A DNA stretch of 44,104 bases from a virus, in IMG/VR virus record IMGVR_UViG_3300012936_000035, positions 1-44,104 of that record; one strand, written 5' to 3'. Both the position numbers and the translations under genes were made by a program. The notes under the pieces are model-generated. The model saw only the letters and a list, made by a program, of their open reading frames with translations. It ran no database searches and was not told the DNA's origin. Positions 1 through 44,104 of the stretch are shown piece after piece. Position 1 is the first letter of the stretch, and every line of letters begins with the position of its first letter.

Positions 1-11
1 AAGGAGCCAGC

Positions 12-461
12 ATGTCAGACGATTCCGACGACGACGACGACACCAAGATCAAGACTGTCACCCCCCAAGAAGGAAACATCATCAGAGCCATCACCGCCCT
101 CAACGGCTGGATGGACATTTGTGGTCTGGGGCGCGAGGCCATTGGCCGCGAACTGACCAAGTATGAGGCAACGGAATCAGGACGCCGAGCAGCACTCCTA
201 TGGAGGAAGTTGACGGGTCTGAAGCGTCCCTCCTACGCGCACATGCCGAAGCGCAGCACTGGCAAGAACTATGCGGCTCACTTGAAGTCGGTCTACCCCC
301 CATCATGGGCTGACCGTGTGCAGAACGTCATCCGAGAAGTGGTCGAGGCCAACGCTGTCGCCAACGGCTTCACTGCATATGAACGTGCCCCGAGCGAGCA
401 TCCGTTGGAGGGTACGGTGCTCTACGAAATGTTCTGCGATGAAGACGAGAACGAAGGATGA
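12..461 (+). CDS. Hypothetical protein with acidic N-terminus
   Basis: This 149-aa protein is not recognised. A Shine-Dalgarno AAGGAG sits at the very start of the window, five bases before the ATG, which fixes the start. Residues 2-10 are a run of Ser and Asp, and the C-terminus is again acidic (DEDENEG). Between them, roughly residues 20-110 look helical and carry many Arg/Lys residues. The pattern of acidic ends around a basic body would suit a nucleic-acid or protein-binding role, but that is only a guess. It is the first gene of the plus-strand left-arm operon and is followed after three bases by the next gene. Confidence 0.85.
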   Translation: MSDDSDDDDDTKIKTVTPQEGNIIRAITALNGWMDICGLGREAIGRELTKYEATESGRRAALLWRKLTGLKRPSYAHMPKRSTGKNYAAHLKSVYPPSWADRVQNVIREVVEANAVANGFTAYERAPSEHPLEGTVLYEMFCDEDENEG

Positions 462-464
462 GAA

Positions 465-644
465 ATGGAACTCGTACTGGAGCACGACGAGATCGTGACA
501 CTACTCCGCGAAGCCCTTCGCGCCCGTGGGATGAAAGTCCCAGAGAATACGAGGGTCAGGCTCCGCAGGAACAACAAGAAAGGCACACTCCGCGCCGTCT
601 TTATGACGAAACAAGTGGTGGAGGTCGCAGTTGAGCGGACGTGA
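465..644 (+). CDS. Small hypothetical basic protein (59 aa)
   Basis: A 59-residue open frame starts three bases after the previous stop; a GAAGGA ribosome site lies within the end of the upstream gene. The product begins MELVLEHDEIVTLL and then has a basic stretch, with a cluster of Arg and Lys near residues 30-40. No domain is recognised. Its last 14 bases overlap the TTG start of the next gene, as expected for a coupled phage operon. Coding status is supported by tight packing rather than by similarity. Confidence 0.7.
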   Translation: MELVLEHDEIVTLLREALRARGMKVPENTRVRLRRNNKKGTLRAVFMTKQVVEVAVERT

Positions 645-1671
645 TCGACAAGCATTGGACTTGGTAGCGCAGGTCATGGCTATGCTGGAGCAAACACCCG
701 GAGCGGAGTCCGTCATTGACGACATCCGCATGGGTCGTCTGGAGCCGCAGAAGGCCATGCTCCAACTCGCCGAAGTTCTGGCGAAGGCGGGGCATGGCGA
801 GGCGTTGGTCAAAGCATCCAGCAAGCTGACGGACATGTACAACATCCGTTCCGAGGTGAACGAGGATGGTCAGCACGTCGTGATGAAGCACGACAACACC
901 ATGCTGATGATGAACCCGATCATGGAGGCTGCTCTCAAGGAGCGGGCTTCCATCGACGGGGATGTTCCCGAAGCACGCACAGGACCGATGCTGAAAGACG
1001 GCACCCCTGCTGTCCCTGTGCTCACTGATTCCCTTGATCCTGTGGTCGTCGGCTATCAGTTGGAGGAAGCGTCGAAGCAGGTCCAGCAAGAAATCGCTGC
1101 GGCCATCGAAGACCACGACAACTTCTGCACTCGCCTGCTCACCAAGATCGAGGACGAGACACCAACCGACCAGCGGTCTACCGCACTGGAGATCGCCAAG
1201 AAGAACCTCCCGGCTGTTCCCACTGGAGTCAAGGGCTACGAGGCGGGGAAGCGTGCTGTGGCCCGTCCCGCTGTGAGCGTTCCGGTCGCCACTCTTGCCG
1301 AAATGAACCCTGTGGAGAGAAGACATTACGCCTACAGGGCTTTCGCCACGACTCAAGGCCGTGTATCTCTCACTACGGTCATTCAGAAAGGAGTCATCGA
1401 GTACCTACAGCACCACGGGATTGAAGCCCGCACAGGCGATCCAGACCATGAGGGGGCAGTGATGTCGAAGTGGTTGATGGTCGTGTGGGGTGCGGACGAC
1501 ATGTCCGATGGTTTCAACCCCATCACAACGGCAATCCACGCCATGTGTTCAGAACTCATGGCACAAACCAGTCATCCGCGCTTGATCGTGAGGGTGACTC
1601 CCTACCACGGGATCGCAGATCGAAGGTTCGGATGGACCCTCGTCGCGGGACCGAAGGAGCGGACAACATGA
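631..1671 (+). CDS. Hypothetical protein (346 aa), TTG start
   Basis: The frame opens with TTG preceded by GAGGT five bases upstream, so TTG is the best start; no ATG near the 5' end fits as well. The product begins MSGRDRQALDLVAQVMAMLE. An N-terminal helical region (about residues 1-65) is followed by a mixed domain, a Lys/Glu-rich helix near residues 145-190, and a C-terminal domain with several Trp and His (about residues 235-340). I do not recognise a family or catalytic motif. The stop overlaps the next start as ATGA, so the two are probably translationally coupled. Confidence 0.85.
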   Translation: MSGRDRQALDLVAQVMAMLEQTPGAESVIDDIRMGRLEPQKAMLQLAEVLAKAGHGEALVKASSKLTDMYNIRSEVNEDGQHVVMKHDNTMLMMNPIMEAALKERASIDGDVPEARTGPMLKDGTPAVPVLTDSLDPVVVGYQLEEASKQVQQEIAAAIEDHDNFCTRLLTKIEDETPTDQRSTALEIAKKNLPAVPTGVKGYEAGKRAVARPAVSVPVATLAEMNPVERRHYAYRAFATTQGRVSLTTVIQKGVIEYLQHHGIEARTGDPDHEGAVMSKWLMVVWGADDMSDGFNPITTAIHAMCSELMAQTSHPRLIVRVTPYHGIADRRFGWTLVAGPKERTT

Positions 1672-2024
1672 ACAAGTACGACAGCAAGGCCATCGACTGT
1701 GCTTACCGGGCACTGGAAGACGAGGCCAAGAACAACACCTCAAGCAACATCGTCATCCTGACGCACCCGGAGCAGGCTGCTTCTGTGAGCAAAGGCATCG
1801 CTGGTGCGCTGCCTTCCGGCTCCGTCTGCACCGGGTCTGTGTGGAAGACCCCGCAAGGGAACACCGTGTCCATCAAGCGGTACACGGACTCCATGCCCAA
1901 CTACACCGAGAGCTACAAGTTGCTGGTGTGCAACGGCGGACGCCCCATGACACGGGAAGATGGGAAGAACATCGACCGCTGGAGGGCTGGTGGCCCATCA
2001 CCTGTTCCGTTTGTGGCTCCGTAA
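1668..2024 (+). CDS. Hypothetical protein (118 aa)
   Basis: The start is set by an ATGA overlap with the upstream stop and a GGAG about nine bases before it. The product begins MNKYDSKAIDCAYRALEDEA and contains a segment resembling alternating strand and helix (NIVILTHPEQAASVSKGIAG). No family is recognised, and no signal peptide or membrane segment is present. The 3' end overlaps the next reading frame. Confidence 0.85.
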   Translation: MNKYDSKAIDCAYRALEDEAKNNTSSNIVILTHPEQAASVSKGIAGALPSGSVCTGSVWKTPQGNTVSIKRYTDSMPNYTESYKLLVCNGGRPMTREDGKNIDRWRAGGPSPVPFVAP

Positions 2025-2415
2025 GGGCAATCCCTTCACGCTCCAAATGGAGCACAATCCGCCCATCGACCATGATGGCGGCAACACAGTCACGCACCTC
2101 TACCTCACAGCCCCTCAAGCAGAAGTCTTGCGGGGCTGGTTGGATGGAGAGGGGTGCGAGTACGACCTGATCCCACATGAGCGCCAGACCGAGAGCCAAA
2201 CCCGCGAGCGGCAGACTCTCCTTGGGATGCAGAGAGGCGAAAGAGCATGGCCGAGCATGGCTTGTCCGTCGTGTACTTGGTTCGATCCCCTACTGAAAGG
2301 TGAGCCTTGTGGACGTTCGGGCTGGCCTGATGAATCCGTCGATGAGTTCGGTGTCACCGCCCTCGCCTCAAAGGCTTTGGAGGATTGTCCCGTAAAACAC
2401 GTCTGGGAGGGGTAA
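1960..2415 (+). CDS. Hypothetical protein with C-terminal Cys cluster
   Basis: This frame overlaps the previous gene by 65 bases if the first ATG is used. A GTG at 1990, four bases after GGAGGG, is an alternative start that would give 141 aa. The N-terminal half (starting near NPFTLQMEHNPPIDHDGG) looks like a compact beta-rich unit. The C-terminal part has cysteines spaced as CPSC, then single Cys residues about 15 and 40 residues later, which could bind zinc. The segment between the halves is polar and low in predicted order, so two fused small units are possible. Function unknown; the start is uncertain. Confidence 0.65.
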   Translation: MGRTSTAGGLVAHHLFRLWLRKGNPFTLQMEHNPPIDHDGGNTVTHLYLTAPQAEVLRGWLDGEGCEYDLIPHERQTESQTRERQTLLGMQRGERAWPSMACPSCTWFDPLLKGEPCGRSGWPDESVDEFGVTALASKALEDCPVKHVWEG

Positions 2416-2461
2416 CTCGCGCGGCCTTCTCCCTGTACCAACAGGCAGGAGGAGAAGCGAC

Positions 2462-3763
2462 GTGAAGCTGTCCGAGATCCCAATGCTGTACCAACGCGCC
2501 CCGTTCGATTCGTACCATGCGAGGATCATGGATTGGATCCACACAGGACGGGTGACGCGCACCCAAGCGGCAGACCTGTTCGTCGTTCCGGGGGTTGGTT
2601 TCAATCGCGCCTCATGGATGCTCACGCTCCATCTGGTCGAACACAAGCGGCACGGTCAGCAGACATTCGTGATCCCCGAAGCGATGCAGGATGCTCTGGA
2701 GCGCACTTCCCTGAAAGGTGTCGGGGTCAAAGACCTCAAGATGCCGTACCCGTCGATCTACATCGCGACACCGGAGAATGAGAGGTCCATCTGGGGCGGG
2801 GAGAAAACTCTGTGGCACAAGGTCCGTGGTCTGTTCATGTGGCATGAGAAGGGCCTCCGTGAACTTAGGCGACCCGGCGAAGACGCGAAGTACGTCAACG
2901 TCGAGGACGACCTTGGCCTGATCCACGTCTACATATGGGGCGTCGAGAACGAGCGGTCAGTGATGCGTGGTGATGATGCCTCTCTGTGGGTGGCTCTTGA
3001 TCTCAACGAGATGTCTGACAACGACGAGGATCTGGAAGCCTACTTGAACCGAGTTCTCCGTGATCGCAGCCGTGAGACAAAGGACGTAGACGGCACCGAA
3101 CTGGCGAAGGCTCTTGGTTTCAGCTTCATGCCGGGTGATGGTCACGGCTTCAACCGGCAAGCTAATGCTGTCATTGACACCCTCCGAATCGCGTTCAACG
3201 CCCTACTCTACATGGACTCGTCCAACGCCGAGATGGATCGTGATCCAGACAACCTCGCCGACCGACAGAAGCGAGCCGCACTGGTAGAAGAAGCCGACCG
3301 AAAGAAGTCCGCGTCGAAGAAGAAGCGGTTGCTCAACAAGGCTCGCAAGATCCCAGAGGACACGGTGACGTGGCTTGGTCGGTCCTTCGGTCGTGGCGAG
3401 CACCGGGAGTCAGGAGAGTCCACAGGGAAAGGTTCTACCCAACGTGAGCATTGGGTCCGAGGACACTGGTGGCCGCGCCGTGACACCATCAAGAGGCGCA
3501 TCACAGAACTGAAAGAGAGCCACCGACCCCTCATGGACGAGTACAACTCCCTCCGAGCCTTTGTGTCCTCTGCCGACACGCCCGAAGGGGCGTCCCCCTA
3601 CCTACTCCGACTCGCTTCCTTGAAGGGAGCGGCGCAGGAGGCAGAAAGTGAGATCAATGACCTCACCGACCGTCTTGAAGCCAAGCGTCGGTGGGTACAA
3701 CCTTACAAGAAGGGGTCGCTTGCGAGTACCCCTAAGACACACACCTACGTTCTGGGCGAGTGA
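2462..3763 (+). CDS. AcrVA2-like protein with coiled-coil insertion
   Basis: The protein (433 aa) starts at GTG, seven bases after a very strong AGGAGGAG. Residues 94-102 (MPYPSIYIA) and a downstream pattern of alternating strands recall the N-terminal half of a widespread phage and plasmid family that includes the anti-CRISPR AcrVA2. The C-terminal signature HWVRGHWW (330-337) and RRWVQPYKKG (409-418) followed by HTYVLG fits the same family as I remember it. In that family the two signature blocks are usually close together; here about 70 residues of Lys/Glu-rich probable coiled coil separate them. A basic linker rich in Lys and Arg covers about residues 265-296. The family assignment is from memory of motif pattern, not a search. 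Anti-CRISPR activity should not be assumed, since most family members are untested. Confidence 0.55.
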   Translation: MKLSEIPMLYQRAPFDSYHARIMDWIHTGRVTRTQAADLFVVPGVGFNRASWMLTLHLVEHKRHGQQTFVIPEAMQDALERTSLKGVGVKDLKMPYPSIYIATPENERSIWGGEKTLWHKVRGLFMWHEKGLRELRRPGEDAKYVNVEDDLGLIHVYIWGVENERSVMRGDDASLWVALDLNEMSDNDEDLEAYLNRVLRDRSRETKDVDGTELAKALGFSFMPGDGHGFNRQANAVIDTLRIAFNALLYMDSSNAEMDRDPDNLADRQKRAALVEEADRKKSASKKKRLLNKARKIPEDTVTWLGRSFGRGEHRESGESTGKGSTQREHWVRGHWWPRRDTIKRRITELKESHRPLMDEYNSLRAFVSSADTPEGASPYLLRLASLKGAAQEAESEINDLTDRLEAKRRWVQPYKKGSLASTPKTHTYVLGE

Positions 3764-3764
3764 G

Positions 3765-4001
3765 ATGCGAGGGATGGTGAAACCCGGCTGGCACTACTAC
3801 CGTGACCACAAGGACGCCCCTGTGGAGGTCGTTCTTGTCCGTGTCACGAAAGATTGGGGGCCGAACCCCGCTGCACGCCGCTTGAGAGGGCCGACCCAAT
3901 CGTGGACTCCTGTGTCTTGCTTTCCGGGGATCTTCCTTGGCCCTGTCCCACCACCAGCGGGACTCAAGTGGGAAGACGTGATTGAAAACGGGGGTGGGTG
4001 A
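3765..4001 (+). CDS. Small hypothetical protein (78 aa)
   Basis: The start is the ATG two bases after the upstream stop, giving MRGMVKPGWHYYRDHKD. A second ATG three codons later is possible. The sequence has a strand-like core (PVEVVLVRVTKDWG) and Pro/Trp-rich segments, compatible with a small SH3-like barrel, but no family is recognised. Its stop overlaps the next start as TGATG. Confidence 0.75.
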   Translation: MRGMVKPGWHYYRDHKDAPVEVVLVRVTKDWGPNPAARRLRGPTQSWTPVSCFPGIFLGPVPPPAGLKWEDVIENGGG

Positions 4002-4129
4002 TGTGGCACCTTTTGAACTGTCATGGCGAGTGGGCGTTCATCGCAGTGATGGCCGCACAACTGCCGTTGCTTGGGTTGTGGGTCAGGGCGCACCTGACGG
4101 GTTTCGGCAAAGAGGAGAAGGGTCCATGA
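4001..4129 (+). CDS. Single-pass membrane miniprotein (42 aa)
   Basis: A 42-codon frame overlaps the upstream stop as TGATG and ends in an ATGA overlap with the next gene, so it fills the gap exactly. The product begins MWHLLNCHGEWAFIAVM. It has one hydrophobic helix over about residues 11-30, followed by a short basic and acidic tail ending in GKEEKGP. A small holin, spanin or membrane regulator is possible, but nothing in the sequence decides it. Confidence 0.65.
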   Translation: MWHLLNCHGEWAFIAVMAAQLPLLGLWVRAHLTGFGKEEKGP

Positions 4130-4353
4130 CAGACGAAGAACTCAACGAGATCAAGTCTCACCTGACAGACAACCAGCAGAACTGGAACATGCTGCTCGCG
4201 CAGAGTGACCGGATCAAACTGCTCGCCGAGGTTGACCGTCTGCGAGAGAAGATCGACCAGCTACAGGGGAAGCCAGAAAAGCGGGCATGGGAAGATCACG
4301 GGGAGAACATCAAACTGCTGCGAAGCACCGCCGCCGACAAACAAGACTTCTGA
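4126..4353 (+). CDS. Coiled-coil hypothetical protein (75 aa)
   Basis: The ATG overlaps the preceding stop and follows AGGAGAAGG, so the start is well set. The product begins MTDEELNEIKSHLTDNQQ. Residues 25-55 show heptad-like spacing of Leu, Ile and Val with charged residues (IKLLAEVDRLREKIDQLQ), typical of a short coiled coil. It is soluble and sits between two predicted membrane miniproteins, so it might partner with one of them. Function unknown. Confidence 0.8.
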   Translation: MTDEELNEIKSHLTDNQQNWNMLLAQSDRIKLLAEVDRLREKIDQLQGKPEKRAWEDHGENIKLLRSTAADKQDF

Positions 4354-4439
4354 TGGCAGTGCTCGACATCTACATTCAGAGCACCGTCGCATTGGTCGCG
4401 ATGTTCCTTCTGCTTGTCCTAATGAGGGACCGGCCATGA
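4353..4439 (+). CDS. Single-pass membrane miniprotein (28 aa)
   Basis: This 28-codon frame overlaps the upstream stop as TGATG and the next start as ATGA. The product is MAVLDIYIQSTVALVAM followed by a Leu-rich stretch and RDRP. It is essentially one transmembrane helix (about residues 8-24) with a short basic tail. Its size is near the limit for calling a gene. Support comes from exact tiling between neighbours and from the hydrophobic helix, not from similarity. Confidence 0.5.
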   Translation: MAVLDIYIQSTVALVAMFLLLVLMRDRP

Positions 4440-4531
4440 GCGATCATATTGTTCCTTTGGTCTACCAACTCTCTGCCGTGCTCTGCATCTGCCTCTTTCT
4501 GCTCTACATGATGGGCCGGGGTGACAAGTGA
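4436..4531 (+). CDS. Single-pass membrane miniprotein (31 aa)
   Basis: A 31-codon frame starts in an ATGA overlap and ends in a GTGA overlap with the following gene. The product begins MSDHIVPLVYQLSAVLCI and continues as a Cys/Leu/Phe-rich helix to MMGRGDK. One membrane segment spans about residues 6-25, with two cysteines in the middle of the helix. It is probably translated in concert with its neighbours; role unknown. Confidence 0.55.
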   Translation: MSDHIVPLVYQLSAVLCICLFLLYMMGRGDK

Positions 4532-5091
4532 TTCAAGAAATGCTCCGACAGGTCTGCACTGTCATCGAAAGACACCGACAGCGGGGTCAGACAACCCGGT
4601 TGGTGGACCTCTGCGATGATGGCGACACCCTGTTGATCGCTGCAAACAAACAGGTCGAGCGGTGCATCGCTGACCTTGCTGATGCTCGACGGGGTGTTGG
4701 CCGCAAGCACGTCACGACAGCCTCGCTGCACGGTCTGAACCGTGAGCGGGGGCGGGAACACAAGAACGGGGTCGTGTTCGACAACTTCACTGTCCATACG
4801 ATTGCGGGCATGGCTGACCGGGAGATCGGCAACCTGCAAGACCGGGTGGCCTACGTCGAGCGTCAGAACGCTCACTTGCAGGAGCAAGTGGAGTACATGC
4901 GGGAGAGGGACCAGCGGACCACGGCAGTCATGGTGTCACAGGCACGGCTGCTGAATGACGCCCTCCCTCCCTCGGAGCCTCGCGACACAGGTGGACACGG
5001 CCCGTGGGGCACGACCTACGAGGCCGTCCAAGACCTCTCGGAAGCCGTGCGCCGTGCGGTCGATGCGCTGGGTGGGATGGGTGAGGAGTGA
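4528..5091 (+). CDS. Degenerate P-loop-like protein
   Basis: The start is GTG within a GTGA overlap. The 187-aa product begins MIQEMLRQVCTVIERHRQRG. Residues 19-25 (RGQTTRL) sit where a Walker A loop would be but lack the GKT lysine. Residues 35-39 (LLIAA) form a strand, followed by a helix. VVFDNFTV at 82-89 resembles a Walker B strand ending in DN. This order matches a class of small phage P-loop proteins, here apparently without ATP-binding competence. A probable coiled coil follows at about residues 98-130 (REIGNLQDRVAYVERQNA), and the C-terminus is polar with helices. No enzymatic role is claimed. Confidence 0.5.
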   Translation: MIQEMLRQVCTVIERHRQRGQTTRLVDLCDDGDTLLIAANKQVERCIADLADARRGVGRKHVTTASLHGLNRERGREHKNGVVFDNFTVHTIAGMADREIGNLQDRVAYVERQNAHLQEQVEYMRERDQRTTAVMVSQARLLNDALPPSEPRDTGGHGPWGTTYEAVQDLSEAVRRAVDALGGMGEE

Positions 5092-5137
5092 TCTCACCCG
5101 CGACGGGACACAAGAAATCATGCCGTAGGAGGGGCTG

Positions 5138-5536
5138 ATGAGTGACGAGAAACGAGAGGCACTGGCCGCACTGGAACATGAGCAGTGGGCACATTGGACT
5201 CGGTACATGATCAAGACTCTGGAGCCGATGCTCTCCCCGAACCTGCGCTGGCATCCCGACGTTCGGGGAAACTCCGAGGCTGCGCTTGAGCGATGGCTCC
5301 GTCAGATCAACACCCCCTACGCTGACCTCACGGAGAAGGAGAAGGACAGCGATAGGTGGTGGGCGGACAAGGCGCTGGAGATCACGGGTCAGGAAGACCT
5401 TGCCCAGCATGAGATCACACAGTTCCTCCGCTACCTCCAAACGTGCGGAGGGCACGATGCGCCCTTCGATTTGAAGGCGCACCTCCCCCGCATTCAGAGG
5501 CTCCTCGATGCCCACGACAAGTCGGGGGCAACATGA
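5138..5536 (+). CDS. RyR-domain-like protein
   Basis: This 132-aa protein follows AGGAGGGG, a strong ribosome site in a 46-base gap. The sequence reads LEHEQWAHWTRYMI (residues 12-25), then WLRQINTPYADLTEKEKDSD (53-72) and WADKAL. The combination of an N-terminal His/Glu/Trp helix and a later tyrosine followed by EKEKDSDR is the pattern of the RyR repeat found alone in many phage and bacterial proteins. Where studied, free-standing RyR domains are thought to sense nucleotide or nucleotide-derived ligands; nothing here identifies a ligand. The C-terminal 50 residues are not recognised. The stop overlaps the next start as ATGA. Confidence 0.6.
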   Translation: MSDEKREALAALEHEQWAHWTRYMIKTLEPMLSPNLRWHPDVRGNSEAALERWLRQINTPYADLTEKEKDSDRWWADKALEITGQEDLAQHEITQFLRYLQTCGGHDAPFDLKAHLPRIQRLLDAHDKSGAT

Positions 5537-5637
5537 CCCACTTCCTTCTCGGCATGGCGACAGGGGTGTTCATCTGCACCGCTGTCTTCGGATACCTCAC
5601 ATACAAACTCTACAACCTGTTCAGATACGGAGCATGA
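5533..5637 (+). CDS. Single-pass membrane miniprotein (34 aa)
   Basis: The start lies in an ATGA overlap with the upstream gene. The 34-residue product begins MTHFLLGMATGVFICTAVFG and ends YKLYNLFRYGA. It has one hydrophobic helix (about residues 3-24) with a short aromatic and basic tail, suggesting an N-out/C-in single span. It stands immediately before glutamine synthetase, five bases away. Function unknown. Confidence 0.6.
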   Translation: MTHFLLGMATGVFICTAVFGYLTYKLYNLFRYGA

Positions 5638-5641
5638 ACCC

Positions 5642-6802
5642 ATGAGCATTGAGAACCACGACTACCTCTACGCCACCTACATCTGGATCGACGGTGGCTC
5701 CCCCACCCAGACCCTACGGTCGAAGACCCGTGTGATCCTCGACACCTCCCTCGTACCGAAGGCCGGAAACCCGACCGAGAACTGGGGCTTGGAGAACGAT
5801 GACTGGGACTGGTCCTTCGATGGGAGCAGCACCATGCAGGCGGACGGTGATTCCTCCGACTGTGTGCTCAAGCCCATCCGGTTCTTCAAGGATCCGCTTC
5901 GACCCCGAACGCCGTGCCCCAAGACGGGCGCGGCACGCTGCCACATCCTCGTTCTCTGCGAGGTCTTTGGGTCGGACGGTGAGCCGCACTCGACCAACTA
6001 CCGCGCTCGCCTCCGTGACGTGGAGCACACCATCGAGGAAAGTGCCGCAGACCCGACCGAGTGCTGGTTCGGCTACGAGCAGGAGTACACGCTGTTCAAG
6101 GGTCCATCGCCTCTCGGATTTCCGGCTGGTGCTCGCTTCCCCGCAGCACAGGGCATGTACTACTGCGGAGTCGGCGCTGATGAGGTGAAGGGCCGTGATC
6201 TGGTCGAGGACCACATGGAGATGTGCGCCCGTGCCGGGATTCACCTGACCGGGATCAACGCCGAGGTCATGCCGGGTCAGTGGGAGTTTCAGGTCGGCGG
6301 TCCCGGTGCTTACGGGACGCTGGCGGGAGATCACCTGTGGGTGGCTCGCTGGCTCCTGTACCGCTTGGGAGAGAAGTACGGCATCCACGCCACGCTCGAC
6401 GCCAAGCCTGTGACCGGAGACTGGAACGGAGCCGGGATGCACACCAACTTCTCGACTCCCGAGATGCGTACAAACTACAAGTCCGATGATGGCCTCATGG
6501 GAGATTCATCCAAGGGCATCCACGCCATCGAGTCATGGTGTGGGGAAGCCTCCCAGCACGTCGAGGATCACCTGTCCGAGTACGGTGACGGCATCGAGAT
6601 GCGACTCACCGGGAAGCATGAGACGTGCTCCTACCGCGAGTTCAAGTGGGGCGTCAGCGACCGCACCGCGAGCATCCGCATCCCCATCGCCACCGCGAAG
6701 AAGGGCTATGGCTACCTTGAGGACCGCCGCCCCAATGCCAACGCCTGCCCCTACCGGGTCGCCGCTGCCATGCTCAAGACCGCCTACGGACTGTGGGAAT
6801 GA
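5642..6802 (+). CDS. glnII: Type II (eukaryote-type) glutamine synthetase
   Basis: The enzyme makes glutamine from glutamate, ammonia and ATP. The 386-aa sequence carries the whole GSII signature set. The N-terminal beta-grasp has YIWIDG and LRSKTR (13-30), then WSFDGSST (57-64). The catalytic barrel has FGYEQEYT with Glu146 and Glu148, NAEVMPGQWEFQVG (206-219), HTNFS (267-271), RLTGKHET (321-328), SIRIPI (344-349) and YLEDRRPNAN (358-367). All expected metal, glutamate and ATP ligands appear intact. The usual final Arg of SIRIPR is Ile here. Length is slightly above typical GSII, with an extra loop after DPLR near residues 85-97. ATG is preceded by GGAG and starts four bases after the upstream stop; the stop overlaps the next gene as ATGA. 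It is thus part of a phage operon, not an isolated insertion. Bacterial GSII is not known to be adenylylated, so a phage copy might escape host GlnE control (inference). Confidence 0.95.
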   Translation: MSIENHDYLYATYIWIDGGSPTQTLRSKTRVILDTSLVPKAGNPTENWGLENDDWDWSFDGSSTMQADGDSSDCVLKPIRFFKDPLRPRTPCPKTGAARCHILVLCEVFGSDGEPHSTNYRARLRDVEHTIEESAADPTECWFGYEQEYTLFKGPSPLGFPAGARFPAAQGMYYCGVGADEVKGRDLVEDHMEMCARAGIHLTGINAEVMPGQWEFQVGGPGAYGTLAGDHLWVARWLLYRLGEKYGIHATLDAKPVTGDWNGAGMHTNFSTPEMRTNYKSDDGLMGDSSKGIHAIESWCGEASQHVEDHLSEYGDGIEMRLTGKHETCSYREFKWGVSDRTASIRIPIATAKKGYGYLEDRRPNANACPYRVAAAMLKTAYGLWE

Positions 6803-7059
6803 AGAACCCGACAGAAGTATTCCTGTACGTCCGTCTGGACGTGTCCGCGAACCTCCCCTGTGTGAAGTCCGCACACGTCGGAACTCTGGTGAAGAACATC
6901 CAAGATCCGGGGATCGCGATCCTCGCCTCCGTGGATGCGGGAAACCTCGCCGAGTCGTACAAGGCGCTCGCTCTCTTGGTCAAGCACGATGCCAAGTACG
7001 AGTGGGTCCGCGAGAATGGTGAGATCAAGCAGTTCGTCCAAGAGTGGTCCAAGCCATGA
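6799..7059 (+). CDS. Hypothetical protein coupled to glutamine synthetase
   Basis: The 86-aa frame starts at the ATG in an ATGA overlap with the glutamine synthetase stop; a GTG two codons earlier is a less likely start. The product begins MKNPTEVFLYVRLDVSANLP and alternates strands and helices (GIAILASVDAGNLAESYKAL), consistent with a small alpha/beta fold. No PII-like or other nitrogen-regulatory signature is visible. It also ends in an ATGA overlap, so it should be translated together with its neighbours. Function unknown. Confidence 0.8.
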   Translation: MKNPTEVFLYVRLDVSANLPCVKSAHVGTLVKNIQDPGIAILASVDAGNLAESYKALALLVKHDAKYEWVRENGEIKQFVQEWSKP

Positions 7060-7343
7060 CTCACCCGTGGGAAGACCCCAACCTGATGCCGCTGTACCAC
7101 GTCCAGTTGGAGACGCGGGACTTGATCGTGTCTTACGAGATCGCCACGGACAACTACGACGCCGTGGAGGTCGCTATGGCCCACCTGCGGGAGCGGCTGC
7201 GCGACCCCCACGTCCACATTCACTACGGGGGCGGCGACAGCATCGGCTATCATCCCATCAGGGACGGCAAGCCTGTAGTCCTTGAGTGGAAGGTCACGAC
7301 GGGTAACCTGCCGAAGCGTGGTGAAGGGGGGGAGGATGGGTGA
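7056..7343 (+). CDS. Hypothetical protein (95 aa)
   Basis: The ATG lies in an ATGA overlap. The product begins MTHPWEDPNLMPLYHVQLET and looks like a small ferredoxin-like or beta-grasp alpha/beta fold with strands near residues 11-25 and a helix at 32-47. A His-rich loop (HVHIHYGGGD) follows and could bind a metal, although there is no known motif. The C-terminus is Gly/Lys rich. Not recognised. Confidence 0.75.
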   Translation: MTHPWEDPNLMPLYHVQLETRDLIVSYEIATDNYDAVEVAMAHLRERLRDPHVHIHYGGGDSIGYHPIRDGKPVVLEWKVTTGNLPKRGEGGEDG

Positions 7344-7689
7344 GAGGGTGCTCTATCTGTTCGACTACCAAGGTACGTTGAGCACCCTTCCTGACCCCTT
7401 ATCTTTCATCGACCACCTGCGGCTGCACGACGCCGAGTGCATCATCGTTGTGATGTCGGGCGGCGCGGTGCCGTCCTCTATCTCGGCCCGTGTCGATGAT
7501 TTCTGGCAGAAGGGCATCACTGTCGCGGCGAAACTCAAGGACAGGATTGCCCGTGATTCCGTGAGCAAGATCGTGCTGTCTGATGACCACGACATCGCCC
7601 GCAAAGCATACCTTCGGTACTCACTCTCGCTGTGTGATGCGGAGTCTGTCTTGCCGTGTGATCTGCCGACCCTGCTTACTGACCGTTGA
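7336..7689 (+). CDS. HAD-like phosphatase-fold protein
   Basis: The ATG follows GGGGGGAGG and overlaps the previous gene by eight bases. The 117-aa product has the HAD motif order. LYLFDYQGTL (7-16) gives the nucleophile Asp10 but has Gln at position 12 where most phosphatases carry the general acid Asp. IIVVMSGG (36-43) supplies motif II Ser41. Lys66 or Lys68 could be motif III, and IVLSDDHDIARKA (79-91) gives Asp83 and Asp84 as motif IV. No cap domain is present. Loss of the second Asp occurs in HAD members with altered chemistry, so activity is uncertain. The 3' end overlaps the convergent endolysin gene by 14 bases. Confidence 0.55.
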   Translation: MGERVLYLFDYQGTLSTLPDPLSFIDHLRLHDAECIIVVMSGGAVPSSISARVDDFWQKGITVAAKLKDRIARDSVSKIVLSDDHDIARKAYLRYSLSLCDAESVLPCDLPTLLTDR

Positions 7690-8533
7690 TCCAATCAAGG
7701 ACGGACTGGTGGTCGATGGCAAGCCGCGCCATGTGGATCTGGCTGGCGTTCTTGGTGCGCTGATCCCACGTCGTTGTGACCCGGTTCTTCCAGTCGTGAG
7801 CGTTGGTGTGCCTGATGGGTCCAAGATTCCAGAACCCAACGCCGTTGAGTCCTGTGCCGCTGGTGTTTGACTCCAGCGTGAGGATCTTGCCTGTGGCTTC
7901 ATCGTAGTCGAGGACGATCCATGAGTGTCCTTTGGGCCACGTCGTGAAGGTCTGGAGCAGGTACACACCGTCCTTCGGCACGGTGCCTTTCGGCTGCATG
8001 ATTCCCTGACCCCACTCGCACACAACGCCGGGACCGTAGCCGTCGTAGACGGACTGATCAGACCCCTTGGCGACCTGCCACTCAAGCCACTGGTCCTTGG
8101 TGAAGGGGCCACCAAAGCCGTTGCCGAGGAAGTAGGCAGTGAACATCGAGCAGTTGGAGTAGGACTCGCCGAGGTACTTGCTGGAGAGGAAGTTGACCCC
8201 CGGAGGGAACTTCGGCATCTGCGCCCCAGACAGCGAGTAGGTCGCGTTCATGGCGGGGCCAAGCAGGGGCGTGAAGTCACTCCAGTCAGCATCCACACCG
8301 TCCCACGTCGTAGGGTCTTCTGTGATCTCGGACCCTTCCAATGCTCCCCATGTGTTCGGACCCACGACGCCGTCAGCGATCAGGCCGTTGGCACTCTGAA
8401 ACGCCTTGACCTGCTTCTCCGTGTTGGGGCCGAAGATTCCGTCCGCCGTGCATGGGTATCCATGCTTGGTGAGGTCTTGCTGGCACAGGACAACATCGCT
8501 TCCTGTGCTTCCCTTGCGGATAGTAGCGGGCAT
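7676..8533 (-). CDS. Endolysin: PG-binding domain plus cysteine peptidase-like domain
   Basis: This is the probable lysis enzyme. Residues 4-65 form a PG_binding_1 (PF01471) domain, with RKGSTGSDVVLCQQ and two DG-GPNT repeats (DGIFGPNTEKQVKAFQ, DGVVGPNTWGAL). Residues 85-285 contain SNCSMFT with candidate nucleophile Cys128, then KGHSWIVLDYD with His203, and LTLESN at 218-223. This is the Cys/His/polar order of NlpC/P60 or CHAP peptidases. There is no signal peptide, so a holin would be needed for release. Start is the ATG six bases after AAGGAGG. That ribosome site lies in a stem-loop described separately. The gene converges on the plus-strand operon. Confidence 0.8.
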   Translation of the reverse strand: MPATIRKGSTGSDVVLCQQDLTKHGYPCTADGIFGPNTEKQVKAFQSANGLIADGVVGPNTWGALEGSEITEDPTTWDGVDADWSDFTPLLGPAMNATYSLSGAQMPKFPPGVNFLSSKYLGESYSNCSMFTAYFLGNGFGGPFTKDQWLEWQVAKGSDQSVYDGYGPGVVCEWGQGIMQPKGTVPKDGVYLLQTFTTWPKGHSWIVLDYDEATGKILTLESNTSGTGLNGVGFWNLGPIRHTNAHDWKNRVTTTWDQRTKNASQIHMARLAIDHQSVLDWINGQ

Positions 8534-8537
8534 GTGG

Positions 8538-8563
8538 AGCCTCCTTGGTAGTAGTGGGAGGCT
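8538..8563 (-). promoter_or_regulatory. Stem-loop burying the endolysin ribosome binding site
   Basis: On the minus-strand transcript AGCCTCC (8563-8557) is perfectly complementary to GGAGGCT (8544-8538), with a 12-base loop. The right arm contains the GGAGG of the endolysin Shine-Dalgarno. Seven GC-rich pairs should hide the site on any transcript that enters from upstream. The pairing is seen directly; its effect on translation is inference. Confidence 0.65.
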
Positions 8564-8568
8564 ATCGA
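8562..8568 (-). promoter_or_regulatory. TATAG-like element before endolysin (TCGATAG)
   Basis: TCGATAG lies 28 bases before the endolysin ATG and partly overlaps the left arm of the stem-loop. It is a weak match to the CCTATAG-type element seen at 31-32 bases before three other genes. Initiation a few bases downstream would delete the left arm. Confidence 0.35.
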
Positions 8569-8572
8569 CGCC

Positions 8573-8905
8573 CTACCGGAGATCCCGCCTCTCAATGGAG
8601 TCAGATGACTTGAAACCTTCGGGGTAGCGCGACTTGAGCTTGGCGATGTTCATCGCGGCGACCTCCTCCAGAGACAGGTTCAACTCGTCGCAGAGGCAAG
8701 CGCAGTACCAGAGCACGTCGCCGATTTCTTTGGCGACGTGATCCCGGTCCAGTTCATGTGAGTGTCCGACCACCTTCTTGATGTAGTCGGCAGTCTCCCC
8801 TGCCTCTCCTGACAACCCCAGCGCGGCTACCGCCAGCCCCAGAGAGGCATCAAGCCGGGTGTTCTTGGTCCGCATCGCAAGCTGCTGGTACTCATCGAAG
8901 TCCAT
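8573..8905 (-). CDS. MazG-like nucleotide pyrophosphohydrolase
   Basis: The 110-aa protein has the all-alpha MazG pattern. GEAGETAD gives Glu34-x-x-Glu37, and EIGDVLWY gives Glu60-x-x-Asp63, which together bind Mg and the nucleotide phosphates. The tail NIAKLKSRYPEGF (86-98) is the usual closing motif of single-domain phage MazG proteins. The reaction would be hydrolysis of NTP or dNTP to NMP and pyrophosphate, possibly acting on (p)ppGpp-linked signalling or dUTP-like substrates; substrate cannot be read from sequence. A GGAGG precedes the ATG by six bases. It lies between the zinc ribbon and the endolysin. Confidence 0.85.
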   Translation of the reverse strand: MDFDEYQQLAMRTKNTRLDASLGLAVAALGLSGEAGETADYIKKVVGHSHELDRDHVAKEIGDVLWYCACLCDELNLSLEEVAAMNIAKLKSRYPEGFKSSDSIERRDLR

Positions 8906-8927
8906 GATTCCTCCAAGTAGACCACCT

Positions 8928-8978
8928 CACCCCCTCCGCAGGGTTGGAATACCATTGAGGACTCCCTGTGAGGGGGTG
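8928..8978 (-). repeat. Inverted repeat before the MazG-like gene
   Basis: CACCCCCTC (8928-8936) and GAGGGGGTG (8970-8978) are perfect inverted copies separated by 33 bases, in the gap between the zinc-ribbon stop and the MazG-like start. The long loop and absent T-run argue against a classical terminator; an attenuator, operator or chance GC-rich pairing are all possible. Confidence 0.3.
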
Positions 8979-9003
8979 GATGGCTACATCACACAACTAC
9001 CCG

Positions 9004-9195
9004 TCACGACGAGTACCCGTCGCTCGCCCAGCCTCCACCCTTGAGCATGAAGGAGGATTGCGAGATCAGTTTCTTGGTCTTCTTCTCGCCGCACTTCTTG
9101 TCGGGGCACGCCTGTGGCTCATCCCGCTCACTGGCTCGCAGAAGTCTCTCAAACTTGATCCCGCACTTTTCGCAGCGGTACTCAAACATGGGCAT
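9004..9195 (-). CDS. FmdB-type zinc-ribbon protein
   Basis: The 63-aa product MPMFEYRCEKCGIKFER has Cys8, Cys11, Cys30 and Cys35 as a four-cysteine zinc ribbon, and ends with the SFMLKGGGWASDGY segment that follows the ribbon in FmdB-type regulatory proteins (PF09723 pattern). It is likely a small cytosolic regulator or adaptor; the family's molecular role is poorly known. The ATG follows GAGGAG; a second ATG at codon 3 is possible. A CATATAG element lies 32 bases upstream and a related direct repeat behind it, so this gene may be the first of its own transcript. Confidence 0.8.
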   Translation of the reverse strand: MPMFEYRCEKCGIKFERLLRASERDEPQACPDKKCGEKKTKKLISQSSFMLKGGGWASDGYSS

Positions 9196-9219
9196 GGGTC
9201 ACTCCTCGGAGGACAATAC

Positions 9220-9256
9220 CCGCGCGACTATATGGTGTTGGGCCGTGTGACTATAC
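9220..9256 (-). repeat. Direct repeat ATATAGTCGCGCGG / GTATAGTCACACGG
   Basis: Two 14-base copies match at 11 of 14 positions and begin 23 bases apart (9233 and 9256 on the minus strand), about two helical turns. The downstream copy contains the CATATAG element. The arrangement fits either two polymerase contacts or an operator pair for a regulator. Confidence 0.4.
9228..9234 (-). promoter_or_regulatory. Candidate late promoter element CATATAG
   Basis: CATATAG lies exactly 32 bases before the zinc-ribbon ATG, in a 106-base gene-free gap. The same distance is seen for CCTATAG before the tape measure gene and 31 for CCTATAC before the tail tube gene. Assignment as a promoter is inferred from recurrence and spacing. 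Confidence 0.45.
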
Positions 9257-9280
9257 GAAGCCGGGGCGCTCTGCCGATCT

Positions 9281-9297
9281 ACGACAACGCTTGTCGT
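9281..9297 (-). terminator. Stem-loop just after a stop codon (no T-run)
   Basis: ACGACAA CGC TTGTCGT is a perfect 7-bp stem with a 3-base loop, starting five bases after the stop of the upstream minus-strand gene. No T-run follows, so it may be a factor-dependent terminator, an RNA-processing or 3'-protecting hairpin rather than a classical intrinsic terminator. Confidence 0.4.
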
Positions 9298-9301
9298 GGG
9301 A

Positions 9302-9538
9302 TCACCCTTTCCCTTGGTTCTTGAAGTAGTCGGACGGGCTGTCTTTCTTGCAGTGGGGGGATTCGGGGTTCTTGTACTTGCAGTACCTCGACCACGCCAC
9401 AGCCCACGCCTCACTCTCGGAGAGGCCCTGTTCCTTGCCCTCGTCAACGTACCGCTCGACGTTCTTGGGGAGGTTCTTCGCGGTTCTTGTCCCGGTCGAG
9501 TGAAGCAGAGCAACCTTGTGGTGGCTGGGTCGAGGCAT
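9302..9538 (-). CDS. Small conserved-motif phage protein (78 aa)
   Basis: The ATG giving MPRPSHHKVALLHSTG is chosen because AAGGAG lies nine bases upstream; an in-frame GTG 11 codons earlier would place that ribosome site inside the gene. The core SESEAWAVAWSRYCKYKNP and the following SPHCKK form a compact Trp/Tyr/Cys motif that I recall from several unrelated phage proteins, without known function. Two cysteines and His residues could bind a metal. The gene is followed by a stem-loop. Function unknown. Confidence 0.7.
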   Translation of the reverse strand: MPRPSHHKVALLHSTGTRTAKNLPKNVERYVDEGKEQGLSESEAWAVAWSRYCKYKNPESPHCKKDSPSDYFKNQGKG

Positions 9539-9652
9539 CAGGTTCTCTCCTTCATCACAGACAACGAACACAGTGACAACTGTTCAGCACTTCTGGTTCT
9601 ATAGACCCGATATTGGACCCGTGACCACAGGGGATCACACACCGGGATTTCT

Positions 9653-10447
9653 TCAGAGGGCGTTGTTGTCATCACCCGGAAGATCATCCATGAGCATCGG
9701 GAACTGACCCAGTGTCTCACCAGCCGGGTTCGTGATGGGTACTCGCCCATCCTCGTCAGCCTGATTCCAGATGGCGTCGATGGTGTAGACCAGCACCGGA
9801 ACACTGTGCCCGTCTTGAAACCTGTCCGTGGTGTAGATGGCTCGCATTCCCTCACCACGCACAGATCCAACCATCATTTCTCGTTCCTGCTCCAACTGCT
9901 CGTACAGGTCCGAGAGCTTGATGATGCGTTCCTCAAGCAAGATGCGCTTGTGGTACATCTCCTTGATCGTCCACCGCCTCAACAGGTCCATGTTCGCGGC
10001 GATGATCTCGCTCTGGGTTTCCCGTGTACCGCCGACGCGAGAGGGCTTGTACTTCTCGATGTTGGAGTCCGAGTCCCGCTCCTGTCCTTGCAGGGAGTAG
10101 GTCATGCCCTTCGGATAGGCGAACCCCCTGCCGGGGCACTCCGTGTCATTGGAGTAGAGGAACATGCTGATGTCGAAGGGATTGCCACCGAGGGCGATGT
10201 ACGCTTGCACCAGCTTGGCGAGAGCACAAGTAGGATTCCCGTCGATGACGATCCCCGTTCGCACTTGGTTGACTTCTTCTGTCTCTTCGTCACGCCCGTA
10301 GAGGATGCGAACCCTCCCAATGCGCCTCTGTTCAGCCAAGATCATGGCCTCCCGTGCGCCCACGTCCCGCCGTTCCTCAAGTACGAACTGGCGCAGCACC
10401 CGCCACTGGGTGAACCGCATGGTGTCGAGGGATGAGAACGAAGGCAT
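9653..10447 (-). CDS. Probable virion-associated hypothetical protein (264 aa)
   Basis: The product begins MPSFSSLDTMRFTQWRVLRQ. It has a mixed alpha/beta region to about residue 125 and a Glu/Arg-rich helical stretch (IKEMYHKRILLEERIIKLSD) at about residues 160-190, likely a coiled coil. A beta-rich C-terminus ends in an acidic tail. Its start follows the stop of the 847-aa gene after one base (TGACATG), so the two are translationally coupled and it probably belongs to the same baseplate or tail-fibre assembly. No family recognised. Confidence 0.65.
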   Translation of the reverse strand: MPSFSSLDTMRFTQWRVLRQFVLEERRDVGAREAMILAEQRRIGRVRILYGRDEETEEVNQVRTGIVIDGNPTCALAKLVQAYIALGGNPFDISMFLYSNDTECPGRGFAYPKGMTYSLQGQERDSDSNIEKYKPSRVGGTRETQSEIIAANMDLLRRWTIKEMYHKRILLEERIIKLSDLYEQLEQEREMMVGSVRGEGMRAIYTTDRFQDGHSVPVLVYTIDAIWNQADEDGRVPITNPAGETLGQFPMLMDDLPGDDNNAL

Positions 10448-10448
10448 G

Positions 10449-12992
10449 TCAGTCGTCTCCCCCGCCGCCCAGCAGCAGCGCGATGGTTTCCAGTAGGACC
10501 GCTGGCAGTCCGCCGAACAAGATCACAGCCCCTCCACCGTAGGTGGCGAGATCGCTGGGAGGCTTGTTCCCCGACGTGACCAGCGCCGACGCGATGCCGT
10601 CCGTGCCGTTCTCGACCAAAACCAGACCGGAGAAGGACGGGAGGTCGAACAGAGTCAGGGCCTTGAGCAACGCCCGAATCTTCTCGATGAGGGCTTGTAG
10701 CTGGAAGATACGAGCTTGGATGCCCTCGATGTAAGCCACAATCTTGTCGATGATCCCCTGCAAACCATCAAGGATGGCGAGCAGGAACGCCTCGATGTCC
10801 GTGAGTAGGGTGTCCAGCGGGGCGAGCGCCTTGTCGAGAAATCTGATCGCGGTCCACTGTCCCGATGGCAGTTGAACCCCAAGCGAGCCGTGGATCTGGA
10901 GCAGCGTGGCTACTGACCTCAACAACTCCCCACCGTCCGCATCTACAAGCAGGCTGCGGACGTAGGACACACTGACGAAACTATCCCCTCCCGAAGTGAA
11001 GGGATCCTGCCACAACACAGGGCAGTAGTCGGAGTAGCCTTCCCCGACGATGAAGCGAGAACCCGTTCTGGGTTTCCTGACGGGGAACGCGGGTTCCCTT
11101 CGGAGCCATAGGTTTTCCCATGTCGGCGTATCGACGTAAGCCGGTGGGTTTCGCAGGAGGATGATCGATCTCAATGGCCCACCATCAGCCCAGTTCGCAG
11201 GGGTGGCGGCGTATCCGAAGTGCGCGGCTTCGGAGTCAAACCGACCATCAGTCAGAGTCGCGAGTATCCCCGTCGATGGAAGGTTGGCGTCCACAGTGTC
11301 CCAAGCAAAGTCGTTGATCGCGCTGACCTCGTCGCTCACCGCTTCCAGCATTGACTCCGAAGGCTTGTAGGTCATCAACATCTCGTCCGCGACCTTCTCC
11401 ACATTGGTGAGGATGATGTTGGAGAACGTGGTCGGGTCGGGCGCATCGGAGAAGTCGATCCCGAACGTCAACTTCTGGAGCAGATCCTTCGCGAACCCCT
11501 CCAGCCCGGTCGCAAACCCTTGGGCGTAGGTGTTGTCCGTGGGACTCCGCTCTCCGGTCGTGTCGTTCACGGGTTCCTCGACAAGATCAGGACGAACCAG
11601 AACCATCACCAACAGTGCCGCCTTCAAGGCGTCTTGGTACTCCAACTGGGATGCTGTCGGGAATGACACCTTCACAGGCTCGGACGCCTTGCCGTATGTC
11701 CCAGTCGCATCCGAACTACCGGGGTTGAGCACCGTGCCTGTTGATCCCACCACGTCTTCGTTGGTGATTTTGTAGAGGTTCCCTACACCGCTGCCGGGTT
11801 CAATCAAGGTCGGTGCCCTCGACGTGCCTCCCAGCGAGTAGAGGTTCACGAACTCCTTGGAGACAGGGCGCACACGGATGTAGAAGGTGTCTGCGGGAGA
11901 GAAGTCACCCCTGTCGAAAGCCTCTGGGAGATCGTCCTTCTTGAGTGTGCATGAGTACGACGACGATGCGGGCAGAAGACCAGCGAGGGGAACCGTGAAG
12001 AAGTACGTCGCGGCCCCGCCAGAGACACCGAAGTTTTCGATATGCTTGATGAATACTTCGGGGGCTATGAGAGGCGTGTTCTGGTCGAGTGAGAGGACCA
12101 GCTTTGCGGCGTGTGGGTTGTTCTCTACGTTGAAGAAGACCTCCGGTGAAGCTCCGAACCCGAGATCACTCATGCCGCCGTACAGACGCAACTCTGTTCC
12201 GTCGATGGGGTCCACACCAGCGAGGGCGCGGATGGGCAGGTTCTCCACCCTCTGTGAGTTCTCACGGTCTGGCATGAACGCCCGAACACCGAACCCATCA
12301 GGCACGGTGGAGACATGGACGAGGAAGCCCTTGGGGGCCTTGCTGAACGGTGTGCCCGTGCTGGGCATCGTCCATGACAGGGTGACCGCATCCGGCCCCG
12401 TTGTGACCTTGCTGGCTCCCACAAAGGTCGATGGCTTCGCTCCGTAGATACCCAACTTCGCGTCCGGCGTCGTGGGCGCGGCGAAGGGCGCGGCTCTGCT
12501 CTGCTCGCGGTTCCCGAAGAAGGCTTTGATGCGACGAATCAACTCAAGCAGGGCGGGAAGGTCACCCGATGAGATGTAGGCGAACAGAGCGACGACGGCA
12601 GAAGCCGAGGACAGGTCTGGTCGAGTGGGATCAGTCCTGTCCAGAAGCCGGTGGAGCATCCGCTTTTCGTACTCTGTGTAGCCGCCCAACAACCGCTGCG
12701 AGAGGTTCACAGGCTGAAGGGTGATCAAGTCGGAGTCGTCCGCGATGTACAGACCTGCTTGTCGAAGATCACTGATGATCTGGCGAATCTCCGCGATGAT
12801 GGCTTCGATGATCGCCCGAATGGGGTTGAGCAACCCAATGAGGAACGCCTTGACGATGTTCAAGATGAACTGCACGACGTTGAGGATCGCGATCAAGAAC
12901 GCCAGCACCGAGTCAATCGTCGCGATGACCGCGTTGACTGGCTCCAGAATCGGGTCCAGACTCACCTCTACTGTGGTCCAGTCGTTCGCCAT
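10449..12992 (-). CDS. Large baseplate/tail-associated protein, helical ends (847 aa)
   Basis: Not a recognised family, but the layout is distinctive. Residues 12-77 are an Ile/Leu-rich amphipathic helical region (for example FLIAILNVVQFILNIVKAFL). Residues 726-778 form a similar region (FLLAILDGLQGIIDKIVAYI). A probable fibronectin-III-like beta domain starts near residue 185 (VTLSWTMPSTG, KGFLVHVSTVPDGFG). The middle is beta-rich. The C-terminus ends in a Gly/Leu-rich hydrophobic stretch (LPAVLLETIALLLGGGGDD). The position after the giant structural protein suggests a baseplate or fibre-attachment component; the hydrophobic ends could interact with membrane or with each other. The start directly abuts the upstream stop. 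Confidence 0.6.
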   Translation of the reverse strand: MANDWTTVEVSLDPILEPVNAVIATIDSVLAFLIAILNVVQFILNIVKAFLIGLLNPIRAIIEAIIAEIRQIISDLRQAGLYIADDSDLITLQPVNLSQRLLGGYTEYEKRMLHRLLDRTDPTRPDLSSASAVVALFAYISSGDLPALLELIRRIKAFFGNREQSRAAPFAAPTTPDAKLGIYGAKPSTFVGASKVTTGPDAVTLSWTMPSTGTPFSKAPKGFLVHVSTVPDGFGVRAFMPDRENSQRVENLPIRALAGVDPIDGTELRLYGGMSDLGFGASPEVFFNVENNPHAAKLVLSLDQNTPLIAPEVFIKHIENFGVSGGAATYFFTVPLAGLLPASSSYSCTLKKDDLPEAFDRGDFSPADTFYIRVRPVSKEFVNLYSLGGTSRAPTLIEPGSGVGNLYKITNEDVVGSTGTVLNPGSSDATGTYGKASEPVKVSFPTASQLEYQDALKAALLVMVLVRPDLVEEPVNDTTGERSPTDNTYAQGFATGLEGFAKDLLQKLTFGIDFSDAPDPTTFSNIILTNVEKVADEMLMTYKPSESMLEAVSDEVSAINDFAWDTVDANLPSTGILATLTDGRFDSEAAHFGYAATPANWADGGPLRSIILLRNPPAYVDTPTWENLWLRREPAFPVRKPRTGSRFIVGEGYSDYCPVLWQDPFTSGGDSFVSVSYVRSLLVDADGGELLRSVATLLQIHGSLGVQLPSGQWTAIRFLDKALAPLDTLLTDIEAFLLAILDGLQGIIDKIVAYIEGIQARIFQLQALIEKIRALLKALTLFDLPSFSGLVLVENGTDGIASALVTSGNKPPSDLATYGGGAVILFGGLPAVLLETIALLLGGGGDD

Positions 12993-13223
12993 CTACTGAC
13001 CCCCGCCGTTCTTGATGCGCTGGAGGGCCACATGAAGGTCTGCCACACGCTGCTTGTCCTGCTCTACTTGGTCAACCAGCAAAGCCTCGATCTTGCGTAA
13101 GGCTTCCTTCTGCCGCTTCACGACAGGAGGTTCCACGCTCGTCTGTCGCTTGGTCGGACCCCACCCATCCCCCACAGGGATGCCCGCCTCTTTCAGCCTC
13201 TCTTTGATTTCTTCCGGGGTCAT
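12993..13223 (-). CDS. Small coiled-coil protein (76 aa)
   Basis: The product begins MTPEEIKERLKEAGIPVGDG and then has a basic linker (TKRQTSVEPPVVKRQ). A heptad-patterned helix follows over about residues 40-70 (ALRKIEALLVDQVEQDKQRV). The N-terminal EEIKERLKEAGIPVG resembles a short helix-extension element, but no DNA-binding motif is visible. AGGAGAGG precedes the ATG. It sits between two very large structural genes and may be an assembly partner. Confidence 0.75.
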   Translation of the reverse strand: MTPEEIKERLKEAGIPVGDGWGPTKRQTSVEPPVVKRQKEALRKIEALLVDQVEQDKQRVADLHVALQRIKNGGGQ

Positions 13224-13263
13224 GCGAAACCTCTCCTACTCACAGCGTACAGCCACACTACCG

Positions 13264-16200
13264 TCAGGAAGACTCGTCCAGAGCCTTCTGTCGGGCCAAC
13301 TGCTCACGCTGCTTCCGAAGACGTGATCCCAGACTCCCCGCCGCTCGGTTCGCCGTCTGGATCGACCCGTCCGTGCGGTTGGCCCGGAAAGAGAGCCACG
13401 AATACCGCTGCTGCCGGAATCTGTCGTCCAAGTCGAGCACATCCTCAATGAGATCAGGAAGCACAGGACGCTGGCCGAACCCATCCACAGCGAAGTTGGT
13501 GTACCCGAGTGGGTCGAGCCGGGAGTCCAGCACCCAGAATCGACGGTCGAGCACCGAGAGACACTGGGAGTTGTTCGCGAAGGGGGTCGAGGCGACCAGA
13601 CCTTGCAGGCTTGTCGCCGCGATGTTGTGCAGAACTCCGAGGCCAGCGGTCGGGTCCGTGTTCGACCCGATGTCCTTGATGTGGTCGTCCCGCTGGAAGA
13701 CGTAGTAGTCGCCACCCTGTGAGTAGACCGTGTTCAAAGATCCGATCCATGAGAGCATCCGCTCCCGCATGAACAGCACCAGTTCCACAGCGTCCTGCGA
13801 GAACACCGGATTGGGACGGATGATCTTGTAGGCGAAGGGCTGGATGGACTTTTCGGCGTTTGCTCCTGTGCGGGACAGGAACGAGTTGCCCACAGCAGGG
13901 GCCGTGGGTCGGAGGGCCTGCTGGTCTTCCGCCCCGTTGTTCACGATGGGCATGACGACGTACTCGGCCCCAGCATTCCCGAACTTGGTTCCGTCTGTGA
14001 AGCGGGAACTTCCATCCACTGTCAGGGTCGCACCCGAAGGTGCAGCCGCCACACGGTAGAAGCCACGGTTGTCGTCCAACTTGCTCGGTGATCCCGTGTC
14101 GTGGATTGCCCCACGCTCAATGACAGAGGTGTCCCCTACAGGACGTGCCCCGAACTCGGTGTCTGTGTAGAGCTTTCCTGCCGGGTCCACGATGATGTAG
14201 TCGTTCTCGGCTACCGCCTCCCCGGTCTGCGCTGCGGTGGCCGTAGTCCAGTCCGTGACTCCAGAGTCACCCAACTCATTGACAGTGGTGACCTCCCCTC
14301 CGTTCTCGGTGGGTGAAGTGCGCGGCACAAACCGCTGGAAGACCACCTTGTCCGTGATGAGGTCAAGCAACTGCTCGTTGCTCTGCTCATGGGGCACGAT
14401 GGCCTGCTCCAAGTAGACCTCAAACACTGCTCCTGCTGGGATCACCTCGGTCAGCCCCGGTCGCCGCAGTTTCAGCGTCACGGGATCCACAACCTTCTGG
14501 ATTTCTGCTGTGTCAATCAGTGCTCTCTCCCCCGTCGTGGGGTTGAGGCTGAACACCCGAAGCACGTCACCGGAGTTGATGTTCACGTCGGGGTTGTCGA
14601 AGGCACCGAGGTTGGTGGCCTTGGGATAGGTGGCCCCGATCTGGGCGATGAACTCCCGAGAGGAAGCCGTGTAGGAGTTGACCTGACCCCGCCTGATCTC
14701 GTAGGCGAAGCGCAGAGGATCAAGCCCCGCGACCACCTTGTCAGCCTGTTCGTGGAACCGGCGAATCCGGCGCACGGTGAACCTGACATCCTCCTTGCCC
14801 ACACCCGGAGCAGGGGAGAAGGCGTCGTCGTAGTCGCGCATCCCGATCTGGTCCACGGAAGCCGCAGTGTACGAGGCAGATACGACGTGGGGGATGGTCT
14901 GTCCGAGGTTGCCGACCGGAACTGGTGTGCTCGGCTCCAAGAACACACCAGCCAGCGCGTAGAAGGTTCCGGTGCCGCCAGAGAGCGCACTCGCCGCACG
15001 GATACGGTCGGAGGGAAGGAAACATCCGAGCTTTGGGTTGACCGGAGAAATCGTCGCGGTGCTGGCGAAGTGGATGTCCTTCCACTTCGCGTCATTCAAC
15101 TCGGCCACAGTCATGTAGGTGGGCACACCCGTCACTGGTGGTGAGAGGCCAAGGGCAAGGCTGTCCGCCGAGTAGATGGGGGTACTGCGCTCGGCGTTGA
15201 ACGCGAGGCTGTCGTTTGGTGCTGCTGGTACGTTGATCCCGATCCTGTTTGCGGTGGGCAGCGTGGTGGTGACCCGCTGAAGTCCTCCGGTCACTGGCAC
15301 TGCGGTGAACGTCTCGTCACCGTTGCCGTTGGGGTGGGTGGACCCGATGCGGATAGACCGGAAGCCTCCCACACACGCCAATCCTGTGGGTTCCTCCTTG
15401 TATCCCACACAGTTGTTCTTCGGCAGGTTTTCAGCCAGTTGGCGGATAGGGATGTAGACCATCCCCGACACCTTCACGTTTCGCTGTGCCTTCCCGATGA
15501 AGATGTTGTTTGCGACCACGGCACCGTGGGCGTCCCTTGCGTCGGAGATCCCGGTGAAGGTTGCTGCTCCCGTGTCGGGGTTGATGGTGATGCCCGTGTA
15601 TTCAGCGGAGTAGACCGCGTTTGCATCTACCGTCCATGTGGTCGAGGTTGTGTTGAAGGTCGCGTAGTTGTCCTTGATGATCAAGTAGATGCGCCCTGCG
15701 CTCGCCCACGCATGGCCGGTGGGAGAAGTCGCAGCAACCGCCAGAGGGGTCGTGGTGATGCTCTCCGAACCACCTGTGGTCACACTGGAGATGACGCTTG
15801 GGAAGGAGAGGTCGAACGCCTGCTCCTTCCCAGCATCCGCCTGTGGAGCCTCCTGACGAATCCTCGTCGTGTCGAGGGCAGTACCAGTTGGTTCAACCGC
15901 ATGTCGCACCAAGTAGGTGCCTGTCTTGACCGCGCCAGAGTTGGCCGTCTTCCCACCCTCGATGATGAAGGCGTCTCCCGGCTCGACGTTGCTGATGGAG
16001 CCAAAGGTTGAGTGCGTGGCGTCCTGCTGGACCCATGTGCGGTGACCGAAGGTTCCGAACTTGTCGAAGCTGACCCCTGTTCCCGACAAGATCACGCTCG
16101 TCTTTCCAGCGTCGGACGACGCCGCAGCGCCGAACTTGATCCCCGTGAGGTCAGATGCGTCCAGTGGGGTGTTGCCGTTCTTCTCCCACGGCATGACCTT

Positions 16201-19200
16201 GATGGTCCCGCTCTCGTCGTTTGCTCCAGATGCCGAAGCGGCGGTGAACTTGCCGACGTAGGGCACGAATCCGTCCAGCCTCTCCAAGAAGGTGAAGTAG
16301 GTGCCTCCGTTTACGGTGGCGGGGGAGTTGATGAGGCACCCCGTCGAGTCAACCTCGACCTCCCGCACTGCGAGTTTGGTGCTCACATCCACGCTGCCGG
16401 GAGCAGCCGTAGTTGTGTTTCGGTCAGCGGCGTTCGCAAGGCTCACCGTTTCCTTGAAGGTCAGGCGGTCGGTCTGGATGGCTGCGGTGGTAGTACCAAC
16501 ACCCGATCCGACAACCAGCCCGCTCACCGCAGAAGTCTCGGCGTCGATGTAGGAGTCCACCGAGATGGTCACGTCGTAGTAGTTGCCGTCGTTCGCCACC
16601 GACGAGACAGCGTTGTTTGTCTCGATGTAGAGAAAGCCGTTGCGGAAGTAGAACGTGAAGGTTGGGATGCCAGCGGGGATCAGGACGCTTCCCCACACGG
16701 TTCCGCCCGACACGGTGATGCTCTCAACCAGAGCGCCGTTTGCCGGGTCGAAGATCCGCACAACGACCGCACGACCAGCCGCAAGGAACTGGTTGTAGCC
16801 GCCAACACCGGGAGGCCCACCACCTGCCCCATCGTCCAGCACGAACCCGACCGAGGAACAGTCGAACGTCGTCTGGTAGAGGGTCGGCACAGGCTCGACT
16901 TCCGTGACGATGACGCCCTCGGCCCCGCTGCGATTGACTGCCACCGCAGCGTTCTGGATGGTGTGCTTGATGACCGCCCCTTCGGGTACTGGAGTCACGA
17001 AGCGAGGAGTCTCAATCTTGTCCGAGGTCACGTCCCCGATGGAGAGGATGCCTGTGATCCCAGCCGGAACCCCACTTTGCTCGGTCTGCATGAACAAGAA
17101 GTCATAGGGCCTCGCGTCACCGATGCCCGAGTTGGCCGTGTAGGATCCAGCCGTCGCAACCGGGGTCAGGTCCGTCGAGGTGTAGAGGGTCGCCGGGTCA
17201 CGCTGGGTGCCGATGTCGTAGGCCGACGTGAGAATCGCACCATCCTCACCGATGATCTCGTCGGGGTAGACGGCCTTCCATGTGTGGGTCGTCACAGCGG
17301 TGGTGTCTTCAAACAGCAGCCGGAAGTCAGCGGCCACTCGACCGAGGACAGACAACTCGGTGTCGGCCCCTCTGATGTACGGGATCTGGTAGTCGCCCGT
17401 GTCGTCCTTGTCCTCGCCAAGCAGGCACGGAAGCTGGGCAGGCTCCCCATCCGTGTTCACGAACTCAACATCACCCTCGATGCAGGTCATTGGCTGTGGG
17501 GGGTTCTGGTTCAACCACGTCTGCAAGGGCAGTGGGAACACGTCTTCCTTGACCGGAAGGGAAGCGTCGATGAACTCGCCCGTGCGCTTGCCCACCTTGA
17601 GGTCGTACTGGATGCGGTAGTCGGGCAGCGATGCGATGATTGCTTCCGAATCTGCCTCGGTAAGTGGGAGTTCTGCGATGGCGTCAAGCAAGGCGAAGTC
17701 GATCACCGGGCCGCAGAACACCGTGTCGCCGTACCCGTCGTCAACGCTGATGATCTCCTCCAGCGGGTCGGTGCCGTTGTAGAGCACAGCGGAACCAGAC
17801 AGGGGGGCACCTGCCTTATCGCCGAGGACGATGATGTAGCCGTCAATCACTTGGCTGACGAAGATGCCGTTACCGCTGCTGTCCGTCAGTGAGTAGACCG
17901 TATCGTTCGGCTTGCCGTAGTTGAGTTGCTGGCCCACCTCAAACGCCGGGGTGGAGAGGTCCACGTCACCAGACACAAGGTCGAACAGGGCACCGCCACC
18001 GGAGATCAGTTGGGTGGGATCGGGGAGTCCCGTAGTGGGATCCACTGGGAACTCGCTCAACGGGAGCGGGGTCGCCACGATGGTCGCAGCCGATGTGCCG
18101 AGGTCCGTGTTCCCATTCGGGTAGTAGGCCCAGACCCGTGCGCGAGGGCGTCGGTCCTCTGCCGTGACATCCACCACGTTCTCGACGTTGCCGAGAGCGG
18201 GGTTGGCGATCTGGCCGATGGGAGACTTCCGGGTCTTGACCACCTGCTCGGTTTCCTCACCCGGCTCTGGACCGGGCACCGTGACCTTGCGCCCCGACGT
18301 GTAGAAGCCGGGATCGGATTCCGGCACGAAGTCGATGCCGGGGAACAGCCGTGAGAAGTGTCGGGTCATCTCTGGGTACAGGCGCGAGTAGCGGTGCGCC
18401 TGCCACATCGACCGGAACACTCCGGGGATGTCGAAGGAGGGGAACAATGCCGCCAGACCCCGTGGGCGACCAAACCCAATGAGGAGCCTGTCGTCCATGT
18501 CGTTCTTGATGCGGTGGCGCTGCTTGTTCGTGAAGAACTGGAGCGTGTCGGGGTTGGGTGTCTTCCCGTCCGAGGCCCCCGGTCTGTCGGTAGGTTCAGG
18601 AACCTCTGCCGTCGTGGGATCAAACACGGGGTCAGCCGTCTTGTACCATCCCGAGTAGCTGTCGGACGACCACTCGTTGACGATTTCTCGCCACACCAGT
18701 CGAGTCCGCAAGTCGCCTGTGATCTCGTCCTCAAAGCCGGGGCGGACATACCGCTTGCCGCGACCCACGAAGAACCGGAACTTGCCGTCCCTGTCGCCGA
18801 TGACCCGACCGTCGATGGCCTCCAACACCTGCTCAAAGGCCAACACGACTCCGTTGAACAAGCTGATGTAGGCGCGGGCTGCTCGGTCTTGGTCCTTGAA
18901 GTCCCGTGCCTCACCACGAAGCCCGAAGTTGCCCTTCTTGCTCAAGTCAGTCGAGCCGCCGAACGGAACGGATGCACCGAAGCTGACCGGGTTCGCCCCT
19001 TGCGCCCCCGACGCCGCCTGCACTTTGGGCAGGTAGTCGGTGAGGGTGAGCACCGAGAAGTAGAACGAGTCGGGATCACGATAGCTGTACTGCGCCTTGA
19101 GGATCTGACCGAGAAGTCGGTTCTCCAGAGAGGGCGTGGTGATGTGGAGGTACTTCGCCTTGTAGAAGGGGTAGAGAAGCGCACCGTCCACGATCTCTGG

Positions 19201-22200
19201 GAGCACGTTGACCAGCCGAGTGTGTCGGAAGTGCAGGTACTCGCCGGGATTCAAAGCCCCCTGTGTCGGACTCTGGAAGATCACGTCACCAGAGTTGGCG
19301 TCCACGGTGTAGTGGACATCCTCGACCAAGAGCTTGCCGGGGATGTCCTTGCCGCTGGAGTCTTTCCGCCCCAGCAAGAACAGGTCATAGTCCTCGCTCT
19401 GCACGAAGGGAGACAGACCCGCGAACTGGACAGGGCTTGGCGCGTACACGGGCCGCACACTGACCCGAACGGTGTCCGAGTTGTCGTGGTCCTTGTAGAC
19501 CGGGGTAGCGAGGCTCACGACGGTGTTCCTTCCGTCGTCCGAGAGCGATGACCCGACGACGATGTACGGGTAGCCGTCGATCTCCAGAAGGTGGTTCGCC
19601 CGTGTGTACTGGCGCACGTCACCGTAGAACGACACCTCCAACTGTCCCTTGTCCGCAGGCAGCAAGGGTGTTGTCGCTGTGTCCAGCACAGGTATAAAGC
19701 CGCCCGTCGCTGGGTTCGTCGCCGGGGCCACGGGGAAGTCTGAAACCGTCAGTCCGGCATCCCTGCCCACCGCTCGACTACCGACCTCGACCTGTGTTGT
19801 GGGGAAGATGCCGACCGTGGTGGTGTCTGTTCCGCTGTCGTAGGAGGAGGCCGTGATGTAGATGGGTGCCGGACCCAACAGGATCAGATGACCTACAGGG
19901 AAGTCGCTGGTGCGGTTCGTTTCCAGAGTGAACTCGCTCGTCCCTGACTCCAGAAAGAAGGGCTTGCGGTACACAGGGGGTGTACTGACCGTGTACGCCT
20001 GCTCACCGCCGAAGGCTTCCAGCACGCCGTAGTTGATCTGCACCTTGTCGGTCGTGCTGACTTCGGACAGGAACTTGATGGTTCCGTTCTCCGCTGTGGC
20101 TGTCGTGACTCCAGCAAAGTTTTGAAGGTTCACACCCACCCAGATGAACTCCTCAACCGTGGTCGAGAGTGTCTTTCCTGTCGGGTTGTAGGTGTAGGTG
20201 AACCCATCGACACGGGTGGCTTCCTCAAGGCGGACAATGAGAGGCAAGAACTCCGTGATCTCAACGGCAGCACCATTGGCATCGAGCTTCTTGTCCCCGT
20301 TGCTGTCCGCTTGGAAGTAGCTGACCTCGACAATCTGCCCTGCTCGTAGAGGCTTGTTGAACAGGACACTCCCGTTGAGGGGCGAGGTGGTCACGTCGAG
20401 GCTGTTCTCCGTGACCATCTGCTCCACGAAGTAGGCCGTCTTCCCAGATTGGGTCAACAGAGCACCAGACGTGATGTTCACGGACCCGTCAGCGGCGTTG
20501 ATCTCGCACGTCCCTGCTGCGAGATCAGCGGGGGAGAGGAACAACTGGTCGTAGAAGACACTACTTCCGGTCTGTTCTGACACCACCGCAGCGTCGATGG
20601 TCACCGCTCCTGTGGTGGTGTCCACATCTACCGGACCACCACCCCCGTTCACCGTGGGGGTGTAGACCAACGCACCGATGCGAATCTGGAAGCGGACAGG
20701 ACCGCTATCCGATGTCGCCACATGAGGGTCGGTGGCATCAACAGTCAGCCCGGTCGCCACGACCGTGCCGATTTCTACACCACGGGTCAGGTACGTCGGG
20801 ATTGCTTCCGGTGATCCAGCATCCAGACCGAACCGCAGCTTCGTCACCCGACCCACACGCAAGGCGTCCACAGGATTGACAGTGAGAGCACCCCCAACCG
20901 TGCCCGCCGCCGTGAGAGTTCGGATCTTGAATGGTTCTTCGGGCAGGTGGTTGGTGACCACTTGCTTCACGTCAGCGAGAAGCGTCCCATCCAGATCCGT
21001 CCGCTGCTTGGCTTCGTAGATGCGCCACTGCGCGGGCGGTGCGGTGTTGGTGCTCCCTGCGCTTGCCGGGAAGGGGGGCGTCACGTCAGTAGCAGACGTG
21101 AACGTGTACACCCCCTCGGCATCACCGCTGATGATGTGGAGCAGGTAGCCGGGGAACACAGTCCCGAGAGGCGTATTGGGATCAGAGAACGTCACCGACC
21201 CGCTCGCGAAGGTGCCGTTGCCGCCCTGCGAGATGATCTCACCTTCGACGGAGATGCGAACTGCCTGACCCGGCTGTCCATCACCGGGCATCAAGAAATC
21301 AGTTCCGAGGGCCAGTTCCGTGTACAAGGTGTCTGTCGCACCCTTGAGATCAAGGCCGAACGAGCCGTCTTCCATCGCCGCAGAGGAAACCGTTTCGGTA
21401 ACCGTTCCGGTGTCGCTCAACTGGAGCGTGGGTGAAGGGAACGCAACCGAGGTCGGGTTCGTGGTGCCCTGCTCGACCCATGTGAAGCGGTTGTTCGGCC
21501 AGTCGTACTTCATCCCGATCTTCTTGGTGTTCGGGTAGTTGCGGAGCAACACCTCAAGAAGACCGCTCTGAACCTTGAAGTGCTGGTTCGGGCTGTACCC
21601 GTCGATGTTCTCCAAGGGAGGCTGGTTCACCGTGACGAAGGGAACTGCCGGGATGCTCTCGGACAACACCTCGTCCTTGAATCGCGAGCGTGCTCGGATG
21701 TCCAGCGTGTCAGGATCGCTCCGGTCGAGGTTCACGGGGGACCGGAACACACCCATCGAAGCCCCGTTGTCTGGGAGCCACCGAAAACGGTCTTCGGGGT
21801 CGTCCATGTCCACACGCCAGCCGGGAAGGAAGCCGAGAACAGCGTGGCCCGAGAGGTCCGTCTGGTCTGTGTTCCAACCGATCTCCACGGCACCTGTCTC
21901 CGGGGTCGGGGATTGCAGGTAGACGCGGTTTCGCTCGACTCCAGCGTGGCCTGCTGTGAAACTCGCAGCCACGTCGCTCGCCGTGTGTGTTCCGGCACCC
22001 AGCGTTGCGGCAGACCATGTGTGGACTGATCCGTCGATGGCGTACCGAAGAACCTCTGTGCCAACCAGCGTGTACGGACCCTCAAACCGAGAGTAGATGG
22101 TGGCTTCCTCGGCGTAGGTCGATGGGGCGATCATCGCCTGTCGGAAGTACAAGGCGTCCTGTCGGACAGGACGATGCCTCAACTGAATCCGAGATGCGTT

Positions 22201-23652
22201 GTCCGCTCCAGCGGGGGTGGTCGATGGCTCCATGCGAGCCACAGCCACATCCGTCTTGGGCACCTTGATCTTGAGCTTTGGTAGGTCTTCGTCGTACTCC
22301 TCCACATCGACATTCTCAAAGGCGAAGTTGGACGAGTCCGAGAACGAGAAGAAGAACGTGTCTCCCGCCTCTGCTCTCACCTGACGCACCAGACCTGTGC
22401 CGTTCGGACGGGTCTGGGGGGTGGTCGTGAGGGCGGCAGTAGTCGGCTTTTCACCAGAGCCGTCCGGCACCCATGAAACCCCGCTGACCCCCGGAGGGGG
22501 AAGGCACACCGACCGTTGGACGTAGAGGTCGCCCGTGGAGTCGCCAACCGTGACTCCACCCAGAGCCGGATCGACCTTCTGCCCTGTGCTGTCGTAGATG
22601 ACGCTCGGGGCCTTCACCGTGACTGCTTTGGTAGAGAGAACTACACCGTCGAAGTAGAGACGTGATCCCAGATAGGCACGGTCGTAGGTAGCATCACCCG
22701 GTGTAGCACGAAGGATGTCGGCTGCTGACAGGACGATGCGCCCCGTCGTGCGCGACCAGTAGAAGTCCCCGGAACTGACCACAGAAGGGACGGGGAGCGC
22801 AGCATCGTTGACCACCGAGTTGGGTTTCAGCCATGTCCGACTGCCAATCCGAAGCAAGGGGCGCTCGCCGGGGCCGGGAACAGGGGAAAGCGAGGGGAAC
22901 CCCTGCTTGGTCGTGGTCGGGAAGTCCGCCATGGTGCCCATGTCGCCATCAGCATCGGGCACGAACGTCTCGGCGTTGTACCAGAGGTCACGTCCCGCCT
23001 GTGCCTCCACGAAGGTGGGGTTGAGGATGAGGATGCCGCTTTTCTCTCCCATGATGGCGTCACCCAAACCACCATCCCAGACCCCAGCGTCGGCAACCAC
23101 ATCAGTGACAACACGGATCTCCAGTGGTGTGGATCCCGAGTCCGCATAGAGGCCAACCCGAACCAGCGCGTACCCATCCGCCGAAGCAGGGTTGGGGAGC
23201 GTGACCCCAGAGGCAAACCGTGTCGGTGGTGGGTTCAAGGTATAGGACTCGTCGGGGTCCACGGGTCCGAGATTCCGTGCGGGTGATCCCTTGAGAGGCA
23301 ACCACTTCTGTGCGATGCCGTCCCAGCCGAACCGCTGGACATCAGGATCGTTGCGGGTCCACCAGAACTTCACCTCGTCTGTGGTGTCCGACAGAAATCC
23401 GTTCGACGCCGCGAACATGCAGTATTCCCGACTCGCCGCTCGGTCGGTTGGCTGGAGCAGGACTGCCGCCCGGTACATGTCGGCGTATGGCTCGACGGGA
23501 TCGTTGGGGAGGACCACATAGCCAAGCGCCGTCAGCGTCGTCACGGTGATGTGATCTCGGTCTACACCGGTCGTAGCCTCGTCAGAGTCAGACGAGTTCC
23601 CTGTTGCCACCCGTGCGGGTCGGAGCACATAGCCATTGAGATCGAAACCCAC
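13264..23652 (-). CDS. Giant baseplate/tail structural protein (3462 aa)
   Basis: This single open frame of more than 10 kb codes for about 3.5 thousand residues. The GTG (product MGFDLNGYVLRPARV) is preceded by GAGGG at nine bases and follows the upstream stop by 16 bases; an upstream TTG would overlap the previous gene without a ribosome site. The protein is overwhelmingly beta-rich, with many Thr/Ser/Gly/Val strands, recurrent short modules in which an acidic or DPTTG turn links strands, and few helices. The last 300 residues differ: they are helical with LVLFMRERMLSWIGSLN, a conserved-looking LDRRFWVLDSRLDPLGYTN, and a Gln/Arg-rich basic tail. There is no signal peptide, catalytic motif or collagen-like repeat. 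Context downstream of hub and spike genes suggests a baseplate platform or fibre network. Function is inferred from position only. Confidence 0.65.
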   Translation of the reverse strand: MGFDLNGYVLRPARVATGNSSDSDEATTGVDRDHITVTTLTALGYVVLPNDPVEPYADMYRAAVLLQPTDRAASREYCMFAASNGFLSDTTDEVKFWWTRNDPDVQRFGWDGIAQKWLPLKGSPARNLGPVDPDESYTLNPPPTRFASGVTLPNPASADGYALVRVGLYADSGSTPLEIRVVTDVVADAGVWDGGLGDAIMGEKSGILILNPTFVEAQAGRDLWYNAETFVPDADGDMGTMADFPTTTKQGFPSLSPVPGPGERPLLRIGSRTWLKPNSVVNDAALPVPSVVSSGDFYWSRTTGRIVLSAADILRATPGDATYDRAYLGSRLYFDGVVLSTKAVTVKAPSVIYDSTGQKVDPALGGVTVGDSTGDLYVQRSVCLPPPGVSGVSWVPDGSGEKPTTAALTTTPQTRPNGTGLVRQVRAEAGDTFFFSFSDSSNFAFENVDVEEYDEDLPKLKIKVPKTDVAVARMEPSTTPAGADNASRIQLRHRPVRQDALYFRQAMIAPSTYAEEATIYSRFEGPYTLVGTEVLRYAIDGSVHTWSAATLGAGTHTASDVAASFTAGHAGVERNRVYLQSPTPETGAVEIGWNTDQTDLSGHAVLGFLPGWRVDMDDPEDRFRWLPDNGASMGVFRSPVNLDRSDPDTLDIRARSRFKDEVLSESIPAVPFVTVNQPPLENIDGYSPNQHFKVQSGLLEVLLRNYPNTKKIGMKYDWPNNRFTWVEQGTTNPTSVAFPSPTLQLSDTGTVTETVSSAAMEDGSFGLDLKGATDTLYTELALGTDFLMPGDGQPGQAVRISVEGEIISQGGNGTFASGSVTFSDPNTPLGTVFPGYLLHIISGDAEGVYTFTSATDVTPPFPASAGSTNTAPPAQWRIYEAKQRTDLDGTLLADVKQVVTNHLPEEPFKIRTLTAAGTVGGALTVNPVDALRVGRVTKLRFGLDAGSPEAIPTYLTRGVEIGTVVATGLTVDATDPHVATSDSGPVRFQIRIGALVYTPTVNGGGGPVDVDTTTGAVTIDAAVVSEQTGSSVFYDQLFLSPADLAAGTCEINAADGSVNITSGALLTQSGKTAYFVEQMVTENSLDVTTSPLNGSVLFNKPLRAGQIVEVSYFQADSNGDKKLDANGAAVEITEFLPLIVRLEEATRVDGFTYTYNPTGKTLSTTVEEFIWVGVNLQNFAGVTTATAENGTIKFLSEVSTTDKVQINYGVLEAFGGEQAYTVSTPPVYRKPFFLESGTSEFTLETNRTSDFPVGHLILLGPAPIYITASSYDSGTDTTTVGIFPTTQVEVGSRAVGRDAGLTVSDFPVAPATNPATGGFIPVLDTATTPLLPADKGQLEVSFYGDVRQYTRANHLLEIDGYPYIVVGSSLSDDGRNTVVSLATPVYKDHDNSDTVRVSVRPVYAPSPVQFAGLSPFVQSEDYDLFLLGRKDSSGKDIPGKLLVEDVHYTVDANSGDVIFQSPTQGALNPGEYLHFRHTRLVNVLPEIVDGALLYPFYKAKYLHITTPSLENRLLGQILKAQYSYRDPDSFYFSVLTLTDYLPKVQAASGAQGANPVSFGASVPFGGSTDLSKKGNFGLRGEARDFKDQDRAARAYISLFNGVVLAFEQVLEAIDGRVIGDRDGKFRFFVGRGKRYVRPGFEDEITGDLRTRLVWREIVNEWSSDSYSGWYKTADPVFDPTTAEVPEPTDRPGASDGKTPNPDTLQFFTNKQRHRIKNDMDDRLLIGFGRPRGLAALFPSFDIPGVFRSMWQAHRYSRLYPEMTRHFSRLFPGIDFVPESDPGFYTSGRKVTVPGPEPGEETEQVVKTRKSPIGQIANPALGNVENVVDVTAEDRRPRARVWAYYPNGNTDLGTSAATIVATPLPLSEFPVDPTTGLPDPTQLISGGGALFDLVSGDVDLSTPAFEVGQQLNYGKPNDTVYSLTDSSGNGIFVSQVIDGYIIVLGDKAGAPLSGSAVLYNGTDPLEEIISVDDGYGDTVFCGPVIDFALLDAIAELPLTEADSEAIIASLPDYRIQYDLKVGKRTGEFIDASLPVKEDVFPLPLQTWLNQNPPQPMTCIEGDVEFVNTDGEPAQLPCLLGEDKDDTGDYQIPYIRGADTELSVLGRVAADFRLLFEDTTAVTTHTWKAVYPDEIIGEDGAILTSAYDIGTQRDPATLYTSTDLTPVATAGSYTANSGIGDARPYDFLFMQTEQSGVPAGITGILSIGDVTSDKIETPRFVTPVPEGAVIKHTIQNAAVAVNRSGAEGVIVTEVEPVPTLYQTTFDCSSVGFVLDDGAGGGPPGVGGYNQFLAAGRAVVVRIFDPANGALVESITVSGGTVWGSVLIPAGIPTFTFYFRNGFLYIETNNAVSSVANDGNYYDVTISVDSYIDAETSAVSGLVVGSGVGTTTAAIQTDRLTFKETVSLANAADRNTTTAAPGSVDVSTKLAVREVEVDSTGCLINSPATVNGGTYFTFLERLDGFVPYVGKFTAASASGANDESGTIKVMPWEKNGNTPLDASDLTGIKFGAAASSDAGKTSVILSGTGVSFDKFGTFGHRTWVQQDATHSTFGSISNVEPGDAFIIEGGKTANSGAVKTGTYLVRHAVEPTGTALDTTRIRQEAPQADAGKEQAFDLSFPSVISSVTTGGSESITTTPLAVAATSPTGHAWASAGRIYLIIKDNYATFNTTSTTWTVDANAVYSAEYTGITINPDTGAATFTGISDARDAHGAVVANNIFIGKAQRNVKVSGMVYIPIRQLAENLPKNNCVGYKEEPTGLACVGGFRSIRIGSTHPNGNGDETFTAVPVTGGLQRVTTTLPTANRIGINVPAAPNDSLAFNAERSTPIYSADSLALGLSPPVTGVPTYMTVAELNDAKWKDIHFASTATISPVNPKLGCFLPSDRIRAASALSGGTGTFYALAGVFLEPSTPVPVGNLGQTIPHVVSASYTAASVDQIGMRDYDDAFSPAPGVGKEDVRFTVRRIRRFHEQADKVVAGLDPLRFAYEIRRGQVNSYTASSREFIAQIGATYPKATNLGAFDNPDVNINSGDVLRVFSLNPTTGERALIDTAEIQKVVDPVTLKLRRPGLTEVIPAGAVFEVYLEQAIVPHEQSNEQLLDLITDKVVFQRFVPRTSPTENGGEVTTVNELGDSGVTDWTTATAAQTGEAVAENDYIIVDPAGKLYTDTEFGARPVGDTSVIERGAIHDTGSPSKLDDNRGFYRVAAAPSGATLTVDGSSRFTDGTKFGNAGAEYVVMPIVNNGAEDQQALRPTAPAVGNSFLSRTGANAEKSIQPFAYKIIRPNPVFSQDAVELVLFMRERMLSWIGSLNTVYSQGGDYYVFQRDDHIKDIGSNTDPTAGLGVLHNIAATSLQGLVASTPFANNSQCLSVLDRRFWVLDSRLDPLGYTNFAVDGFGQRPVLPDLIEDVLDLDDRFRQQRYSWLSFRANRTDGSIQTANRAAGSLGSRLRKQREQLARQKALDESS

Positions 23653-23668
23653 GTCGCCATTCCCTCGG

Positions 23669-24244
23669 TCAGATGATGCTTGACCTGCTGACACCAATAC
23701 CCGGTGACGGACCAGCCGCGCCTACAGACACTCCTGTCCCGAAACCTGTGAGGAACATAGACGCGATACCGGAGGCAAGGCCGACCGAGAGTTGCTTTGA
23801 GGCGGGTCCGATGATCCCCTGTGCAGCCATCGCCACATTGAGTGCGGTGACCAGAGTGGCAGGGTTCGCGAAGACGACCTTGGAAACATCAGCCCCGATG
23901 GCACCGACGCTCTGTCCGATGTAGGCACCGGAAGCCGAATACGCTGTGCCGATGCCGATGCCCACCGCAGCACCCACTTGCGGAGCGTTCAGTCCGACCA
24001 TCCCTGTTCCCGTGAGGGCCGCGACCACGGGAACAGGGACAGGAGGAAGCACCAACTTGCCTGTGACTTGGCCTCCACCGGCTGCTCCTGTGGTGGTCCC
24101 TACCATCACCACGTTTGCTGGGATCACGGACCATCCCACGACCGCGATGCCAATGGCGGTGGACAACTGGAACCAAGCTGGACCCTTGAGCATAGGTCCA
24201 GCAGCGATGATCGCTCCCGTTACGGCTGGAGGGGTGACAGGCAC
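23669..24244 (-). CDS. Hydrophobic Gly/Ala-rich baseplate-region protein (191 aa)
   Basis: The start is GTG sharing one base with the spike stop (TAGTG). The product begins MPVTPPAVTGAIIAAGPMLK and is rich in Gly, Ala, Val and Thr throughout. It has several apolar stretches such as GIAVVGWSVIPANVVMV, and GxxxG-type motifs, but few charged residues. The composition would suit a membrane-interacting tip or a tightly packed trimer plug. In contractile injection systems small genes beside the spike often encode tip or membrane-piercing parts, but no PAAR motif is visible. Function inferred weakly from location. Confidence 0.55.
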   Translation of the reverse strand: MPVTPPAVTGAIIAAGPMLKGPAWFQLSTAIGIAVVGWSVIPANVVMVGTTTGAAGGGQVTGKLVLPPVPVPVVAALTGTGMVGLNAPQVGAAVGIGIGTAYSASGAYIGQSVGAIGADVSKVVFANPATLVTALNVAMAAQGIIGPASKQLSVGLASGIASMFLTGFGTGVSVGAAGPSPGIGVSRSSII

Positions 24245-26649
24245 TACGGGACCGTCCGAAAGCCCGGTGATCCAATCGTCCCAGAGAGAAGGAAGGGTCG
24301 CCCGGTCAGGGAGTCAAGACACCCATCTGTGAGTACACCTCCCGGTGGTGCCGGGGCTGAAACGGTGACGAGAGGTGCCCTCAAGTTCACGAAGGCGGCG
24401 CTCTGCATGAGAACGCCAGCCGTTCCCTTCACCGTAGCCAGACCCTTGGTCGCGGATACTGTGGCAACACCGACGTTCGCGACCAGTGTGGCAGATGCAG
24501 GGGTCGCTGTGACTCCGTTGTCGAGAAGGGGGAGTCCCGTCGTGATCGAGATTCCTGCACCCGGTCCCACAGATGGGAGGTTCACACCCATCGTGGACAC
24601 GTTGAACGACCCGACGTTCATCGTTGTCTCATGGCGACCCATGCGGAACAACTCGGAGCGCCCGCCGAAGGTCACCGTGTAGTCGTCCACGGAGCCGCCC
24701 AGCGCCCCTGTGGCGGGGTTGCCAGAGAACGAGGTCAGACGGGTCGCCCCATTCGTCGCAAGGCCGTCAAGAGGCCCACCGAACGTGTATTCGGCCTGTC
24801 CGTTGATGGTCATGCCCAGCGTCTTGCTCGACATGGAGATCGCATCCCCCGAGTTCACATTGAACGCGCTGGAGGGCTGGATGTTTGTGACCTTGTTCTC
24901 GGTGAGGTTGATCTCCGGTGCGGTGACCTTGACCTTTTCGGCTGCTCCAAGGACCGCTCCGTTGGCACTCCGAAGCGAGAGGGCAGTCTTGCTGTTCGCG
25001 GAGTCGTTGGGGTTCGTAGATCCGTCTGCCGCACCTGCCGTGTTTGGCCCGCCCCCGAAGATTTCCACAGCACCCGACACCGACTTGATCTCGACACCCA
25101 CGTTGTCGGCTGTCCGTCCCGCCGAGGTCAACATCGAGATGGCACCCGCCGCCGTTAAGGTCCGACTCTGGCCGTCCGAATCTGTCCCGTAGAAGCTGGC
25201 TTTTCCCGTTCGCAGGCTCTCCTGCGCGACCTTTGAACCCTGACCTTGGAACGAGGTCAACCACGCGCCACCCTTGGAGAGAGCGATGAAGCTCTCCTTG
25301 CCGGGGTCTTCGGGATCACGGGACCGGATCAAGAACGCCAACTGATCTTGCAGCGTGTCCGTCGCCGGGTCGTAAGCCCGAATCGCCGTTCCCTCCTGCC
25401 CGCTCTCTGTTGTGACTTTCGCCACAAGCGGAAGCCCGTACTCGTCCGGCTTGTAGAAGGGGTCGTTCCCCACGGCTGTTCCCAGCACGAACTCCACCAT
25501 CGCGCTGTTGGGACTCAAGAGCGATGCGTCTGTGGTCCCGTTCTCGTTGCCTCCTGTGACGCCCTCTGCCTGACTCGGTGGTGAGGACAGCAAGCGGTCG
25601 ATGTCGATGCCGTCCGTCTGCTCCGTGACGGGGAGGACACCTGTGCTCGTATGGGACACCTCGACACGGTACTCGGTAAAGGTGTTCACCCCTGCCGTTG
25701 GCGCAGCGTTCCCAAGGTCTGTGGACACCCGGTAGATGGGCTTGCCGCCGTAGACCGCATCGTTTGAGTTGAGGGTGAAGTTGCCATTACCGTCGAGGAA
25801 CAAACCACGTTGAAGGACTGTCTTGGGATCGGTAGCACTGGTGGTAGTGATGTCCGTGTCGTAAACACCCGCGAGACTCGCCTTGTAGGCATCGTTGCCT
25901 GTGGAGTCCAAGTTGCTTGGGGGGAGCGCGGTCCTTGTGTCGTCTACCTGTCTGTCGGACGCCCAATCCACTGTGTCCGTGACCACCTGTGTCGGGAGCA
26001 GGTTCGCGTCCCGCTGAACCATCCCGCTGTAGGACCGGAACCCAGCCCCAGCGTGAAACTGCTGAAGACTTCTGACCACAAGGGCTTGGTCCTGATCTCG
26101 CAGGATGATCTCGTTTCCTCGTCGGTTCGCCAGCGTGGCCGACTCGGTGAGCAGTAGGTCCGCCCCCTGCGAAGACGAGGCCACCACGTTGCCTGCCTCC
26201 ATCTGCCTCAACTTGTGACGCCGCTCGGATGCAACCCCGGTCAGTGCGACCTTCTGCTTGGGGGTGAGTTCCAACTCGTCGGGTCCGTGGGATCGGACGT
26301 TGAGCCAGTCATATCCTGACTGTGTGGACGGGACGTACCAGCCGAGGATCACGGGCCGCTTCGACCTCCCTGACTCTGCGGGGGCCATGCCGATCAAACA
26401 CATGTCACCGATCTCTGGCATCGCCCCGAAGAAGTGACGCCCCCCAGCGCCGGGGAACGAGATCGGGACGTTGGTGAACTTCACGTTGGTCTGGTTGAGC
26501 ACAACGAGGTCGATCACCATGCGCTTCGGGTCCACTCGGAGCACACGCCCATACCGGATCGGAAACTTGCGGCCCCCTCGGAGGTTGCTGACCGTGAGGT
26601 TGGTGACCCCCATTTCACGGGAGATGTCTCCCTTCGTGACCTTTGGCAT
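24244..26649 (-). CDS. Baseplate spike protein, OB-fold N-terminus (801 aa)
   Basis: Residues 30-107 (RYGRVLRVDPKRMVIDLVVL, then FPGAGGRHFFGAMPEIGDMCLIG and RPVILGWYVP) match the pattern of the OB-fold domain of gpV/gp5/VgrG-type spikes: a barrel in which mid-segment GD is followed by strand and GW. Beyond it a long beta-rich region repeats short strands with frequent Asn/Thr/Gly turns, like a beta-prism or beta-helix shaft (for example LTENKVTNIQPSS, NVNSGDAISMSS). No lysozyme domain is present. It lies directly downstream of the hub gene, as in gp27-gp5 gene pairs, with only two bases between. Probably the central membrane-piercing spike. Confidence 0.65.
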   Translation of the reverse strand: MPKVTKGDISREMGVTNLTVSNLRGGRKFPIRYGRVLRVDPKRMVIDLVVLNQTNVKFTNVPISFPGAGGRHFFGAMPEIGDMCLIGMAPAESGRSKRPVILGWYVPSTQSGYDWLNVRSHGPDELELTPKQKVALTGVASERRHKLRQMEAGNVVASSSQGADLLLTESATLANRRGNEIILRDQDQALVVRSLQQFHAGAGFRSYSGMVQRDANLLPTQVVTDTVDWASDRQVDDTRTALPPSNLDSTGNDAYKASLAGVYDTDITTTSATDPKTVLQRGLFLDGNGNFTLNSNDAVYGGKPIYRVSTDLGNAAPTAGVNTFTEYRVEVSHTSTGVLPVTEQTDGIDIDRLLSSPPSQAEGVTGGNENGTTDASLLSPNSAMVEFVLGTAVGNDPFYKPDEYGLPLVAKVTTESGQEGTAIRAYDPATDTLQDQLAFLIRSRDPEDPGKESFIALSKGGAWLTSFQGQGSKVAQESLRTGKASFYGTDSDGQSRTLTAAGAISMLTSAGRTADNVGVEIKSVSGAVEIFGGGPNTAGAADGSTNPNDSANSKTALSLRSANGAVLGAAEKVKVTAPEINLTENKVTNIQPSSAFNVNSGDAISMSSKTLGMTINGQAEYTFGGPLDGLATNGATRLTSFSGNPATGALGGSVDDYTVTFGGRSELFRMGRHETTMNVGSFNVSTMGVNLPSVGPGAGISITTGLPLLDNGVTATPASATLVANVGVATVSATKGLATVKGTAGVLMQSAAFVNLRAPLVTVSAPAPPGGVLTDGCLDSLTGRPFLLSGTIGSPGFRTVP

Positions 26650-26651
26650 GA

Positions 26652-29600
26652 TCAGCCTCCCTCGTCAGGCGACAGGTCCACCTGTTGTGCTTCGGATGTC
26701 CCTGCGAGCAGGTCGTCGGATGCCTCGTTGAACTCGTCGCGGGTTCTCTCAAACTCGGACCTCGCCGTCCGCCCAAGACTCTGGACAGCATCGCTGAAGT
26801 TTTGCCCTGTCTCTTTCAGCTTGTTCTCAAAGCGCGTGTCGAGCGCCTGACCCGCGAGCGCCTGACGTGTGATCTGGTGTCTCTCTCCAGCCACCGCAGC
26901 CTCGTCCATCAAGAAATCGTTGACCGCCTCATCCCCGACCAACTCCACAAACTCTCCCGTGAAGGCTTGCAGGAAGTACGTCGCTTCAACACCCTTGCAC
27001 AGACAGACGGTGTTCGTTTCCACCGTGAGATCAGCCAACTCCGAGATGCTGACGGAGGCAGTGTTGGACATGCCCCGGCTCCGAGAGGTGATCGGCGTGT
27101 TTCGGACGTACACGGACTCGGAGTCATCCTCAAAGATCGTGTTGATCTTCGACACCAGATCGGCGTCGTCGGTGGCCTCCAGATCAGCGGCGAGCGCGGC
27201 TTTGGCGTCTGCGGGAAGTGCGAAGACAGCTTTCGCTACCTCTGCCCCGTTGATAGCGAGTGCCGCGAAGAACTGTTCCACAGCGAGCATAGATGCTTGT
27301 GTGGTTGGCGATCCCTCGTTGTCCAGAAGCCCCTTGTACTTGGTGATGTCCAGTCCGCGCCCATAGGCCATCGCGCCGTAGACCTCGTACCCGGCGTTGT
27401 CACTCACAGGGAGCACGGCGGTCGAGATCGGTTGGAGATTGTACTGTGCCGCCGTCGAGGTGTGACGGCCATCGGAGACACCTCGGTAGGAAGGGAACCG
27501 AGAGAGGAACATTCCGAATGCCTGCATGTCGAGCAGGGAAGGCTCGTACAAGAGACCCCCCTTGATGATGCGCCCTTCTTCGTCCTCTGGTTCTTCCGTT
27601 GGCGCGTTCACCTTCAAGTTCAGGTATGCCTGTTGGATGGTGTCGAGTATTTGTGCAAGGCTCCACGCAATCTGCGGGGCCATGCGAGCGATCCCGACTT
27701 CCCCCCGCAGTCCCGTCACGGCACCAATAGTGCCTGTCTTTACGGGTTCCCCATTTTCGGTTTTGAACGTCCCGAAGCTGTTGGCAAACCCCTCGCTGTT
27801 GGTGGGGTTGTACTTGTCCAGCACGGCATCCACCTCCGACCACTGCTCATTGGTTGCCCCAGTGCTGACAGCCAGTGCTCCTGCAAGCTGGTTTAGGTCG
27901 CGGAAGATGCTTCCGTACCCACCCAATCCGTCAAGCACATCGTCAACCGCGAACAGAACATCGACTTGCTTGTCGTCGTCATCGAGAGCATCGCGGAAGG
28001 CTTCAGTTGCGACTGCGACTAACTGCTTGGTGAACGTCTTCTCCATCGCCTTCACGTCAAACAGGAGGCGCGACGGTCCTGTTGTTTCTTCCTGCTGCTC
28101 GGTGGTCGAAACCTTCACCCCGTGGCGGGAGAAGTTGATGAACCGGATGTCCCGTGTGGTCACATCGACGTAGGGTGAGTCCGCTGTGTCTGCCTCGTCG
28201 TCGGCGTTCAGACCGTAGATTCGGAAGGCACGTTCGGGGTAGCCCTCCTGCACCTTGATCCGACCACCCACCTGACGAAGCAAGGTGATCGGGTTGGTCG
28301 AGACTGTCTCAAACACCCCGCCCACAGGAGTCTTGCGGATCTCACCGGTCTCGGAGTCAAACAAGAACTCCGATGGGGATTGGTCTTCCACGTTCGGGGC
28401 CGAGGATGAGAAGTAGCGGTACTCACCCGTCACAGGCGCTCCGTCGCGAATGTCTTCACCGAAGACATTCTTCAACGAGCGTTGCAGGGCCATGTAGCGG
28501 TTGAGGTTGTCGGCATCCTCGATGTTCCGGTAGGCCGTAATCACCTCGTAGAGCACTGCCCCAATCTCCGCGCTCCCAACAACGTCTTCGATGTTGAGGC
28601 CCGTTTGCCTGCTCCGGTTCCCGCCGAGGACTGTATCCCCCACCGCACGAAGGGCCTCGGCCACATCGGTGTACCCTTGAATGAGCGCGTCTTTCTGGAT
28701 CACCACGTCGTCCAAGAAATCATCCCCGCCATTCAGAATGAAGGAGTTGTTCTCCGGGTCTTCTGGATTCCGCCGCAGGATGCCCAATGACAGCACGATG
28801 TCGAGCAAGGTCTCCGAACTCAACGTCGGCATCCCCGGCACCGTGGTGGGGTTGATCTTGTCGGGATCCAGAGCCATGACCACGTTCGGGTAGCCCTGAA
28901 TCCGAGGTGGGCCGCTGCTCCCCTCGTCACCGTTAGGCATGTCCTCTGGGAAGACATACAAGGGCATCGCTGGGAACTCGCCGGGGTTGCCCAAGCGCAC
29001 GTTGTCGAGCGACGGGAGTTTCCCGTCGCTGCGGTCAGGCAAGCCGGGAGGGAGCCACTTCGCTCGCTTCGCCGCACAGGTCAACGTGGTCTGACACGTT
29101 CCACCTGCCGCGAACGAGTGGGACATCGACTTGATGTAGTAGAAGCAGTCCAAGTGCTCGACGTACACCGGGTAGCCGGGGCGCAACTCCGGTCGGAGTG
29201 GGATGGTGATGCTGGCTGATCGCATTTCCATGTTCGCCACGTCGAGGCGCATGATTGAGCCGATGAACATCTGCTTGGAGCCAGAGTAGTAGTGGCTCTC
29301 AAACGATGTCTCCTTCCAACCGAACTTCGCCACCAAACGCCAATCGACGTACTTGCCCTGTCTGTCGCCGAACTCACCCGAGAGGATGCCCGTGAAGTTG
29401 CTGAACAGGGAGCCTGATCCCTTGACGTAGGTGGCCTCTGGCTCGCGCTCTGACTCCGAGATGGAGATGAGATCACGATCAGCGATGCGGTACACGGGGT
29501 CGCTGCTGGTGTCGAGGTTGTAGTACGGCGGCTTGAACACGATGTCGCCGTCTACGTCTTGGTAGAACTCAAAGCCCGTGATCTCCTTGGCGGCGTTGGC

Positions 29601-30689
29601 GATCTCCAGCTTCGTCATGTACTCCGTCTCAAAGAAGTTCACGGACCCCAGCCGTCCGAGGTCGAGCGTGTACGCCTGCATCTTGGCAGCGTCGATCCTG
29701 TACCCATCCTCGTCGGCGATGGCTGCGATTGTCTCTGTGCCTCGGTAGCCCGCCCGTCGCGCGGCGTTCGCTCGCGCCGTGCTGTTGTCGAAGTCCTTGT
29801 CATTGGGAACCTCGATCCCGAAAGACTGGATCAGGCTGGCGTTCTTCTTGCCGTCAAAGATGCCCAGATACGCCTGCTCAAAGGAGTTGAACAGCGTCCC
29901 GTCGAACCCATACATGCGGAGCCGCATGGACGACTCCTGCCACCGCTTCTCCCACCACTGTGCGGCGTGCTTGAATAGGGAGATGCCCGTGGTGTCATCT
30001 ACAGCAGAGAGGTTCGTTTTCTGGCTGATCGTCCAGTTGACTCCGAACGCCGACCCGAACCCGACGCGCATCAGCGTGTAGATGATCCCGTAGGGAGACA
30101 TCCCGGTGAAGCGGTGACCGGACAGGTCCACCTCCACGCCTGCACCTTTCTCCGGGGTCTTTCCGAACACGGAGCCGTTGGTGGCAAGGTAGAGGTACTG
30201 CCAGAAGTGCAGGATGTTCGCGCAAGACATCGAGGCTGTGTAGAAGCCGCCACTGAACTCATGGCTCACCTCGGTCACCACACCCCGGAACACTTGGTAG
30301 TAGGGGTAGACCGGTGTTTCCTCGGACGCCAGACCACTCTCGTTCTCGTCTTGTCCCTTGGCGGCGTACCCGGTGACCGGGAAGTACCCGCGCATCTGGA
30401 CCACGACCTCCAGCCCCGGCTCCAGAACGTAGTTGCCGTCATGCGAGAACACGTCGGAGGCATGGCGAGGCACAGACAGAGAAATCGTCGCGGTCGAAAT
30501 GGGGTCGGTGCTGGGATCAACCGAGATGGTCGTGATGTACTTGTTGAAGTCCGTCTTCTTGTTGCAGGTCGCACAGATGGCGAACTCCTCCTGCCCGTTG
30601 ATCAGCACACGCGCATCAGGCGTGTGCTTCACAATGGTCTGCTTCCCCAGTTCCCACGATCCGACGTATGGACGATCACCAATAGCCAT
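26652..30689 (-). CDS. Baseplate hub protein, gp27/gpD-like, with long extension (1345 aa)
   Basis: The N-terminal about 540 residues follow the tail-hub pattern: YITTISVDPSTDPISTATIS (51-70), a GLEVVVQMRGYFPV strand pair, YYQVFRGVVTEVSHEFSGG (about 130-148), and a closing segment YYIKSMSHSFAAGG just before about residue 530. The remaining about 800 residues are mostly helical, with acidic linkers, and are far longer than gp27 or gpD. A CATC pair at residues 39-42 and CLCK near the C-terminus might pair or bind metal. The hub would form the trimeric socket for the spike encoded next. Assignment rests on motif pattern and gene order, not a search. Confidence 0.65.
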   Translation of the reverse strand: MAIGDRPYVGSWELGKQTIVKHTPDARVLINGQEEFAICATCNKKTDFNKYITTISVDPSTDPISTATISLSVPRHASDVFSHDGNYVLEPGLEVVVQMRGYFPVTGYAAKGQDENESGLASEETPVYPYYQVFRGVVTEVSHEFSGGFYTASMSCANILHFWQYLYLATNGSVFGKTPEKGAGVEVDLSGHRFTGMSPYGIIYTLMRVGFGSAFGVNWTISQKTNLSAVDDTTGISLFKHAAQWWEKRWQESSMRLRMYGFDGTLFNSFEQAYLGIFDGKKNASLIQSFGIEVPNDKDFDNSTARANAARRAGYRGTETIAAIADEDGYRIDAAKMQAYTLDLGRLGSVNFFETEYMTKLEIANAAKEITGFEFYQDVDGDIVFKPPYYNLDTSSDPVYRIADRDLISISESEREPEATYVKGSGSLFSNFTGILSGEFGDRQGKYVDWRLVAKFGWKETSFESHYYSGSKQMFIGSIMRLDVANMEMRSASITIPLRPELRPGYPVYVEHLDCFYYIKSMSHSFAAGGTCQTTLTCAAKRAKWLPPGLPDRSDGKLPSLDNVRLGNPGEFPAMPLYVFPEDMPNGDEGSSGPPRIQGYPNVVMALDPDKINPTTVPGMPTLSSETLLDIVLSLGILRRNPEDPENNSFILNGGDDFLDDVVIQKDALIQGYTDVAEALRAVGDTVLGGNRSRQTGLNIEDVVGSAEIGAVLYEVITAYRNIEDADNLNRYMALQRSLKNVFGEDIRDGAPVTGEYRYFSSSAPNVEDQSPSEFLFDSETGEIRKTPVGGVFETVSTNPITLLRQVGGRIKVQEGYPERAFRIYGLNADDEADTADSPYVDVTTRDIRFINFSRHGVKVSTTEQQEETTGPSRLLFDVKAMEKTFTKQLVAVATEAFRDALDDDDKQVDVLFAVDDVLDGLGGYGSIFRDLNQLAGALAVSTGATNEQWSEVDAVLDKYNPTNSEGFANSFGTFKTENGEPVKTGTIGAVTGLRGEVGIARMAPQIAWSLAQILDTIQQAYLNLKVNAPTEEPEDEEGRIIKGGLLYEPSLLDMQAFGMFLSRFPSYRGVSDGRHTSTAAQYNLQPISTAVLPVSDNAGYEVYGAMAYGRGLDITKYKGLLDNEGSPTTQASMLAVEQFFAALAINGAEVAKAVFALPADAKAALAADLEATDDADLVSKINTIFEDDSESVYVRNTPITSRSRGMSNTASVSISELADLTVETNTVCLCKGVEATYFLQAFTGEFVELVGDEAVNDFLMDEAAVAGERHQITRQALAGQALDTRFENKLKETGQNFSDAVQSLGRTARSEFERTRDEFNEASDDLLAGTSEAQQVDLSPDEGG

Positions 30690-30698
30690 GCACCACCC

Positions 30699-31946
30699 CT
30701 ACCCGAGAAGCCCTGTAGGCGTGAAGTAAGCCCCGAGCACATCGAGGGGTGTCTGCCCCTCTCCCGGCTGAAACTGCTCTGTGCCGCTGACGTTGATGTC
30801 AACGTCTCCCAAGACGGTTCCTGACTCTGTGGTGACGGGAACCGACGCAACGGTGATGCTGCTCTGCGATGGTGTGTCGGTGAGCAGTCGAACCAACTCG
30901 GCGTCAGACAGACCACCGGCCCCCGGCGACGGGGTGCTCTGTGGAGTCACGACCACAGGTTCTTCCGCGAGGTCGAACATACGGCTGACAGTGAACTCCA
31001 TGCTCCACTCGATGCGATGCGGGTTCTCGTCGCTGTAGCCATACTCAAAGGAGTCGATGTTCCCGATGTACGTCATCTGGTCGTAGTCGATGGCGACTGA
31101 CCCGACGAACAAGTGCGCCTCGCTCCCACCCACGGTGTCGTAGATGTAGCCGTTGTTCTGGTAGATGTGGAACAGGGACATCAACTGCTGGAACGCTGCG
31201 GAGTCACGCTTGCTGGCGAACTGGACACCCGTGGGCACCTCGTTCTCGCTGTTCGTGATCCCAGCGAATCCCGCCGACGACTGCACAGCACCCGCCGTGG
31301 CCGTGGGGTTGCCCGCCGCGAACGCCCCGGTCGAACCAGAAATCGACAGGGTGACCTGCGCTTGACCCCATCTCTCAAACACCTTCCCGTAGCGCGTCCT
31401 GTTGCTGAACTGCTGAACCGATGAGCGGTTGATGGAGAGGGTGTTCGGGTTCACAAACAACGTGAGCGGAGGCGTCTGGAGCATCTTCTCCACTTGGTAC
31501 TGGATGTCCGCCACCGTGACGAGATCCGTGACCACAGCCCTCTCTGTGTTGCCCAACGTCGTCAAGAGCGCCTGACCGGACGACAGGGTGGACTGCAACG
31601 AGGTCAGGAGAGTGGTGGTGTCGTACCCTTTGCCGTTTCCGGTCACCTGTGGGATGCCGATGGCGCTTCGGATGGCGTTGGCCTTGGACGTGAGATCAGA
31701 TGACGCCTTCGACGCCCTGCCGAGAAGATTCACATCGGTCGTAGACACACCAGCAGCCTCGACCAACGCCTCTGGGACGACCAGCCGAAGGGTGAACGGA
31801 GACAGCAGCCGTGCCAGCTTGTTCGTGCCGTCGTAGGGCACGCTGCTCTGTGTCTCGTAGGTGTAGGTGAGCTTCGGCCCTACCGCGAGTCCGTCGTACC
31901 GGCTGGCGATGTACTGTTCCTCGTTCCCGTTCTTTTCATCAGCCAT
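30699..31946 (-). CDS. Tail/baseplate protein, paralogue of the next upstream gene (415 aa)
   Basis: The C-terminal half contains LFVNPNTLSINRSSVQQFSN followed by YGKVFERWGQAQVTLSISGSTGAF. This aligns by pattern with VNPSSMSIKGEKVIERMQS and VEQHFGDGTKSIDFDLATGGF of the 207-aa neighbour. Later YQNNGYIYDTVGG also matches FNNNGSVYDITGQ. The N-terminal about 150 residues are additional and helical. The region between tape measure and hub usually encodes distal-tail, LysM-type or wedge proteins that contact the hub; this protein fits that place. No LysM motif is clear. Eight to nine bases separate it from its neighbours. Confidence 0.6.
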   Translation of the reverse strand: MADEKNGNEEQYIASRYDGLAVGPKLTYTYETQSSVPYDGTNKLARLLSPFTLRLVVPEALVEAAGVSTTDVNLLGRASKASSDLTSKANAIRSAIGIPQVTGNGKGYDTTTLLTSLQSTLSSGQALLTTLGNTERAVVTDLVTVADIQYQVEKMLQTPPLTLFVNPNTLSINRSSVQQFSNRTRYGKVFERWGQAQVTLSISGSTGAFAAGNPTATAGAVQSSAGFAGITNSENEVPTGVQFASKRDSAAFQQLMSLFHIYQNNGYIYDTVGGSEAHLFVGSVAIDYDQMTYIGNIDSFEYGYSDENPHRIEWSMEFTVSRMFDLAEEPVVVTPQSTPSPGAGGLSDAELVRLLTDTPSQSSITVASVPVTTESGTVLGDVDINVSGTEQFQPGEGQTPLDVLGAYFTPTGLLG

Positions 31947-31954
31947 CAGTCACC

Positions 31955-32578
31955 TCACAGCAACGAAGACAGGGGGTTCGCCAAGTCAACCGCCGTCCGC
32001 CACGTCTGGATTTCTCGCTCGACCTCAAACGCCGCCGTCAACGCAAACTGGTAGGGCTTGTCTGCTGACTCCGTGACCGTGAAGGTCGTGAACCAGCCGA
32101 AGTAGACCCCGCCGTCGAACGTGATCTTGATCTTGCCCTGCAAGGCCACTTGGCCCGTGATGTCGTAGACGGAGCCGTTGTTGTTGAACAGGGCGAGGAT
32201 GTTGAGGTACGAGTCGTAGGCCAGTGTCTCGCGCCGGGTGCCGCCCGTCATAATCGGCGACGTGTTGCTCGACAGTCCCGTGTAGAGCCGCATGAAGCCG
32301 CCCGTCGCCAAATCGAAGTCGATGCTCTTGGTGCCGTCACCAAAGTGCTGCTCGACGTACCCACTCTTGGACTGCATCCTCTCGATGACCTTCTCGCCCT
32401 TGATGCTCATGCTGGACGGGTTCACATGCAGCACCATCTTGAGGGCGTCGGGCAGGATGCTTGTCTCACCATCAGGTGCGATGATGTCGAACACCACCGG
32501 ACGGACGCCACGACCAGAGAACTCGTCGTCGGCCCCTGCGGGGAACGCACCTCGGAAGATTGGGCTGGGATCAGACAA
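31955..32578 (-). CDS. Tail/baseplate protein, short paralogue (207 aa)
   Basis: The product begins MSDPSPIFRGAFPAGADDEF. Its core VNPSSMSIKGEKVIERMQSK, then DGTKSIDFDLATGGFMRLYTGL and FNNNGSVYDITGQVAL, is a shorter version of the beta core of the following gene, so the two arose by duplication or belong to the same fold. Gene position immediately after the tape measure suggests a distal tail or baseplate ring component. No enzymatic motif is present. Confidence 0.65.
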   Translation of the reverse strand: MSDPSPIFRGAFPAGADDEFSGRGVRPVVFDIIAPDGETSILPDALKMVLHVNPSSMSIKGEKVIERMQSKSGYVEQHFGDGTKSIDFDLATGGFMRLYTGLSSNTSPIMTGGTRRETLAYDSYLNILALFNNNGSVYDITGQVALQGKIKITFDGGVYFGWFTTFTVTESADKPYQFALTAAFEVEREIQTWRTAVDLANPLSSLL

Positions 32579-32586
32579 GAATCACC

Positions 32587-35559
32587 TCACGCCCTCCGCA
32601 TGGCAGCGTCTACACCCTGCTTGATCATGGCGAGGGTCTTCTGCGGGTCACCGGACTCGTAGACGACGATGCTGTTGATGGACACACCCCTCCCCATCCC
32701 TGCCAGCGGACCACTCCCATCACGGAGGGTGCCCACCACGTCACGACCGTTGATGGGGTAGATCGTTCCTGTCGTGCCGTCGCCCCGGTAGATGAAGTCG
32801 TTCAACTGATCTCCGAGAATATCGATCTGGTCGTAGCCGATCCGTCTCTGTCCTGCGTCCGCAAGGGAGTCGATGTGAGCCTTGATCGCAGCCTTATTGC
32901 TGATGTCACCGGAGAAGTTGAGGTTCTCCCTCAAGATACGTTCCGCTTCGCGGAACTTCGCCTGCTCGCCGATGTCTTCAATGGCGTCCTCGACCCCATG
33001 TGTAGCCTTCACCTGATCTTTGGACTGCTTCTTGGCGTCATCCGCAGCCTTCGCGGCCACCGCGACAGCTTCCTGCTGCTTCTCTGTCATCTCCCCGAAC
33101 GTCTTGTCGAGGTCAAAGTCAGAGAAGTAGTCGAAGGCAGTCGAAAGGCCGGTCGCGATGGATCCCTTCGCCGCCCCCGTCATCGCACCCACCGGGCCAC
33201 CCAGAAGAAGTCCAGTGAGAGCGCCGACCCCAGTTCCCGTAAGGTTGCGTTGTGCCGCCATCCCCAACGCTTCCCCGCCCACCGCAGCGGACCCTGTCTC
33301 CAACTGCTGTTTCTGTGTGAGTCCCGCCGCCGCTTGCTGGTAGACCCCTGCGGTCGTCCCACCCTGTAGGACAGCCTCATACGCCTTCTGCGCCATGAGG
33401 GCGTTCGCGGCCAGAGTCTCGTCTTCGGGGGAGGCGTCGGAGAGGGCTTGGGCTTTCTCCATCGCCTGTCGCGCCCCGGTCACGTCTTCCGTTCCCGGCA
33501 GGAACCCGAACAGACCGTCGTAGATCAGTTCCAGCATCATCACCACGCCCGTCTTGAGGGTCTGGAGGATGCTCTGTGTCTGCTTCAACTGCTGCTGCGC
33601 TATGCTCTCCATCGTCTGTGGGGCCTTCTCCTGCATGTCCGCCAGAAGTTTCCTGTCTTCCTCGGACAGCAAATCTCCAGATTGGATACCTGCGATGACT
33701 TCCTTGAAATCAGCCCCGCCAGACCTTGCTTCGGCCCGTGCGAAGACATCCTGATACGCCGTCAGCATCTCGCCAGAGAGGCCCGTGATCTCCTCAAACG
33801 CCATCTTGGTCACGCCGGACATGTCCGTGAGCGCCCGATCTCCGAGAACACCGTAGGCTTGGGACATGCTGAACGCCATCGTCCCAGCCTGATCGAGTTC
33901 TCCCAGAGCCTCGGCTCTCGCGCCCAGACCTGCCCCAGCGGCACCGCCCCGCTGCGCCCTTCCCAGAGCCAGCACCTTTCGGGCGAGGTCAACATCGCCA
34001 GCATCCTGCATGTTGTTGGCGAGTTGAGCGAGTTCTTGCGGAGACATCCCTTTCAGTTGATCAGCGCCAGAGATCATGGCGCGTGTCTCTGAACTTGCAT
34101 CTGCAAGTGCCTTGTCGAACGCCTCACCTGCGGAAGCAGCGAAGTCGGCAAGCACCTGTCTCCCCGCCCCACCAGCGGTCATCACGGCCTTGAAACGCTC
34201 TTGCGTCCCGGCTCCCTTGAACTTGCCCTTCAGTGATCCCATGACCTCCCGCGAGAGGTCTTCACCCAACAGCTTCTCCAGCCCGAGCATCAGTTCCAGC
34301 GTGTCCTCCAGCTTGAAGTTGTAGAGGGCCATGCCCGAAGTGGTTTCCGAGATCGCGGTGAAGAAGTTCTTGACCCCCATGCCTGACATCTGGGCTGCGC
34401 TGAAGATGTCGTTGAACCCCTCTGCGATGGCATTCTGCCCATACGCGAAGTCACGGGTCATCTGGTTGACGGACTCCGCATACTCACCCGCGCCGACACC
34501 GAAGGCTTGGGTGACCCTTACGCCTGTTTCCATGGCCTCTTGGTAAGAGCCGAACGTCCGCACCTGCTCTTTGAAGGTGAAGCCCGATTGGTTCATCGCG
34601 TTGCTCAACGCCAGCACTTCTTCGGTCGTGGTGCGGAACCCCATAGCGGTGTTCATCGCCGCCGTGCGGATCTTGCGGAGTTCTTGTTCTAAAGCCGGGG
34701 CTGATCCCACGGCACTGGTGGCGAGCATGTCCACCGCGCTGGAACCTTCCAAGATGGCCTTGTTGAACTCCTTGGTCTGACCGTATGCGGCCATGATCAC
34801 GGCGACGAATGCGGCGACGACGGCAGCGGCACCAGCAAGAACACCAGCAGCGGCACCGAGAGCAGCGGCACTGCTTCCAAGCGCCGCCGCCGCTTTGCCC
34901 ATCATGCCCCCTGTCTTGGCCCCGAAAGCGGCCATCTGCTTGCCGCCTGAGATCAAGGTTGGAGCCGCGCCCTTGAGCGACTGCCCGCCGCCCTTGATCA
35001 GAGCGCCGAGGTCAAGATTCTCCGCCGACAAGGCTTGCGAGAGCACATTCTCAAACTTGTCTCCGAAGCCCTCAAGGCTGTCTTCCATCTTCTCGTCGAA
35101 GGACCGGGCGGCACGCTCCAGCCCCTCCTGCATCAGCTTCAGCCGCCTCGCATCTGCACTCGTTCGCTTCTTGGTTTCATCCTTGATCGCCTGCTGGTTT
35201 CTGGCAATCATCGTCATGGTGTGTCGGAGCGCAGCCTGCTTCGCCTTCTTCTCCTCGTCGGACATCCTGCCTTTGAGTTCTTTCTCCAACTTCTGTTGTG
35301 TCTGGTAGAGAGACTTGATGCTCGCCAACCTTCGGTCGTGGAGGTCTCTAAGAGCGTCCGCTTCCTTCTTCCTGCCGAGCTTGATTGCGTCCCGCCGAGC
35401 CGCGAACATCGCCGCCGTGATCGATTTCTGTTCGGCCTTGAGGGAGCCATCAAGACCTGTAGAGAAACCCGCTCCCGTAGCTTCGGCGATCTTCTGCTCC
35501 AATCCGGGGATGCTCCCAACCGAGAGCATCAGATCGGCGGCCATGGCTGGAGTCGGCAT
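32587..35559 (-). CDS. Tail tape measure protein (990 aa)
   Basis: The pattern is typical of tape measure proteins. Residues 40-165 are strongly helical, Lys/Glu-rich coiled coil. A Gly/Ala-rich hydrophobic segment at about 225-260 (AAALGAAAGVLAGAAAVVAA) follows, then long helical stretches and a final hydrophobic glycine-rich block around VGALTGLLLGGPVGAMTGAA. The C-terminal GVSINSIVVYESGDPQKTLA also recalls known tape measure ends. If the usual rule of about 0.15 nm per residue holds, the tail would be near 150 nm (inference). CCTATAG lies 32 bases before the ATG, in the 43-base gap behind the second chaperone candidate; the ribosome site is GGAG. Confidence 0.85.
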   Translation of the reverse strand: MPTPAMAADLMLSVGSIPGLEQKIAEATGAGFSTGLDGSLKAEQKSITAAMFAARRDAIKLGRKKEADALRDLHDRRLASIKSLYQTQQKLEKELKGRMSDEEKKAKQAALRHTMTMIARNQQAIKDETKKRTSADARRLKLMQEGLERAARSFDEKMEDSLEGFGDKFENVLSQALSAENLDLGALIKGGGQSLKGAAPTLISGGKQMAAFGAKTGGMMGKAAAALGSSAAALGAAAGVLAGAAAVVAAFVAVIMAAYGQTKEFNKAILEGSSAVDMLATSAVGSAPALEQELRKIRTAAMNTAMGFRTTTEEVLALSNAMNQSGFTFKEQVRTFGSYQEAMETGVRVTQAFGVGAGEYAESVNQMTRDFAYGQNAIAEGFNDIFSAAQMSGMGVKNFFTAISETTSGMALYNFKLEDTLELMLGLEKLLGEDLSREVMGSLKGKFKGAGTQERFKAVMTAGGAGRQVLADFAASAGEAFDKALADASSETRAMISGADQLKGMSPQELAQLANNMQDAGDVDLARKVLALGRAQRGGAAGAGLGARAEALGELDQAGTMAFSMSQAYGVLGDRALTDMSGVTKMAFEEITGLSGEMLTAYQDVFARAEARSGGADFKEVIAGIQSGDLLSEEDRKLLADMQEKAPQTMESIAQQQLKQTQSILQTLKTGVVMMLELIYDGLFGFLPGTEDVTGARQAMEKAQALSDASPEDETLAANALMAQKAYEAVLQGGTTAGVYQQAAAGLTQKQQLETGSAAVGGEALGMAAQRNLTGTGVGALTGLLLGGPVGAMTGAAKGSIATGLSTAFDYFSDFDLDKTFGEMTEKQQEAVAVAAKAADDAKKQSKDQVKATHGVEDAIEDIGEQAKFREAERILRENLNFSGDISNKAAIKAHIDSLADAGQRRIGYDQIDILGDQLNDFIYRGDGTTGTIYPINGRDVVGTLRDGSGPLAGMGRGVSINSIVVYESGDPQKTLAMIKQGVDAAMRRA

Positions 35560-35591
35560 GTGGTTCTCCGAAGGTTCTACATGGAGTCACG

Positions 35592-35598
35592 CTATAGG
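35592..35598 (-). promoter_or_regulatory. Candidate late promoter element CCTATAG
   Basis: CCTATAG lies 32 bases before the tape measure ATG, inside a 43-base intergenic gap. A CATAGTCAC segment just upstream echoes the ATAGTCAC of the direct repeat before the zinc-ribbon gene. Spacing agrees with the elements at 9228 and 40620. Confidence 0.5.
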
Positions 35599-35602
35599 GT
35601 GA

Positions 35603-36799
35603 CTATGGCTTGATCTGGGGGGTGATGCGACCGATCTTGTCTTGGAGTGATTGCCCTTCGGCGGGTTTCTTCTTGGCTTCTTCTGGGACGGCGTTGACCC
35701 CAAGCCAGCCCACCTTGACATCTGTTTCGATGTACTTGGTGAACCGATCACGCTCCGGTGAAACCGCGTCCCGCCTTGTGTTTGGCTTCTTCTTGAGCAT
35801 GGCTGGGTTGATCTGTGCCAACTGCTCTGGGGTGTAGCCGACGAACCGAGTCTCGCCCTGCAAGCCTTCTTCGCCGTTGCCCCATGCCTCCGCAACAGCC
35901 TCACGCTGCTTCTCCCGCGCCTCGTCCAAGCGCCGCCGCTGCTCCTGCTTGTACTGGTCAACGAGCATGTCGTGGTAGTCCTTCTCACCACGGACAGCCC
36001 GCATCATCTCACCCTCCATTTCCTCTACCGTCTGTGAGGCGTGGACCTTCGGCACCACATATGTCTCGCCGTTGATGGTCACAGTCACGGGCTTCTGGTC
36101 CGCACGCTCTCCCGAGATGATCCAGTTGACAGCTTCCTCGATGACTCGACGTGCCCGGTCTTCCCTTTTCTGCTGCCACTTCGACATGCTCTCTGAAACT
36201 GACTTCGCCGCCTTGCCGGACATCGCCCCCATGATGGACCGTGTGTGGGACCACTGGCGTTGGTCCGCCTCGTACCTGTCGTCCGCGCCGTTGTAGGCCA
36301 CCCAGAGTTTCTGAATGACGTTCCGGTCGCCGCCCATCGGGCCGATCATGCGCCACATCGACCGAGAGTAGTCCTCATGGCAGTAGGCGTCCGTGATCTT
36401 GATCGCCCTCTCCACACGAAGCCGAAGCCCCGTGATGTACGCATAGAGCATACGGACGTACTCGTCGTGGAGATCACGCACCCACTCGTTGTAGACGTGC
36501 CACGCTTGGTTGCCGCCGTATTGGGGTTCCACAGCGAAGCCGTTGACCATGTGGACAGACGACGCGATGTGGAACCTCGCCCACTGACCGTGCCGTCCAT
36601 CGGCACGAAGCAAGAGATGTTCGATCTCCGCTGGGGTCATGGTGCGGAACACGATGATGTTCCCGTCGAGGTTCACCGTCTGGGTCAGCATCCCTCGCGT
36701 GATCAGCGCCTCGACATCCTTGTAAAGAAATCGGCGAGCCTCTGATTCGTTTCGCAGCGTTTCTTCTGCTGCTTCTCGGAGAAGCGCCTGACGGTCCAT
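35603..36799 (-). CDS. Candidate tail assembly chaperone 2 (398 aa)
   Basis: The segment DGNIIVFRTMTPAEIEHLLLRAD (about residues 45-67) matches the pattern of the neighbouring 368-aa protein (AGMSVTVRPLLPLEEVEVQR): strand, Arg, x-x-Pro-x-Glu, helix. That arrangement is common in tail assembly chaperones. Middle residues are helical with many Trp/Tyr. The C-terminal third is charged and probably coiled (RRRLDEAREKQREAVAEA), followed by a Lys-rich tail. The position immediately before the tape measure gene is the classical chaperone location. It starts 12 bases after the upstream stop with GAGAGG as ribosome site. No frameshift signal joins the two genes. Confidence 0.5.
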   Translation of the reverse strand: MDRQALLREAAEETLRNESEARRFLYKDVEALITRGMLTQTVNLDGNIIVFRTMTPAEIEHLLLRADGRHGQWARFHIASSVHMVNGFAVEPQYGGNQAWHVYNEWVRDLHDEYVRMLYAYITGLRLRVERAIKITDAYCHEDYSRSMWRMIGPMGGDRNVIQKLWVAYNGADDRYEADQRQWSHTRSIMGAMSGKAAKSVSESMSKWQQKREDRARRVIEEAVNWIISGERADQKPVTVTINGETYVVPKVHASQTVEEMEGEMMRAVRGEKDYHDMLVDQYKQEQRRRLDEAREKQREAVAEAWGNGEEGLQGETRFVGYTPEQLAQINPAMLKKKPNTRRDAVSPERDRFTKYIETDVKVGWLGVNAVPEEAKKKPAEGQSLQDKIGRITPQIKP

Positions 36800-36811
36800 G
36801 CCGGACCTCTC

Positions 36812-37918
36812 TTATCGGGACGGCTTGAAGTGTGGGTTCTCCGTTCCACGGGGATCAGTGGGGGTCTTCTCCGTCGAGGATTCACGACCCCTCGGAGACA
36901 GGTTCTCGGAGGGGAGCCTGTACGCCTCAATCCCACCCACCTTGCCAGCAGGCTTCGCCCGCCGCAGGGCATCCTCTGGGGATGGTTCCTCACGACGCGC
37001 CTCAACAGCCGCCGCCCGTGCCGCCATGATGCGGGATTCCTCTGCTGCGAGCACATCCGGGTCGTTGCCATCGCCGAACGAGGACTGGAAACCGTCTTCG
37101 GTGGGGGCATCATCCTTCGGGGGAGTTGTGGTCCGGTAGACAGGAGGGCCTGACGAGGGTGGTGGAACGACAGGAGGCACTACCGACTTGCGCTCCGGGG
37201 CGGGAGCGGGCTGTTCCGGTACTGCGGGAGCATCTTCTCCCGATCTAATCCCCGCCGCTTCCATTGAGACAGCATCAGCCGCAGCTTCGGCTTGTCGCTC
37301 GATGGCCTCTCCAGCGCGGAGAAGGCTGGTGATCTGCTGGTTCGTGACGCTGGGATCACCAGCCGCTCTCATGTCGCGCTCGTTCTTGAGCCGTTCCAGA
37401 CGATCCGTGACCCGGCTGATCTCGGCATCGAGGTCAGGCATCGAGGTCTTCGCCACCTTGTCAGCTTGGTCGGCGATCTTCTGAATCAGTTCGCCGTAGC
37501 GAGAGAAGCAGACTGTGATCATGGCGCGGGACCAGCCCTCCACGATTTCTCGCATCGCCATCGTCCGCTTCACCTGCACAGGTACGCCGTTGTCCAGCAC
37601 CTCGCCCGTAGCGATGGTCTTGACGTTGCGGAGATCGAGGCTGTCCACCTGCACGATGCTGTAGGCGATGATCTCGATGCGGAAGCGGTCGAAGTAGTCA
37701 AGCGCCGCTGCACGACCCATCTGGTCATCGTCACCAAGCCCTTCTCGGGACTGGATGTCCGTCAGGACTGACGCGGCATACCGCTGGACCTCTACTTCCT
37801 CAAGGGGCAGCAGAGGTCGAACAGTGACCGACATTCCGGCTACATCAAAAGTGGACTCGTCCCTCCCAACTTCCGAGAGGGGTGCGAGGGCTTGCTTGAG
37901 AGTTTTGAGATCGAGCAT
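36812..37918 (-). CDS. Candidate tail assembly chaperone 1, disordered C-terminus (368 aa)
   Basis: Residues 25-115 hold the chaperone-like core: STFDVAGMSVTVRPLLPLEE, then YFDRFRIEIIAYSIVQVDSL. A helical segment (DAEISRVTDRLERLKNERD) follows. From about residue 220 the sequence becomes Pro/Ser/Glu-rich and probably unstructured (PPVVPPPSSGPPVY). The paired arrangement with the next gene and location between tail tube and tape measure support a role in tail assembly. A GCTGTAG that weakly resembles the late-promoter candidate lies 30 bases before the start. Alternative: another virion component with intrinsic disorder. Confidence 0.5.
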   Translation of the reverse strand: MLDLKTLKQALAPLSEVGRDESTFDVAGMSVTVRPLLPLEEVEVQRYAASVLTDIQSREGLGDDDQMGRAAALDYFDRFRIEIIAYSIVQVDSLDLRNVKTIATGEVLDNGVPVQVKRTMAMREIVEGWSRAMITVCFSRYGELIQKIADQADKVAKTSMPDLDAEISRVTDRLERLKNERDMRAAGDPSVTNQQITSLLRAGEAIERQAEAAADAVSMEAAGIRSGEDAPAVPEQPAPAPERKSVVPPVVPPPSSGPPVYRTTTPPKDDAPTEDGFQSSFGDGNDPDVLAAEESRIMAARAAAVEARREEPSPEDALRRAKPAGKVGGIEAYRLPSENLSPRGRESSTEKTPTDPRGTENPHFKPSR

Positions 37919-37948
37919 GGGGCAGTCTCCGATGGAGCACTGTACCCA

Positions 37949-37955
37949 CTACAGC
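37949..37955 (-). promoter_or_regulatory. Weak promoter-like element GCTGTAG
   Basis: GCTGTAG lies 30 bases before the ATG of the first chaperone candidate and weakly resembles CCTATAG. It overlaps nothing but the 40-base gap. I list it only because its spacing agrees with stronger sites. Confidence 0.25.
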
Positions 37956-37958
37956 CGA

Positions 37959-38459
37959 TCAGCGCCGACGATACCCCGGCTCACCGAAGCCGGGAACGTA
38001 CCGCAACTTGCCCAGCATCCGATGGAACACCCTCTGCGCGGCGTCGGAATCGAACAAGACATAAGCAGCGATCTCGGCGTTCATCCGTGCGTCCGCAGAG
38101 TAGCCGTACACCCGATCCACATTGAAGGCCAACGTCTGCGACGGACCATGCTCGGTAACCGAGAACACAGCCTTGAAAGGATGCTCTCCGGGGCGGCTGG
38201 AGTCGGTGACGGTCCCAGTGGCGTAGAAGGTTCCGCTCATCGCCGTGATCCCACCCCCTTCCTCGCCGTAGTTCTTCACGGTCTTGTTGTCCACGGACTC
38301 CAAGTTGATGCCGTACTTGTGGCCCGTGCGGTACGGGTTGAAGGACTCGGCCTTCTTGAGCGCGGAGAGAATGGCTCTCCGCTCCTCACTGCCTGCGGGG
38401 AGTGAGGATGCCATACGGATCAGGGACTTCCGTTCGGAGGCCATCAGTTTGCGAGTCAT
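37959..38459 (-). CDS. Small virion-like protein (166 aa)
   Basis: The product begins MTRKLMASERKSLIRMASS and continues LPAGSEERRAILSALKK. That short N-terminal helix motif (LIR.ASSLP.GS.ERRAIL) recurs, as I recall, in several unrelated phage and jumbo-phage proteins, where it may be a targeting or removable peptide; I know of no proof. The body (about residues 50-150) is beta-rich (GGITAMSGTFYATGTVTDSS), ending in a basic tail. AAAGGAG precedes the ATG. Function unknown; position within the tail operon suggests a virion role. Confidence 0.6.
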   Translation of the reverse strand: MTRKLMASERKSLIRMASSLPAGSEERRAILSALKKAESFNPYRTGHKYGINLESVDNKTVKNYGEEGGGITAMSGTFYATGTVTDSSRPGEHPFKAVFSVTEHGPSQTLAFNVDRVYGYSADARMNAEIAAYVLFDSDAAQRVFHRMLGKLRYVPGFGEPGYRRR

Positions 38460-38507
38460 GTTGTTCTCCTTTGTTGCTGGTGGTGTTCGATAAACGGGCT
38501 ACTGAAC

Positions 38508-39755
38508 TCACTCTGTGACGAGCAGCTTCGACTGGATGTGGGACACGTCCAGCGGCTTCGTGGAGTCATAGTTGTGGCATCCGAAGCAGTTGGGGATGAA
38601 CGAGTCGTCTCCCTGCTGGAATGTCTCAAGGCTCATGTTCGCCAGTTCCAGTGATCCCCGCTGGGGGCTGTCGGGGTTGGCTGGACCCTGACCGCTTGGC
38701 ACAGGAGGCGAACCGGAGTTGGCCCCGTCCTTCGTCCACAGACCGCCGACCATCTCGTAGTTGGCCCAGACGGACAGGGGATCACCGCTGGGAAGCTCGA
38801 CCAGAAGACCTGCGGAACCAACCAGAGCCTCATTGAGTTCTACGATGGCCTTGAGGTTGGCCTCGTTGTCGTTGCCGTTGACCGACGCTCCAGACTCGTT
38901 GCCGTGGGCGTACTCACGGCACACGTTGTTCGGAGCACCCGTTAGGGGCACCGTGCCGGACGGCAGTGTGTCAGGGGTGTTGAACGCGAAAGACGAGCAC
39001 GCCTCGGACGGAGGACCATCGCCGTCGTGCTTGTTCGCGGACAGACACGCCGCTGCATCTGCGCTGGTGAAGGACCACGAACCCTCTGGGGAGTGGCCGT
39101 TGCACAGCGGAGCGTTCCGCTTGTGCTCCCACGACGCCCAGATCATCTCTGGGTGGTTGGGTGTCCAGATGGCGAGGTGAAGTCCGACCAGACCAAGGAA
39201 CACTTCCTCGCCACCCATCTCCACGACGATCACGAAGAAGTCTGACTCCGGGGCGTTCAGCTTCATCCACGCCGCCTTGACCTCCAACGTGCCGGGGGCG
39301 AACCCGCTCGACGTGGAGTCACAGAGCGCCTGTGAGTAGAAGGCATTGTAGTGGAGGACGTTGCCACGCTGGTCGTAGAGCGCGTTCGCGTCGGCCTGCA
39401 CTTCCTCAAAGTCCTCGGACTTGATAGTGCGAGGCACCAGAGCAGCCTGCACACCAAGCACACCCGTGAGGGCTTCCCCGGCGCACTGACCATTCCCACC
39501 CAAGGGCTGGTAGACCCGATTCTCAAGGAAGTTGGGCATCCCGTTCGCAGGATTGAGGCTGACCTGTGCCAAGAACCACTGCCAAGAGAACTGGTAGAAA
39601 TCGCAGAAGGACTCGGCTTCCGGCACCTCGGAAGGCATCGTCGGGTTGCTGATCCAAGCGGGGTCAGCATCACAGGTCACGGGAGCGGGCGGCGCGGGAG
39701 GTGTCGGGTCTGGACACCCAGCGAGCATCAGCGAAAGAATGAGGGCGTGTCTCAT
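38508..39755 (-). CDS. Cytochrome c-like lipoprotein with CXXCH motif
   Basis: The start MRHALILSLMLAGCPDP is set by GGAGAACA five bases upstream; an ATG four codons earlier would leave the ribosome site inside the gene. Residues 1-13 form a lipoprotein signal, with LAGC placing lipid Cys14, then a Pro-rich linker. A domain follows with FCDFYQFSWQWFLAQVSLNP (about 50-69) and IWASWEHKRNAP (about 205-216). It ends with the covalent-haem motif CFGCH at 390-394 in the context NMSLETFQQ and NCFGCHNYDSTKPLDVSH. This order resembles large bacterial cytochrome c family proteins. Role inferred as an exported, lipid-anchored, possibly haem-binding protein. Alternatives are a virion lipoprotein or a superinfection-exclusion factor. 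It lies between the tail tube and virion genes, behind a terminator. Confidence 0.75.
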   Translation of the reverse strand: MRHALILSLMLAGCPDPTPPAPPAPVTCDADPAWISNPTMPSEVPEAESFCDFYQFSWQWFLAQVSLNPANGMPNFLENRVYQPLGGNGQCAGEALTGVLGVQAALVPRTIKSEDFEEVQADANALYDQRGNVLHYNAFYSQALCDSTSSGFAPGTLEVKAAWMKLNAPESDFFVIVVEMGGEEVFLGLVGLHLAIWTPNHPEMIWASWEHKRNAPLCNGHSPEGSWSFTSADAAACLSANKHDGDGPPSEACSSFAFNTPDTLPSGTVPLTGAPNNVCREYAHGNESGASVNGNDNEANLKAIVELNEALVGSAGLLVELPSGDPLSVWANYEMVGGLWTKDGANSGSPPVPSGQGPANPDSPQRGSLELANMSLETFQQGDDSFIPNCFGCHNYDSTKPLDVSHIQSKLLVTE

Positions 39756-39775
39756 GTTGTTCTCCATACGGACGA

Positions 39776-39806
39776 AACCCTGACCTCACGTTGTGGGGTC
39801 AGGGTT
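39776..39806 (-). terminator. Intrinsic-type terminator after the tail tube gene
   Basis: AACCCTGACC (39776-39785) and GGTCAGGGTT (39797-39806) form a perfect 10-bp stem, extendable by two more pairs, with a short loop. On the minus-strand transcript the stem is followed by TTTCGTCC, a weak T-run. It sits 24 bases after the tail tube stop and 20 before the lipoprotein start, so it should limit transcription into the lipoprotein gene. Confidence 0.75.
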
Positions 39807-39829
39807 CGGTGGATCAAGTCAAGGTCGGA

Positions 39830-40588
39830 TCAGCCCCGGAAGGTGTCTCCGTAGATCAGGGAGGCAGTCTCGCCGCGACTCGGATCGTTCCCGGTAGCAA
39901 GGAACTCACCGTAGATCACGCTGGAGAAGTCGTGGACATCGGTGATGGTCACCGTGCCGGACTCCATGACCATCGCACTGTCTTTCTGGAAGGCCGTGTT
40001 CCAGTCACCCCACCAGCACCCCTCGTAGTAGGTGATCAGGATGTTGTGACTGCCCTGATCGGAGCCGTTTCCGAGAGGGCCACCTCCACCAATGGCACCC
40101 TCGTATGGCAGCGATCCGAACGCTCCGAAACCTGTGTTGGTGCCAGTCCCGTCGCCGCTGATCTCACGGTCAGCGATGGTCGAGAAGACGATCTGCTGCT
40201 CGATGTCGAACGGCCAACGATGGTGACGGAGGCTTCGGCACGGGCCGCTGACCCCAGAGGCGTAGCCAGTGCTCTGCCACAGGTTCGACAGGTACAGCAT
40301 GGTCCGCTCGATGGAGGCAGTCATCGGCTCTGTGTTCCCCGGAACAAGCTCTGCGATGATGTCTCCGAAGCCGATCCCCCGCACGTTCTCGATGGTGCGT
40401 GACTCGGTGGGTCCAAAGTTGGAGAGAACACCAATCTGGAGAAGCCCCGTACCGCCGAAGCCGGGGGCAAGGACGCGCACCTTCTGGGTGACGACGCTCC
40501 GAGTGTTCGGGCTGGTGCCGAACTTGTACATCTGAGAAGTGCCCTGCAAGCCGTTCCCGGCTTCGGGTCTGTGGTCGGTGTTCGGCAT
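39830..40588 (-). CDS. Tail tube protein (candidate)
   Basis: The 252-aa product has RTIENVRGIGFGDIIAELVP (about residues 64-83), RTMLYLSNLWQSTGY (94-108), RHHRWPFDIEQQIVFS and a C-terminal TYYEGCWWGDWNTAFQKD followed by VTITDVHDF. This alternation of beta strands around one helix matches myovirus tail tube subunits: a core repeat in which SIERTMLYLSNLW is the tube helix. Context agrees: a strong terminator follows, as for abundant structural genes, and chaperone and tape measure genes lie downstream. The ribosome site GGAGG precedes the ATG, with CCTATAC 31 bases away. No sheath gene is visible nearby. Confidence 0.65.
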   Translation of the reverse strand: MPNTDHRPEAGNGLQGTSQMYKFGTSPNTRSVVTQKVRVLAPGFGGTGLLQIGVLSNFGPTESRTIENVRGIGFGDIIAELVPGNTEPMTASIERTMLYLSNLWQSTGYASGVSGPCRSLRHHRWPFDIEQQIVFSTIADREISGDGTGTNTGFGAFGSLPYEGAIGGGGPLGNGSDQGSHNILITYYEGCWWGDWNTAFQKDSAMVMESGTVTITDVHDFSSVIYGEFLATGNDPSRGETASLIYGDTFRG

Positions 40589-40619
40589 GTGGAGCCTCCG
40601 TAGGGTTACTTGTGGTGGG

Positions 40620-40626
40620 GTATAGG
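40620..40626 (-). promoter_or_regulatory. Candidate late promoter element CCTATAC
   Basis: CCTATAC lies 31 bases before the tail tube ATG in the 42-base gap after the nuclease gene. Together with the terminator downstream it would give a monocistronic tail tube transcript. A second GATAG occurs a few bases upstream. Confidence 0.5.
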
Positions 40627-40630
40627 CAGT

Positions 40631-41020
40631 CTATCGAGTCGCCCAGTCTGCCCAAGAAGTCTTCGTGCCGCCATTGTAGGCGATGGCGTGACCCTCCGAG
40701 ATCAGGAGGTCATTGACGCACAGACCCTCATCGGACCACACCCGAACCAGCAAGCGCCCGTACTTGTCCGGCTTGGAGATTGACTGAAGGGTGACCTTCT
40801 TGCCGAGGACAAGAGCACGAACCCGGTCGCGGGCCGCATATGCGGCGACCTTCTCCCCGGCGACCTTGGTGCGGATCTCTGGAGTGTCGATCCCGTCCAG
40901 TCGGCAGGATGCTTTGCGGGTGATGCTCATGCCAAGGTCCAGCATGACGGTGATGGTGTCTCCGTCGTACACGCTGATGACTTCGGCTTGGTAGACATAG
41001 GGGGCAGGAACGACGCTCAT
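40631..41020 (-). CDS. SNase-like nuclease
   Basis: The 129-aa protein is a micrococcal-nuclease-type domain. VISVYDGDTITVML (14-27) gives the metal-binding Asp residues. RLDGIDTPE (40-48) supplies the first catalytic Arg40. GEKVAAYAAR carries Glu56 as general base candidate, and DKYGRLLVRVW provides Arg89. All three SNase active-site positions are therefore present. The ATG follows AGGAGG; a longer upstream frame lacks a ribosome site. No signal peptide is seen, so it should act inside the cell, perhaps in host DNA breakdown or DNA processing. It is transcribed leftward from the divergent region and precedes the tail tube gene. Confidence 0.9.
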   Translation of the reverse strand: MSVVPAPYVYQAEVISVYDGDTITVMLDLGMSITRKASCRLDGIDTPEIRTKVAGEKVAAYAARDRVRALVLGKKVTLQSISKPDKYGRLLVRVWSDEGLCVNDLLISEGHAIAYNGGTKTSWADWATR

Positions 41021-41034
41021 GCAGGGCCTCCTGC
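41021..41034 (-). promoter_or_regulatory. Short hairpin over the nuclease ribosome site
   Basis: GCAGG AGGC CCTGC reads as a 5-bp stem with a 4-base loop ending at the base before the nuclease ATG, and includes the AGGAGG site. It is short and may be chance. Confidence 0.3.
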
Positions 41035-41121
41035 TATTCAGAAACATAGGCTTTCTACCGGGTGGGGGGGTAAACCCTCTCGCCGCCGCCTGTATATGAA
41101 GGCAACCCACAAGGAGGGTGT
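41035..41121. promoter_or_regulatory. Divergent intergenic region
   Basis: About 100 bases separate the leftward nuclease start from the rightward 87-aa gene. It holds a G-run (GGGTGGGGGGG), TGTATATGAAGG as a possible plus-strand -10 region about 35 bases before the start, and a strong AAGGAGG for the plus-strand gene. On the minus strand AGCCTATG is a partial match to the TATAG-type element. Promoters in both directions are expected from geometry; none is proven. Confidence 0.45.
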
Positions 41122-41385
41122 GTGCTCCGAAAGTATTCCTGCGACTGCATCGGCTTTGAGGTCACCGACGACAACGGTGACCGTCACGCCTACTGTGTGT
41201 GGGCCTGTGATGCTCCGGTCGAAGCCCCCGACGTGGGCATGTGGAGCCGCCCCGACTTGCTGGGCAAAACCAGCGAGCCGGTTCCGTTCAACCGAACGGT
41301 CGATCTGCTAAAGCAGATCGACAGGTACATCAAGGACGGTGACAGGTTCCGCACCGTCGTTTCAGTCCTTGGTGTCAGGGGGTAG
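41122..41385 (+). CDS. Hypothetical protein (87 aa)
   Basis: The GTG follows AAGGAGG by four bases and gives MLRKYSCDCIGFEVTDDNGD. The body reads as a compact strand-rich domain with CDC near residue 7 and two further cysteines in CVWAC. The C-terminus is helical (VDLLKQIDRYIKDGDRF). The cysteine pairs might bind a metal. Not recognised. First gene of a short rightward operon. Confidence 0.75.
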   Translation: MLRKYSCDCIGFEVTDDNGDRHAYCVWACDAPVEAPDVGMWSRPDLLGKTSEPVPFNRTVDLLKQIDRYIKDGDRFRTVVSVLGVRG

Positions 41386-41393
41386 TGTGCCGC

Positions 41394-41717
41394 ATGTCTG
41401 ATACATCCAAGGTCATCGACCTCGATAAGTACCGCATCAAGCTCGCTCTTGAGGGCAAGCCGGGTACGCCCGACCTCGACACTCACCCAGTCGCCTATTT
41501 TGAGGCGGTCTGGGGCACAGATGCGTTCGGATGGAATGCGGTCATCGTGGACATGGAGAAACTACGGACGGGAACCCCTGCCGAGTCGCTTCCTCTGCGC
41601 CCACCCCAAACTACCTACGAGGTTGAGTTGCTGGTGAGGCATGTCCGCGCACTCGCCAACGACATCTGCCGCCAGCACCGGCTCAACCACATCATCAAAC
41701 CGGAGGACGATCTTTGA
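41394..41717 (+). CDS. Hypothetical protein (107 aa)
   Basis: The chosen ATG gives MSDTSKVIDLDKYRIKLALE. A GTG three codons earlier, overlapping the upstream stop, is possible. A GGGGG ribosome-like run lies about ten bases before. The product is polar, with a helix near residues 75-95 (EVELLVRHVRALANDICRQH) and His residues at the end. No family recognised. Confidence 0.7.
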   Translation: MSDTSKVIDLDKYRIKLALEGKPGTPDLDTHPVAYFEAVWGTDAFGWNAVIVDMEKLRTGTPAESLPLRPPQTTYEVELLVRHVRALANDICRQHRLNHIIKPEDDL

Positions 41718-41738
41718 TCGCCCTCCACTGGAGACAAC

Positions 41739-41921
41739 ATGACCATTGAAGAACAGATCGACCGCATCATCAAAGACCTCACCGACGCCAAGCAGGACGC
41801 CGCCCAGTGCGACAAGGGGAAGGCGGGAACCCCCGGCACGCGACTCCGTAAGGTCGCTTCGCAGGCCAGCAAGGATCTCAAGGCTGTGCGGGATGCAGTG
41901 ATCGCCGCCCGCAAAGCCTGA
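41739..41921 (+). CDS. Histone H1-like (Hc1-like) small protein
   Basis: The 60-aa product begins MTIEEQIDRIIKDLTDAKQD. Its second half CDKGKAGTPGTRLRKVASQA, then SKDLKAVRDAVIAARKA, matches the helix pattern of chlamydial Hc1-like histone H1 homologues (KGN.AAGTRARKAL.EIK). Such proteins bind and condense DNA through a Lys/Arg-rich helix; here the basic tail is short. ATG is preceded by GGAG at six bases. It may modulate host or phage DNA. Similarity is from pattern memory and weak because of length. Confidence 0.5.
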   Translation: MTIEEQIDRIIKDLTDAKQDAAQCDKGKAGTPGTRLRKVASQASKDLKAVRDAVIAARKA

Positions 41922-41939
41922 CCCCCGCCGTGCGGTCGT

Positions 41940-41972
41940 ATGCCCCCGGTAGCCTTGTGCTGCTGGGGGCAT
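41940..41972. terminator. Bidirectional hairpin between convergent genes
   Basis: ATGCCCCC (41940-41947) pairs with GGGGGCAT (41965-41972) to give an 8-bp GC-rich stem in the 62-base gap between two convergent stops. No clear T-run on either strand. Position favours a shared terminator. Confidence 0.5.
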
Positions 41973-41983
41973 TGTCGTTGGGG

Positions 41984-42568
41984 CTATCGCTTCTTGGAAC
42001 GCCCTACAGCCACAGCGTTCTTCTTCGCTGTGTCCTGTCGGACAACGGCCTCACCCTTCCGCAACTTGCGGAGCAGTGCCTTCTCCTTCGCAGCCATGCG
42101 AGTGTTGCCAAGCATGGTGATGTCACCCGTGTCTCGGTCAATCCACCGTGAGGTCAGACCAAGGGCACCCGGCTTGAGCATCTTCACCAGCTTCGGGTCC
42201 ATGTGCTTGATGGCGATGTCCCAGACCATCTGGAGGCATGTGCCTGCACCGATCATCAACGGCTTGTTGTCGTACATGGTGCTCTGTCGCTCCTTGAACA
42301 GCAGGATTCCTGATCCCGTGCGGAGTTCCAGATCGAAAAAGTGAACCGGGATGGGCACCTCTGGACGGTCGAAGTCCAGTGTCAGCGGGAGGGCGATCCG
42401 TAGGTCACCAGCCTTCGCTGCCTGCACCCCCTTGATGTAGCCCCACCCCTTGACGAACACGTCGAGATCCCGTGCGGCGATCAGCCGGTCAAGGACTTCT
42501 TGCTCGTCCTCCGACATTGGGGTGTAGAGGGATCCCTTGATTCCACCAAACGGGTTCTTGTCCGTCAT
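41984..42568 (-). CDS. Conserved phage hypothetical protein (194 aa)
   Basis: The start MTDKNPFGGIKGSLYTPMSE is the third ATG-like codon in GGAGATGGTGATG, where GGAG lies six bases away. The N-terminal YTPMSEDEQEVLDRLIAARD, followed by a strand-rich domain (VKGWGYIKG, RIALPLTLDFDRPEVPIPV) and MVWDIAIKHMDPKLVKMLK, is a pattern I recall from several phages, without known function. The last 30 residues are Lys/Arg-rich (KEKALLRKLRKGE) and could bind nucleic acid. It faces the plus-strand operon across the hairpin. Confidence 0.65.
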   Translation of the reverse strand: MTDKNPFGGIKGSLYTPMSEDEQEVLDRLIAARDLDVFVKGWGYIKGVQAAKAGDLRIALPLTLDFDRPEVPIPVHFFDLELRTGSGILLFKERQSTMYDNKPLMIGAGTCLQMVWDIAIKHMDPKLVKMLKPGALGLTSRWIDRDTGDITMLGNTRMAAKEKALLRKLRKGEAVVRQDTAKKNAVAVGRSKKR

Positions 42569-42591
42569 CACCATCTCCGTTTTCGCCCACA

Positions 42592-43002
42592 CTACCCGCT
42601 GACGGGGCGGACGTAGCAGGCCCTCGGCTTACCTCGCCGCATGCCTGCATAGAACGTGACCCGCGACCGAATCAGGGGCATGAAAGGAACCATCAGATCA
42701 CTCCGGTGAAGGAAATAGGCTTCACCATCATGGTCGAGGAACCCCCACCCCTTGACGGGATCAAACGACTTCACCTGACCTACAAGACACTTCGGTCGAA
42801 CAGATCGGACCAAAGACGTAGCACGGGGGCTGCGCTCCCCGTGTACGACGCGATCTACACGCACCCGTTCTCCGCAGATGGGCAGCGGGTCGTTCGGCTC
42901 GCGGAAGAAGTCTTCGACACGAAAGAACACACGCTGTCCGTCGTGCTGACAGAACCCGTAGCCGTGATCAATCGAGTAGAGGTCAACCACCATCTCGACC
43001 AC
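42592..43002 (-). CDS. Tandem cold-shock-domain protein
   Basis: Two OB-type cold-shock units are visible. The second (residues 74-132) has GQVKSFDPVKGWGFLDHDG, with RNP1-like KGWGFL (84-89) and RNP2-like AYFLH (95-99), then KPRACYV. The first (5-65) is degenerate, with GYGFCQHDG and RVFFRVEDF, then GERVRV. Such domains bind single-stranded RNA or DNA, so this could be a phage RNA chaperone or antiterminator-like protein. The start is uncertain: GTG (chosen) and ATG three codons later lack good ribosome sites, so coupling to the upstream stop 11 bases away is likely. Confidence 0.7.
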   Translation of the reverse strand: MVEMVVDLYSIDHGYGFCQHDGQRVFFRVEDFFREPNDPLPICGERVRVDRVVHGERSPRATSLVRSVRPKCLVGQVKSFDPVKGWGFLDHDGEAYFLHRSDLMVPFMPLIRSRVTFYAGMRRGKPRACYVRPVSG

Positions 43003-43012
43003 GGAGATCAGC

Positions 43013-43285
43013 CTATGCTTCCAATGCGGCGAGGATTTCGGCCTTGGTCCAGTTGGACCTGACCTCGATCCCTGCGGCCTCGGCAGCGGCAGTCAGTTCA
43101 GCCTTGGTGTTGCTCATTGACCACTCGGGAGAGGCTTCCTCGACGGGAGCTTCCTCGACGGGGGCAGGAGCCTCGGCGACCGGAGCCTCGGCGACCGGAG
43201 CCTCCTCGACGGGTTCTGGAGCAGGAGCCGGGGTCGGCTTCTTCACTCGGGCGTACTTCAGAATGTGCTTCATGTTCACTGGCAT
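43013..43285 (-). CDS. Pro/Glu/Ala-rich protein with HeH/LEM-like tail (90 aa)
   Basis: The ATG follows AAGGAG by eight bases; a longer frame reaching into the upstream gene is rejected. Residues 18-52 are a low-complexity PVEEAPVAEAPVAEAP linker. Residues 58-90 (SNTKAELTAAAEAAGIEV, then SNWTKAEILAALEA) show the two-helix HeH/LEM or SAP-like pattern, TKAEL..AA...GI.......TKAEIL.A. Such tails occur at the C-terminus of phage proteins and may bind DNA or virion partners. The N-terminus MPVNMKHILKYARVKK is basic. Confidence 0.6.
   Translation of the reverse strand: MPVNMKHILKYARVKKPTPAPAPEPVEEAPVAEAPVAEAPAPVEEAPVEEASPEWSMSNTKAELTAAAEAAGIEVRSNWTKAEILAALEA
43170..43199. repeat. Tandem 15-base repeat in the linker gene
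   Basis: GCCTCGGCGACCGGA occurs twice in direct succession and codes (on the minus strand) for successive Pro-Val-Ala-Glu-Ala units. It explains the length of the low-complexity linker and is a likely site of slippage variation. Confidence 0.85.
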
Positions 43286-43302
43286 GGTGTTTCTCCTTGA
43301 TC

Positions 43303-44091
43303 CTATGGTGGGGAGTTCTTGTAGGGGTGTCCAGAGGGGAGCAGGCCGTTTAGACCCCACTTCCAAGCAAGATACCCTTCGGCTTTCTCTACGTCGGTGA
43401 TGTCGGTTCCGCCTGTACCGGGCAGGTCGGCCACGGAGAAGAACTCGGCCATCTGCCCATCCAAAGACTGACCGCCCCGGTTCCGCATCAGTCGGAGTTG
43501 CTGGTTGGTCTGGACGCTGTTGTCGTAGTCGTTGACTGGAGTGAAGGCGTAGGAACCGTTCACTCGGCAGGAAATCTGGTTCCCGGTCTTGTTGAAGATG
43601 GCGACGACGAGCGCCCACGATCCGAGGGAAAGGCTCTGGAGATCCCACGTTTGGAGGTTTCCAATGGTGCTGCTGATCCGTTTGCTCGACAAACCGTCGA
43701 GGTCCAGTTCACCGGGCCACGAACCTGTGGACCCCGCAGACATCGCGTAGTCACGCACTGGGGAGCCATTCGTCTCAAAGGACCACAGGGAATCCTTGTT
43801 TGAGTTCACAGAGTCAGGACGGAACACGCCGATGGCCCAGTGGTTCCCAGACGAAACCTGTGCCTCAAAGGTGCTGCTTACGATGGACTCACTTCCGTTG
43901 AAGTCGAAGGTGTTGAGGCTGTTCCTGCCAGCAATCACTCGCGTCGGAGTCCCGTTGATGGTCAGCGTGGAGTATGTTCCGGCCTTGTCCGTCACCGAAG
44001 TCAGGTTGCTGCCGCTGACCGTGTAGGATGAGGTGTCAGAGGCATCGACCCAAGCGACCGTGCTCACGTCTGTTGGCACCCACGCACCCAT
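43303..44091 (-). CDS. LamG/ConA-like lectin-fold protein (5' end may be outside window)
   Basis: The product begins MGAWVPTDVSTVAWVDASDT. Residues 10-240 have the strand pattern of a concanavalin A-like jelly roll: WVDASD..., NTFDFNGSESI, HWAIGVFRPDSV, WALVVAIFNKTGNQISCRVN. It closes with the diagnostic EGYLAWKWGLNGLLPSGHPY, the segment found after LamG-like domains in many phage and bacterial surface proteins. A sugar-binding or particle-decorating role is likely. The ATG is near the window edge, no stop lies between it and the edge in frame, and no ribosome site is visible. The N-terminus may therefore continue beyond the window. Confidence 0.7.
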   Translation of the reverse strand: MGAWVPTDVSTVAWVDASDTSSYTVSGSNLTSVTDKAGTYSTLTINGTPTRVIAGRNSLNTFDFNGSESIVSSTFEAQVSSGNHWAIGVFRPDSVNSNKDSLWSFETNGSPVRDYAMSAGSTGSWPGELDLDGLSSKRISSTIGNLQTWDLQSLSLGSWALVVAIFNKTGNQISCRVNGSYAFTPVNDYDNSVQTNQQLRLMRNRGGQSLDGQMAEFFSVADLPGTGGTDITDVEKAEGYLAWKWGLNGLLPSGHPYKNSPP

Positions 44092-44104
44092 AGGTGTCTC
44101 TGTG

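Follow-up and report, generated by a model that had tools for sequence, protein, structure and literature searches.

A phage gene predicted to encode an envelope haem c lipoprotein with a cytochrome P460/c'-beta-like fold

Cytochromes P460 and cytochromes c'-beta belong to a superfamily in which the haem is ligated by a single histidine, that of the CxxCH motif, and a distal ligand site is present; a haem-lysine cross-link (Lys70, Lys78, Lys106) is the defining feature of P460 proteins, and in c'-beta proteins a methionine or phenylalanine replaces the cross-link lysine (PMC11928373). Few phage genes encode haem c proteins. In a literature search for phage haem c proteins the sole precedent found was SoxD, encoded by an auxiliary metabolic gene on phage contigs, two phage copies of which lack haem motifs (Kieft et al. 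2021, PMC8190135), and no report of a phage P460 protein was found. Here we describe a viral gene whose product is probably likewise of the haem c type, but it resembles P460/c'-beta proteins whereas SoxD, which acts in thiosulfate oxidation, is a classical cytochrome.

The window, that is, the whole stretch of DNA analysed, comprises 44,104 bases of a virus record. The gene lies on the minus strand at 38508-39755 and encodes 415 amino acids; its assignment is based on the open reading frame, phage orthologues and the predicted fold. The ATG at 39755 stands behind GGAGAACAAC, and this start is supported by the leader (GGAG-AACAAC-ATG), which is identical to that of the next gene. The first-pass annotation had described a LAGC lipobox, a proline-rich linker and a CFGCH motif in this gene, all of which were confirmed in the minus-strand reading frame. 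The lipobox (LMLAGC, with LAGC at residues 11-14; 39714-39725, minus strand) follows a short signal peptide, as is typical of bacterial lipoproteins, and Cys14 is the predicted lipid-bearing residue, with a proline at +2. The Gly-Cys and this proline are retained in all four phage orthologues, and a lipobox was also found in the Lysobacteraceae relatives L008, L009 and L011. The linker reads PDPTPPAPPAP, and the putative haem-attachment motif occupies residues 390-394 of 415 (38574-38588, minus strand). A minus-strand search for consensus sites, which misses other phage promoter types, found no promoter or terminator belonging to the gene itself.

Searches of Pfam, PHROGs, NCBIfam and PDB sequences gave no meaningful match to the product, and no homologue was found among the INPHARED phages. 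The suggestion that the domain resembles a large bacterial cytochrome c family did not hold, as neither Pfam nor NCBIfam gave a hit, the CxxCH is C-terminal and the predicted fold is P460/c'-beta-like. Class I cytochrome c (PF00034) was considered and rejected because the CxxCH is not N-terminal and the modeled core is beta-rich; PF00034 gave no hit in the window protein and weak hits in just two of 59 relatives.

Close orthologues of the gene are present in IMG/VR contigs of 37, 159 and 206 kb. The 37-kb and 206-kb copies align along almost the whole protein at 63% and 65% identity, and the 159-kb copy is 78% identical across residues 245-413. A scan of bacterial genomes returned 75 loci, and the family has members in no fewer than 70 bacterial genomes, plus a few phage contigs. 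Identity to the bacterial proteins is 46-57% in Lysobacteraceae, mostly 31-38% in Pseudomonas, Rheinheimera, Shewanella, Pseudoalteromonas and others, and 25-29% in Bacteroidota. The bacterial family behind the gene is undescribed and has no Pfam entry of its own.

Lack of conservation of the haem motif among relatives had been named at the outset as grounds for abandoning the haem reading. Exactly one CxxCH, close to the C-terminus, is present in 76 of the 76 relatives examined, from Gammaproteobacteria to Bacteroidota, and the motif, histidine included, falls in a single alignment column throughout the 59 rows. In the distant phage protein L125 it reads CFDCH. The motif is thus not a chance occurrence. 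The most conserved block of the alignment is GLHLAIWTPNHPEMIWASWEHKRNAP (residues 191-216; 39108-39185, minus strand), in which G191, H193, H201, P202, W206, E210, N214 and P216 are invariant over the 59 rows. Further on, the invariant residues are Y333, G337, W340, G367, N373, E377, C390, C393 and H394, followed C-terminally by a Ser405-His406 pair (38538-38543, minus strand; 59/59 rows). Several other cysteines are also conserved. All of these invariant positions are common to the phage protein and its bacterial orthologues (L005-L079), and the pattern appears enzyme-like or ligand-pocket-like, not that of a passive plug.

Modeling had been suggested as a check for a cytochrome fold, and the AlphaFold2 model (pLDDT 88.2, pTM 0.88) points to a haem superfamily, that of P460 and c'-beta, and not to classical cytochrome c. 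A Foldseek search of the PDB placed cytochromes P460 or c'-beta at each of ranks 1-15, at E values of 0.09-0.5 that are not significant. With VIA-align, the top 17 rows were likewise all c'-beta or P460 (Z 4.5-6.2, thus below 8, with 125-141 residues aligned of 135-160), and Z fell to 3.6 for the next fold, pyridoxamine-phosphate-oxidase. The best Z (6.2) belonged to the c'-beta group (McCP-beta, TtCP-beta, NeCP-beta). A second model was built for the L125 protein, which is 27% identical and comes from an unrelated phage contig (pLDDT 75). VIA-align again ranked 17 of 17 superfamily rows at the top, with the same gap below them; over both models these rows had Z 4.5-6.2 against 3.5-3.6 for the next fold, and 125-143 residues were aligned to targets 135-161 residues long. 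Plain Foldseek with this second model returned the superfamily intermingled with unrelated folds. The two models are not fully independent support because their alignments have members in common. Nothing in a viral structure library gave a meaningful match to the model of the haem protein.

Profile comparisons point in the same direction. Pfam family PF16694 (Cytochrome_P460) matched ten of 59 relatives below its cut-off (best E 0.0056) and gave no hit in the window protein or in a search of four phage records. Since the curated cut-off was not reached, we do not file the protein as a member of PF16694. When hhalign was used to compare profiles of the whole family, and also of reduced blocks, with our own P460 alignment, it paired only the CxxCH segment and, in a separate match, the FxxGTxxxK segment, and the signal outside CxxCH was weak. 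Membership of the P460/c'-beta superfamily is therefore predicted at the level of the beta-sheet fold, with which a haem pocket around CFGCH is consistent. The single CxxCH close to the C-terminus of the domain is a superfamily trait, found in P460 (PF16694; NeP460, McP460, NsP460), in c'-beta and in the phage protein. The differences are considerable: cytochrome P460 has about 160 amino acids, and the phage protein has 415, including an insertion of about 115 residues (approximately 215-330), and is predicted to be a lipoprotein. The c'-beta proteins are also much smaller.

The sequence FAPGTLEVK (residues 152-160; 39276-39302, minus strand) places Lys160 at the P460 cross-link position, as judged from the motif and a weak profile alignment. 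In our P460 alignment the lysine lies five residues past the glycine of F-x-D-G-T-x-x-x-K, and phenylalanine takes its place in c'-beta-like rows. The corresponding motif of the haem family is F-P-x-G-T-x-E-x-K, so that the lysine at G+5 of F-x-x-G-T-x3-K is common to P460 and the phage protein, and K160 is present in 57 of the 57 rows that cover the position, whereas c'-beta has Phe or Met there. A local hhalign run with the FxxGTxxxK block alone chose the pairing of K160 with the P460 lysine, weakly and in one comparison (E 0.044). The invariance of K160, the motif spacing and the weak profile pairing together lead us to predict a P460-type haem-lysine cross-link at this residue. On the distal side, the likely register suggests that Gly191 may stand in place of the P460 catalytic carboxylate (Glu96/Asp102), in which case it would match the glycine of c'-beta. 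The invariant His193 is found two residues on and E203 and E210 are conserved nearby; with H193 and E210 the distal pocket of the family is probably polar.

The window probably represents part of a large tailed-phage genome, given the gene content of the related 206-kb contig (G001), which encodes a DNA polymerase, helicases, an NAD-dependent ligase and a head-maturation protease. The viral assignment is based on IMG/VR and on PHROG matches to endolysin, DNA polymerase, helicase, ligase and head-protease. One window protein matches a 485-kb uncultured phage (32% identity over 94% of its length), and Pfam families of terminase and sheath proteins were not found in the large-phage records. An assembly artefact or host contamination was rejected because further viral contigs carry the haem gene amid homologues of window genes. 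In the window the haem gene is followed after a 48-bp gap by a gene for a 166-residue protein of unassigned function (37959-38459, minus strand), a 66% identical homologue of which is the gene that follows the haem gene in L003/L083. Upstream of this pair is a probable virion structural protein gene (39830-40588, minus strand; weak match to phrog_985, E 0.009; 83% identical in G001), and downstream is another gene of the structural region (36812-37918, minus strand), which adjoins the 39830-40588 homologue in G001. The first-pass annotation had named these flanks tail tube and tail-assembly genes. They are conserved side by side in the 206-kb contig, but the names are weakly supported, as the first depends on the marginal match just given and no PHROG hit was found for the second.

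In G001 the homologues of both flanks are adjacent (112.1-113.5 kb) and no haem gene lies between them. The haem gene and its companion lie side by side roughly 33 kb from there, where the same-strand structural block ends, and keep both their order and the 48-bp gap. The pair therefore appears to move as a unit, and a site in a "tail operon" is not fixed. In the 159-kb contig (G003/L004) the haem gene (2884-5522) is split by an IS605-type TnpB gene (3555-4847), which indicates that it is accessory and dispensable there. A portion of the absent central segment is encoded on the other strand in L004, suggesting an inversion. The L125 phage has genes for a repressor, both terminase subunits, a portal protein and head morphogenesis, and the distant family member lies just upstream of the terminase genes. 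As to the companion, an N-terminal segment of about 35 residues, RKLMASERKSLIRMASSLPAGSEERRAILSALKK, recurs near the N-terminus of other proteins of the 206-kb relative (L085:6039-6146 and L136:642-2912); it is perhaps a common targeting or propeptide tag.

In a tree of the family, the phage trio forms a clade with 100% support that is nested inside the Lysobacteraceae clade, and dN/dS among the phage copies is approximately 0.15-0.25, dS being close to saturation. These data suggest that a cellular gene was captured and then maintained under purifying selection, and the donor was apparently a soil or water bacterium. The Lysobacteraceae copies are chromosomal and of patchy occurrence (five of 149 genomes have close relatives), and several of their loci lie near mutS, a TonB-dependent receptor gene, lexA and recA. 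The branch of L125 is very long, and a test of a single origin for both phage lineages gave an AU p of 0.48, which favors neither one capture nor two. Morons are extra genes of cellular origin absent from the equivalent place in a relative; the tree points to such an origin here, and the gene is missing between the flanks in G001. The idea of a moron encoding an envelope haem protein was partly supported, with a predicted lipoprotein-type exported sequence, a conserved covalent-haem motif and an extra gene in the late region.

The bacterial neighborhoods suggest oxidoreductase chemistry. In five loci (L032, L065, L068, L070 and L079), 0-42 bp separate the family gene from a downstream gene for LodA, which is followed by a LodB-like flavoprotein. 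LodA is encoded within 3-5 kb in L052 and L061, and a GMC oxidoreductase gene lies downstream in L013. The cytochrome-LodA-LodB triad is operon-like, and the family member may be a hitherto undescribed redox partner for CTQ quinoproteins. We know of no cytochrome partner for LodA or GoxA. A C-terminal MVL mannan-binding-lectin domain (PF12151, best E 1.2e-14) is present in 36 of 59 relatives, and is absent from the phage and nearest Lysobacteraceae forms; its fusions to the haem domain were seen in many of the bacterial members L015-L062. Some bacterial members are plain secreted proteins. Together the LodA, GMC and MVL contexts connect the family with oxidoreductase chemistry in the periplasm or outside the cell and do not directly give a substrate.

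We consider it fairly probable that the gene is a host-derived moron encoding an envelope lipoprotein of the P460/c'-beta structural class with a general redox or ligand-binding role; any one specific substrate is much less probable. The gene would lie among the late genes in a lineage of large tailed phages, and its position and strand suggest expression late in infection. The product would be exported by Sec, lipidated on Cys14 and face the periplasm, with a core that is a divergent relative of the P460/c'-beta fold carrying the insertion. Haem would be loaded on C390 and C393 by the cytochrome c maturation system of the host, with H394 as the proximal ligand, Lys160 at the cross-link position and some of H193, E210, W206, Y333 and W340 probably lining an open distal pocket. 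Its most likely job would be redox or ligand-binding chemistry on small reactive species such as hydroxylamine, NO or peroxide; alternatively, it may exchange electrons with a periplasmic oxidoreductase in the envelope of the infected cell. Either could benefit the infected cell or the phage. A bolder proposal, which we hold only tentatively and think somewhat more likely wrong than right, is that the family is a new group of large lysine-cross-linked P460-type enzymes, undescribed though widespread in bacteria and partly LodA-coupled, which two or more unrelated phage lineages have acquired as an envelope redox moron.

Other explanations can be weighed against the same evidence. The protein could take electrons from a host LodA-like or GMC oxidase, or remove its peroxide, so that the phage tunes amino-acid or alcohol oxidation. 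The five loci with lodA-lodB directly downstream and the more distant LodA and GMC genes would fit, but such neighbors are missing from the closest bacterial relatives (Lysobacteraceae and Pseudomonas), no LodA, GMC or other redox gene was found beside the haem gene in the phages, and the characterized LodA and GoxA are described as oxidases that release peroxide (PMC4417212); we regard this role as unlikely. Doubt is greater still for two further readings. Were the cysteines a disulfide or metal site and the fold match a common beta arrangement, the Foldseek E values above 0.05, the VIA-align Z values below 8 and the other conserved cysteines would be explained. An invariant CxxCH with its histidine in 59 of 59 rows argues against this, as do the P460 Pfam signal in ten relatives and the models of two proteins, 27-30% identical, both of which rank the haem superfamily alone at the top in VIA-align, and a protein that binds no haem seems improbable to us.

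Phage-encoded lipoproteins that block superinfection exist, and the lipobox kept in all four phage orthologues would suit a lipoprotein that masks the envelope, blocking receptors or DNA entry, with the haem incidental. The CxxCH and all pocket-type residues are nevertheless identical in bacterial relatives without any role in a phage, and the exclusion lipoproteins known to us are small, in contrast to a 415-residue protein under purifying selection, which makes exclusion about as improbable as a haem-free protein. Least likely is a component of the tail or released particle acting at entry: the gene shares a strand with the structural block in the window and in G001/G002, but its signal peptide and lipobox direct the protein to the envelope, its position in the block differs among related phages, and no virion protein match was found. 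If haem is attached to the envelope lipoprotein that we favor, the phage would depend on host cytochrome c maturation and would put a redox center in the envelope during infection, and may thus shift the redox or nitric-oxide/peroxide chemistry of the host's outer compartment. The bacterial family, which retains a P460-type lysine although its proteins are much larger and which is linked in some genomes to LodA quinoproteins and mannan-binding-lectin domains, is a target for new haem enzyme activity.

Several other genes of the window were noted. A glutamine synthetase gene (5642-6802, plus strand; Gln-synt_C, E 1.8e-21) lies on the strand opposite to the structural genes and is a possible second host-derived metabolic gene. 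The structural region includes a Staphylococcal-nuclease-like gene (PF00565; 40631-41110, minus strand) and a cold-shock-like gene (PF00313; 42592-43002, minus strand). The largest open reading frame (13264-23697, minus strand) encodes a protein of 3477 amino acids that is approximately 45% conserved in related contigs.
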